A stretch of DNA of 64,000 nucleotides. It comes from Stichopus chloronotus (Eukaryota > Echinodermata > Holothuroidea > Aspidochirotida > Stichopodidae). The stretch's first letter is position 1. Each line of letters starts with the position of its first letter. Positions 1 through 64,000 of the stretch are shown one piece after another. The notes under the pieces are model-generated. The model searched no databases and was not told the DNA's origin. It worked only from the letters and a program-made list of their open reading frames with translations. Location: NCBI GenBank assembly GCA_021234535.1, contig CM037830.1:18965116-19029115 (forward strand), in the 5' to 3' direction. The position numbers and the translations under genes were made by a program.

Positions 1-216
1 TTTTCAAAATACCCAGTACTGAATGACTATTTTCCATATGCCGACATCACAGACGTAACGAAGAGGCAGTACAGCAATGTTTAACCACTGTGTCCTACTT
101 CTGAGACTTTCTCCTTTCATCCGTCCGATCCATAGTGGGCCCAACATGAGGTGTAGAGACATGTTTACCACCAAGGACTCAATATTTACATCAATAACCT
201 GTATATCACACAGAAC

Positions 217-501
217 TTATTCAATGATTTCCAGCAGGTCTCTTTTCTTATCCCGAAATTTTGTTCCCAAAGGATAAGCAAAGTTTCGAAGCAAAACCAA
301 AGTCATAAAGAGGGCTATTACAGAACACATCTCAGTGTAGTATTTGATCATCCTCAGAAGACGAACAGGATTCATGATATAGAGTTCGTGCACTATCGTT
401 GCAATACGTTCCTTTCTGACAATCATTGGACGGGAAAGCTTGCATACGTGTAACTGTAATACGTAATTTTTATTGGCCCATTTATCCTTCCAAAGTGTCA
501 T
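217..501 (-). other. Possible coding segment of an unknown minus-strand gene
   Basis: The minus strand is open for about 94 codons here and ends in a stop near 217. The predicted peptide has a basic start, a hydrophobic run (MCSVIALFMTLVLL) that could span a membrane, and a charged tail ending DLLEIIE. I do not recognise it. A possible acceptor (…TGTCAG) precedes the part starting at KERIATIV, so it could be a last exon of a gene lying divergently from the 883 gene. The opposite strand also has short open runs, so chance cannot be excluded. Confidence 0.2.
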
Positions 502-882
502 TTCTTTTCCATGAGACTGAGGTTATCGTTCTTTTAACATTTACAACTATACCACGCAAAGGGAAACAATGTAGCCGAAATAAGTGTTCATCACTTGGGG
601 ATAAAGTTCGTCGTCAGCTTTTTTTTTAAACATCACGTGCATGGCTTCTGTATGTCAAGGACGCAGACGCGGTTTTCTTTTTCACAAATGTTGCGATAAA
701 ATGCAGGCCGTCTTCGCTCTGGTGTTGTCTTTCGAACTCGTTCGAACTTTGCCGAATTAACCAAGACTTTTCTGAAACGAATAGCATCTCGATGGAGTTG
801 TCACTCCAGACGTTTTGTTGATTTTGTTTGTATCACGCGTATAATTGTAATTTTCAATTCTTCCTCCTTTTTAAATCCATAA

Positions 883-3184
883 ATGCACCTCCCTGCGCAG
901 GGCGACAATGATGATGGGTTTATTCCAGACGATGATACAACAGAACCCAAAGAACAAACTATGAAACCACGGAGCGATGACATGATGCCCGTTCGTGTTA
1001 AGAAGAGAAAGTTGAGCGACATTTGGAAGAAGGATAACGCTGGAAAGAAATTGTCAAAGAAAAAACGACGGAAAGCCGAAAGAAAGGTACATACCTTTTT
1101 TTTTTTTTAACTTTCTGCTTGTGTTTTCGGCATCATTATGTAGAGAGTTCTAAGATAGAAGGGTCGCATAATGCTTTGTTGTGCTAAACAATACACGTTC
1201 CACCACACACATACATCTTTTCTTTCTTTAAAAACCTGAACAGTAAATACAGCCACTCCTAACTTTTCATAGCATACAACACAAAATACGATTCCAGTGT
1301 AGACATCCCTTTCTCCCCTCGGTCTGTACAAAATCTAGAAGAAATTTCCAAAGGGTTTGTTCATTTTACAAACGTTCCAATGATTTATTTTATTCGAAAA
1401 ACGTAGCCCCAATTGCTAATTGACTTAGGTATTGTCCGTGCCAATAATTACTTTCTTTTCGCATGAACTTCTTCGTACGAATAGACATGTTTATTTGAAA
1501 AAGTAGTCAAGCCGGACCGATGTCAGTTTGCTATTGTAAGGGTACTTCCGACTAAGGATATATGAAACATTTATTGGACTTCGCCAGAGTGACGCATGCT
1601 CTGCCTGTCTTCTGTATGTATACACTTTTGAAGGGAATAACATGTTCCGCAAAATTTTGAATCATCACCGCAGAGAGAACAACCAATTGTTGACAAAAAT
1701 TATTGCTAACATTCTATTTCGACATTGTTACCAATTCTACAACGAGATTTCCAGTCGTCGTATGGAAGCCTTTTGATCGACAAAATCAGTCTTTGTCGAA
1801 ATATCGAGTTGCAATTTCAGAAATTTAAAGTTAAACCAGTCTGTCACGCCAGCCTACAAAATCGGTATCTCTGTGGCTGCCATGTCCATTTTGTACGTAT
1901 TGCTCAATACGCGTTCCTGTAAACCTAAAATATCGATCTCAGTAATGCATGCCATCTTTGCATTAGCTAAAGTAAAAAAAAAAGGGAGGAAATATCCTGC
2001 TAGCGCACTGTGTATACGCTAAAAACTGTAGAGGAATGCTCACGTGTGAAAATAATCCACGTGGCACTGTAGTGTTAAGAACGGGCGTGCAAACTACACT
2101 TGTGTGAACCGTTGATAGTACTGTAATCTATGCCGTAGTGTAAAGCTGTAAATGATCGTCAGATAGCTACTGTTCCGAGGTAAATATATCCATCCTTCAT
2201 CTCTCATTTTCCTCCTTTCTCGTACAGTGGCTGAAGAAACTTTTCCACGAATCGGTGATAATTGCCGAGCCACAGGACAACGAACCGACCGATCAAGATC
2301 GCGTTCCATACGACCATGTCATGCCCTGTAATACGATAGAACTACCGGTAGAGATCGCGGGTAAAACCCTGCTCCCCACTGAGGATGAGGATCTGCCGAA
2401 TAAGGGTCATGTTCCCGCCGCTCCGGAATTATTAAACGGCCCAGATGTGAACTTTACCGTACCCGATGATTCGTCATACTTTCAAACCAATGGGATCACA
2501 CAAATGACGACGACGCCGTGGAAACACCAGTCAGATCACACGGACGGTTTCAGCGAGTTGAATCACAGTAAACCACCTCTTCAGGAGGATTCACTGCAAG
2601 GAAACACCGTCGTCGACAAGCGTCCTCTGGATTTATCCCTAGACGATTCAGAGGAACTTGAGAAATTCCGTATTGCCGGAGGGTTTTCAAAGCCGGATTT
2701 CTTGCAACATTTGGTAAAACTTTGTAAAAAGTATAACACGGACATGTTAACGCCAGTGAGGTCACAAACCAATCCTAATAAAGAGACAGAGGTGTTAACG
2801 AACTTTGTGGACTTAACGAGCGGGAAGACCGACTCTGACGAAAAAAAGAAGCGGTACAAGATGGAACTGTCACTTCCGGAGAAAACGACTATCCTCGTAA
2901 CGAACATGGTCGGCAGGGAGTCCTCCTTGCCAAAAGTGATATTTATGCTGAAAAAGGGACAAATGAACGGCTCATCTCAGCAGGAGAGCCCCCTGTTGAT
3001 GGGTTGCTCCGGGGATTCAAACAGAAATGGATCCAGTTCGGATAGCGACACCGTTTTGATTAAAGAAATGCAAGAAATCACCCAACATATCTTGAAAGTC
3101 AAGGGCAGCAGTGAACTTCCCGTCAAAACCCCTGGAGAGGAATCCACGGCAATTCCTAAAGCGCTGGAATACAGCATGGAATAA
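883..3184 (+). CDS. Unrecognised lysine-rich, probably nuclear protein (two exons seen)
   Basis: Two open segments join in frame. Exon A runs 883-1086 (or 901-1086) and ends in a GTACAT donor. Exon B runs 2228-3184 after a pyrimidine-rich CGTACAG acceptor and ends in TAA. The joined product is 386 residues. Residues 1-30 are acidic. About residues 38-72 form a strongly basic block (VKKRKLSD, KKLSKKKRRKAERK) that looks like a nuclear or nucleolar localisation signal. The rest is polar and Ser/Asp-rich, with one more ordered stretch around PDFLQHLVKLCKKY. A 957-base open run in AT-rich DNA is good evidence of coding. The ATG at 883 is preceded directly by an in-frame TAA, so it is the first possible start in this exon. 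However, TCCCTGCGCAG at 890-900 also resembles an acceptor, in which case 901 would begin an internal exon and the true start lies further left. I recognise no family and assign no function. Confidence 0.6.
1087..2227 (+). other. Intron of the unrecognised gene
   Basis: The interval between the GTACAT donor and the CGTACAG acceptor is AT-rich, with stops in all frames. I see no repeat or RNA gene in it. Confidence 0.5.
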
Positions 3185-4400
3185 TATACAGTACAAGTGA
3201 TCAAGTGGACCTGTTAGTGAGCACTGCCAACAATACACGCAATCGTCAGTGCATAACACAAAGGCGTAAATCATCAACCCTCGCCCAATTATCTTCTTTT
3301 TTCTCATTTCCAGTGCACCATTTTCCAAGAATGGCGTTTTTGACACGAAACAGTAGCCAGATGGATAAATGTATAATAGAAATTGTCAGAGTTTAAAAAG
3401 ATTCGAAGTATAAATTTGAGATCTCTTGCAGCTCAGTCCCTATATGAATGTCGTCTGATATATGTTGCACTTCTTGTTCCTTGTTTGGTAAAGTAGAACA
3501 AATGGGTCAACGTGTTAGGGACTGAACTCAGACCATACTTCTTGAATAATAGTCCTATGTGCCTCCCATTTTGGCATGGTAATGTCCATCATCCCTACCT
3601 TCCCTTCTGATGCCAAAAAAAAAACGAGCTAAGTTTGCTCATGTCTGTTTTATGCAATGGCTTTGAGACTGAATTAGAGGATACATTAAAATATTATTAA
3701 AGCCGGGACTCAGCTCTACCTCTCCCTTTCCAACACCCCTCCATGTACACATAACTTAAAACTACCTCATGTGAAAGAAGTTAAAACAAACTGCCATTTA
3801 TTAGGCTTTAGAATTCAATAGAGATAATGGGAGGATGATGATTTTGATGAGGAGAGAGTGACTCAGAAAGAGGACCAGAACCGTCGGATGACATTGTTAC
3901 TTAGCCCAGAACTGACGTACGGCAACAGAGTGTAATATTTGATCGTGCTTTGCAGGTTCCCGTTCGTTGCTTCCTCTTCTTGTAAATTTTGCTAAGTTGA
4001 AGGGGATGAGAGAAAGTAGGGCGCGGTGTACATAGTTTGACGAATGGTTTTGTTTCCGTCGTATCCCATCGATCGTTCAATGTCACCTTTGTGAAGTCTG
4101 TGTTCTTCCCGTTGATGGTCAGTTGGTATCGTTTAAATTTTTCTCACACCTTGAAAGGCAGACATTTTACGACGCTAGGCGATCACGCAAGTCTGGAGGA
4201 AGCCCGTGGTTTATCTATCACAACATAACCGCAGTTGTTTACCACCTTAACAGTTTGTGATCAAGTTGGTATCTTTTCTTTTACAAGGCCAGGTTAGATG
4301 GCAAATCCTTAGAGTACACTCGGATGAAAAGCCCATCTTACGGTGAACCTTCCGGTTGCTAAGCATCATAGGTTCAAATGCCACCGCCTACATCCACTCT
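3185..4400. other. Probable 3' UTR and flank of the 883-3184 gene
   Basis: No coding run is convincing. ATTAAA hexamers at 3685-3690 and 3696-3701, and an AATAAA at 4706-4711, are possible polyadenylation signals for the upstream plus-strand gene. None can be chosen from sequence alone. Confidence 0.25.
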
Positions 4401-4409
4401 GCCTCAGCC

Positions 4410-4572
4410 TAATCACGTGAGAACTCTGATTGTTTTTTGTCAAATCACTTGAATATTGTTCAGTCAAATCACGTGAAACTCAACAGTTTTGTTTAGTTTA
4501 ATCACGTTTTGCTGCGTGTTGTTGAGGCAAATCACATGACGCGCATGAGTTTCGCATTGTCAACTCACGTTA
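4410..4572. repeat. Degenerate ~30-bp tandem repeat carrying CACGTG E-boxes
   Basis: Six related units begin near 4410, 4441, 4465, 4499, 4528 and 4560. Each starts with a form of (C/T)AAATCACGTGA: AATCACGTGA, AATCACTTGA, AATCACGTGA, AATCACGTTT, AATCACATGA and ACTCACGTTA. Two copies keep a perfect E-box CACGTG. Spacing is 24 to 34 bases, so this is a decayed short tandem repeat. Whether it binds bHLH factors is inference. Confidence 0.55.
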
Positions 4573-5734
4573 GGGGTTTGAAAGTAAGTCACCGATGGTG
4601 AATCATGTAATCGGATAAAACATTTGATCGCTGATGGACACGTTAACACAAACATTTCTCTGTTTTCTAATGTGTGTTCACCCTCTCCCACCACCCCCCT
4701 CCAAAAATAAAGAAGAAAAAAACCCTCAGGGCTTATGTCTTTTTGGAATCATCATAACCCATGGAAGAGATTTCATATTTCCTGTCACCAGTGTATTTGC
4801 TGAGTAAATTATATTTTTATATTCGTCTTATAACGGACAATCGCAGTGTGCGTAAACAAATTGACTCCGCGATATACTGGTCTAAATATCGTCGATAATT
4901 TACACTTGTTGTTCCGACTTTTTACTTCTAATTTGTCTCCTTATTTGAGACGTCTCGACTTGAGATTTGCAGACTGATTTTGAACGATTCAAAGTTAAAC
5001 GTGTTCGATTTTATGATTTTATTGCAATGTATGCAATGGTACTTAAATGTCGTTTAATCTAACGCGATTCAACACAAAAACATATAATCTCTTTCTGAGT
5101 CCCTTAAGACTTCCCTTAATTCCAGCGAAGACTTAAGTTAGGGAAGAGGAAGAATGGTAAAAAAAGAGATATCTTTTTTTCTGATGATTCATTTGACACA
5201 CGAGAGGTTGACTGACTCTCTCTTGTTTTGACACCGTCCAACGTCGCATGCAAGGTTGAAGAAAGCCTGCAAGAAATTTCCAATCTGTGTTTTGTACTCC
5301 TGTATAGGCTAGTTACGGAGATCTTTAGTAGAAGTTAGTTTGCACGAAAATTTGCCTTCTCATGTTTTAAGTTGTACACCGCGAGAGAATGAATGAGATT
5401 TTTCCTCATGTGTATTAGCTGTGAAGTTAATCTTTCATGCCAATATTTACTCTAGCATTTGGGCATTTAGAAAGAGGAAAATAGTTTAAGGGTTTTGGCA
5501 GAAGTTGCACTCGATAATACCTTTCTGGAGTGCAGTTGTCAAAGTTTCTACAAAATGATGTTTGAAAAAAGGAGCAATGATTGTGACGTTATCGCAGTGT
5601 ACATCCTGTGACGAGAATGTTTTCTTCTTTATTAATTTAGCCCTGATCTTTTGAATGAATAGGTAACCAGTTTGTCTAAGTGAATTTAAAATACGATGTA
5701 AAGGCAGTTGTGTGAAAGGCTATTCTGGGCAGTG

Positions 5735-5965
5735 GCACCCCCCCCCCCCCCCGGGCATAAGGGTAGGACGCCCACAGTCATATTTTCACACCAAAGTTAA
5801 ATTTACGTGAAGAACGCATTAAAGCTATAGTTATTTTAGGGGTGGAGTGAGGTGTAACTAAGCAAGAAAAAATCCTCGGAAATACCATTTTCGGTTGTCT
5901 GGAAGGTGTTCCCGCCCCAAGTGATGGTGGCGCTCCGCTTAGGTAGTATATATATGTCTAATTAT
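5735..5965. repeat. Poly-C tract and degenerate copy of the GTAGCCA inverted-repeat element
   Basis: A C-run near 5740-5756 is followed by a segment containing AGTGATGGTGGCGCTCCGCT (5921 onward). This matches the conserved inner part of the elements at 9873-10352 and 38747-39348. It appears to be an old fragment of that family; the ends are not recognisable. Confidence 0.4.
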
Positions 5966-6410
5966 ATACAGACGTATGGCAATGAAACCGGTATTCCCAA
6001 TTATTTAGATCCTGGCGGCGGCGGTGTAGTCTTCATTACGGTAAGCTATATAGATATGCCGCCTATAAAGATAATGAGAAGACAATATTGAAACAGATGA
6101 ATAACAAAAACAATTCCTCAATTAACAAAGACCGCAGTTCAACTCGAAAAATTTCTTCTGGTTAGTTGAGAAGCGGTTTGGTAAGAGTTTTTGATGTCAA
6201 ATCAGTTTCCGGTTTTAGAAAAAAATCATAACTTTTGTAATCCTAGTGTGCATTTTGTGATGCCTTGCTTGTAAAAACGGTGTCTCAAGAACGAAAGCTA
6301 AAGAATGAAATGTACGATGACGGACCACAAGAACTCTATTTTTTTTATTCCTTACCGGAGCCTGCGGGCAAGAAATCTTTGGATGATGATTCGGAGTATT
6401 TGCGTGCGTA

Positions 6411-7180
6411 TGTGTGTGTGTGCGACAAAATCTCATGAACGCTCTAGCTTTTGAAGGGGGAAGGGCAAGGTGGGTCAAAGTTGTCGGGTTGGTGGGACGT
6501 ATGAAGATCTCGCCTGGGCATGTTTTTGGTGTAGCTCAAAGGTCGCCTGAGGTCAACAGCAGGCAAACTGTGGACACACTATGTTTGCAGTATCCCAGAA
6601 AGTTGCATCATTTTCAGACTTGGATGATATGTACGCTGCTCTTTAAGCAAATGAGATTGTGAGGGTTTTCTTGTAGGTCAAAAATCGCGTGGAGTCATCA
6701 GAGGTCATAATGTGAAAAGCTTTTGAACACTCTGTCTTTTGAAGCGAATGCGCAAGACAGTTCAAAGTCGGTGCGTGATAGCACATTTAAAGATCTTGGC
6801 TGGGATTGTTACTAGTGGATGCCAAATTCACCTGCTGTCATCTGCAGGCAAAATAAAGACAGACCATGTTTGCATTATCTCATGTTCCACACATCGCACG
6901 AACTTTACTCTAGGAGGGTATGCAGGGCTTTCTAAGGAACTACGCTGCGGCTGTTCCTAGACTAAAAAGGTCATCAGAGGTCATAAAATGAAAAGTTGCG
7001 AACACTCTATTCATAAAGGGAAGATAATGTCACACTTTCAAGTTGTCCTTTCTAAATATAGTATATAATTATCATTGTTGGGCTTGGATTTGGTCTGGGT
7101 CAAAGGTCACCTGGGGTCCTTGAGTGCAAAATGTTGAGACCTGTGCTGGTATTGTATGTCTCATCTGTCTTTTCTTATGG
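6411..7180 (+). repeat. Tandem array of the AGGTCA-bearing repeat (plus orientation)
   Basis: Several diverged units repeat the order 'CAAAGGTC…GGTCA(A/T)…AGGTCA…TGTGAAAA…'. Examples are CTCAAAGGTCGCCTGAGG near 6535, GTCATCAGAGGTCATAA near 6695 and 6970, and GGGTCAAAGGTCA at 7097-7109. They share the monomer seen at 21950-22400 and, inverted, at 31109-31800. A weaker fragment lies around 8145-8220. Confidence 0.5.
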
Positions 7181-9872
7181 GTAGAAAGTATTTGATCTGT
7201 CTTGCAGTCAAAGACTGGAAATGCTCACAGTTCAAATTTTAGGAAAGAATTAATTAGAAAACTTAACCTGTCAGTTAGGTTAAGTGTATTTGTTGCACTG
7301 ATGTTTACAAGTCTTTGACTTATAATGATGAAACTTCATCTATGCATCATGACAGTTGGTAATGGGCTGGTTTCTGATAAAATATGTCAGTGTTTGCAGA
7401 GTATTATGCTATGGTTATTTGCTAACCTCATAACAAAGAAGTTCTGTTGAAAAGTGGTATCAGAAAACACACTTTTGTTGATTAAATTCAGCACCGTACA
7501 CCTTTTAGTTTCTATTAAGTCACCAAAGCAGTACAGAGCAATACAGTATTTGGTATTATGCCTCTGTGACTGTTGTTTTGACAGTTAAAAGTGCTCACAT
7601 AGCTTTTAAAAGCCATAATTGGCTTTTTATTCCAACCGAGACAATTTTTTGTCCGTAAATGGTGATTGACCAATGACCTCTGTTGCAAATGGTGAGAAAG
7701 TCTAACCTGCCTATCTTTCCCAGATTAATCGTTATCTGAGATACAGTTCGTGTTCTGGCATCAATGTGGAATACATTTGTCTTATGAAGTGGAAATGTGA
7801 AGTTGTGTCATCGATCTAGTGGAGAATATATCGTACAATAGACATGAATATGTTATTCGAGTCACTGAGATGGGGGAATTTATGTTTATTGTCATAAGAG
7901 TACATATCTTGTTCCTGGAGAATGCACTGCTGTACCTGTGCTACCACTGTGCAGGCTGGAGAATTCTTGGCCTCCAACATCATACTTAATGACGTACATT
8001 ATCAGTAAGGCTTTATCTGGTAGCCTGTGTTTTATAGAGTATATTGCAACTGGGAAAGATTCACACAGTTGTATTGGCGTCGAGGAATCACTATAAGCCG
8101 CTTTGCTTTCTTGTTTTTTCTCTCTTGAAGCTTGAAGATCATTTGAGTTCAGTAGAGGTCAAACTGAAAACGATGTAAATACAATATCCCAAGAATGCAA
8201 TTTTAGCTTCATCTCATACGTCATACCACAATAGACAACATTGAGTTAATTTACCTCATTCACTATTCATCATACAGCTCAGTTCCTTTTGTTCTTGTAT
8301 TAAAGCGCCACATTGAATATTGATTTTTGAAGGTTTTGAAGACTACAATCACATTGCTATTCTTTATAACAAGCACAAGGGCCTATGTTAGTCAAGTTTC
8401 ACATCCAGCACTTATGAAAACTGTCAACATACTTGAATTTTGGACGATGGCCTGTTTTGATCGTGTGCATATGACTTATTGCTTTGTGAAAAAGTGTCTG
8501 GTCACAAACGATCAAAAACCAAATTGAATCATTAATTACTCCCTCTTGAGTGTCCCTTTATGTGTGATACACGGGGGAAATCACTCAGTGTGACCATTTG
8601 CCATTGGTATATGAATGAAACTCGACAGATTTCGAAAAAATAGTGAAATAGTGAATCGTAAATTTCATGACATTTCATAACAAACGTAATTTTAAGGGTG
8701 GGCTTCATCTCTTTGGCGTCTTTAACTTTGTCTTATCTTTATCACCTGATGTTAATATTTGTAATGATCTCAGTAGAGTTCGTTTGGATGAAGACTGGCA
8801 AAGAACCGCGTAAGTTTTTCCCAAAACAAACAAACAAAAAGAAAGAAAGACTTTTACCATAACAAGTTGCTGACTGCTTGTCTGAGCAAACGAACATTTA
8901 TGTTATAAGGTGTCCTAAACATCGCCCTCCCCAGGAGATCTTATTTAACTTTTATAGAAGCAAAATTTTCCGGAAATGTCAATTTAACTGAAATCTATCG
9001 ATCAATATCACTATACAAAATGTTAGAAGTCATCCATTCCCATAAGACTACCAAGCTTTTATATGAAGCTCAATACATGAGTACACGATCGCATCGGTGA
9101 TAACAAAATTATTTATGGGTAAGCTGTAATGTGCTGTGATTCAGTCGCTGGCAACCGCGGTAAGCTGGATGGATTTCCCGTTGCTTGCTGCAAATATGAA
9201 ATATGAGTATACGGTACAGAGCGTTGTAAATGATTTAAGCGTCAAAAATGTACATAATCTGCAAGCTGTGTACAAAATGAAAGAAACTTAGAAAAGCAAA
9301 GCATATTCTAGTGCTGCAAAATAAATTGCTGGTATTTGTCCACAAATGCTGTACCATTACACAAAACTTCATTTTCTATCGAGTCCTCTCTATACGTTCA
9401 TGTCTGAAGTAGAAGTATTGTGTTTGTTTTGCAAACAAAGAAACAACTTTGAAAACCGATATGGATACAGAATGATGGATTATTCAAGTCAGGCAGGGTG
9501 GTAGTCTTCATTTGAAGAAGTTAATTCTTGCAGATAGAAATTCAGCTACTTAAGTGCTCAAAAACAATTTTTTTCCACCAAATTTTCAAAAGATCCAAAT
9601 GCTTCGCATAATATTTTGAGGAAAAGCTATCGCTGGTGTTTATTGGTTGGACTGAACTGTTTCATGAATGATGACCGATGCTCTTTTCTTTGTATGCCAT
9701 ATCGGGGCATTCTTAACGCATTCTTAACGCAATATTTTCCCTTGGGCCTTAAGTGTCATTCGGCGTCGTCCATCCAGGTCAGTGTTCTGTCACCAACTAC
9801 ATATCGTACGTGAAAATCGTGAAGCTCTTCATGATGGCTTTTACCCAGAGACATCCGTTGTGCTGGTAGGTC
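7181..9872. other. Intergenic stretch without recognisable genes
   Basis: Only short open frames occur. A 66-codon one near 8327 begins with a hydrophobic run but lacks splice support. A short (CAAA)n/(GAAA)n-like patch lies near 8826-8850. I see nothing else I can name. Confidence 0.4.
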
Positions 9873-10352
9873 CAGGCGCGTAGCTACGGAGGGGGCAAAG
9901 GAGGCGACCGCCCCCCCCCCCCTCTTGGCTATATCGTGGTAATTTTTTTTTTAGGATGTCGCCAAGGCAGGGATGGGATGTAGGGTTGGGAGCATGTATG
10001 TATGCATGTAAAACACCCAGGATGGGCCGTTTTCTACTATCTGAGTGGTTTGCAGAGTCGAACGTTTTTGTGAATGCTCATCTCGGCATTGCATCATTTT
10101 TCACAGACTACTTGTTTCCTCAGTAATTGAGAAATTGTAGACATGAGATCTTCATTTCAAGGCTGGGTTCATGCAGCTGAAAAGACTTGGAAAGGGCTGT
10201 TTTCGGCCATCTGGGGGTTTTGTAAAACTCAAACTTTTCTTGTGCGTTCCGCGTCAACCGATAGTGGCGCTCCGCTAAGATAATCTTCACGAGTTCGCAC
10301 GTACCCCCCCCCCCTCCATCCCCGCCTTGGCATATTCTTGGCTACGCCCCTG
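9873..10352. mobile_element. Non-autonomous DNA transposon (MITE), copy 1
   Basis: The left end reads CAGGCGCGTAGCTA and the right end TTGGCTACGCCCCTG, which are inverted relatives. The body is clearly homologous, in the same orientation, to 38747-39348; shared stretches include GGGTTGGGAGCATGTATGTA and CATCTCGGCATTGCATCATT. It has poly-C tracts near both ends and no open frame of note, so it is probably mobilised in trans. I see no clean target duplication. Confidence 0.6.
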
Positions 10353-13300
10353 AGTAAGTCAAAGACTAGATCATGACCAGCTTGTTCGATCTTCTACTTT
10401 GACATACACATCAAACTAGTTACATTTGACAATTATTCCATCGTGCATATAAAAGTGCGCCATGAGTGAGTATTTTCTCCATGATAGCTAATCACCTGAG
10501 CTATCAAATTTTCATGTCATGACTGTATGAATTTGGCGAGGTGAAGTGGAATATCGATTTACTGTATTTCCTTAGTTGACATATGACTTCCAGAGCAGAA
10601 TCTCCTGAGTCCAACTTCAACCCTCTCAGACCACGTTCTTCCGTCTGAAGCAACTTGTTTTCATCATAGTCACTGAACTCACATTCACTAGTCCATAATA
10701 ATATACCTGTGACAAGAACGACGATGATAAGGACATGACATTAGAGTTTCATCTCTTTGACTGACTTTCCACGGTAATAATAATAATCATACTATCATCT
10801 ATACGTAACCGTCGTTATGATTATACAAAAACGTCCCCAATAATTGCCCGCGGTTGTTGCTATTCTAGTACTATCCCTCAAACTGCATTGTAGTTAAAAT
10901 GTTGAAGTTTACAGAGGTGTCTCTCCGTTGTAATTCGTATTCTACTGTTGTTCAGCTGCTTCATTTATCGTTATACCTCAGCCCAACACCCGTTCAGACC
11001 GCCTCACCCCCTAGACTGTTTTTTTTTTTTTTTTACCCAGCTAGGCTAAATGTAGACGTATGCAGCTCGCTCCCAACGTACATTTCAGTCCCTTAACGGA
11101 TTAAAGTCAAACCATCAACTGAGTTTTTCAAACAAGGCGAACTTTATTTTGACTGCAATGTAAACTTATTGCTGATTAACCTTACTTGCAGCGAAATGAC
11201 CAAAACTGAGCGTCCCACAGATGGTGATGATGATCATGATGATGATGATTATTATTATCATTATTATTATTTTTCCTTCCAACCTCCACTACCCACATTT
11301 CGGCTATAATTTAGAATCAGTGACCACCAGTCAAGGTTATTGATGATGGTTAGAACTGGGTATTTGACGATAATATACCAAGTTTAAGGTGTAAAAAGCA
11401 CATTTCAATTAGTCTTCTATGAGGAGATCTGACCGTAGTAAGTGACGATTTATTTCCTGAAGATTCATCGATCGTGTCGAACCCGCGTGCATTCCTTAAA
11501 TGGCACTTTAAGATAACAATTAGTGTAAGTGTATGTGGCAACCCCAGCTGGCTATCATAACATGTAGAACCGACATATAGGACTTAGTCCTTTTCAGTAG
11601 GTGCTTTTGTGACTTTCAGGTTCTACATGACAGTATGACCTGAGAGATGACTTTGAAAACTACATGGTGAAAATTAAAGAAGTCGTCATTTAAGGATTTG
11701 CGAAGAAACACTTTACGAAGACGGAAATACTCTCCACATGACAATACTGCACATACGGCGTCCCAACGCGTAGCAGGGGAAAGTTATTTCTACAGTTCTA
11801 GGCCCGAAGTTCATGTGACCAGTCCAGGTGATCGTGACAGTTCGGCCTAGCCTGGCTGCCTGGAATCATTGTAGATCTATCTTCCCGGCAGGCCCAGCCT
11901 TAAATTGTAACTCACTGCGCAAGAGAAGTTACAAGACCTCTCGCTGAAACTCCGGTGCTCCATTTGGCACTAAATTTTGAAGACGCCATTAGCAAACCCA
12001 CAATGGTACGTCGGGACTTGGTCGCATGCATTGTTATGGTCTTACTACTAGTTACAGACTTTATAAACCCAACTTAACTTGAATGTTTCTTGGCTGCAGT
12101 AACAGTACACTAGGATGAGTCCTGTCATGACCAAAGAACTAGATAGGCTTAGCCTAGGCATACACGGCCATGACTCAAAATGTAAAGTAAACATTGCGGA
12201 GGGCCTAACGTTAGGTTACAATATGCAAATTACAGTAACTGACATTGGTAATAGTAGCCCGGTTGGCTTTTTCAGTGTTAGTGTGAGTGTTAAGGCTAAG
12301 AGTAAGAAAAATGTCTGTGAAAGTCAGATTCCCAGACTGTAAAGTTTCGCTTGCGCGGGGAACGTTCCCCGTGCAGGCCAGACTGCTCTGTTTTCCTGTC
12401 CACGCACTTCTGCAGTTTTTAGTGAAATCTGCGCACTTTTTTAATCGATAGTAAGTTGTTTCCCGCGGCCGCGTGCAGCCCCATGCAGCGCAAATTATTC
12501 CTAGATTAATACATTACATCGAGAACATAAACTTTACATCATTAAAAGAGTAAGTAACATGCTTTTTTGGGTTGTGACTTGTGTTTTTGTGAGTTTGTTC
12601 ATACTTTGTTTCCTTATTTTTTTCGCAGCGTTTAGTAATACCTGCAAAATTAATCTGAAAAGATGTTATTCTGGGTTTTTCCCCCACAATTTTCCCATTG
12701 CGTTTTTGCATTCCCCACAAAAAAAAGTTTCCAGTCTGGTCAGACTCAGTCATGCCTGACTGCAATAGCCACTGAAGTTGAACAAGACTATGCATAATGC
12801 TGCATGGTCGAAACTCATTACACACTAAATACAGTCCACATCACAGCCCTTGCTCTGCTAACACTAATTATTAACACATGTAATATGGAGTGCAATGCAA
12901 TGCACAGCTCTGTTCAAGGACTCAGTAGACTGCAAGGACTCCACTCCTGTGGTGCCTCCACTTTGAGTTCAAAGAATCATCAAAATGTCACTAGACCTAG
13001 GCTTTTATTCCCCTCAAAAGGTAGGGACAAGAAGAAATGCTGATGGGCAAAAGGCAGAAGCCATTTGGCAAAGTGCTTTGAACTGCTTATTGTGTGAAAT
13101 GCTCAAATATTCTATGGTCTAATTTACACTGTAATATGTAACAACCATGTCATACTGTACTGCAATTAATAAGCCTACCCAGAGTGGAAAGCTTGCAAAA
13201 TCCTTGCCAGCTTTCGGGTCATTTCATGTGAAATCAACAAATTTCAGGACATTTTGCAGGTCCCCTCTTGGATTTGGTTAATTTTTGGCTCATTGGTAGC

Positions 13301-14726
13301 AGCATGTGACTTATGTGAAAATCCAAAACCTCAGCGTCATTGACCATTCACAGTTTGGGTGGTATGCCTACTTTTGCAGTCTGGGGAATGTTGATGTTCT
13401 GGGGGCCCATCTTTAAGTTTCTCTAAAATTGGTAAATTCTGTGAAGTTCCATCGTTCAAAAGTTCAATTCCGTTTTTTTCCCATGATTTTCCGCGATCAC
13501 GGAAAATTGGTGGCCCTAAATGTTGGTGTGCTGGAGAGATCAAATTTTCTTTGTATTATGGCCATATGCAGATTGCTTTGAATAATGAATAAGAAAGCCA
13601 TTCTCGGCTTTCGTAGGTAATTGGGGAAAGTTGCCATTTAATTAAATTTGATTCCTTGCCAAAGGCGGGCAAGGAATCTCTGCGATGATGATGGCATATG
13701 TTTGTGTGTGCATATGTCTGTGTGTATTTGCGAATGATAGAAAAGGAGGTAATTTATGGGATTACACACCTTCCAAATGAGGTAACACCAACAATAGAGG
13801 AATACCTTGATTAGAATAGCCCTATGGCAGTGGTATTTACAGCGGCTACTACCTACTATGATAGGAATGTGCTTTGAAGTCAATTTGAGACTTTACCTTG
13901 CTTGGCTGGTTGGGAGTTGTCACCATTTTCATTTTGCTGAGATATCTCCATTAATAGGTTTTCATACAATTAAGACCAAAACTCATTACCCCAGACAGTT
14001 TCAATCCTCCCAACCACATAGGTCTTGTTCCACCTTTTAAACAGAGTTTCTGAAAAATTCAGGATAATTATAACAGGATAATTAACGGTACAGTATGCCC
14101 ATAGAATAAATTATAAGTTTGCAGTTAGTTTGATGTTAGATTGCAAAATGTACAAACTTAGGACAGGTTATCAATTGAAAGATTCAGAATATTTCTGTCA
14201 CTGTTCATAATTTGTTCATTTGTGGCATTTAGTGTGTACATGTACAGTAATCATTTTCAATGAAAGAGAATAGCATGATTGCTGATAAAACAGTAATTAC
14301 ATCTCAAAGGTCTGGTAATATATCTCAAGGCCTGCCAATAAGTTTAGGGAAATAGAATTGTCCTTTGGGATGACTCTGTACACTTCTTGGCAAAATCATG
14401 CTAACAGTTGTGACAAGGTATTGTGGTGTAATTTGCCAGCCACATGCTGACTCAACCAGTTTTAGCAAATAATATTTCACATGCTAAAAAGAAATATTCT
14501 GTACCACCAAAAAAAGGAGCTAAATAAATGCTGCAGATCTTTGTAATTTAGGTAGGGTTAAAGGATGTGATGTTTCATACGGTTCATTGCCATGTTTACA
14601 TTTACTTACTTAGCCCAAGCATGATCTCTTGCTGCCCTTTCTTCTTACGATTTTCACAGTACTTATCAACCTACAGCAGTTCTTAAAGCATAGTCACTCT
14701 CAAGATTTTTATTTCTTTTCTTGCAG
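10353..14726. other. Intergenic region upstream of the sulfatase gene
   Basis: The region holds (AAT)n/(GAT)n microsatellites near 10775-10790 and 11222-11272, a poly-T run near 11020-11034, and a perfect 16-base palindrome CGGGGAACGTTCCCCG at 12356-12371 beside a CpG-rich patch with a NotI site. A donor-like ACAATG|GTACGT near 12001-12012 could end a 5' exon of the sulfatase gene, because ATG joined to 14727 stays in frame, but that is a guess. No convincing gene is present. Confidence 0.35.
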
Positions 14727-17700
14727 AGGAATTTCCAGTTTGCAAAACTGATGGACCTTTCCTTCCCCCATAAAATGGTTGCACTTGCAGTATTTGGCAT
14801 TTTGCTGTTGTTGAATGGCTGCCATGCAGAGAAGAAATTCCAAGGGAGTCATTCAAAAACTAAGCCAAATATAATATTCATCTTAACAGATGACCAAGAT
14901 GTCACTATGAAAGGAACTGTAAGTATGAAGATAGATGTTGTTTTCATAGTAGGTGTGTTTGTATTGAAGGCTACTGATGAAACCTGTGTAAGAAACAAAA
15001 TTACTCACAATCATCTTAAATTGTATCCATTTAGAGTTTACGTAATAATCTTTGTGTAGAGTTCAATATTGTATTCCATTTCCGGTTGCTTTGAACTGCC
15101 ACACTGAAACAGTGTTGCAAATTTGTTTGACTGGTGTTTTTCAGATATCAAAGAACGGGGCAAAAAAGGGGCAAAGACCTTGGTATTTGCACCTACCTGT
15201 CACACTACAGTTGAGGGCAAAACTGAAAGGTGTTGTGAAAATTGAAACACGTATTTGTTTGGATTCACCCAGGTTGATACCAAAGGTAAATGTGTGCACA
15301 TGCCTTTGGTAACATTTGTAAAGATTGATGTGTTTTATGCTCTGTTAGACAGAGCACATTAAGGATGAATAGTGTAGATGTATGCCACTTACAGTATGCT
15401 GTCACTGATCACAGATATTTTATTGTGTCATGTGTTGTTCCTCATGTGTGATCTTCACACTGTACAGTAGTATCATACCTGTCATCTTTTTTCCTTTCAG
15501 ACTCCAATGCAACAAGCTAAGAGTCTCATAGGTGATGCTGGCATGACCTTTACAAACATGGTAAGCAGAATAAGCTAGTTTGCCTGGTGGGTGTAAATTG
15601 TGCTCTAACTTCAAAAGAAGAAGAATGCAATTTAACAAACTTGAGTGTGATATTTGTTGCCTTCAGGTTGATTACCGCTTGTAATTAGATCTGACCCTTC
15701 ACTGTGCTCTTTTAAAGGAAATTAAAAGACTTATTGTTTTAGACAGCATTTTAATGATTTCTGCTGACTTTGTTGGTTCTTATGTTCAGTTCCTTTTTTA
15801 CTTCATCTTTTAATTTTATGGCCTTCTTGTATTGATTTAAGTTTTTAGTTTTTGGTTTAGGCTTTGTTTTTACTATTTTCATGTTTCGTTGTATGTGCAT
15901 TTGATATCCTTGTAAAGCACTTAGAACTTACTTTTAGAATAAGTGCTATAGAAGTGTAACAATAATTATAATTATAAATAATAATAATAATACAGTGGTG
16001 TAGTTTATGTCTACTGCATGATACTTGCAAAGTGGAACATCTCATCCTTTGCTGAGAGGTATATACTAGCTTGATGTTGCTCTTCCTTTTTAATCCTTGT
16101 TGGAATATTTTAAGGACTGTCTGCATTGGCAATGGATTTTGTTTGTTTGTGTATGTCACACTTAACTGTGCAATTTCAATATCTCAAGATATTGAAGTTT
16201 TCTACTATTTCAAACTTTGGTACCCTATTGTGGTTACATGACCCTTATTGTTTTTCATAGATGTACCTCCAAATGTTGTTACATGTTAAGATAGAAAACC
16301 TAGCAAACATTTTAAAATGTGACAGACAGTTTAACATCACACTTGTATTGTGTATACAGGTCCATGTGATTAGATCCCTCCTCTTCTCCCATGAGCTTCA
16401 AAGTCATTTTAGGTCAAGGGGTGCTGTAAGTCAGACAAAATTAAAGTAGATGAAACCGCTTCAAGGGGTGAAAGTTGCTTCAAACTCGGTTCTAGTACAG
16501 TACCTCCATCGGCACTTGTCAGTGAATGCTTAAGCATTCCCACTAACTACCATATCTTATAAACAGTGTAGAGACTTGAAAACTTTTGTGTGCATGTTTT
16601 CTAACACTAAACCTTTAACCCTCTGATTTCAGAAATTTGGCTACATTTACCTCGAGCAATTTGTCAAGCTGAGACTGCAAAATTCTTAAGTTCTTAAATA
16701 GCAGTGGTTGTTGTCCCTGTTTGCGTGTTTACACACAAGTGTACTGTATACAAGTGTAATACTGAAGCGACAAGCTGAAGGATTATCTGAAACTGTGTCT
16801 TTTTTTACTGTCACTCATGAATAAACATTACATCAGTGGTTGGTTGAATTTGAAACAGTGGTTGCATGCGATAAATATCAAAGAAGTAAAGTGCACAATG
16901 AAAACATTTGGTTGAGAATCGAGTATATATTAATTACTCAGTAATGAATTTTTCAGTAATTTGTTGGTGGGAAAAAGCAAGTGCATGTCCCAGTTGATAG
17001 TTTGTGTCAGAGTTGTACTGCAAAATGAAATGGTTTGAAATAAGCTGTCCAGCAGAATGTATGCAGCCTGGAAAACCCAAAAGTTCCTTACTTTCGCAGT
17101 TCACTAGCACACCACTCTGTTGTCCAAGTCGGTCCAGCATTCTGACTGGAAATTACATCCACAACCACAACGCCATCAACAACTCCGTCAGTGGTGGATG
17201 CAACAGCCCTACCTGGCAAGAGGGTCCTGAAAAGAAAACCTTTGCCACATACCTGAAAGCTGAAAACTACACAACTTTCTTTGCAGGAAAATATTTGAAC
17301 CAGGTTAGTTTGACTGCTGACATTCTTACTCCAGGGGCAAGGAAGGTGGCATTGAGACACATCTCCTCTAATGTTTAGGTTGTGCCGACAACATGAATCA
17401 TACAGCAAAATTAAGGTTGTTGGATGTTTAAGGATGTTGGGGATGTATTAAAACGCCTCTCATCAATTGTTGCCAGAACTTCTACATCAATACCATGTCA
17501 GCAGCGCATCATATGTGTGTGTGTGTTGCCTCCTTGTCTCAAAAATGAGTAAATACTATCGTGTGTCAGGTGACCTTTTTCACCAGTCCATACTTTTGGT
17601 TATCCATAACGAGCATACGATTGTGTCATATCTTATGTAAACCATCTCTTTGTTGTAAGAATTCTTGGAAGAAAAAGAAAAGTTGTTCAAATATGATTTC

Positions 17701-20700
17701 AAAGTCAGTCATGGATAACAGTCAAAAGCCGTATCTTTTAAGTTAGATGATACACCATCTGTAACCTTGTATTCTTGTTGGTAAGTTTTCTCTTGAAATG
17801 CCTCTTTTTTTTTTCATTTGATTCCTCAGTATGGTAAGAAGTCAGCATGGTGGTTATGAACATGTACCACCTGGCTGGGATTGGTGGACAGGACTGGTAA
17901 GTAAAGTGTATGAAAGATCCAAATATCTAACATGTATTAATCAAAAGTCAATAATTTTCGATGCGGTTCAAAAACGTGTAAAGTGCTTGGAATATGAGGA
18001 ACAAAATCGTCAAATTCACACATGATGAAAGGGTAGTATGATCTATTGGTAACACAACTTTTTTTACAATTGTCATTTGAAAGTGATAAACTTTTGTCTT
18101 TGAGGTGTGAGAAGTGAAAGTAACATTTTAAAAATATCAACTGAAGGGATAAGAGTTCTAATACCAAAGACATAATTCTTACATTAGAATTGATATGTGC
18201 ATGTTATCGTCCTACCACACTGGAGACAAAAAAAAACAGGTAGCATGAGAAATTTGCAATGGAAATATTTTCTCTCTGATTATCGAAAAGTGTTAATGAA
18301 CTAAACGTCATCATTACCATATGTTTTGTTGTGTTGTTATAATTTTACAGCTTTTTAATTCAGTTTATTACAACTACAGCCTCTCAATCAATGGGACCCT
18401 TGAAGTGCATGGAGATGATTACCACAAAGATTATTTGACAGACCTCATTGTAAGTTTGCCAAAACTAGCCAATGCTATTTGAATGACTAGGACTGTTAAC
18501 CTATTCAAAGTTTTACATATCAAGCAACAGAAACATGGAGATCATGTGTAGTGTAGTCACATCATCTTTTTGAGTCGACTCTGTAGCAGTTTTTTTTTTT
18601 TCTGCTTACATAAATATGTTTGTCAAGATATATATCCCTCAGTCATGGGAAATTTGGTAAAGTAATGAAAATTTGGAAAACTATTTCAAGGCCTGGAAAA
18701 GTCTTGCAATTCAGGGAAATTATGTGAAGTCCTGTGAAAGTCCTAGACATTTCCACGAAGTTACATCGTTCATTTCTCATATGTGGTATTAAAATGTTCT
18801 CTCATTAGATATATTATTGTCTTTCTCTCATATTACTTTAGCTTTTGGTGGTGTAGGTGAAATAAGTAATGAAATTTTATGTACAAACTAAGGCAAAAGA
18901 TCATGGAAATTTTTTTTCTATTCAGTCATGAAAATTGATCCACTGGAAAGTGCAGGAATCATGCTTCATGAAAAATGATTTCAAAGTGATTGCCTCCAGT
19001 TCAAAAATGTTTTGTCAATAAGAGTTACATTTTTATCTCAAAAAGGGTAACTGTGATGGCTCTCATGTGCATGTGTATTGCCCATATTGAATAGATGATT
19101 TCTATCAATTTTTCATCTTATTTTTTTTTAAAGGAGGTGAGAGGTAATTTTGGATCAAAAGCTTGTTGACATGATGTTTCAAGAAGAGTAATTGTAATTG
19201 ATCTCATAGTGGCATGTGGGTCATTCATGTTTGGTACAATATAGCCATATAGCAAGGAGTCATAACATATATCATCCAAGCTGTCCATAGTTGGTAATTC
19301 TGCGATGTTGTTATCACATTGCATTTAAACTGGTTAATGTTCATTAGTTTGTTTCCATTATTTTTATGAAGAAGTATTCAACATTTCTACATACATCTTG
19401 TCTATTATGGTTAATCGCCTATAGCTATTTCCTTAAGTGGTGAATTTGAGTGATCTTTGTAAACTCTGTTTTATGGAGCAACTCTGGGCCACAGTATATG
19501 GAGCCATATCGCTTTTTTTTTTTTTATATATTTTCTTGTGTTGCTGAGTTGTGTCAGTTTGTTGTTAGGGAGATTGTGAGGAACTGATCGATGCCCTGGT
19601 GGCTACACTCCATCATTGAAGTTTGGCCAATTTTAGCAATGAGCCAAAGGATATTTTGTGCCAAAATATGCCAAATTTTTATGTATCTATATATATGATG
19701 TACACTAGTATCCAGGCAAAGTTACAGTCATGCTGTACATCGTTACTAACTTTGGGTATTTACAAACCCATGTGATTTATTTTGTATATCATTCGGTTTC
19801 CCCTATTCACCTTCATAGAATAATAGGTCTATGGAGTTTCTTGGGATGCAGAACAAGGGATCGCCATCACCGTTCTTCATGATGATATCAACACCAGCCT
19901 GCCATTCTCCATATGAACCAGCACCTCAATATGCCAACAACTTTACCAATCAGAAGCTCCCTAAAGATCCAAGTTACAATACTTATGCAAAGGTAAATGG
20001 AGGTCCTAGTTGCAACACTCAAGGAAAGTTATAAAAGACCCAAGGTTACTGTACACTCCTCGTCCAAAGATAATAAAGGCCCAAGGTACATACATACTCA
20101 AAGATGTTAAAGACCTGATTTACAACCCTCTTGCAAAGTTAATGAAATCCAAGTTAGCACACTCCCTTTTATTTCATATTTAAAATTTAGGGCATTCATG
20201 CAAAGGTAACTAAGATCCAAGCTAAGTGTACTATAGCTGTGGCACTGTAATAAAGAACTAAGTTAAAACACTCCCATAAAATTCAGAAAAGATTCCATTT
20301 AATAGATACCCCAATTTAAAAGAACAGCACAAAAAGTAACATTTTGTGCCATTAATGTGACAGAAAATTGTTTCAGTCAAAGAGGGTTGAGTAGTCAGTA
20401 GTTTCTAACAATCAAACTCAAACCACACTGCAGGTAAAGTTGCTCCCCCCCCCCATCTTGATTTGAGAGGAGAAGCGAAGTAAACAAATTAACCAGTTCA
20501 CAATATTATTGTGCATGGTAGCTATGTGTCAGTTGTAAGGTGTAGGTCATGCTTGGCATGTTCACAAGCTTGATGATGTAAAGTGGATTCTTCAGACAAG
20601 CACTAGTAATTTGTAGGTCTTCATGATGTAGCTTTATTGTACAGTTTAGTGCATTCCACATGTATAAGTGCATAGCGTACATGTAAAACTAGGAGAAAAT

Positions 20701-23700
20701 ATATTCTTAGCAACGACAGAGGTTAACTTAAACTCTAAACTGACCCCTGCATGATAAGTTTATGTTTTATAATATCACTTTCATGCATTTCATTTTGCCA
20801 ATGAAGATTCTTATATTCTGTATTTGAACTAATTTCAAAGGAGTAATTTCACTTGTACTTTGCAGCCAGATAGATAAAGTCATTGAATTTTGCATTAACA
20901 TTCATTTTAATATTCAATGCATTAAAGGAAAGTGGGTGTCAACAATGAGCCAACATGCTATTCAAAGAAAATAGCTTTATTCGTGAAGTCATTCAGTCTC
21001 ATCAATAATCACAACAAAGGCTTCATCTCCTTGAAACATTATGATGAGTGACAGAAGATTCATCTCAATTTTTGAAAGTTTGGGTGAATAGATTATTCTT
21101 GAGCAACATGTACCTGAAATTCTGTCCAAGAGCAACTTATTTCTGGAAAATAAGACCTACTGTCCTTCCTTATTTTGAATAATCTATTATTCTGTGCCCA
21201 CAAATATTTTTTAAACTTTGATTTTTTTCTGTAATAAAAATGCCTTAGTTTCCTTTGGAGAATTGTTGTAGTGATTAAAAGTTCTCATTTGTGTGGAAGT
21301 CAGATTTGAAGATGAATCACCCCTCTAGCATTTTGAGATTAGTGGTTACCTGCCATCCTCCCGATGTGAGATCTTTAATACTGAATTTTCGCACATCACC
21401 TGTCGCCTTTGCTGTAGTGGTCACCAGAACCAATTATTTTCAAAATCAAAAGTCATTTCAGTTCACTAGTAATTGAAGTGTGAAATCCTCACTCCAAGGC
21501 AAGTAAATCATATTCAGGGATCTCCCTGTGCTGGAGATTTACGCCTGTGTTCATGCCTTAGCTGCCGACCCTGTTGCGATCTAATACATCTTTTCGTCAT
21601 ACAAGTCTTTGCCATCAATTTTATACAGTTGTAACTTGCATGAAGAATTTAGTCTTCTATTGTAAATAACTTTTCTTTGTTACTCCCTGTAGGACAAGCA
21701 CTGGCTTCTTCGTCATGTACCATCTCCCATGTCAAATGATTCTGTTCAATTTACATCGGATGTTTTCAAAAAGAGGTAGGTACTTATCAGGGGCATAGCA
21801 AGGATTTTTCTGTGAGGGGACAAAATGGACTCATTGTCCCTATTTTTGACAACTGTCGTGGGGAAAGAGTAAAAGGGGAGGGTTGTTGCCCTACCAAGGC
21901 TTAAGCCTACCTTATAAACATGGTAACTTCAGAAGGGAGACCTGGACACATCTCAAACTTGGTATATACAGTAGGTGTACCACTAGAAGAAGTCTATTGT
22001 TTTTGGTGAAGGTCAAAGGTCATTTGGGGTCAACAGAGGTCAAATTATGAAAACCTTGTAAACACAATATCTCAAGAAAGGAAGCTTGTACAGATCTCAT
22101 ATTTGATTTGTGAACTTTGTGAACTAATCTCTTTGAACATGAAAATACAATTAAATAAATGGATGTGAATAGATTAAAAGAGATTGGGGAGTGACAACAA
22201 GAAGCTTAGTGGAGCCTATGTACTTTGCCACCCCCAAATTCAAAGTAATAAGAAAATTAGATTAAAGGTTATGACAGTTGTTGTAAATGTACCACATTGA
22301 GTAGATAAACCTTTTGTTTTTGGTGGAGGTCAAAGGTCATTTAGGGTCAACATGGGTCAAATTGTGAAAATCTTTTGATACCTATATGAAGTGTTAGGGC
22401 TCCTGCTCTACTTACAACTTTGGTATACTTTAAGCTAGGCTAGCAAAGGTATAGCCATTACCTTCTCTGAGTCACTGTCTAGATTTCTTGCTATGGTGAA
22501 AACTCTTTTTGCTACGTGGAAATTGTAGTTCAAAGCTATTACAACGGCATTTGATGTCAGTTCATTTAATGTTGCAAACTGGTAGATATTTGGGGGCAAG
22601 ACGACTTTCACTTTGGTGAGAACTTGCAAGGGTTTGAAACGACCGGTACCCTGTCCTTTGCCTCACGCCATGCGTGTGGTGTACTGATTAATAGTATTCC
22701 AAATGTGATAAGATTTTGCTTTGCTGTATGTCTTTGAAGCCTAAATGGCCCACAGAATGTTGCAAGTTTTATGTAAAGTAGACTGTGTTACATCTTTATG
22801 TGGAGTTAACAAGTACAGCAGTCTTGTCAAAAGTAAGAGAATAGACCATGTGAACAACTTTCCTTCGACAGGAACCTGAATGTGTAGATCTCTCATTTAG
22901 TATATATGTAGGTGAGCATGTTGAGTTAGGATAGACCTGCGTATTAAACATTATCTTAAGGTAAAACATGTTGCTGTGTGTATATAGTTATTGTAGCATT
23001 TCAATGTTGACTTAATAAATTACTGAAACATTTTAACAACCAAGCATGTTGCACATCCTCACCGATATGTAGTGTGTCAGATTCAAGATATACTCATAAC
23101 TGAATCATGGAAATCATCGAAACTGAAGCTCCCTGGTCACAATTATTGGATTTGAAGCTTCACTAAGCGATGCTGATTTAGAGCAGTGCGCACCTTAAAT
23201 AGTAGCCTGCTAAATTGTCACAAATTTATTCGTGAAGTTTGAGCTTCTGCACCATTGGTGCTCTAGGGGATTAGAGGATCTAGACAGCAGAGCAGCATCA
23301 AGTTGTAATTTCATTTTACTTTGTATAGTTGAGTGAAAGGGAACAGGATATGTTCTAATATATGTGCAAGCAATGGGAATCATATGTAACGTGTGTGTGT
23401 GTGTGTGGGGAGGGGGGAATTGAAAGCCAGATTTAATCAACGTACGATTATTAGGTGTCCAATTATACTGTTTGTCCTTTGTTTTGTCCTCTCTACCATG
23501 AAAGCTTGCCTCGCTCATGCTACAGTTGAAAAGCCACATAATTCATCCTTGTCTTTCGTGTAGATAGTATTGTTGTTCATTGAGAACTGTATGTTGCTAT
23601 GCTTGAATAGTGCTTTCATGTAAAGGGTAATCATTGAATACCAGCAGAATTCCATAGTTGGCTCTTGTTTTGACCATTTTTAATCCAAAGCTAAAGGAGT

Positions 23701-26700
23701 CACGTTGTTCCTTGTGTTTTTTTTTTTTTTTCTCAGATGGAGGACTCTCCTTTCTGTGGATGACCTCGTGGTGAATGTTGTCAGCCTTTTAAAGGATAAA
23801 GAACTTCTGGATAATACATACATCATATTCTCCTCTGACAATGGTTTCCATCTAGGTGTGCATTATGTTTTACCTCATGGGTACACAGGTTGATTTCCCC
23901 ATATTTCCTCCACTGCTCAGTGGGATGACTTTGCAAGACTAAAAGTTTTTTAAGCACTGTGTCCCCATGAACTGTCACAAATTAAGCATGCCAACTCTGT
24001 CAAGAAAAGATCAGTCAGTTGGTGATCTGACATGTGCTATATTAACAAAGGAAGAAACACTTAAAGTGACCAAAGGAAATGTATTGTAAAAAAATAATCA
24101 CAGACACCTCGCTGAAGTAGCTCATTTTAACTGTGGGGCTAATACTGCAGATGGTACACCACAATTGGGTACACCACAATTTCGACATGTTACAGGATCT
24201 TCTTCGATATATTCCAAAGTAGTCATATCTCCCATTCTATTCATACCCTTTGAAGTTCTCATTGTTGTGAGCTAGTGATGCAAAAATTGCATTCAGATGG
24301 CTCTCAACGTTGATTGTACTCTCAAGGATCTTCATAACTCCTGTATTCAATGACTTACCGAGTATACCACAGTCACCGGGTTGCTATGCCCATTTTGCAC
24401 CGTTGCTAACATCAAGATAATTGGATTACGTAACACTGCAACACACGTAGCGGATCGTCCTTGGGACTAACCAAGAAAGAGCAAAAATTTAACATTTTTA
24501 AATCATCCGAATCTCACAATTTATAGCAAATTATCTCTTAAAACTCACTCAGAACACTGGGAACACATTATCCAAGAGGTATGGCCCGATATAATTGTTC
24601 CAAAAGAGATAAATCGCACAAATATTTGGTCCAAACAAAGGTTGCACATCTCAACACAGTCGCAAAAATTTTCCCTCGTGATCGTCACAGAAAATGTCGA
24701 AAATATCCGCAATGGGAATCCCGAACGGTTTCATACTTCACTTTCACAAAGTTAATTGAGTTTTTCACATGAAAATGAAAAAAATGGTAACAGAGGTGCG
24801 GTGATGCACTTCCGTGACAAGTTTTAAAATCTTTGTCTGGTTGCTAGGGCTACACTGTTTCTTTTCTACTCCATATACGTACTGTTTACGTACTACTGAT
24901 ACGTAGGCGCACACGCAACACATACGCTACCCACAATGCAATACTGTAAACTAGTTTGGACTTGTTCGGATTTCGACATCGTGTGACGTCATTACACGTT
25001 ATTATCATATGACGAAACAAGAGTTGGCGTGGTTTGTATATAGAGCAACCAACTGCGAAGGCAAGTGAAAGTGATGGGAGTTGTTTAGTATGTAAATATC
25101 ACTGAAATGTCTTCGAACAAGGGGAGATTATAACCGTATATGGAAACAAGTGTCATGATTGACATGGAGTAGCTTTGGAGATTGACGGAGTGGTGATGCG
25201 GTTCCCTGACATGTTTTACTGAAGGTTGTTTGAAGGCGTGGTCAAAAGCTAAAATCATCGATATCTCTGCCGGATGATCGTGTATGGTTGCAAAATTTGG
25301 AAGGGGAGTTGGGGAGTGTACAGAGTATGTGCTGTGAAAATATTAGCGTGATCGAATACACAGGGGCGAAGATATCATCGTTTGAAAATTTGACCGCGCA
25401 ATTGCGTAAGCTGGGCAACCGTAGCATTTTCAAGGTCACTTTTCAAATAGAACTGTGTGAAGCGTCGTAGTTAATTGCATAGCAACCAGGTGACTGACCA
25501 AACTTCCTGTAAACATCATTGCACTTTTCAGGTCAGTTCTCTTTACCAAACGATAAACGCCAGTTGTATGAGTTTGACATCCGTGTACCGCTGATGATCC
25601 GTGGGCCCGGGATCAAACCGAAGAGTGTAAACCATGATCCTGTGGTCAACATTGACATCATGCCTACTATTGTTCAGCTTGCTGGTGTTACTCCGCCACC
25701 TAATGTAGATGGATTATCTCTACTACCTTTGCTGGTCAGTCTAATTTTTGTTGAAACTTCAAAATAGATGATGTATAGGTAGCCTGTAGGTGATCAGTGT
25801 CACATTTCACATTTCAAATGAGGTCAAGTGAGTTATTATATCGACATTGAATCTTTAAGTTCGCTTTTTCCATTTTCTTTTTCATTTCTCATTGATGGCA
25901 TCTTTACTGATGGCTACAAGGAGATTAGCTGACAGGTAATTGAAGTCTTAACAAAAAGTGCAGAAATGCAGATTATGAACGTTTAATATTCATCCTTGAA
26001 TAAATTCAGGTTTCTTTAATACAACCACAAACTTTTCTTTCGTCAGATGTCAGGACGTAAGGCATCGGCCTGGAGACAAGACTTTTTAGTTGAATATCAA
26101 GGAGAATACGAACCAAACGGCTACAGTGGTTGCCCAAATACTGACTACTTAAATGTGAGTAGAGATGTGATAGTAAGTAAAAGGCATATCGTCTTATGTC
26201 GCTGTTAAATAAAGGCAACTACCTTGAACCTGCTACATTTTAGAAACAAATTAATGACCACTGTGCCATTGGTTCATGCAAACTGATTTTCATCAAAAAT
26301 GTACTTGTTGAAATCAGCACTGAAAGGTTACTCAAGATAAATAGGATGCTCCCGAAAAGAGGCCGAGCCCGACGCATCTCACGACAGGGTGCCGTATGTA
26401 GCTTAACCATTTCCACATAGAATGATGGCGGTGGAGGATGGTTCTTAAAAAGCATGAGTAGACGTAGGTGATTAAAATTTCCGGCAAGCTGCGTATAAGT
26501 CAGGATGGACTTCCCTTTTGTCACTTTTAGTTGTCATCTACTTGTGTTCATGTGAACATGCCAAACTTTGCACAATCGACTTGAATGGGTAGCATGCTGT
26601 ACTATACCACACTGAATCTGACATTTTCATCAACCAGACCTGATTCTGATCCCTTTGAAAAGATTTGGGGGTATGTCTTTTTTTTATGACACTCAATATG

Positions 26701-27725
26701 GTAATGTATAAGTGCCACAACATCACAAAGAAAAAACTTCACAAGTTGCTACTTTGCAGACATGCTTTCCTTCAAAGTGAAAAAACGTGTTAATTTTCTC
26801 AGTGCATTGCATTTTTCTGTTTTGTTTCTGTATCACAAAGAGCGATGGTTCTGTTTTTGTTTTCCTTTGACAGACATGCTACCCAAACTGTGTATGTGAT
26901 GACGGCTATAACAACACCTATGCCTGTATTAGAAAACTCACAAAGAAGGAAAATACAATGTTTTGCCAGTTTTCAGATATGGAGGTAATGGCTATTACTA
27001 TTTTATTCTGGAATGTAATTTAAGAGCTATCACTTAGGACACTTTCCCCAATCATTTAGGGAAGTCATGTTGCGGGTAAGTCATGTCGTGGGTACGTCGT
27101 TTTGGGGGTAATTTTTCGTTGATTTGGCTGTGATTTTGGTTATGCAGAGAGTAGCATAAACCAAACCAAAAAGTTGATTTTATGACGGTTGACAATAGTG
27201 TACAATTTTTCATCAGAAAATAACAGTAATCAGTCAAAATATATTGAATTTGAACTTGGGAATAATACACTAGCTCGCAACTGGTGAAATCAAATGCAGT
27301 TCTAGTAGTGAAGGTTATTGAAAGTAATACTTCCCATTTGATATAAAGGTCAGTCTTCTGCCAGAGATGTCAATCAAAACTTTGTCAAACATTAACTTGT
27401 ATAAATATACCCCTCTCTTGCAGTTTACGTTAGTGAGGAGTTAACAACATCTACAGTGGCAAGCTTGAGAACTTTTTTAAGATTGTATTTTATTTTATTT
27501 TATTGGTATTTCTGGAGAAATAACATGTTTTTAATACCCTTTTCTTCTTATGTTAATTCTCAACAGAATTTTCAAGAGTTTTACAATTTGAGTGCAGATC
27601 CACACCAAATGACAAATATTGTCTCTCATCTGGAACCAGGTCACTTAGCATCTCTTGGAGACAGACTCATCAGCCTCAGTATTTGCCATGGTGCATCCTG
27701 CAGAAAGGTCTCACCAAGATCGTAG
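14727..27725 (+). CDS. GNS: N-acetylglucosamine-6-sulfatase (glucosamine-6-sulfatase), 12 coding exons
   Basis: This lysosomal sulfatase removes 6-O-sulfate from N-acetylglucosamine in heparan and keratan sulfate. Coding exons: 14751-14918, 15501-15560, 17100-17303, 17846-17896, 18351-18449, 19819-19992, 21693-21775, 23737-23855, 25532-25734, 26047-26154, 26874-26984 and 27567-27725. All have GT-AG borders and compatible phases and give about 512 residues; vertebrate proteins are near 550 and extend further at the C-terminus. Visible features: a hydrophobic signal peptide around [13 protein letters not shown]; the metal-binding pair in LTDDQD (about 47-50); the formylglycine signature CCPSR (Cys83); [13 protein letters not shown] (His223); SSDNGFH (Asp314, Asn315); [12 protein letters not shown] (Lys328); and the Cys-rich [17 protein letters not shown] near the C-terminus. 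The ATG at 14751 is chosen; 14775 is an alternative that starts right at the signal peptide. A pyrimidine tract plus CAG before 14727 implies an upstream exon. Exon 4 has a frame anomaly, listed separately. Confidence 0.95.
15700..15990 (+). mobile_element. 3' end of a non-LTR retrotransposon (LINE-like remnant) in GNS intron 2
   Basis: A broken reading of about 15712-15760 resembles the end of LINE reverse transcriptase proteins (…KTYCFRQHF). It is followed by an AT-rich 3' tail with TTGTAAAGCACTTAGAAC, AATAAGTGCTATAGAAG and a terminal (AATAAT)n run, the style of CR1/L2-type tails. It is decayed and lies in the sense orientation of the gene. Confidence 0.45.
17100..17303 (+). CDS. GNS: GNS exon 3: catalytic formylglycine site
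   Basis: Exon 3 (68 codons, phase 0 at both ends) carries [12 protein letters not shown], the sulfatase signature whose first Cys is converted to formylglycine by the sulfatase-modifying enzyme. It also carries [10 protein letters not shown], the second sulfatase signature segment. Borders are TTTCGCAG before the exon and GTTAGT after it. All key residues are intact, so this exon shows no sign of decay. Confidence 0.93.
17830..17896 (+). CDS. GNS: GNS exon 4: start ambiguous, one base out of frame if the first acceptor is used
   Basis: The strong acceptor TTCCTCAG ends at 17829. Starting there gives Tyr-Gly-Lys-Lys-Ser-Ala and then breaks frame before the conserved [10 protein letters not shown]. 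Leaving out one base around 17846-17850 would align this exon residue for residue with other GNS proteins (YG, four residues, GG, EHV). A second AG (GTCAG, ending 17845) gives a phase-correct exon 17846-17896, [17 protein letters not shown], that lacks five to six residues. Either the downstream AG is used or the window carries a one-base insertion (natural or assembly error). The donor GTAAGT follows 17896. Confidence 0.7.
18640..18975. repeat. Short internal repeat of GTCATG(G)AAATTT-type units in GNS intron 5
   Basis: Motifs such as AGTCATGGGAAATTTGG, TCATGGAAATTTTT, GTCATGAAAATTGATCCA and CCTGGAAAAGTCTTG recur at irregular spacing. This looks like an old dispersed or simple repeat. No gene is visible. 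Confidence 0.3.
20926..21257. mobile_element. Degenerate copy of the TTAA-flanked MITE in GNS intron 6
   Basis: The body matches 62196-62540 in the same orientation. Shared stretches include CTCATCAATAA, GGCTTCATCTCCT, TTTTTGAAA…GTTTGGGTGAA, ACTGTCCTTCCT and TTTTGAATAATC. The ends (TTAAAGGAAAGTGGG at the left, TAGTTTCCTTTGG at the right) are decayed forms of the intact copy's inverted repeats. Confidence 0.5.
21788..21910. mobile_element. Fragment beginning with a CAGGGGCATAGCAAGG end
   Basis: The sequence CAGGGGCATAGCAAGG at 21788 resembles the terminal repeat of the elements at 9873 and 38747 (CAGG-GCGTAGCCA). No matching right end was found nearby, so this is a truncated or diverged copy. 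Confidence 0.3.
21940..22400 (+). repeat. Two units of the AGGTCA-bearing repeat in GNS intron 7
   Basis: Two units carry perfect AGGTCAAAGGTCA at 22010-22022 and 22327-22339. Each is preceded by a TTTTTGGTG(G/A)A block and followed by GGGTCAAC…GGTCAAATT(A/G)TGAAAA. They are the clearest plus-strand copies of the monomer found inverted at 31109-31800. Confidence 0.6.
24370..25496. mobile_element. 1.13-kb DNA-transposon-like element inserted just before GNS exon 9
   Basis: The left end CAGTCACCGGGTTGCTATGC (24370-24389) and the right end, ending at 25496, are 20-base inverted repeats differing at one position. Four bases ACCA flank both sides (24366-24369 and 25497-25500), consistent with a target duplication. 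The interior has no long open frame. It contains a perfect CRE-like palindrome TGACGTCA at 24984-24991. No superfamily was recognised. The right end lies 35 bases before exon 9. Confidence 0.6.
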
Positions 27726-30705
27726 GTGGTCACACTGCTCACATTATATCAAGTGCTGAAGGCAATGGTCATGAATTAATGTAAAATCTCTCATTTCTGC
27801 ATCATGGGAAAGAAATCTCTCTTCACTAGTCTGGGACATTCATACGCATTCTGAAGTACACACATACAGCAGTTACCATTTCTTAATTTTCAACGATGGC
27901 CGATCGTGAGAAAGATCCGAAGGATTTCTTTGTGTTCAGAATAGCTGGTGAAAATGTCACATCAGGGACTCTACTTTCAAAGGGAATATCCAGTACTAGT
28001 AGATAAATTCTGCCAAAGTACCCAGGAGTGTGGCAGTGACAGCAGAAGTCTGACATCCACTTGTAAACATGATGTCCCTAAATGCATAAAGTTGACACTT
28101 GGCATCACCTTGAACCCTTCTGCTTCCTCACTGACTGTTGTTCCATCTGTTTTATTACATATGAGATGTAAAAATTACTTCTTGCAAGGATCCTCCTTTC
28201 ATCTTTACATTTAAAACAGCACCTCCATCGATTGATCTGTTGCCAAGCACTTACATTTTGTACTTCATGTAAGACAATGTCCAGCCGGCATGTGCATAAA
28301 AAAAATTAACAAATACCGTTGTTTCCTTACTTGTCATAGAATCATCTTCTTTTTTTTGGTGATGAAATGAGCCCTTGCTTTTACTGAAATCAGAGGGGTT
28401 TGTGTTTCTGCCATGTACAGGAAACGTTGGATCTAGTAACCTAAACTGAAATAGAGCCCGTGTCCAATCCAGCAAGTTGTCGCTCTTAGCTGGTTGAGCT
28501 ACCCCCTTTTTGAAATACCAATGAATTTTATTTTTGTCTCATATGCTAATGCAGCTGTCAGCATACAGTCCAACTCAGCTGAGTCACCATCTGCAGTTGT
28601 CTGGACTGACCTCAGTTCCTGTAACGTTTATAACCTAGATAATGGTCATGAGACACTTGGAGTCAGCTTGACTTTCATTAGTGTGTTGGGACAACATATG
28701 TGGTAAGAACCTGGAAGATTCTGAACGTTGCAAACTGAGGGTCACTCTGCGATACTGAAGAAAATACAGATGACCTTCCATTTCAAATTTAGATGAAATT
28801 CAGATCAATTTATTGCTCCTTCTGTGTCCGTCACAAAGAATCGTATTTGGGGCAAGTGCACTATCGTCTGTATCTCCTCAGCCAAGAATGTGTTATCAAT
28901 CTTCTGTCAAAACTGTTTTGTTACCACTATGTCTTTCAGGGTCTTCCTTTCTTTTGTCTTACAATATTGTGAATTTTTGCTATCGTACTCTGTCCAGTAG
29001 CAATTACATCATGTTGTGTAGAGCTTGACATTGATCATTCTTTACAATTTAAGTATTTTCCTTTATACTGCAATGGAATTATCATCAGTAAAGTGTTGAG
29101 AGTATGAACAGCAGGTGTGCTGTAGGAAGCTCTCAGAGCCCTGGCATCTCTGCACGTTCCCACAGCTGAAGCCTTGCCACAAAGAACGGTGTACGTTCAA
29201 TGCATGTTTTTCTGTACGGAACTCTTCTTCGAAACACACGACATGTTCCAAGCAAAGAGTAAACCTAATCATACATTCATGTGTTCTTTATTGAAGACTG
29301 TCATGTGTTGCCTTTATCCATGCATGTACACATCATGATCACCCTAAAAGAGGTTAGCCATGAAAGCAAGTTTTTCATTTGAATGTTTTGAAGATGCCAG
29401 CAATTGAAGGTCCCTTTTTGGGTGTAGACAGTAGAAGCAGCATTCCATTCACAGGAAATGATTGACGTAATATGGCAATGTATGGCAGGTTGATAATTTG
29501 AAACCAGTATTACTGATCATCTCTCCTGAGAGATGTAAAATGACAAAATTTGTATTTGTTGTGTGAAAAAGTGCAGGGGCCACATTACCAACATAGTTAT
29601 GGCAAGATTTCATTTGTGTGCAATAAGCAATTCATATTAACCAAACTTTGATTACCTCTTAAAAAAGAAAATTTTCTGTTGTAACATGATCAGTATGTTG
29701 TCATTGTCATAATGGATTTCTTGCTGAATAGCCAGCCAGGAGATCTTGTGCATCTCAGTTTGTTATCTGGGTTTTGTTAAGCACCTTGGCACATCCATGT
29801 GTCCTTGAGTTTAGATGTGTCCTTTAGTCTAACCTAAACCATTTCCCAGGCTTCTTTTAGACTGCTGTCCCTGTTTCAACATTTTCACCCCTTAACTTTC
29901 CCATGGCCTACCATTCATAGTGGGGTGCAATACAATATTTTGAGTTTTCTATTGACAAGAATCTTCAGAATGCAGACATATTGTGAAACAGGTATAGCGC
30001 ACCCAAATGAAGCTCAGTCAGTGTAAAGGTTGGACCTGGTCCGATGCTGCTCATAACCACGCCATTGATGTGTTATCAACACTAGGGACCCCCCAAGATC
30101 AGTGCCAATGTGTGTATTATAATCTCTCTGAAGTCATGAAGCTTATGTCAGAACTATTATTTTCATTCATTATTATAGGAATTCAAACAAACAAACAAAC
30201 AATATATATTAGAACATGCTATATCAATATTTTTTGTATGTCTCTTGATTTTATTGTGTTCCAACCTTGCTCTTCCCCTCTCACCATTCATTGTAAAACT
30301 TCAAAAGAAAAGTACAGACATTACAAGCAGTGAATTCACTTCTCTGGGGCTATTACACAATGCTTTGTTCTCTATCCTACATGCTGTAAGCACAAATGGA
30401 AAGAGCACTGTTGCACCCTGCTACAGGATGATTGAAATTTAAGCTGCATTCTGCGTATGTTCATGTCCTTTACTTTGTGCAATCATTATTACCTATGCTG
30501 ATGTAATTTCACGTATGGACTAGTAGATGAGTAATTCAAACTTTACTGTGAAGCTCATCACATTACGCCACCAGGCCCCTTTCAGGCAAAGTTATGAAAG
30601 AATGATTGGTAGCATATAGTTACTACATACACTTTTTCTCTACAGTCTAATACTCAAAATGGGTCAGGAATATGGAACCTGCAATGATTATGAAAAGTAA
30701 ATAAA
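27726..30705 (+). other. GNS: Probable long 3' UTR of GNS
   Basis: No exon-like coding run follows the GNS stop. The first canonical AATAAA that I found on the plus strand is at 30700-30705, followed by GT-rich sequence, which would give a UTR of about 3 kb. Weaker signals upstream could end the transcript sooner. A short (CAAA)n run lies near 30183-30200. Confidence 0.3.
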
Positions 30706-31108
30706 CCAGACTGCATTGTGGTTTTGCTGAAAAAAAAAATGAACATTTTTTTTTTTCACTGAATCTGGCATAAAAACATGAGGACATGCCACATGGCTTG
30801 TTCTCTATAATATTAGATCAGTAACGTTTCATGTCACCTATTAAGATGTAACAGCTTCTATACACACAATGACATCTGTTGACCTAAGCTGATGACTGAT
30901 GGGCATCATGCACTCAACATCTACAGAGGCCCACTAGATAAGAGATGAAGTATATCCAGGCTTCCTGAGATTCGGTACGTTCATGGTTACCACAAATTGA
31001 TCCTTGTTGACCCAAACAGCTTTCATCACATACCGTATTGGTGGCTTTTGTACTCGACCTGCTACAACTACTATACATCAAAAATATAAAAAAAAATACC
31101 ACATAGTA

Positions 31109-31800
31109 CAAGCTTCCCTCCTTGAGATATGGTGTCTACAACATTTTCACAAGTTGGCCGTTCTTGACCTCGAATGACATTTGACCTCCACTAACTTCAT
31201 TCAGTTTTTGTACTCAATGAGGTCCGGCTACACACCAAATGAGATACTTGAGATACTGGGTTTACATTTTTATTATTTTACCTCTGTTCACCCCTAAAAT
31301 GAAGTTGTATGGGAGAAAATAGATATTTGCCCTTGTTGTGGTGCACCTACATACCACCACAGAGATTTGCCCAAGCTTCCCTCCTTGAGATACATGTTTA
31401 CAAGGTTTTCGCAATTTTACCCCTGTTAACCTTAGTGATCTTCACCAAAAACAATATGAATCTAGTACCTAAAGTGATAAGCGTACAAACCAACTATGAA
31501 ATCTGCCCAAACTTCCCATTTTGAGAGATCACATTTAAAAGGTTTTCACAATATGACCATTGTTGACCCCAAATGACCTTTGACCGCCAACAAAAACATA
31601 AGGGTCTTGTACACAGAGTGGCACAACTACTTACAAAGTAGTTTTCACAATCTGAAGCCGTGTTAACACTGTACTTAATGAACTTTGACCTCCACCAAAA
31701 ACAGAAGGGTTCTTGTTCTCAATGTGGTACACATGAACACAAAATATCAGATCTGTCCAAGCTTCCTTCTTGAGGAACCATGTTTACAAGGCAGGCATTA
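31109..31800 (-). repeat. Inverted tandem array of the AGGTCA-bearing repeat
   Basis: Four to five units read in the opposite sense to 21940-22400. Each contains 'AAGCTTCC(C)…TTGAGATA…GTTTACAAGG…TTTTCACAA…TTGACC…TGACCTTTGACC…CACCAAAAAC'. TGACCTTTGACC is intact near 31574, and one- or two-base variants occur near 31168 and 31680. It lies between the converging GNS and LAMTOR5 genes. Confidence 0.6.
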
Positions 31801-32323
31801 CACACAAGTATACACACGGCCCAGTGATTACAAAGGTTGTGATTATCATCAAGACCAAAGATAACAAATCAAACAGATTGCCTTTTTCTTTTAGAGTGGC
31901 AATCACACTTTAATAAAAAATACTTTAAATGTAAACTGTTTCTATCTATCTGTCTTTTGACTGCCACAAGATCCTGTCATTAACTCTTTGGTCAATATTT
32001 CCACTGATCAGGAAGAATGTCAAGTTTCTGCAGACAAAGAATACCCTACATTTAGAGGAAATTTGAGAGTCTTCATTTGCACTGGTTTTGTTGTTTTGTG
32101 CAATGCCTAATTTAGAATCTTCAGTGCCCTCAACAGACCCAGAACGTGAAATATTCCAACACATTGTAACCTGCACTTCCTGCAGAGACAGTGACTGTTT
32201 GACATACTGGTTCTATCACTGGCAGGGTTTGTACAGATGGCCGTGACACATGACTCCCATGTAAGTTTCACACAGTACACCGACGCATTGGTATGGTTGC
32301 AATTGCTCACAGATACACAGAAA

Positions 32324-32329
32324 TTTATT
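32324..32329 (-). terminator. LAMTOR5: Polyadenylation signal AATAAA of LAMTOR5
   Basis: On the minus strand AATAAA lies about 260 bases after the LAMTOR5 stop and is followed by TTTCTGTGTATCTGTG, a GU-rich downstream element. This would give a compact 3' UTR, as is usual for this small gene. Confidence 0.55.
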
Positions 32330-32587
32330 TACATTTAACTGTGCTGAAGAATTCCATTTCACTGATTTCATCAGTGTTGTAGCTTGTCAACATGACATAC
32401 TGAAGGAACAAATAGAGCACTTCTTCAAAACTAGTTCTACATGGACACCTCTGCACAGCTTGTAAGCCATTTTTCAAGTCCTCCATAACATTTTCAGCAT
32501 CGAGCAAACATTCCCCATTTCTCGGCAGAACTATCTTAGCTGCCTTAGCTTGATATTCCTTTCCTTCTGTCAGGACGATTCTCAGGT

Positions 32588-35500
32588 TCAGTACACTGGC
32601 ATTTTATGAACGGCAACGGTGATGTCGTTGTGAGATTTAATGAGAACATTCCTGAAGAGAAAAAAGTAAAACTGATAAAGACATGAGCACAGTAAGAAGA
32701 AACGCACAGTGTAACTTTTTTTTTTTTTGATGACTGCAGTCACTCTCTCCAGGGCCACTACTGTCAGTGTAGACAGAATCCTAAAGAAATAAACCTCTTA
32801 AGGACTTTGCCAATGACTGTGTCATTAATTTACCCAGAATTGCTGTATTTCTTGATAGCGAAACGATATCCCAGGCAGGCACTGCTAGCTGGAATGTTAC
32901 GAACATCCAAGTTATCTAGCGAGAATACGACAAAAAAATCAATCTACAGCTGTCTGTGGTGAAATGTACTTTGTAAGTAATTAGACTGCTCCAAGGGTAA
33001 TAACTACATAATCAGCTCATCAATATGTAAATGCTTCACTTTCACATTTTGACATAAATAATGACGTCAAATGACCAACATAGTCATGGAATATGTAAGC
33101 ATGTGTAAAACCAGTAGCATTCAGCGGTGGTGCTCCAAAATTTAACAACAAGAGGACTGCAAAATGATAATTTGATGGTCTGCTAACTCAGTTCCCACCT
33201 CCCTACCTTTCTTAGAATATGAGAAAGTTTTAAATTTGGATTGAATTTTCCAGTGAATAGTTCCTCTGTTTCCAGATCTCAATGCAAATTTGAGATTATA
33301 AGGAAAGGGGTGTGGAACATGTGTTAGCTGCTAGAATATGATGCAAGAAACTTCCTTACGACGATGAATTACACCCAACACCTATTAGGTTAGGTTATAC
33401 CATTAACAAATAAAAAGATACAGTAACATTCTGACTTACCCTTTATCTGATTCTAGACATACTACTGGAGCTGAACTGTGCTCCGGTAAAAGTTGCATTG
33501 CTTGCTGAGCAAGTGCGGCAATTACACCGGCAGAGTGTGGAGAAGCAGTACCCTCAGCTGGTAAGGTAAATGGAGTAAAAGAGATCATTGTTGGTCACGA
33601 CTCAACTTAATAGTGAAATCTGAAGCAATTGTTGAACTTTCAAACATTTGGCTCTTTGGGCCACCCATGGCCCACGTGACCTCTCACATTCAAATTTTGT
33701 ACAACCCCTGAGGGCTCATAACCCAAGGACCATTGTTCCCATGTTTCAAGAAAATGCATCAAACGTTGTTTGAAAGAGAGCAATTCATAGCAATTGTGAA
33801 CAGATAAGGTTGATACACAGAAAGCTGAAAGACTATCATAAACACAGCTTATGCAGGGTAGGTAGTATACTGTAAGTCACAAATGTTAAGTTACCTATTA
33901 TTTTGTGCTACTATAAAAAACCCCATTGTTCTCACACTGAAGCAAATTCAATCATGACATTAATGGATCATAAGCTCCCATAGCATTAGAGAGAAAGAAA
34001 TTGACTGTCGGAAAAATCACCTCCATACATACAGTGTGCTGAGAGATCAAATTTCCCCTAAAGTGATGATACACAGTGAAAAAAATACGAGTGTCAGCTG
34101 AATGTGGTATGGCAGCTGAAGAGTGCCATAATATCACTGCTAAAATAGGCCCCCTATTCTTTGCCTCTTGTACTCTTGCTTGACATTCACGAAAACGAAT
34201 CACATTTATCTTCTCATGATAATGCATCAACAAACCAAGTATATAATTTCTCCAAGCTTTCTACTTTGAGATACCTCTTGAGTTAACAAGAGCCCAAGGG
34301 CACTCTGGTTCCTTGCACAGATGGAGAGCACATAATGTTAATTATGAAGTAAAAGGGAGCATATTGCATTATTTTGTACAATAGCCTATATGGTCCATTT
34401 CTGACCATGAACTCTCACTTTTGTAACATAAAATCTGTAGAGAGAGAAACATATTTCATGCTTCTATAAAATGGCCCATTTCAGACATTGGACCCCAAAC
34501 ACGACAAATATGCACCCACATGGAACCACTTCCATAGCACTAATGTGACCAACCATCAACAGTGGTACATACAATCTGTAAGAGAAGAGGTATTTTGCAT
34601 GATTTCACAACAGCCTAGGGGCACTATGGTTCCCTGCACTTGGAATATACATACTGTAAAATGATATGCCTGAGTTCATAAATATCAAAGAAGCAATTTC
34701 AATTAATGCAATAAATTTAAGATGTTGATTTCTGCAATATACAGCAATATCCCATTCATTTTACAAAACACAAACAGCTGTGCATTTCTCATTTCAAGAA
34801 GGGGCTCCGCAAATTGCAATATGGCTTATCCCATCTATGCCCCTGTAAAGTCCAATAAACTGATAGTATGCCCTGGGGGGAACTACTGGGGTCTAGTTTA
34901 AACTGCTAAGAACACCAACTGACTTATTTTCTTTCACTGTGACCTGCCCACCTCACTAGTTGAAAAGACACTTACATGAATGCACACATTAGCACTCAGG
35001 CACGCGGAGGTAAACTGATCCAGCCAAAACTTGTCTGGTGTGACCACCTACTGTACAGTAGTGCAAACAACACTGCTTTTTTTTCATTTGATCAAGAAAT
35101 TGCTAACTCAAGCATTACTTTCATAATGCACTGGAAGGGGACAAATGGTACATATGAGCATCCATAGCATAAGGTTTTCAGACTTTTGCCCCCAGTTCCC
35201 CCAGATGACCTTTGACCTCCACCAAAAACAATAGGGTACACCTTCTCAATACGGCAAACCTACATACCGAGTTTGACTTTCATGGGACTTTCTTCTATTG
35301 AGTTACAGCGTACCCAAGCAAAACAGACTTTTGCCCCCAGTTCCCCCAGATGACCTTTGACCTCCACCAAAGACAACAGGGTATCAATACGATAAGGTTG
35401 GCTCTGTTTGCCCAGATGCTGGCGAATAGGGAAGCTTATTCTCAGGTGCACAGACAAATAAGCTACATCATTCTCATGAACATGCTGGTGTCAATAGTCA

Positions 35501-38500
35501 GTGCCTATTCCCACGTGTACGTGCAAATAACTTGAAATAAGCACTTATTCTCCCGAACTTGTTCTGTTCTCGCACAACATTCATGAACATTAAACGGGAT
35601 GATCTAATCACCACAAAGCTAGTGATTCCAGCTGCTTTGCCTTCTCCAGAAAAACTGTCTGCAACAGGTTGTGTCAGGGGTGTGACACATCCATATACCC
35701 ACAGACACACAAGGTCATGTCAGATAAGTAACTCTAGGTAACTTTGTAACTCTCATGGACTTTTAAAACATTTTTTACATACCACCTAGACAGAGTCCTT
35801 GGCTATCAGTACATATCACTCCAACAACACCTTGTTGATTCATTCTGGAAAGAGATAAATACAATAAAAGAGAAGTTAGTCCACCAATATCAAACCCACA
35901 TAGATGTTCTCACATAAATTACAGTGGCACCTTGTTCCAGAATGACACATAAAAAAAGTGAATCTGTTTTAAGAATGATTTGAAAAAATTCATTTAATGG
36001 TAAAGTGGTTTACAGTTATTTAGATAACACAAAACAAAATGCAAAATATTGCTCATTATCCACTTTGAATAAAATGGCAGCTCTTCGATGTGCAAGACCT
36101 TGCTTATCCTTGCACATGATCCATGACTCATTCAGATTACATCATTACAATGCAACACACCAAATACAAACGTGCATGTGCAGGTCACAAAATCGATGAA
36201 GATCATACAGGCCATAGCCGCCGCAAATTTTGTCACGACACGTGACAAATTTTTCGGCACTTTTCCCACATTCTTATCGAAGGCCACTTTTGCCTGCCGA
36301 TGTTTAAGTGAAGCGGTATCATTGTTTCTACTAAATATCAGCGCCCACGTCATTCCTTTTTCCAGAAGAATTCACAATGTAGCCAGTGGGAACCAATATT
36401 CCTTTTTTCACTTCCAGAACCATTCTGCTGACATTTGATTCACTCGCTATCCTAACCAACCCTTCATACCCCCTATACATGCACAGGTACATACATTTTT
36501 CGCTCAGTATGGCTTTGTTCCTTGGTTAGCTAAACCGTACAGCAATACTATAGATTAGCTATGCAGATCATTCACGGCAATCCTGGCTTCCACAGTGCCT
36601 CACTATCGATATAGTTTCAGGTAACGATAACCACAGATACAGTACACAAATGCACAAAAAAAATTATAACATTGAACGACAGCACTAGCCACAGTTCTCT
36701 ATCATACTGTAACTGCGCACCTTTGATGTGCACCTACATAAGTATGAATGTACGCACATGCATTTTGGCCTTTGTTTAACCTAAAAATTGTTGGTTACAA
36801 AGGCTATCTTTCACTTGGTGTAGAAATACAAGTTTTGTGGCCTGAATGTGTGAAAAATGGGTCATGAGCATCCTACAGAAACTATTTGAGACATTTCTGG
36901 AAACTTATGGAGATGCCAGGCCATTGGATGACTACATTGTTGGTATCTGCACCAGGCCCGTAGCCAGGGGGGGTCGGAGCGCTCAAACGACCCACCCCAA
37001 CCTGAAGGAGGTCCATTTTTCCAGCCCTGTGTTTAAAGGTTCAGCTATGAAATATTTTTCATCTTGACATATTTAGGCAAAATTTCCGTACACTTTTAGC
37101 AGGAAGATAAAACCTTTCCACTTATGTCATAAAATGTAAACAGGCCCAAAGTGACCACAATATTTCATCACCACATACATACACTATGTGGGTTGATGAC
37201 ATAATAAGTTAAAAAACATGCATGCATGGTTATGTCATTGTGGCCGTGGATATCATTGAACTAGATACAATAATGACAAGAGCCCAAGGGCACTCTGGTT
37301 CCTTGCACAGACGGAGAGCATGTAATGTAAATTATGAAGTAAAAGGGAGCATATTGTATTATTTTGTACGATAGCCTATATGGTCCATTTCTGACCATGA
37401 ACTCTCACTTTTGTAACATAAAATCTGTAGAGAGAGAAACATATTTCATGCTTCTATAAAATGGCCCATTTCAGACATTGGACCCCAAATATGACAAACA
37501 TGCACCCACATGGAACCACGTCCATAGTCGGCACTAATGTGACCAACCATCAACAGTGTTACATATAAGCTGTAAGAGAAGACGTATTTTGCATGATTTC
37601 ACAACAGCCTAGGGGCACTATGGTTCCTTGTACTTGGTATATAAATACTGTAAAATGATATGCCTGAGTTCATAAATATCAAAGAAGCCATTTCAATTAA
37701 TGCAATGAATCGAAGATGTTGATTTCTGCAATATACAGCAATATCCCATTCATTTTACAAAACACAAACAGCTGTGCATTTCTCATTTCAAGAAGGGGCT
37801 CCGCAAATTGCAATATGGCTTATCCCATCTATGCCAATAAACTGGTAGCTTTCCCTGGAGGGAACTACTGCAGTCTACTTTAAACTGGTAAGAACACCAA
37901 CTGACTTATTTTCTTTCACTCTTACCTGCCCACCTCACAAATTGAAAAGACACATGAATGCACACATTAGCGCTCAGGCACGAGGAGGTAAACTGATCCA
38001 GCCAAAACTTGTCTAGTGCGACCACCTACAGTAGTGCAAGCAACACTGCTTCTTTTTCATTTGATCAAGAAACTGCTAACTCGAGCAGTACTTCCATGAT
38101 GCACTGGAGGGGGAATGATGGTACATATGAACATCCATAGCATAACAAGGTTTTCAGACTTTTGCCCCCAGCTCCCCCAGATGACCTTTGACCTCCACCA
38201 AAAACAATAGGGCACACCTTCTCAATATCGCAAACCTACATACTACGTTTGACTTTCATCGGACTTTCCCCTATTGAGTTAGAGCGTACTCAAGCAAAAC
38301 AAACTTTTTCCCCCAGTTCCCCCAGATGACCTTTGACCTCCACCAAAAACAATAAAGCACACCTCTTCAATATGGCAAACCTACATACCAAGTTTGACTT
38401 TCATCGGACTTTCCCCTATTGAGTTAGAGCGTACCTAAGCAAGTGTCACAGATGCACACACACACGTACACACACATACACGCCAACCTGACTGCATAGG

Positions 38501-41447
38501 TTCCTTTGGTGACGCAAGGAACCAAAAAGCCCGGGACACACTGCCATGACAACCTGCGACACGACGGCGACCACCCACCATGTCTGCTGTGATCGCGGTG
38601 GTGTGACCGGTTCCACGACAAGAGTTCAGTTGTGTTGTATAGCAAGCCGTCGCAGGGCCTGATTAAACATGTTCCATTGTAGTCGGGTGCAGTCAGTGCA
38701 TTTTAAGCCCTGTTCAAACCGCCACCACTACCAAAGAGTGTCCACTCAGGTGCGTAGCCAAGGAGGGGGTGAAAGATGAGACTGCCCCCCCCCCCCCTTT
38801 GGCAATATTGTGGTATTACGTGGTATTATTTTTTTCACAACTTTGCCAGAAATACCCAGGAGCTTAGGCATAGCCAGGGAAAGGAGGGCAAATTGGGCGA
38901 CCCTGCTTGATCTCATTTTCGCTTTTTTTCCCCGCGATATCCCTAAATAGTAATTCCCTCAATTTATGCGGCAGACCTACCAAGGCAGGGGTGGAATGCA
39001 GGGTTGGGAGCATGTATGTATGCATGTAAAACACCCAGGAGGGGCCGTTTTCTACTATCTGAGTGGTTTGTAGAGCCAAACATTTCTTTGAATGCCCATC
39101 TCGGCATTGCATCATTTTTCACAGACTAATTGTTTTCTCAGTAATTGAGAAACTGTAGACATGAGAACTATATTGCAAGGCTGGGTTCATGCAACTGAAA
39201 AGACTTGGGAAGGGCTATTTCCAGCTATCTGAGGGGTTTGTAAAACTCAAAATTCTCTTGTACGCTCTGCGCCAACCGATGGTGGTGCTCCGCTTAGATA
39301 GCCTTCATGAGTTCACACCTTCTTGAAATATTCCTCGCTACGCCCGTGTCTACTATTTATGTAACTTGTCTACGACAGAAGGTCTTTCATAGTCCTCTGA
39401 AATGCTCCAGATTGCGGTCAAACTGTAGATTTCAAAATTGTCCTGGGAAAATGCCCCCAGACCCCTAGTAACTGCATGCTTACGGCACGCGCCAGCCGCC
39501 GTTCCGTACTTGGAAAAAGGTCCACATCTTGGGGAAAAAGACCCACCCCTCCACATGGGCTGGCTACGGGCCTGTGCACAACCACTACCAGAAGAATGAC
39601 TAGCTACTGTACTTGCTGTGGTGTGTAAAATAAACACTCCAACCAGCATAAGCTAAAAGTAACTTTACAAATATTTTTAAGTCTACATAGCAGGTGTGTG
39701 CAATTATGATGTAGCAGGCACAGCAGCTCTGTAGTGACTGCCCTGAGTGAATGGTGCCCAGAAGAACCTGCTGACAATGGTCAAACATTAATTTCATAGA
39801 GCCCAAATGTGATGAACTTAACATTCACATACAGCCACTGGTCTATTCTGAGGTAGGTAGTGCATACAGTAACTCAAATTATTGTTGTTTATTAGTTGTC
39901 ACTGCACTGTGTGTATGCACACACACAGTACCACAGAGTACTCGGAGGGTGTTGTTCACAGTCAAGCAGCCATGTGCAATGGTAGCAGTGTTTCTCTTCT
40001 CATTCATAGCCCTGCTTCAGCCACTCACATTAGAGCTATGTAAAAGAAGTTTATGTATGGTTTCTATGAAGTATATAAAGGAATTTGTCTCCAAAGCTTC
40101 AGGACGTTAGTTTTTTCGTAGCGGAAAAGTCTTGTGCACTACGTGGGGTGATGTCACTGGTTGTTATCATGATGTCACTGGTTGGCACAGCATTTCCACA
40201 TAGCAGCAGTGCTTCTGCATGCAATGCACTGAACAAGTGTGTGTTCCTATGATGTGCGTTGTTGTTTTCATGCCTTATATGTTGCTGTTTTCATGCCTTG
40301 TATGCCTAACATACAGTAAAATGACTTGCACGTTGGACAATTAATGTTAGTGCAGTAGGCCTAGCCTACAATATTACATCAATGCTGGGCTACTTCGTAA
40401 CAGCATGGCACCTAACCTTCAGAGCAATACACCAATACAGTAGGTCGCCATCACAGTGGGCACGTAGACTAATGCACGATGCAGTTCTGAGTCTGACTGC
40501 TTTTGTAATACAACAGTGTGTATGTTAAAGATAGGGTCTTACTGTAACAAATGCCACACGAATGCCAACTTGACTGTGTGCAAAACGAGAGAATGCCAAT
40601 TGGATTTGAGTTACAGCCATGTCCAATACGAAGGGACATCAAAAGGTCACTTCGTGTTTTGAAATGACACTGTTTGTGGGTACTAAATGGCGATAATCAC
40701 CTAGTACTATGATCACCTAAACTGTTGAAACTCCTCAAAATTTAGAGACGAATAAAACATATCACGCAAAATGTGTTGTTGTGTTTCTCAATAATTTAGC
40801 CTACAGTAATTCTAGAACAAATATCTGTTGTCCATACCTCCCCTAACTCCATGTAACGTTAGCAGAAAAGACGAACTAATTTTAGCTTGTGGTACACTGT
40901 AGGTATGTATTTTATACTGTACTTACAGGCTGCATGAATGTTTTTTATATGTTCTTTATGGCTTCCATATATAAATTAACCATTAAGGATATGGTAATTG
41001 GTATTGGCATTCCTTGGTTCAGTGGAAATCAATTGGCATTCCGTGGCATTCTTCCTCTTTAACCATACACATATTAGAATTAGCTGACATTCGTTTCAGG
41101 TTTTTCCTTAAAAGTAGGTAGGCCTACGTAGCTGACGTACAAGTATCAACAGAAGCACCTGCTTGGAAGAGTAGACAATAGGCCTAACTGTAGCTCAACT
41201 AACTGCAGTGTAGCAGTACAGTGTAACGTGGTAGTACTAGTAGTGGTAGGATGGAGGGTCGTATTTTCGAGCAGTTAGTTAAGCCAGCCCAAAAAATTTT
41301 TACAGCAGGAAAACAAGGGCCGCACGTATATGGGAACGCAGTATACTAGTTACATTACAGCTTTGATGCAAGATCAGTAAAATTAGGTTAGCCTATTTAC
41401 TAAGTTACGCACGTTTCGGCAATTTCATTGTTTAGAGACGCCTCCAT
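32588..41447 (-). CDS. LAMTOR5: LAMTOR5 (HBXIP), Ragulator complex subunit, four exons
   Basis: LAMTOR5 is a roadblock/LC7-fold subunit of the Ragulator complex, which anchors Rag GTPases and mTORC1 on the lysosome. Coding exons on the minus strand: 41447-41413 (MEASLNNEIAE…), 35844-35783 (MNQQGVVGVICTDSQGLCLG), 33557-33440 (…SAGVIAALAQQ…APVVCLESD) and 32651-32588 (NVLIKSHNDITVAVHKMPVY, TGA). The product is 92 residues; vertebrate LAMTOR5 is 91. The first 21 residues align with no gap, and conserved pieces GV-CTDSQGL-LG, AGVI-LAQQA, PVVCLESD-GN and DITVAVHKM are all present. Exon 2 uses the GTATGT donor at 35782-35777, because the alternative four bases upstream in the transcript would lose the conserved Gly. 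Exon 1 uses GTGCGT. Intron 1 is 5.6 kb and full of transposon sequence. Confidence 0.93.
34286..35387. repeat. 1.2-kb interspersed repeat, copy 1 (right end truncated), in LAMTOR5 intron 2
   Basis: This copy begins ACAAGAGCCCAAGGGCACTC and is nearly the same as 37276-38440 through most of its length, in the same orientation. The inner half contains two blocks with TGACCTTTGACCT (35206-35218 and 35351-35363). Similarity stops near 35385, before the inverted end found in copy 2. There is no long open frame. Confidence 0.75.
37276..38525. repeat. 1.2-kb interspersed repeat, copy 2 (complete), nested in the element above
   Basis: It starts ACAAGAGCCCAAGGGCACTCTGGTTCCTTGC and ends with GCAAGGAACCAAAAAG, so TGGTTCCTTGC is present in inverted form near both ends. 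TGACCTTTGACCT is present at 38181-38193 and 38327-38339. A (CA)n patch lies near the right end. It is highly similar to copy 1 over about 1.1 kb. Confidence 0.75.
38747..39348. mobile_element. MITE copy 2, homologous to 9873-10352
   Basis: The left end is CAGGTGCGTAGCCAAGG and the right end CCTCGCTACGCCCGTG. The body shares long blocks with copy 1 in the same orientation but has about 120 extra bases near the left third. That extra stretch includes TAGGCATAGCCAGGG, which itself looks like a terminal repeat. It could be a nested partial copy. Confidence 0.65.
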
Positions 41448-44400
41448 TTTCGACTTAATTTTGAGTATTCGAGGAACCACACGTTGACTTCAAGCCTCTT
41501 TGGTTACGGTACAGTTTTCTTGACCGATATACTTCAAGGAACGGTACTGGGATATGATTGAGACGATCCTTCGACGCGTACTGCTTGCTCAACTACATTA
41601 TACTGGGCATGTACTAACCGTACTATACTACTAACCGGCCTCGCGTAACACTTGCACGTAACTGTCACATGACATTGTCAGATGACAATAGTACAGTGGC
41701 CCATAAGGCCCAATTAAGTACGATGGTTTATTAGGGACACGGGAAATTAGGATTTTTCAAAATCGAAACTTTTGCTATTGAAAAGTCAAATCTTTTGTAA
41801 ATTTGTGTTTTTTTAGGGAAAAGACGAGCACCATGTCAACATCAAACCAACATATTTAAGTGAGGGATGTGGATTGTAAATAGTTTTTTTTTTCTTTATT
41901 TACAACGAATACTGTGACCAACAAGAATGAATGGCACGATCTGGTTCATGGAAATAATGGACACTCGGCGCCTGAAAACTTTGAGAAGTCAAAAGTGACG
42001 CTCTGGAGAACTTACCAATGCTTGATACACACAAGTGGAACCTACTTGTTGGTACTCAAGTACAACTGAAATCTGAAAATAAAAATATTATGAACTTAGT
42101 ATTTAGAGATTTGATTGAATACTAAAACAACCCCTGAAGCAATGGCACCAATTTGGTTTGTATTATATTGTGAAAATAGTGTGTTTTTTTGTTTCATGTT
42201 TATGAAAAGAGTGCAGAGTAACATGCGCAACTGCATTTACAGTGATGCAACACCTACACATTAGATAAGAGATGTGTTCAAGTTTCCCCCTGTCAATGAG
42301 ATATCATGTTTACAAGGTTTTCACAATTTGACCCTGATGACCCCAAATGACCTTTGGCCTCTACCAAAAAACAATTGGGGTGTTCTACCAAATTTAGGAC
42401 ACCTCGATTCGAAATATGAGATCTGCACAAGCTTCCCTTTTTGAGATATTGTGTTTACAAGGTAAGGCATCACAGTATACATATACACATCACCCCCCCC
42501 CCCCCCCACACACACACACACACACACGCACGCATGCACGACCGCTACAAAAGTTTCAATTATCGTCGAAACCAAAAGACTTGGAACAGCATGCTATGTT
42601 GAATAGTCCCTTGAATGCATCTGCAGTATTATTTACTTTTTCATCAACTGAGCATGATTTACATGGCTTGTGGCCGGGAGATTTAGACGAAGTATGTTGA
42701 AAAGAGGGTCCTTTTAAAAAATCTACTTGACTATGTTATCATGACAATTAGGCCTACTGTTGGTATATGAGGATTATAACCATGGATACAATGAGACTTT
42801 GGAGAATGCTGATATTTTCAAACGTACAGCCCACATTACGTGATTTTGGTCCCTGTAATGAGCAGAATCTTAACACTGCATCATCTCCTCGGCTATTGAC
42901 TGGATGATGGGGTGGCCCCATTTCAATCATAACCCAAATCAGTGCTAACGTATTTTGGCTGCTACCAGTACTGTTGGGGTGTGCATGCAATTACGTCCAA
43001 ATGGATACATGTATGTATTTTGATAGATTTTACAAAAGAAGTTGTATGGCTTCAGAACAAAAAGGAAAATCAAGCACATTTTGTCGTTGTTATTCTATCA
43101 TTATAATTACTATTTTATTGTTTTTTTTTACAGAAATAAACAAAAACCGAACTGAACTGGCAAGATTGAGCCCAATTATAGAACTGTGCCTAGTCGCATT
43201 CCCATGCTGACTATAGAAGGAACGTACGAAACACCTGTTTCCCATAAACTGAGGCATCATAACAGTGTGATTGCATATTCGCATGTATATGATCAATTTC
43301 AAAACAACTAGTTGCATCAATGTCATAAATAAGTGCTTTTCACATGAAAAGGTTTTAAAGGAAAAATTTGACACTACAAAGTTAAGTATCTGTTGTTGAC
43401 AATTTATCTCTTTTGTTTGATGACATGCCTCAATATGTATTCAGGTGATGTTCATTGACCAATGTAGATTGAACAGACCCCCAAAAGCCAGGGCTTTCTT
43501 CCTCTACCCACTTAACTAGACTTAACCATCTAAAGAAAATCAAACAAATTTTGGAGGTATATCTTAAGAGCAACAATTCCCATGGGGGACCTCTTATTCA
43601 AAACATGTGCCATTGCAGACTTGCAGAATGATGGCACATAAACATCACAAAGACGTCCAGGTCATTCCCAGTGGTAAGCAAGAGTTTCAATTGGTTTTGC
43701 TATTTGACTGACAGCAAATTTGAAGGATGCAGAGTAGGTCATATCACAGCACACACAGGGCTCAGTTTTGTTTTTGTTTTTTTTTAATTACACATGTAGA
43801 GAAGTTTTCACTGGCTATGGGAGGGGCTAGAAGCAAGTGGTTGGGAGAACTGGAATTGTCTGGGGTGATGAGTCACTGCCTTTAAGTCAACATTGAGATT
43901 GTTTAGTAAAGAAATTCATTGCTAAGTGCTTAAAGAAGTTATAAGAGTGGGCACACAAAATTTATAGGGAAAGCACAAAATGATAGGACACTGCATTTTA
44001 GTAGCTGCCCTTGAGAGTGAATCAATTGCAAAGGCTAAGACACACCACAGACTGACTGGTAACTTCTTCCATGCCAACGTAAAAAAATCTGGCGGCTAAA
44101 AATCTAGCATTTTGGTGTAACGATCGATGACCTTCTACATGTCGACAGTCGACGGCATTGGCCCATAACTCATGCCATTCTAACAGACTGTGTTCGATGA
44201 CACAAAGACATCCTGCAACCAACTACAGTAAGTTATTTTCTAACATTGTGTTGTCCCTTCAACCTCTGTGCCCAGCCTTCACAGCAAACGTAGGGACCTC
44301 TAAGGCATTGCATTTTCTCAGTATTATTCTCACGTACATATGCACCAACCGGTAAATGTCAATCACCATATGAGGAATTGGACGCAAAATATCTGATATA

Positions 44401-45055
44401 TATTTATCAGAAATGAGACCAATTTGTGAGAAAAATTTTTTTTTCGTATCTTTAGATTACTTTAACTGGGGCTGACATAACATACCTTTAAGAGACAATG
44501 GAATATTTTAGACAGTCAAGCTACAGATAGAAACAAAAGTGGGTCTCAATTCTAAAAAGTGGTAATTCATCTCTCACATATAAACATAACTTTTGTCTGA
44601 ACTTTTTATTAATTCCTATGAAATTATAGTACAGTTTATGGTTACAATGGCAAACAGAATTAATTAGACATTGACAATTTAAAATAAACATCTGAAAAAT
44701 TATGTGGTCATGACAAAATTCACTTTCAAAGTTGAAATTTTCATTATTGATCTCAGACTGACATCCAAATGTTCCTCAAAAGTATTCAAAGAGTATTAAA
44801 ATGAATAACCTTTGGCAGTTTTATCTATAAACACCTTCACTGATTGCACAATCAACCTAATTCAAGAAATATTAATATGACCTTATGGCTGCATTTACAA
44901 CACAGAGATCATTTCCTATATTGCCAAGGTTAGGAAAACATTTCGACATATCTTTTCGTCACTGGGCCACTTGACGAAATATTCTATTACATTTTGTCCT
45001 GCAATGCATTTGAAAGAATTATCCAGAAAGATCATTCTTGCTAAACATTGAACAT
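41448..45055. other. Intergenic region between LAMTOR5 and the NPL-zinc-finger gene
   Basis: The first few hundred bases from 41448 should hold the LAMTOR5 promoter; I see no TATA box that I would defend. A single AGGTCA-repeat unit lies at 42265-42475 (TGACCTTTGGCCT at 42348-42360). A poly-C/(CA)n tract follows at about 42490-42530. No gene is visible. Confidence 0.4.
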
Positions 45056-45061
45056 TTTATT
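45056..45061 (-). terminator. Candidate polyadenylation signal for the NPL-zinc-finger gene
   Basis: AATAAA on the minus strand, about 880 bases after the stop at 45941. ATTAAA variants closer to the stop (for example 45424-45429) are alternatives. Confidence 0.3.
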
Positions 45062-45940
45062 ATTATATTATGTCCGGGATGAACTCATGCATTAAACATA
45101 CTCTGTATTTAACGAGCTTTAATTAATTAGCTGAGCAAACATGATGCACTATCAAACTAAAACCTAATGCTTGCACAGATTGACAAATTAGATGAAAGGG
45201 AAAAACATATAACCTCTTCATTGCACTTTGCTGAATGATCTTGAACACATCAGCAAACACAGTTGAACTAATAAAAAGTGAAAATGAGGTAAGAAGTCTC
45301 CAAAATGACTGACAAACAAGGTTGCCCTCATGAAAAAAAACTTTTCATGTTGACTCTTTACTTCAACAACAAATATGGAGGCCCTCCAAAGTGCAACAAA
45401 ATGTTCATACTCACATACAATTTTTTAATGACTATTTTGCACATTCTCCAAGTACTTAGAAAATGTTTCAGAAACTTACATTAACAAAAATTTGATGCCT
45501 CAGATGACACACAGTCTGACGACAAAAATTTTTGAAATATTAAATCATTACAGGCATTACCTATCTTTAAAATAATCTTCGACCTCACCAGCTTTTACAA
45601 ACTGCTTTTCTTTTGTTGAGGTTATCTAAGAACTGTCCTTCCACTGGTTAAAATTACCCAGTGATACAAATCCACCCACAATCTCCAGAGCACAGCAGCA
45701 ACTTCAAGATAAAACCCAAATCTGACAAGGCAATAAACAACATATTTTTCCATTTGATATGAACAGGTCATCCCCTAATTTGGAGAAAAAGCCAGACCAA
45801 GACTAGAAATGATGCAACTTGGCAAGCAACCCCTTCAAAGACTGAATTATGATGATTGCAGGGTTATAGTTGCTCCAATTCTGTGCCTCTTGCACTCTGT
45901 ACTAAATACACAAGGCCAATCAACTAACGATGGACTTTCA

Positions 45941-46386
45941 TCAAGATGGATCGTACTTGCTGTTCGCATGGATTTCTTCGTGGATTCGCCTGCCAATGCG
46001 TGATGTGAAGGAACAGCTGCAGTAACGGCATTTGTAAATAGTCTGCTTCTCCATCAAGGTCTTGTGGACTTCTTTCTTTCTGATTTTGAAGACCTTTGAA
46101 GAATATTTTGATTTTACAAACTGTGCCAGTTTCTTCTTCTTAATTCTTGTGATTTCTTGCTCATCTAGCTTAAGTCTTTTGAAAGGTCTAACAGTACAGT
46201 GTCCAGATTGTGACGAACTTTGACCTTGCCTGCTGCTGACAGGCACTTTTGTACCATGAGAGGGAGTGGGCACTTTTTTGGACGGATGGTCTCCTCGACG
46301 ACTTGCTGAAGAAGCGGCCGCAGGTACTACATGCAAACGTTGCTGAGATCCATAGTGACTTACGATGGGTGGTGTTGATACTTTGC
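45941..46386 (-). CDS. Last exon: basic region and single C2H2 zinc finger
   Basis: 147 codons plus TGA, acceptor TTTTGCACCAG. A Ser/Pro-rich stretch is followed by a basic bipartite-type nuclear signal (PFKRLKLDEQE … RIKKKKLAQF) and then YKCRYCSCSFTSRIGRRIH…H, which has exact classical C-x2-C-x12-H-x3-H spacing. The protein ends eight residues after the last His. A lone C-terminal finger recalls plant HD2A/HD2C. Confidence 0.88.
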
Positions 46387-49300
46387 CTGGTGCAAAACAA
46401 AGAGGTAACCAGAATGAGGATATTATGAAGTGGAGAATGCGTGATACAGAGAATAAGATGATACAACAAACATACCCTACAGGGTGACAGGAAGTTGTGA
46501 AATACACTTTGGACAACTTTTTGCACGTTCTTCTTTCAAATATCCTCAATAGATTTGTGGTAAAACATGATCTGACAATGACAATTCTGTCAGAAGCACT
46601 CCAACAGTGAGAAAAAAAACCATTAACTTTTAATTTTTTCTTATGTGGACATCCCATAGATAATCTTCATGAGAATTTGTTTTACGTCTCTCCCCAGCTT
46701 GTTCACGGAATGGTGTTTGGTAAAAGGTCTGGAATATTTAGCTGAACTCAGGTAAACATTCATGACATTTGACCAAACAATGAATGCAAGATGCAGAATG
46801 CAGGGGTTGGATGGGGGGGAGGAGGAATGAGGAGAGGCAATGTTTTCAACTTGCTATGGTGATAGTGATATTGTGAAGGAGCATTTCATCCTGGAGTTGC
46901 ACGATGCACAGTCTAAACAATATCAGATACTGTCCTATAATTGTAATATAGACGTGTCAAAGCAGTGATGCTTGACTGCTAGAAAAATTGTCACAGTGTA
47001 GCTTGCCCTCTTTTCGTGTCAATACAATGGAAATTGAACCGCGGCAATGTTCGCATTGGTCGGGATGCGTTTATCAATGAAATGTTGCAAAGTACAATTA
47101 CAATGGATACAGAGAATGAGGGTCATTTCTCAAATAGATCAATAAAATTACCTGGTTTGAAAGGTTTAACTCTTCCTACGGAGTGTCTCATCCTGGACCT
47201 CTCGTTCTGACAGTCACGGTGTTCTCTTTCAGACTTTGACCTCAAAGTTGTCTTTGTATTGACACGAGACTTTATCTCACAGATTTTACACCGAAATGAT
47301 GAATTGTGACTCTTCTTGTGTTGGCATTTGAATCGAATCGAAGGACGAGTCCTAGATTGCTTCCATCCAGGGGGATAAATGATGCCAGACAAAACAGTCA
47401 CATCTGGCTCTGCATCAGCACCATGACTCTCTGGCCCCTTAGGAATGCCATCTGTAAAATCCAGCATGAAAACAGAGAGCTGAATGCTGAAGTCAATGGT
47501 TTTTGGAACTTCTTCCTATGCATGGTTGCAAAGACTGAAAGTGTTAACTTACTCTTTGGAGAAATGTATCTCCAGCAGAAGCCAAGTCGGATGGCCTGCC
47601 TGCTGAAAATGGCTGACTTCCACAACCACACATGTTGGCCTAATACTTACTGTTTCACCAGTGTAGCTGGCAATGAAAAGACTGTATAACGGCAAGTGCT
47701 GATTAATTGGATTAATTGGATAGCAAGAAATTTTTTTTCCCGAGTAGGTTCCAAAGCAAACTTCAAGAAATCTGTGCTCTTGTACTCATGACTCTGAGTT
47801 GCTCTCATTCCTTTGAAGATCTGACAAAGTCCTGTCAAGACTGCATAAACGCAACTGCCATTTGACAATAACTTTGTAATGCACTGATATCGCAATGACA
47901 ACAGAATGCTTTATTTCCAAGCATGACTGGCCTACAGTCTCTTAAATTTAAAACCAACTGGAACTGAAGCCAAAGCAATATGTATGCTAAGGTTTCAGTT
48001 TGCATAGGATTACACAAAATGGGGGAAAGACAATATCGTCTTCTGTAGTGCTGAGGTATACTCTTCAACCACACCGTCACAACCAAAGATTTTGTTCTGA
48101 ATACTTCCTGGCATATTTACAGAGGATGGGCAAATTGAGAAATCACAACAAAAGTTTTATAAACATTACATAAAACAGCAGAGAATAGGAGGTAGCTTTA
48201 AGTACATTTCCCATAGCATTTTCATTATCCAAGAATGTCAGTGTACAGTTTTACAATGAAAACTTATTATCGTGTTTCGGTCCTATTATTAACAATCAAT
48301 TCAAATCTTGCCAAAACAAGCCCATCACTGTGATGGCTTGATCATTGGCTGCAGCAAAAGATCGGCTAAAACATGCAGAGTATTGTTTACATCCAGTGCA
48401 TAATTTGGCTCAACCATCTGTCTTCACCAAACAAGGATGGTAAAGTTATTTTAGGTGGTAATGTAGTGTGTTCCTATGCAGATGTGTTTGTGAGCCTGGT
48501 GGCAGTCTAAAATTGCTTACTGTACACTTTCTTTGCACTTCACCTGGCATTGTGCAGTCTCAAAGAATGAATTGAATTAATCTTTTACCTTTGCTCCTTC
48601 TTTGTTTATCTTTAGTCATTCTTGATTCATCTTTCCCTGTGGATCTTCTTTTTGTTTTTTTCTCAAATGCTTTCGATCAAAAAAGTGAAAACACATGCAT
48701 TGATTGCAAAACTACTGAATAAAAAAAACCTGAGTCTCAACGGACATTGCAGTCCATTTAAAGGAATATCTAGTTGTAATCAGGGCATTTTCTTTTCTTT
48801 CTTTTTTTTTTTGTAGTATGCACGCATTAGTAGGTATGAGAAAACAGAACCTGCAGTAGCTTGTAGGGAGTCCCATGTGAGGGAAACTAAAGTAGAAGTG
48901 TGTTTGACAGCAAACTCCCCAGCGATAAACATGTTTGACACACAGTTATCACACAGCTAACTTACCGGCTTAATATGACATAGGTTTGTACTAAAGATTT
49001 CTCTACTGAAATAGACACCTAAGACAATCTTCCAACCCCTACAGTCAAGTTCCAATCCATACAACAACACAGTAAAATATCTGGTTAACACTCACTCCGT
49101 TAATTTACCAATTACTGCTATGCTGCACCATCTGAAAACTGAAAAACCCACCCTGTGCCTGTCTCAGCAGGTTTTTAACCACTTGGTTATCAGAGCGTGA
49201 GTCACCCTCTCCCACCTTGCTCTTCGGGGCAGAGGTGTATGGTTAACCTCGAAGAATACACTGAGTTAAGCAAGCAGTTCCAACAACTTGTTGATAAGGA

Positions 49301-52209
49301 GATTGTGGTCTATAGTACCTTATGAGCTTGTTTTGCTGGAGAGATGAAATTAGACATAATGAGTCTGGGAGAAGTAGATGAAGCTGCAGAGACACAACAT
49401 ATCACTAATGGGCTCTATGATGACATGTCGTCTGTAAAAAAGCCTCTCTTATTTCCAAATCAATCAAATGAATACAAGGGCTCAAGGGATAACTGTGTCA
49501 CCTAACATCATTTTCTTTCTCTCACTGAAAATCTAAAAAAGATGTTCGTAGGCAAACAGTGGTTTGTACACTTGTTACAAAGAACAGGCTGCAACTCTGT
49601 CCCTTACATCGTACTGATGTAGCTGAAGAAATCTTTTTGAATTACTGACCTGTCACCAAACTTTGTGACATGCAAAAAAAATTTTTTCATGTAAATTAGG
49701 GTAAAATGATACATGAATCTCTTATTAACCAAAACTATCATAAAATGGAGGAATACCATATCCACCAAAACACTAGGCAGGATAAAATCTGACATTTCTT
49801 TTAAAATTACACCATTTTTTAATTAGATACGGGACATTCATTCATATTGCATCATTACTATTAGCTTGATCAGGATGTCCCCTTCAAAAACTTTACTGCA
49901 AACAATTTCTACAAATTACCTTCTGCATTAGCATACTGTGGATTCATATGATAATTAAGTGACAAAAAGTCTAAGGGTACAATGGTTCCATGAGTGACAC
50001 CCCAACAACATATGATAAAGTGGTCTGACAGTGCAAGGCAGTGGCATAAATCTTGAAGCTCATTAGTGTCATGAAGTTCATTAGCTTGTAAGTTTGGTTG
50101 ATACCAATATGGCGGTATTTCTGGCAAAGGTCAACAGACTGAGGTCAACCAGCTAATTTCTATACTAAAAACAAGAAGTCAATGGGATTTTCTAACTACT
50201 TATGGAAGAATTGCTCAATTTCAATAATTTAATGAATTTTTCTGTACTACTGCAGTATATAGAGCACAGACACGCCTTGTCTTTATAACTTTCAAGACCT
50301 ACGTACCTCAGTAAACACCAAAACTGAGGTGTCAAAAATATTGGTGCTGATATTTTTGTTTTTTTGGTTCCACCCAACCCTAGAAATTTAAGTCACGTGT
50401 ATAGAGCATGTCGGAAACTTTCCGAAACTGTATTAGGATTATTGACTGTGAAATAACTTGATGAAAGGCCAGGAAGATTTTGAAACTTCACATACTGTGC
50501 AATTGAAGAGCAACCTCAAATTATCACTTAAAAGTTGGGTGACAGGAAAAAAAAACATTTTGGAGTATTCGCTGTATGAGTCATTGGATATGTTGTGAAG
50601 AGCCACAAATTCTATCAAATATTGACAATTTTACAGGCAAATTCCTGTCTTACATCTGCACCATTAATATTAATATAAACATTGACCACATATGCAAATT
50701 TGTGACTCATGAGAGGAACTCACATGATATGTCCTTTGTTATCCTTTGTTTTTGAACCTTTGCTTCAAGGACAGCTGAGAATTTTATATCTCCCACAGGT
50801 TTTATTTTGGAAGCATATATTTCCTTCTTTAAAAATATTGATATCACTTGTAAATGTGTAAGTAAATAATGTGAAAGTAATTAAGAGACAACACATAATA
50901 ATTAAAGAAATACCTACACTGTTCAGCGCTCCACATCATCATTGCATTTTCATCAAAATTTGAAAAGTCATACCTCAAAAATGGTAAAAGATGTAAACAA
51001 AATTTCAACAGATAGTCATTCATGGTTTCACTCTGCAACTCTGAATAAAGACAGCTCTTTTCTACATGCATGTGACATGACCTTTTGGGGTTGTCTGCTC
51101 TCTAAGGGTCTTTTCATGAGGACACTGTCCTTTCTGACCCTTTTCTCACTTTACTTATTCTGAGAATAACCAAAGGCCAAAAAGGCAATGACACACAAAT
51201 TAGTAACAACTGGCTGTTTTGATAAAATTTACCTTCTTTCTTCGGTGAAGAATAACTGTCATCTCCCTTTTCCTGATCGTCATCTTCGTTGCCAGAGGAC
51301 AAGATGATGATCTCTGGGATGGCATCGGCCTTCTTTCCAGAGCTGGAGTTCTTTGCTGGTTCTTCCCATTCTAGGAGTAAAAAGTGACGTCAAAAAAAAT
51401 AGTTGAAAGAGATGATTATACTTTGATTCAACTCTCCCAGGTAATAGTAGCAACTTGTTTACGACAAATACACACAGATGTACACATACGGAGCGACGGC
51501 AGGACACGATGCCATTGGAGTAATATATACAACAGTTTAATCAAAATGTTAGACTTCAAATAAAAGACAAGAGTGGACACTAATTTGTTACACCAATGTA
51601 AACATAAAAGGAGGTTACAAAAAATGATTCATTCATATACCCTTCAGTATCACTGTTTCTCTTCTTTCTGTAACAAGGGGAGCCTCATCCTGTCCATCCT
51701 CTGAAGAGTCATCGCTGCCTCTCTGATCTCTGGACGTATTGGTATCTACAGGGAAAGGGAGTAATTTGAAGTAGGGAATCTGAATAATTTGAGCACCACA
51801 AAAATGACAGATATTGAAAAGCAAACATTCATCACTAGCTCTGTGATGTCTGGACAGTGCATCTGCAAAGGAAGACATTAAATATGAACTTTCAAAATCA
51901 TAGGTTAAAGATGTTTTAAATGTAAACAGAATTTTTTGAAAGTCAGACTACAAACAACTAAAATTGCCTCAAATGATGTTCTTGAAAATCAGCAGAAAAG
52001 AATGTTTGGAAGAATGCTGAATTCTGCAACCCACTTTTAAAAGGCATACAGACGTACCATCAGCAGCAGCAGCAGCAGCAGGGAAAGTTTTATCTTGCTC
52101 CTCCCCTGTCTCTTCCTCCTCTTCTTCTTCCTCCTCCTCTTCTTCTTCTTCCTCCTCCTCCTCTTCTTCTTCTTCCTCTTCCTCTGCTTCTTCTTCCTCC
52201 TCCTCTTTG

Positions 52210-52245
<36 letters not shown>

Positions 52246-55200
52246 CTTTCTTCCTTGTCTCCTTCATCTCTGTCTTGTTCTAGAAGACATTGCTCCTCAT
52301 TTTGCTCTTCAACTTGTCCTGACTGCATCACTTCATCTTTGTTTGCCATATCTGCATGTGCAAGGTGAGGAAATCGTGTACAACATCAGTGTGATAACAG
52401 CCATCAGTATGAATGATCTAGATGACAATTGTATAACCTTTCACCAACAGACATTGACGGTGACAGAAACATGTCAGACTATCTAAAGATGTTGAATTTA
52501 AAGTTTCAAGCACTTTGTATTGAACATGCAAAGGTATCTATCACAAATGAATGACTGTACGTCAATCCACAGCACCACTATCATGTTGAGATGCAATAGC
52601 AAAGCATCTCAACATGATGCCCCTTTGGAATTTTGAAGCGACAAAGTGCTTTAGAGCCCATGGCAAGGATGGAAAGATTGCACCAAGATCACAAAAGATT
52701 TGACAGTCCTGTAAAATCAGTGGCACAGTAAATACAGTTTCACCAGTAATCTTCATGTGTGGAGGGGGTTTAGGGGGCAGTGTGCCCCCTAGCAAAAATT
52801 ACTGCCCCCCAAAATAGCACCCAAATAGCAACCCTGTGCAAAAGCATCATGCTTCACTACGAAAGCTCTCCTTGATGGAAAAATATTGACAATAGGCTAC
52901 TGCCATTCAAAATAGAGTAGAAGTCATGTCTAAGTGGCACCATATTGCATCATTTAGCGTATTATTCGTCAAAAATTTCTGGGTGTGATTTTGAGGCCCC
53001 TACCCTCAAATCCCCCCCCCCATGATCACATTGCAATCATGGATGCCCTACATGTGTTGCTGCCTCTCCCCCCCCCCCCTTCTTAAAATTCTGTGGCTAA
53101 CACTGGGATTTTTTTTTTTTTTTAACCTGCTCTCAGATAGCCTTTAATGAATTACTTCATTTCATCCAATGAACTTTATTTGTGCAAAACTAATCTCTTC
53201 TTCCTATACATACCATTGAGTCTAGGAGCAGTCTCTGAGCTTCTTTGATGAGGTTGAGTCTGATCTGTGAGACATTTCTCAGCATCTGCATCTTTCCTCT
53301 CTGAAAGGGAGCCACAAGGAGAGGAACACTTTTGTTTTACGACATCTCAAAGTGTGTAAAACTATCATCTCATAGTGCTCCTTTTGACAAACAACCTTCA
53401 CAAAAAGATTCACTTCTTAAATGTAGGCCTACACTAAACATCCATATAACAAATGATAGGGGTTGATGGAAAGCACTTTGTATTTATGGCAGCTGAACCA
53501 TAGTTTGATCAACATTTTTTTATGAAATCTGCATGCAAATTTGTCTCCCTTTACATTATCATATGAGATTCCAGAAAAAGAATGCATTCCTGACATGGCC
53601 CTTGAAAATACTTTTTTTGTAAGTGCGCTTTGCTTCTTTTTGTTTGTTCTACTTTTTACACCAACAATCTCTGTAAGAGACACAAGGTGGTTGAACTTTT
53701 GTAGAGGAAAAAGCACTAACAAGTCAAAAAAGGAATGATTTATCTTTAAGAAAACAGCAAGAGCCCAAGGGCACTATGGTTCCTTAATAAAGTGGGAAAT
53801 GTCATGCACTCAACACATAGGCAACCAAATTGCATACAAAATAATACCCAATCTACCAAGTCTGCATAAAATCTGATTGATAATTGTCGAGATACTGACG
53901 TACAGATTTGGGCCCATGTAAATTTGTGCCCACAAATGGACAGTAACAAATTCAAACAAAATTTGTATTCAAGGACACAGGCCCCAAACATTTCATCTAA
54001 AAGTTTGTTAGGTCTACATAGCCAATATTACTCTACATTCATTATCCCAACAATAACATAACTTGGATACATACCACCTATCACTATGCAGCACATCTAT
54101 GCTAACTTTGGATACATTTCAGCAAATGATTGTAGAATTATGGCAACCAAATATTTTTACCTTTGACCCATAACCTGATCAATATGCATGACATGGGCAC
54201 CAAAAATATAGCACACCTTCTCAATATGGTAGACTACTGGACCTACATACCAAGGTGACTTTCACCTGACTTTCCCTATTGAGTTAGAGCTTACCCAAGC
54301 GTCACGGACACCACACACACATACACATATACACACAGCATGTACCCGCAATCAATGCCTTACGGGGTATTGTGGACAGTTTCCTGTAAGGAAGTCACTG
54401 AAATTCCCCTCTTTTGGATGTTTGCATGCAGCACGTGATTGAAACAAGAGAGGGTGGGCTCCGGGTATCAGGTGACACACCTCTTCAGTTCTCAAAGCTT
54501 CAAATCTTTCGGGCAGCTACGCCAGTTATGTGCTCCATGTGAACGAGGAAGGATGTGCTAGGCTCTCCCACTTGTGCTATGGCAGCGTCAGTAGGTGCAC
54601 ACACATACATCCCTTGGCCTAACACAGTGGGCACTCAGTACGCACACACACACATGCACTCACATTACACATGGAGTGAGGACTTCATTGAATTTTGCTT
54701 TGCTGTTGCTTCCTGAATCCTAACCTGAATATTACACTTCCTACTAATATTTTTCCAAGGACTTAGAAATCTGTAGAAATTCGTATATTCTTTTGTCCAC
54801 ATCCTTGGAAAGTATTACAATACAAAGGCATACACACGCACACAGACCAACCTGCCTGCATAAGTTCCACTGCTGATGCAAGGAACCAAAAACACCACGG
54901 AAAGTGAAAGAGGATTGAAAATCTTGCCATTAGCCTCCCTTGATATTGACTAATAAATGCATCAAAGACTATCCAAGTTGTATGTTTATCTTAAAAAGAC
55001 CATTTCACTAAGTTTTGTTGGAAATTATAAATCTATTACACATTATCAAGCAATGTGCATCACCACTTGTCATGAAGTATACACTAACCCATTACAAACA
55101 TAAACCCTTGTTTTGTGCCTAAACCCTCAGGCAGCTTGCAGTGGCATAGTTTGTTATAATCCTTTTAGAAAAACAAACTCTGATAAAAGAAATACCAACT

Positions 55201-58200
55201 TGCAACTTTCAATCAATTGCTGTCGAAAAGCATCTCTGATTTTTATTTTTCACCTTTCATGTCAAAAGCTGAATGAGTATCACAGACATGCCTTGACACC
55301 AAAGTCAATAATTCTGCCTTGAGAGGCAAATCGTAAAATATTTGCTAGTTTTTAATTTGAGCAAACAAGTTACGGGTTTCAGTAAGAAACTGGTCTCTTC
55401 ATTTCTCCCCCACAAGCTTAAAAGTCCTCCAACTAATGCACTCCCCCCTGCCACAGGGGAAATTTAATGAGGGCAGTAATAATAAGGAAAGACAATTATG
55501 TCATCACTGAAGAATTACACTGAAGAAGTAACCATGGCTGATAATAACTTGTCAAAATATACACAACTGTGTACACTTCATGTTTATTGCATTTGACACC
55601 AACACAGGTAACTAATATCAACACAGAAACACTAGCCAAAGTGATATTCATACTGAGAGATACCTTGGGAGGCAACCATGGCAGCTTCCAGCTGTTCGGT
55701 GGAATCTAATAATTCTTGTTCTGCTATGGTCAGGTTTCCTTCATTCTCCTTGTATGCTGCTGTGGAGGACGGCAAGGGAGTTGTGAGGTTACGATCGAAT
55801 CATTTTACCAGTACAATACTGATCGAAATTGTTTTTCTTTGCACAATATTTCATGAAGTCTATAAATTAACTAGCCTAAATGCACACTCGCCAAGAAAAT
55901 TTCAAAGTTTGCATGGTGTAAGTGCTTTCAGAGAATCCAATGCAAACAGAAGAAAAGCCAGTAAGGGGTACATTTTTTTATGTTTCATTTTCAACAGTTT
56001 CCTCCTACAGAATGCAAACTTGTTAAATTACAGAGTTTTAAGGTAAAGTCCACTATACGGATAAAGTTATAACCATATGTGTGTACTAAAAATTTTATAA
56101 TGACGATGTTTACCAGGTCAGCTATAAAGCGTCTTATAAATAAGACAAATTGTCAAACATCTCAACAGGTTTTCATCATTTAAATATCATATATTTAACA
56201 ATAAAAAGAACAAAAGACCACACACAAAAAACACGATATCAACATGATGGTCAGATGTGCCTATAGAGAAACCGTCCACTCGCGATTCACAGAAGGATCA
56301 ATCATTGCAAATTGATAGCATGAATTCCTAGAACCAATGCCTCTGTGTTTCACCCCTTTATCTCATTAAAATCAATCAAAACTTAGAGCAAATGTGGGAT
56401 ACAAGTATTACACTGTGTGTTAATAGTTAAGCACTGTTGTACCATACAGAACATCAAAGACAATTTGGCAAATGATTGAGAACAAATTTGTGCACTGGAC
56501 CATGCAGTTGAAATAGCATTACATTCCCAGGCAGATATTCATTCTCCCCTACTTTTGGCCCCCAAAGAGGGGTAGTGAGCAGTTTTCTCTATTTGGAAAG
56601 AAGTCTGTTATGAATCACCCCATGGATGAGAGGTATGAAACAACTTCAGAAATTTGGGATGCACAGTAACTTTGCATCTGCTTTAACATACCCCTTCTGG
56701 AATGCAGTTCCTCCATTTCTTCTCCATCTCTCTCATCTTGTTCCGCTGCATCTCCTGACCCAACTGAGGGTCTGCGAACAGAACCCCTCTCTGCAAAGGC
56801 TAAAATGTAGTTAGAGTGTTTGCTTCTTTGCTATCAACATTTTCTTTTCGTCTAATTCCATCTTTCCATGTTTTCTACAGGCAAGATTTACAACTATATT
56901 AATATCAGTATGAGTTGTGTTCCCTTCCAGAAAGTGAGAAAGCAAAATTCTTAGGTGTCTTTATTAATGATAAGCTCACTTGGGCAGACCATACTTACTT
57001 TGTAGCAACTTAAGTCTTTAAAGAAGTAGGCATAATTGCAAAACTTAAATTTAAACTTTCCTTAAAGGAACTCAGATTGATTTACAAAGGTCTTATTTTA
57101 CTTCAGCTCTCTTACTGTTGCAGTGTCTGGTCAGGAAATCTAATCTTAATAAACTAATTTTTCAGAAAAGAGCCGTCATGCACATGACTTGCTCTGCACC
57201 ATGGACCCAACCAGTAGTTTGTTTGCATCATTGAATTTGCTTAAATTACCTGATGTAGTTACTCTGAACTCAGCAATATTTATACATCGCTGTTTGAATA
57301 ATTTACAACCAAGTAATTTTTCTTCCTTCTATACAGTAAACAGTCATATACATTCCCACTATACCAGACAGTGTGCTAATCCCCATTCTGTTTTAGTCTA
57401 TCAATACTATGATAACAGGAGCCTCAAACATTGGTAAACTTTTGTCTGGAATATGCTGCCCCAAAATTGTCCGTCTAAACTTTCTATGGTATCTCTTGAG
57501 ACAAGATTATTTTTGGAGAAAAATAAGAATGAGTTCTGACTAACTATGGTAGATTGATGGGTGGGTGGTTAGTCTTTGGTGGTGGGTTAGTGGTTTTTTT
57601 TTTCACTTTGTTTTCTTTCTGGGCAGTGTGCTTGTTTTTAAGCCCCTGATGGTTTCTTAAGAGCACTTCATTCCACAGCTATAACTTTTTCCTTGTTCTC
57701 TTTAATTTGTTCTATTACCGTATTCACCCTTCTGTAATATTGTTGTGGAAAACTAATAAATGAGATGAAATACACTAAAAACAACACAGAATTAATGATC
57801 TTTCTTTTTCTGTCCATTACACAAACACAAACTCTAACAATGTATAGGAAAAAAGTACAGCAAATTTGGTAAACAAAGAGAGAACTAGGCAAAACATGAA
57901 AGGAATAAAAGTAATACATACAAGTCCTATCTGTGCCATCTTGTGCTTCTGAAGTTGCATTTGATTGTCCCTGAATGAGGGCAGATGTGTAAGTGTATCC
58001 ATTCAAGTGAACTTTGTCTGAAAAGACACAGAAAAGACATGGAAAGGTAAGATCTTAGGCAAAGTAAAAGGAAAAGCTAGTTCTTGTGCTGCTTTTTCAG
58101 GAAATTTGAGTATGTAGGCCTTTTTTTCTTTTTTAGCCATGAACCTGTTTGTGGCATAGCAAACTGCCTCATCACTGTATCAATGATTGCCATATGTTGC

Positions 58201-61200
58201 AAATACATTGCTAGAGACATGGAAAGATGGCTTCCATGGTCAGAGCAAAATATTTTCAATTTAACACTCCATGTTGATAGTGAAAAAAAGAAAAATTCAT
58301 GCAGTGGGGAAAATGTGTGTGGGTAGGGACAAGAAACTAGCTTTTTTTTTTTTTACTTGGCATTGCAAGAGGCTATCAAACACTATGAAGAAATCTGACA
58401 CAAGTTTGCTTCAAAATAAATACAAAAATTAATGTATGTACTAAACTGTATGTGGGCATTCAACAATTGAGACTCAAATTCATGTTTGCTGTGATATACT
58501 GCCTTCGCAACTTTGCATGCATTCATAACAAAACACAGCATAAGGTAAGAGACAATAACATATTAAATACTGAAAAAAGCATAACGATGTATTAACCACA
58601 TTCAGAGGTACATAAGCATTTTACGGTTAAAGTACTCAGCAAAATGCATCACTGTATTCCAAAGAAAATGCTCTAGTATTCAAGAAATTTTAGCTCCCAA
58701 GGCTCCAGTTCTACTGGCGACACTGCACTACATTTAATAGAACTGCAACTCCCATCTCCCCCATCCCCCCCTCCCCTTCCACTCTTCTCACTGAATACAA
58801 TTCCTCACACATTCTAATCTTTTTCACAATAATACCAAAAGGTGTTGTTCGTACAGGGATCATCACCACAAAGTACAACTAAGCATAAAGAAAAATTATC
58901 AGAGAAATTACACTCCCAAGACTTGAGATTCATTCCTACATATAACAGAAAAAATTCTGGGGCAAGAATATCCAAATTTCCAAATTGCTAGTCAGGCAAG
59001 ACCAAACAGTGGCACACTCTTGAAGCATTGACTGGTGTGTGCCTACCAAGGTGCTAAATGCGCATTCGAAGAGAAAGTGTTGTTAACTTGTTAAGGAAAT
59101 GAAGTCACAAGGATACTGTAATGGCAGTTGTGTTTACATCACTGAGCCGATCTACATCACGTACTTCTCTGCGCAGCAAATAATTGTTGGCACTTTTTGT
59201 ATTGGTGCAACCAGGTGCTTTGAATCAGAGATATCTTGAGACCACTAACCTTTAGTATGAAAGAATGTTGCGTGGCATTTGTAGGGCAGTGGTCTCTGTC
59301 ATATTTAAGACGAATTTAAGACATTGTCTTGGCGTTTCAGTACTAACCTGTTACAGAATTAAATAGACCCACAGTATGTCTCTTATCATATTTACTCTTG
59401 CCAACAGAGTAGGAATTTAGCATTCGGACAGACTCGGAGAGGTTAGTATATTTCCTAATCTTTATGTTGTTTATATATAGCAATTTGAAGACTCACTTTT
59501 GTATGTTTTGTATTTTGTATATAATTAATGTATTTTGTATTTGTTGACTGTAGTTTTCAATGAAGGAATGAAGCAAGTAAAGAAGTAAGGAAAGAGGAAG
59601 GAGAAGGAAAGAAAAACAAAAAAAAACAAAAAAATTTAAAATAAACATTATTCTTCCAGTGAAAGGGGTGAGTTTTGTCATTTCATTTTTTTTTTTGGTG
59701 TTTCTGGACTGGTTTAGAGTACACAGGACTGTGGGCTATACGTAGATGTCTTACTTTGACCTCAAATGGACTTGAACCTACATGATAACACAAGTAGGTC
59801 ATATACTTTGAAAGGGTTCTAAAGTTCAAGTAATTGAAACTTCTTGAAAGAATGTGTTTAAATGGTTCTACAACTTTCACCTCTTGTAACTGCAAATAAA
59901 CTTGAGAAAGAAAATGGTAGAGAGAATCCTGTTACTAGTAGATACCCTAGATACTATGTGTAGAATAGAGCAACTTTCATTTCTAGAAATGATGTATTTG
60001 AAAGGTGCCTCCTACAATATAAAAAGAATGTACACCTTGCAGGTCAATTAGAGAGAAATCTGCAAACCAAAGATTGCATAGAAGTCAAACTTGAAGTTAA
60101 AGAATATTCAATTTTGAGACTATTTGGAGAGATTCTCTGACTTTGGACTCATGACATTGGAACTCCTCCTCAGTAGCAATGGAGATCATCCACTCATCAA
60201 GGGCTATCAATACATCAACTCCAAACTTTAGCATCTTTCAGCTTTTGAGATGCATTGTTTTTGTTTACAAAATTTGTTGAACTCATAAGATCTTTGAAAA
60301 TCATGAATAATAATGAAGGAATAATCGACTGACCACACCAAGGTCAAGCATCTTCTGCATCACACACACACATACCATTACCATCACATACTGCAGAATA
60401 CTTGCACCTCTAGAAATTAAGTGTAACTTAAGTCTAGAACTACATCAAAATATTTAGGAAACCCAAATCCTATTCATCCAACTCCCATCTCAATAGCCTG
60501 TTTTATTGCAGAGATATAAGATGTTGAAAGATATCCACTTAATTTGAAATAGTCAATTTTGCAATAGTTTGTGATGTTCTACTTGTGCAATTCACATTAC
60601 TTGCTTTTTGTATCCTTTTGAAATTAAATTGTTTATCTATTAACCTTGACAAGTTTACTGTTTCCTTGCATAGCAAGTTGTATAGAGAGGGCTTGTATAG
60701 TCAAGGCACCCTATAACAGCAAGACAGTGATCACATTTCTTGACAAGATCAAATGGCTTTTGTAGAAAAAAACTAAGAAAGCAATTTGAGTACTACAAGA
60801 AAGACATCACAATTTATTGTGCAATCCACCAATTTACATTGAGTGACTAAGCTTCAGCATCTCAGCTCAGGAATGACCTGTGAAGATGGAAGATTTCAAT
60901 TCAGTTTTTGAGCTTTTTGAAACATATTATTTTTAAATTTCAGACTATAGATACACTTTACAGAACAAACAGTAAATGATGTAACATACTTGGCCCTGTG
61001 ATGACAAAAGTGACTTCCTCTCCTGCTGAGAGTTTCAGATTGAGGTCCTGATGGAATACATAACCAACAATAAATGAGCATAGGAGATGCTCCTCATTGC
61101 CTTGTTGAACTGCTAGGTGAAGGAGCTGCTTTGAGTGACCTGTCAACGGAAACAAACATTTGGAAGATTAATCTGTTTGATGGAAAATAATTTATTCTTT

Positions 61201-62910
61201 TCATTCATGATACATAGCATACAATCATCCCTTACTATGAATATGCTTCCTTTCTAAAATTTTGATAATTTAGGACATTTAAATGTATTGAAAACAAAAA
61301 TAAAATTAAAATCTTACATTTTTTCTTTATAACACTTTGTTTGATTTTGGTGAGATATTAAGCACATTCCCCTTGGTCTGTATGTACTCAAGTCAACACT
61401 TGTACTGTATTGCAAAACAGCAACTTTGCTTATTGTTATTTTATTTCTAAGTATCTTCATACTTTATAAAGAAATAAAATAGAACTACGAAGTATATACC
61501 ATTTTGGCTTCTTTTGGCACTTTGGTTTTATATGAACAGGGGTTGCCTATGCCCTGGTACCGTATGAAAAAAAGTGTCTGGTCACAGATTTGCAATAGGT
61601 GATTTTGGCTAGGGGGGTATAGCCCACCAGCAGTATTTATTTTTGGGGCACTACAAGAGTAAAAGGCTGCCTGTCATTGGTGATTTCTGGTCAACTAAGG
61701 GGTATTTTCATGCAAGTATTTGCTGTTACACTCAGCATGCACCGATGGTGCTGCTCTGTTTTGATAGTCTTCCTGATATTCTAGCTAGCATGGAAGTAAT
61801 GATGGGTGCCACCTGAGCCTTGTCCTCCCCCCCCCCCTCCCCCCAAGGTGCATCCATGCCATCACTGTGTTTGACTGCTGGACTTCAATGCACTTCAGCA
61901 GTATACTGTACCTCCTTCTCTACAGTCAACAATCGCGAAGGAAATATGGACATCTTGCTGCACAACATACTTGAATGGTCGAAACGGATCAATCGTTAAA
62001 CCTGAAAGTAAACCAAGATGCCATCTCATGAATGAGTAAAGTACTGCTGAAATAAAACGTCTTCATACAATTAATTCATTTACCTTCCTCTATATGTGGA
62101 CAGAAAGGTAACAGTCACAACCTTTTAAAGTGTGATAAATAATTTAAAGTTAAGCATCTTATTTACGGTGGAAGGATCCAATAAAGTTACTTTAAAGGGA
62201 AATAGGGCGTTTAGAATACACCGACATGACATGCAAAAGAAAGAGCTTTAGTCATTGTTAACCATTCAGACTCATCAATAAAGATATGCCAAAGCTTCAT
62301 CTCCTCAAAAAATTAGGCATGTGATGAGTAACGGAAGATGCATTATTTGAATTTTTGAAAAAGTTTGGGTGAACAAATTTGTGTTGAGCTACAAATAACT
62401 GAGTTTCTATCTGTGAGAAACTTATTTCTTGAAAAGAAGACCACTGTCCTTCCTCATTTTGAATAATCCATCATTCTGCATCCACAAACATTGGTTGTAA
62501 AAATATGGCTGTTTTCTGAAAACAAACGCCCTATTTCCCTTTAAGACTTTTGATATAAGAATGCATGTCGTACATACTTTCAAAACTTCTGAGATGATCA
62601 GTGTCACGTGTTTTAAATAAGAATTACACAATACTTACAGAGTCAGGACTACGACTAAATGGAAACATCAGATTAATTACCGTATACCAAATAACATAAT
62701 CAAAATATGTTACATCAAAAATTACATCAGTGATATATGACAGAGGTAGCCCGGTACTGTATATTGTAATTTACAACAGGCTCATATATAGGCTGAGAGA
62801 CTGCCATCAGGGTTATATTAGAGTTAGTAATGTTTGAATTAAGCAATCATACTTGGTAATTTTTATGTACTTCAAAATGACTACACCAATACAAACTTAC
62901 CCCACAACAT
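45941..62910 (-). CDS. Nucleoplasmin-like domain / acidic tract / C2H2 zinc-finger protein (about 13 exons)
   Basis: Exons on the minus strand: 62910-62901, 62001-61924, 61139-60990, 58017-57922, 56799-56692, 55759-55664, 53300-53214, 52351-52058, 51862-51836 (optional), 51745-51641, 51370-51233, 47451-47152 and 46386-45941. All join in phase 1 and give about 644 residues (635 without the mini-exon). Residues 1-90 (MLWGLTIDPFRP…DVHISFAIVD…LNLKLSAGEEVTF…NKVHLNGYTYT) match the NPL fold of FKBP39/46-type and HD2 proteins. Residues 112-208 are polar linker. Residues 210-306 are extremely glutamate-rich. Residues 371-382 (IIILSSGNEDDD) look like a SUMO-interaction motif. The C-terminal part is basic (PFKRLKLDEQE, RIKKKKLAQF) and ends in one C2H2 finger (C616, C619, H632, H636). 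The likely role, inferred only from the domains, is nuclear histone or chromatin binding. The first exon ends in a clean GTAAGT. Confidence 0.83.
47152..47451 (-). CDS. Cys/His-bearing basic exon
   Basis: Ninety-nine codons in phase 1 with a good TTTTACAG acceptor and GTAATT donor. The segment FKCQHKKSHNSSFRCKICE followed by SEREHRDCQ has paired Cys and His, but the spacing (19 residues between CxxC and the next His) does not fit a classical finger. It may be a degenerate or unusual zinc site. The exon end HSVGRVKPFKP is basic. Confidence 0.8.
48589..48636 (-). CDS. Candidate 48-base basic micro-exon
   Basis: Between GATCCACAG and a GTAAAA donor, 48 bases are open in the required phase and encode KDESRMTKDKQRRSK, which suits the basic region. 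The upstream tract is purine-rich, making the acceptor weak, so inclusion is uncertain. It is not counted in the 644-residue model. Confidence 0.35.
51233..51370 (-). CDS. Exon with SUMO-interaction-like motif
   Basis: Forty-five full codons in phase 1. The run PEIIILSSGNEDDDQEKGDD fits a SUMO-interaction motif: four hydrophobic residues followed by serines and an acidic cluster. The next exon upstream in the transcript (51745-51641) carries another Ser/Asp-rich stretch (GSDDSSEDGQDE). The SUMO-binding role is inference from the motif only. Confidence 0.75.
51836..51862 (-). CDS. Candidate 27-base mini-exon, possible old exon duplicate
   Basis: After the acceptor TTCCTTTGCAG, 27 bases encode ALSRHHRA in phase 1 before a GTGATG donor. 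The next exon (51745-51641) begins TNTSRDQRGSDD, and the sequence here reads ALSRHHRASDE past the proposed donor. The two resemble each other, which suggests that one arose by duplication. It may be skipped or dead. Confidence 0.35.
52058..52351 (-). CDS. Acidic-tract exon (poly-Glu and poly-Ala)
   Basis: This 294-base exon encodes ANKDEVMQSGQVEEQNEEQ, then some 60 residues that are almost all Glu with a few Asp, Lys and Ala, then TGEEQDKTF and a six-Ala run from GCT/GCA repeats. Long acidic tracts after an NPL domain are typical of nucleoplasmin-family histone chaperones. The tract is an imperfect (GAG/GAA)n repeat, so its length is likely variable between individuals and hard to assemble. 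Acceptor CACATGCAG and donor GTACGT are good. Confidence 0.85.
52745..53100. repeat. Poly-C rich repeat fragment in an intron
   Basis: GGGGGCAGTGTGCCCCCTAGCA, several C-runs (near 53013 and 53070) and TGTGGCTAAC recall the GTAGCCA MITE family, but no pair of ends can be drawn. This is a probable old fragment. Confidence 0.25.
53756..54893. repeat. 1.2-kb interspersed repeat, copy 3 (diverged)
   Basis: It begins CAAGAGCCCAAGGGCACTATGGTTCCTTA and ends GATGCAAGGAACCAAAAAC, matching the ends of copy 2. The interior is strongly diverged, with added (CA)n patches and only a partial CTTTGACC remnant near 54161. It lies in an intron of the NPL-zinc-finger gene. Confidence 0.55.
56920..57540 (+). pseudogene. 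Broken non-LTR retrotransposon (end of reverse-transcriptase ORF)
   Basis: Read in shifting frames, the plus strand gives AKFLGVFINDKLTWADHTY, LKELRLIYKGLIL…LSYCCSVW, LNLLKLPDVVTLNSAIF, HYTRQCANPHSV and NMLPQNCPSKL. This is the usual C-terminal order of LINE (Jockey/CR1-like) polymerase proteins. Stops and frameshifts interrupt it several times, so it is dead. It lies antisense in an intron of the NPL-zinc-finger gene. Confidence 0.7.
57922..62910 (-). CDS. NPL domain exons 1-4
   Basis: Exon 1 contributes only ATG-TTG-TGG-G before GTAAGT, yet it gives the MLWG start typical of NPL domains, where a Trp-Gly pair begins the first strand. Exon 2 gives LTIDPFRPFKYVVQQDVHIS, exon 3 LHLAVQQGNEEHLLCSFIVG and LNLKLSAGEEVTFVITGP, and exon 4 KVHLNGYTYTS. 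The order follows the Drosophila FKBP39 N-terminus (WGL…KYSQ…FHIS…LDLNFSKGD…VSLLGYL) without large gaps. The exon 4 to 5 junction would create TAG if exon 5 began at 56790. Starting exon 5 at 56799 (TTTTAG acceptor) avoids this, which decides that boundary. Confidence 0.85.
61560..61860. repeat. Degenerate GTAGCCA-family fragment with poly-C
   Basis: TTTTGGCTAGGGGGGTATAGCC near 61602, GCACCGATGGTGCTGCTCTG near 61739 and a C-run near 61828-61848 match parts of the 9873 and 38747 elements (CCGATGGTGGTGCTCCGCT and their C-runs). Ends are not recoverable. Confidence 0.35.
62192..62544. mobile_element. Intact 345-bp MITE with TTAA duplication
   Basis: The element occupies 62196-62540. Its ends are AGGGAAATAGGGCGTTT at the left and the exact reverse complement at the right (17 bases perfect). 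TTAA is present on both sides (62192-62195 and 62541-62544). TTAA targets are used by piggyBac and Kolobok transposases; which one applies here is not decidable. It has no coding capacity and lies in intron 1 of the NPL-zinc-finger gene. Confidence 0.8.
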
Positions 62911-64000
62911 GATCCTATATCACTTTATTCTGGGTTTACTGTACACACAGTGAAATATTCACGTGTTACACACCATACCTGAAAAAGAGTACAATTGTCA
63001 CCATTATAAATCACTTTATAAAACATTGTATAAATTTCAAACCAGCTCTGTGGCTGGAATACCAGTGCTTTGTTCCTATTTCATACCAAAGTTAAAACAA
63101 ACAGTAAACAGCTCAGTACTATAGATGTACAGTATGTGTAGAGTAAATGACTTCTTTATATTTACATACCCCTACATTGACACACCACTTGCTACGGAAC
63201 TTTCGCAGTATCACTTTGAACAACTGTACTGTATTTTAGGTAGCGTGATATTAAAGATTTCTGTCTGTCCCAACTTAGTATACATGTGTTTCTTTTATGA
63301 GCTTGGACAAACATGAAGCACTTGGGTGTTTTTGATGAGTCTATTATTCTATCATCTAGTTGGGCACCAGAGGGTCTAATGTTTATGAAATTATTTTGCT
63401 TCCCAGATTTCAAATGTAGGTCCACCAAATCATGCCAGCCCCCTCTATATCTTAACTTGTAAAAGCTTATCCTCTTGTTTTATGTCAAGTTTGTCAACTT
63501 TGCTACTTTCACCTACAAATATATGATAGATTTCATAGTCATATATGATAGAGTCATGTAGATGTTTTGAATTTCCAGGTTTATTACAGCTTCAACATAA
63601 TAGTACAAGAAAAACATCACGCGCCAGTTAAATTGGCATCAAAGAGATGACAATATGAAGAGATGACAATATAATGGCAAGCGGCTTCCCGTTGGAGCGC
63701 GCATGCCTATTTGTACACATGCAGGTGTTCAGACTATGTTGCAAAATATTGCATAATAATACATGTTACCTAACATTGCAGAAATCAAGTAAACAAGTCA
63801 CATAACATTACACTTACCAAAAACATTTATTTTATTTTTTTTTGTTTCACTTATAATGAAGATATCCATAATTACACCAAACATAATTTCAAGGAATGTA
63901 CATCAGTAGGCCTAGAAGTATGCCAGTGACATGAAATCCACAACTGGTATGCTGAGTATATATTCATAACAGAACAATTCCAATACGCACTTCTATTTCT
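62911..64000. other. Upstream region of the NPL-zinc-finger gene
   Basis: This should contain the 5' UTR and promoter on the minus strand. I see no TATA box or CpG-rich patch I would defend. A small direct repeat of AGAGATGACAATAT occurs at about 63643-63673. The right edge may hold further 5' exons. Confidence 0.3.

Follow-up and report, generated by a model that had tools for sequence, protein, structure and literature searches.

A sea cucumber gene joining an NPL domain, an acidic linker and a C-terminal C2H2-type finger: a candidate chromatin protein of animals

The locus and its gene model

The window analysed here, a 64,000-nucleotide stretch of the Stichopus chloronotus genome, carries on its minus strand a gene of 13 exons, which reads from the ATG at 62910 to a stop codon at 45941 as one protein of 666 residues. 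A TGA in the same frame lies 12 bases upstream of the start codon (62908-62910), and the stop codon occupies 45941-45943, likewise on the minus strand. A preliminary description of this DNA had given the span 45941..62910 and phase-compatible joining of the exons, and both hold: the coordinates coincide exactly with the ATG and the stop codon, and all 12 introns are GT-AG and of phase 1. The features of the gene are listed below. Published work is cited by PMC number.

62901..62910, minus strand: exon 1, coding part; ATG, MLW and the first base of G4; donor gtaagt
61912..62001, minus strand: exon 2, NPL domain, GLTIDPFRPFKYVVQQDVHISFAIVDCREG; tblastn 76% to Apostichopus japonicus; PF17800
60990..61139, minus strand: exon 3, NPL domain, GHSKQLL...GEEVTFVITGP; tblastn 81%; PF17800
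57922..58017, minus strand: exon 4, end of the NPL domain (NKVHLNGYT) and start of the linker; tblastn 59%; PF17800 to residue 92
56692..56799, minus strand: exon 5, acidic linker; upstream acceptor ctacattttag; no tblastn match of its own
55664..55759, minus strand: exon 6, linker, ...NLTIAEQELLDSTEQLEAAMVASQ; tblastn 53%; low-confidence helix 164-183 in the model of A. japonicus isoform X3 (P0001)
53214..53300, minus strand: exon 7, linker; GT-AG, phase 1; no tblastn match of its own
52058..52351, minus strand: exon 8, poly-Glu tract, an array of short repeats; tandem repeats at 52093-52255; up to 38 acidic residues per 40
51641..51745, minus strand: exon 9, acidic linker; GT-AG, phase 1; no tblastn match of its own
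51233..51370, minus strand: exon 10, WEEP and the core resembling a SUMO-interacting motif (SIM); tblastn 42%
51294..51317, minus strand: PEIIILSS, candidate SIM, followed by acidic residues; the protein has no other [VI][VI]x[VIL] match
48589..48669, minus strand: exon 11, Lys/Arg-rich, candidate nuclear localisation signal, by sequence; aligned to a basic region of A. japonicus; no tblastn match of its own
47152..47451, minus strand: exon 12, EPDVTVLSGIIYP and a CxxC-containing segment; tblastn 35% with isoform X1
45941..46386, minus strand: exon 13, linker, basic stretch, C2H2 finger and stop; tblastn 62% over the last 78 residues
45968..46030, minus strand: C-terminal finger C-x2-C-x12-H-x3-H; ligands identical in A. 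japonicus; zf-C2H2_4 13.8 bits

For exon 5, the upstream acceptor (56799) was taken, because the candidate at 56790 (cag, nine bases downstream) puts a TAG at the junction and was rejected. The frame is also kept if exon 5 is skipped. By eye, a further small exon may lie near 51845-51865; it is unsupported and was left out of the model. Exon 5 is included in the model used for tblastn exon mapping, for the scan of motifs and acidity and for the intron check; the sequences used for the Pfam scan, the homologue search with the window NPL region, the alignment to A. japonicus, the identity counts and the column shuffle are without it.

One gene and its conserved parts

An uncharacterized protein of A. 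japonicus, the apparent orthologue, has both the NPL domain and the finger on a single chain, arranged as in the window gene and with the same C-terminus, and shares the start MLWGL. Its isoforms X1 (P0002) and X3 (P0001), from one gene, have 597 and 501 residues, X1 being X3 plus one insert of 96 residues, which the alignment places at exon 12; the exon 12 segment is without counterpart in X3. With the two isoforms as queries and matches listed down to 24 bits, tblastn found seven of the 13 exons (2, 3, 4, 6, 10, 12 and 13, exon 12 with X1 only) in order and on the same strand, at 35-81% identity. That list also includes a single stray match at 29655-29771 (25.8 bits) and, within the poly-Glu exon, many matches of low complexity. 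Between the two species, 79 of 92 residues are identical in the NPL domain, 18 of 22 in the finger and 26 of 46 in the basic stretch before it, and four pieces of the linker have 17-37% identity.

Could the NPL and finger exons nevertheless be two neighbouring genes, whose joining is an artefact? The preliminary description had named such a split as one outcome that would overturn it. Since both ends stand in a single A. japonicus protein in the same order, this artefact is very unlikely, and we give it almost no credence; the exons between are also kept in order, and the 12 introns are phase-compatible. By homology, the NPL-to-finger exons are one animal gene, and the proposed order of NPL domain, acidic tract and C2H2 finger is confirmed by the A. 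japonicus protein.

The N-terminal domain had been proposed to be NPL, and Pfam NPL (PF17800) bears this out: over residues 2-92 of the 147-residue N-terminal piece, the profile scores 63.3 bits (cut-off 23.4; E 3.7e-17), and the A. japonicus proteins reach 53.9 and 53.4 bits. The domain ends near 57992, inside exon 4. Pfam Nucleoplasmin has no match at E up to 1 in the window pieces or the A. japonicus proteins. Against PDB sequences, the domain scores 24.0 bits with FKBP43, 23.3 with FKBP39 and 23.2 with FKBP53; three of the seven matches listed have E < 0.001, and all three are NPL-FKBPs. HDT4 reaches 14.1 bits, a level that unrelated chains in that list also attain. The AlphaFold model of A. 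japonicus isoform X3 (P0001), made from a five-row alignment, has a mean pLDDT of 38.4, with 29-56 in the NPL blocks, and Foldseek of this low-confidence model against the PDB gave no fold match at E 0.001; among its best 50 weak fold matches, none at that level, are the domains of FKBP43 and HDT1-3.

The acidic linker differs more between the two species. The most acidic stretch of 40 residues contains 38 acidic ones in the window protein, compared with 19 in A. japonicus. The poly-Glu exon of the preliminary description is real, but its length is not conserved and the expansion is absent from the A. japonicus protein; the exon is a repeat expansion. Within the linker, the longest run identical to A. 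japonicus is IPEIIILS, and a run of eight identical residues was reached in 15 of 5000 column shuffles, with columns taken as independent and two species compared. The SIM consensus is a hydrophobic V/I-V/I-x-V/I/L core with an acidic flank (PMC2808386), and the sequence has both. The SIM-like core, EIIILSSGNEDDDQE and EIIILSTDEDESDEK, lies at the same place in A. japonicus and is the sole consensus match in the window protein, as it is in both A. japonicus isoforms. The paper on SIMs warns that SIM-like strings occur by chance (PMC2808386).

The C-terminal finger has the ligands C638-x2-C641-x12-H654-x3-H658 in the numbering of the 666-residue model, and most of the stretch SFTSRxGRRIHEE is conserved with A. 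japonicus. The profile zf-C2H2_4 gives 13.8 bits on the window finger and 15.0 and 13.6 bits on the A. japonicus fingers, under a cut-off of 27. The C2H2 finger described earlier thus stands in its ligand spacing, with four of four ligands identical in A. japonicus, but not as a profile match above the cut-off. An implausible sub-threshold QueH match (15.5 bits, cut-off 23.5) ranks above zf-C2H2_4 in the same piece. In the A. japonicus model, the finger is predicted as two short strands and a helix, with pLDDT of 80, 80 and 60 in three blocks. Among 49 listed PDB sequence matches (E up to 5), 44 are C2H2-type fingers by name; one has E < 0.001, and it sums several fingers.

Such a protein could also be a transcription factor that recognises specific DNA through its finger and basic region, with an NPL domain that does no more than oligomerise and thereby multiply a weak finger. 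The conserved ligands and flanking stretch, as well as the names of those 44 matches, fit such a factor, but the finger is single and degenerate, far under its cut-off, with its one match at E < 0.001 summed over several fingers, and the acidic stretches suit histone binding; we consider this unlikely.

Proposed origin and function

Homologue searches returned 57 candidates with the window NPL region, of which only the two A. japonicus isoforms are relatives, and only A. japonicus isoforms were relatives among the six candidates for the A. japonicus NPL region and the three for its C-terminal 78 residues. The search is shallow and requires shared exact words; therefore, it says nothing on absence in other taxa. 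Among the titles and abstract openings listed in the literature survey, none described an NPL protein of animals that also carries a C2H2 finger. An oyster 'mitotic apparatus protein p62' has a nucleoplasmin-like domain, with no finger mentioned (PMC12551290), and the A. japonicus literature match is ANO39, in a table (PMC12784826). As the shallow search gave no relative beyond A. japonicus, the data lean to a separate fusion, and, from the sequences at hand, we lean towards a joining of NPL and finger separate from that of plant HD-tuins, rather than an ancient family, two origins between which the preliminary description had not chosen.

With moderate confidence, we propose a histone chaperone of the NPL type whose C-terminal tail binds DNA and which is directed by SUMO, in which an NPL-FKBP-like N-terminus and a finger were joined independently. 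Like other NPL domains, that of the window protein would assemble into a ring of identical subunits; for the FKBP39 NPL domain, one paper reports by its title a tetramer rather than a pentamer (PMC5225439). Histones would be held by the ring and the acidic stretches. Attachment to nucleosomal or linker DNA would come from the Lys/Arg-rich regions together with the one C2H2 finger, which the ring would present in several copies. This attachment would be the counterpart of the basic FKBP domain in yeast Fpr4, which binds nucleosome linker DNA, an acidic region of Fpr4 being sufficient for histone binding (PMC5476585). The conserved EIIILS-acidic motif may bind SUMO and so recruit the chaperone to chromatin that carries SUMO, the part played in DAXX by its SIMs. 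Several points weigh against this proposal: the structure model has low pLDDT and no PDB fold match at E 0.001, the finger scores under its cut-off, SIM-like strings arise by chance, the poly-Glu tract is not conserved, and a lone finger rarely binds DNA in a sequence-specific way. The most likely origin would be an NPL-FKBP-like N-terminus with a finger tail, independent of plant HD-tuins. We infer a likely role as an oligomeric histone chaperone whose tail, with SUMO, would bring it to chromatin, and the protein is a likely candidate for a new kind of animal chromatin protein.

The Lys-rich tail would also suit a mainly nucleolar NPL chaperone for ribosome assembly, in which RNA or ribosomal proteins, not chromatin, would be the targets of the finger and the basic stretch. 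FKBP39 is described as nucleolar and as interacting with the small-subunit processome (PMC4414354), and maize HD2 as an acidic nucleolar phosphoprotein (PMC9968887). However, the conserved SIM-like motif suggests SUMO-rich nuclear sites instead, and we regard a nucleolar role as rather unlikely.

NPL proteins have been sorted into three classes (PMC4414354; PMC11993163), and the finger-bearing NPL class has been called plant-specific (PMC11993163). It is quite possible, though somewhat less likely than not, that the SUMO-directed chaperone proposed here represents a fourth, animal class of NPL histone chaperones, with an NPL ring, acidic stretches, a SIM and a C2H2/basic tail, acting at SUMO-marked chromatin, with a layout reached independently of HD-tuins and maybe wider in deuterostomes. 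If so, histones would be delivered or removed at SUMO-marked chromatin. An animal protein with the NPL-finger layout shows either that NPL domains can acquire a finger tail repeatedly or that the class has a greater age than has been assumed. The SIM-like motif offers a direct and cheap hypothesis for how such a chaperone finds its sites.

Comparison with known systems

HD-tuins have been called plant-specific (PMC11993163) and HD2s are reported from plants only (PMC9968887), in agreement with the earlier statement that NPL and finger in this order are known from HD2 only. The HD2 order of NPL, acidic region and C-terminal C2H2 finger is found here, the finger being weak by profile and, in HD2s, present only in some (PMC9968887). 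Like the window protein, HD-tuins have an N-terminal NPL domain, a variable acidic middle and an NLS-like basic stretch (PMC9968887). As far as the sequences tell, the likeness is one of order only. HD2s start with MEFWG (PMC9968887), whereas both sea cucumbers have MLWGL, and the 666 residues here compare with mostly 232-384 in cotton HD2s (PMC9968887). The HD2 residues His25 and Asp69 were placed by way of FKBP39, as its His24 and Asp62; so mapped, Asn67 stands at the Asp position in the two sea cucumbers, and the His position holds His22 in the window protein and Tyr in A. japonicus. With HD2's suspected catalytic pair not kept, the gene is therefore a natural test of the importance of that pair in an NPL-finger protein. 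The SIM-like motif may be a further difference from HD-tuins.

Is the protein then a true animal HD2 (HD-tuin), its NPL and finger joined in a plant-animal ancestor, and possibly a deacetylase? The domain order is identical, the N-terminal xWG motif is shared, and HD-tuins purified from cell extracts are reported to have deacetylase activity (PMC4414354). However, the two mapped positions and the MLWGL start depart from HD2, the NPL domain matches NPL-FKBPs but scores no higher with HDT4 than with unrelated chains, and the shallow exact-word search gave no other animal relative. In addition, no deacetylase activity was detected in the isolated Arabidopsis HD2 NPL domain. We consider an animal HD2 highly improbable.

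The classical nucleoplasmins (NPM1-3, ANO39) are expected to have a ring-forming domain and acidic tails in common with the window protein, but Pfam NPL, not Pfam Nucleoplasmin, is matched here, and a finger is present. NPL-FKBPs (Drosophila FKBP39, yeast Fpr4, Arabidopsis FKBP43 and FKBP53) share the PF17800-type NPL domain, the xWG start and the acidic tract, and where FKBP39 has Asp62, FKBP43 and FKBP53 carry Asn, like the two sea cucumbers. The FKBP domain had no match in the A. japonicus proteins, scanned in full, or in the scanned parts of the window protein, namely its N-terminal piece, exon 12 and exon 13; a basic region and finger stand in its place.

DAXX, which is not known to have a finger, would be similar in the way it works only. 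It is a histone chaperone with an acidic domain and SUMO-interacting motifs, but its histone-binding region is a different one, and it has two SIMs, one at each end (PMC6735914).

A thirteen-exon gene and its apparent orthologue

In the reading of 45001–64000, open frames were listed on both strands and the gene was reassembled on the minus strand. The preliminary description had proposed an animal gene at 45941–62910 with phase-compatible exon joins, and both points are borne out by a single minus-strand model of 13 exons, which runs from the ATG at 62908–62910, preceded by an in-frame TGA at a distance of 12 bases, to the stop codon at 45941–45943. The spliced coding length is 2001 bases, that is, 666 residues and the stop, and all 12 introns are of the GT-AG type and of phase 1. 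It should be noted that the exons were picked by eye and that phase 1 was anticipated after the first exons had displayed it; therefore, the shared phase of exons 5, 7, 8, 9 and 11, which have no separate homology support, is no independent evidence. Exon 5 requires the upstream acceptor at 56799 (minus strand), and the cag nine bases downstream was rejected, since a TAG arises at the junction. Such a pair could act as a switch turning the transcript off.

Features beside exon 5 and elsewhere in the window

56790–56799, minus strand: two acceptors for exon 5 at a distance of nine bases; use of the upstream site preserves the reading frame, and use of the downstream site puts a stop at the junction
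56900–57450, plus strand: reading-frame pieces in the intron that separates exons 4 and 5, which in our view resemble the last part of a LINE reverse transcriptase; no Pfam match for the four pieces tested
17001–17375, plus strand: exon of a sulfatase gene (Pfam Sulfatase, 37.1 bits)
25513–25764, plus strand: exon of the same gene (SGSH_C 51.7, Sulfatase 34.0 bits), which is presumably most like N-acetylglucosamine-6-sulfatase
2156–3181, plus strand: 342-residue open frame with the string FVDLTSGKTDSDE; Pfam gave nothing up to E = 0.1

Homologues were sought with residues 1–115 of a 630-residue version of the protein without exon 5. Among 57 candidates, two proteins matched at E up to 0.001, both of them database entries named "uncharacterized protein" from Apostichopus japonicus, namely the isoforms X1 (597 aa) and X3 (501 aa) of one gene. 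No other relatives were found among the candidates collected by shared exact words with the window NPL region (57), the A. japonicus C-terminal 78 residues (3) and the A. japonicus NPL region (6). When X1 and X3 were compared with the window by tblastn (matches listed down to 24 bits), exons 2 (76% identity), 3 (81%), 4 (59%), 6 (53%), 10 (42%), 12 (35%, X1 only) and 13 (62%) were recovered in order on the minus strand, together with many low-complexity matches at the poly-Glu exon and a stray match at 29655–29771 (25.8 bits). X1 is X3 with a single insert of 96 residues, positioned at window exon 12, which is the difference expected if a phase-1 exon were skipped. These matches point to a sea cucumber as the source of the window. 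X1 and X3 each combine the NPL domain with the finger in one chain, so that the order suggested for this animal protein, NPL followed by a C2H2 finger, is present in both isoforms.

The NPL domain and the C-terminal finger

The N-terminal NPL domain expected from the first reading is recognized by Pfam (PF17800) at residues 2–92: the match scores 63.3 bits, where the cut-off is 23.4, and the A. japonicus isoforms reach 53.9 and 53.4 bits. Up to E = 1, no hit to the classical Nucleoplasmin family appears. The domain is identical at 79 of 92 aligned residues in the two species. Against solved structures, the single sequence scored 24.0 bits with Arabidopsis FKBP43, 23.3 with Drosophila FKBP39 and 23.2 with Arabidopsis FKBP53, the only three of seven matches below E 0.001. 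The HD-tuin HDT4 scored 14.1 versus 13.0–13.2 for three unrelated chains. The two-sequence profile gave 22.5, 15.7, 17.9 and 14.3 bits for FKBP43, FKBP39, FKBP53 and HDT4, respectively, and 14.4 for three ribonuclease chains. Consequently, in this comparison, which is one of bit scores and not of a tree, HDT4 is indistinguishable from chance by sequence. The FKBP39 pore residues His24, Ser26, Asp62 and Tyr86 correspond to His22 (Tyr in A. japonicus), Ser24, Asn67 (Asn also in A. japonicus, FKBP43 and FKBP53) and Tyr91 of the window protein.

A Lys/Arg-rich stretch and a C-x2-C-x12-H-x3-H finger lie within the last 75 residues. For the claimed C2H2 finger, the ligand spacing holds and the two species share all four ligands as well as KCRYC, SFTSR and GRRIHEE, but the Pfam profile stays under its cut-off of 27 (13.8 bits in the window, 15.0 and 13.6 in A. 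japonicus). Identity is 26/46 in the basic stretch, 18/22 in the finger and 4/8 at the extreme end. A sub-threshold QueH match (15.5 bits) outranks the finger in the window C-terminal piece; it was rejected as chance, having no counterpart in the A. japonicus lists. Among the PDB sequence matches listed at E up to 5, 44 of 49 are C2H2-type fingers by name, the best being the only one with E under 0.001 (25.8 bits, several fingers summed). In the AlphaFold model, whose overall mean pLDDT is 38.4, the finger blocks reach 80, 80 and 60 and form two short strands and a helix, and the NPL blocks range from 29 to 56. In a PDB search with this poor model, nothing reached E 0.001; FKBP43, at rank 2, and the domains of HDT2, HDT3 and HDT1 were among the 50 matches listed, amid unrelated chains.

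The acidic middle and a candidate SUMO-interacting motif

Features in the middle of the gene

52058–52351, minus strand: poly-Glu exon (exon 8) on a short-repeat array; A. japonicus lacks such a length
51294–51317, minus strand: core resembling a SUMO-interacting motif (SIM), in exon 10
47152–47451, minus strand: exon 12 with a second hydrophobic motif, EPDVTVLSGIIYP; A. japonicus counterpart EPEVTILSDIIYP

The long poly-Glu exon had been named among the features of the protein. It stands in the window, where 38 of the densest 40 residues are acidic, but its length does not extend to A. japonicus (19/40); acidic stretches as such are common to both sea cucumbers. Since the DNA carries a short-repeat array at 52093–52255, the length is read as a recent expansion, and it may differ among individuals.

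The four linker pieces are weakly conserved (46/172, 17/59, 30/82 and 11/64 aligned residues identical). In the linker as a whole, the longest identical run is the string IPEIIILS, after which acidic residues follow in each species; identity is higher here, at 7/14 ahead of the core and 8/11 inside it, and a run of 8 identical residues was reached in 15 of 5000 column shuffles. In the window protein, as in each A. japonicus isoform, the pattern V/I-V/I-x-V/I/L occurs once, inside this run, and the pattern V/I-x-V/I-V/I is absent from all three. The EIIILS core agrees with the published SIM consensus in the available text of PMC2808386, which also warns that short SIM-like strings arise by chance; therefore, the IPEIIILS core is kept as a candidate SIM. 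The hydrophobic motif of exon 12 fails the strict SIM patterns; the CxxC of this exon is conserved, and the matching segment is missing in X3.

Possible function and place among NPL proteins

One gene encodes an NPL domain, a finger and a conserved SIM-like core. By analogy, the NPL domain would form a ring and the protein would act as a histone chaperone, which the basic-finger tail and the SIM would carry to chromatin. The NPL domains of FKBP39, yeast Fpr4 and HD2 (the HD-tuins) are described as pentamers, and FKBP39 as associating with histones (PMC4414354); a tetramer is given for FKBP39 in the title of PMC5225439. For Fpr4, an acidic region is reported to be sufficient to bind histones, and linker DNA of nucleosomes, but not free DNA, to be bound by the basic FKBP domain (PMC5476585). 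An acidic domain and two SIMs are reported to serve the histone chaperone DAXX (PMC6735914).

In the available text of Edlich-Muth et al. (PMC4414354), three NPL layouts are distinguished: NPL-FKBP, HD-tuin with a finger, and nucleoplasmin without a further domain. HD-tuins are termed the plant-specific nucleoplasmins in a 2025 paper (PMC11993163), and a cotton study, as far as its available text goes, reports HD2 members from plants only, some of them lacking the finger (PMC9968887). No animal NPL-finger protein was found among the papers listed by the literature searches, with most subscription journals outside coverage. The sea-cucumber protein has its domain order in common with the HD-tuins; however, it is without MEFWG and the His-Asp pair, which are HD2 features, and therefore it is not filed as an HD2. 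The FKBP domain of the NPL-FKBPs was not found either, in Pfam scans of both complete A. japonicus proteins and of the N-terminal piece, exon 12 and exon 13 of the window protein, and consequently it is not an NPL-FKBP. We call it a new variant within the NPL proteins.
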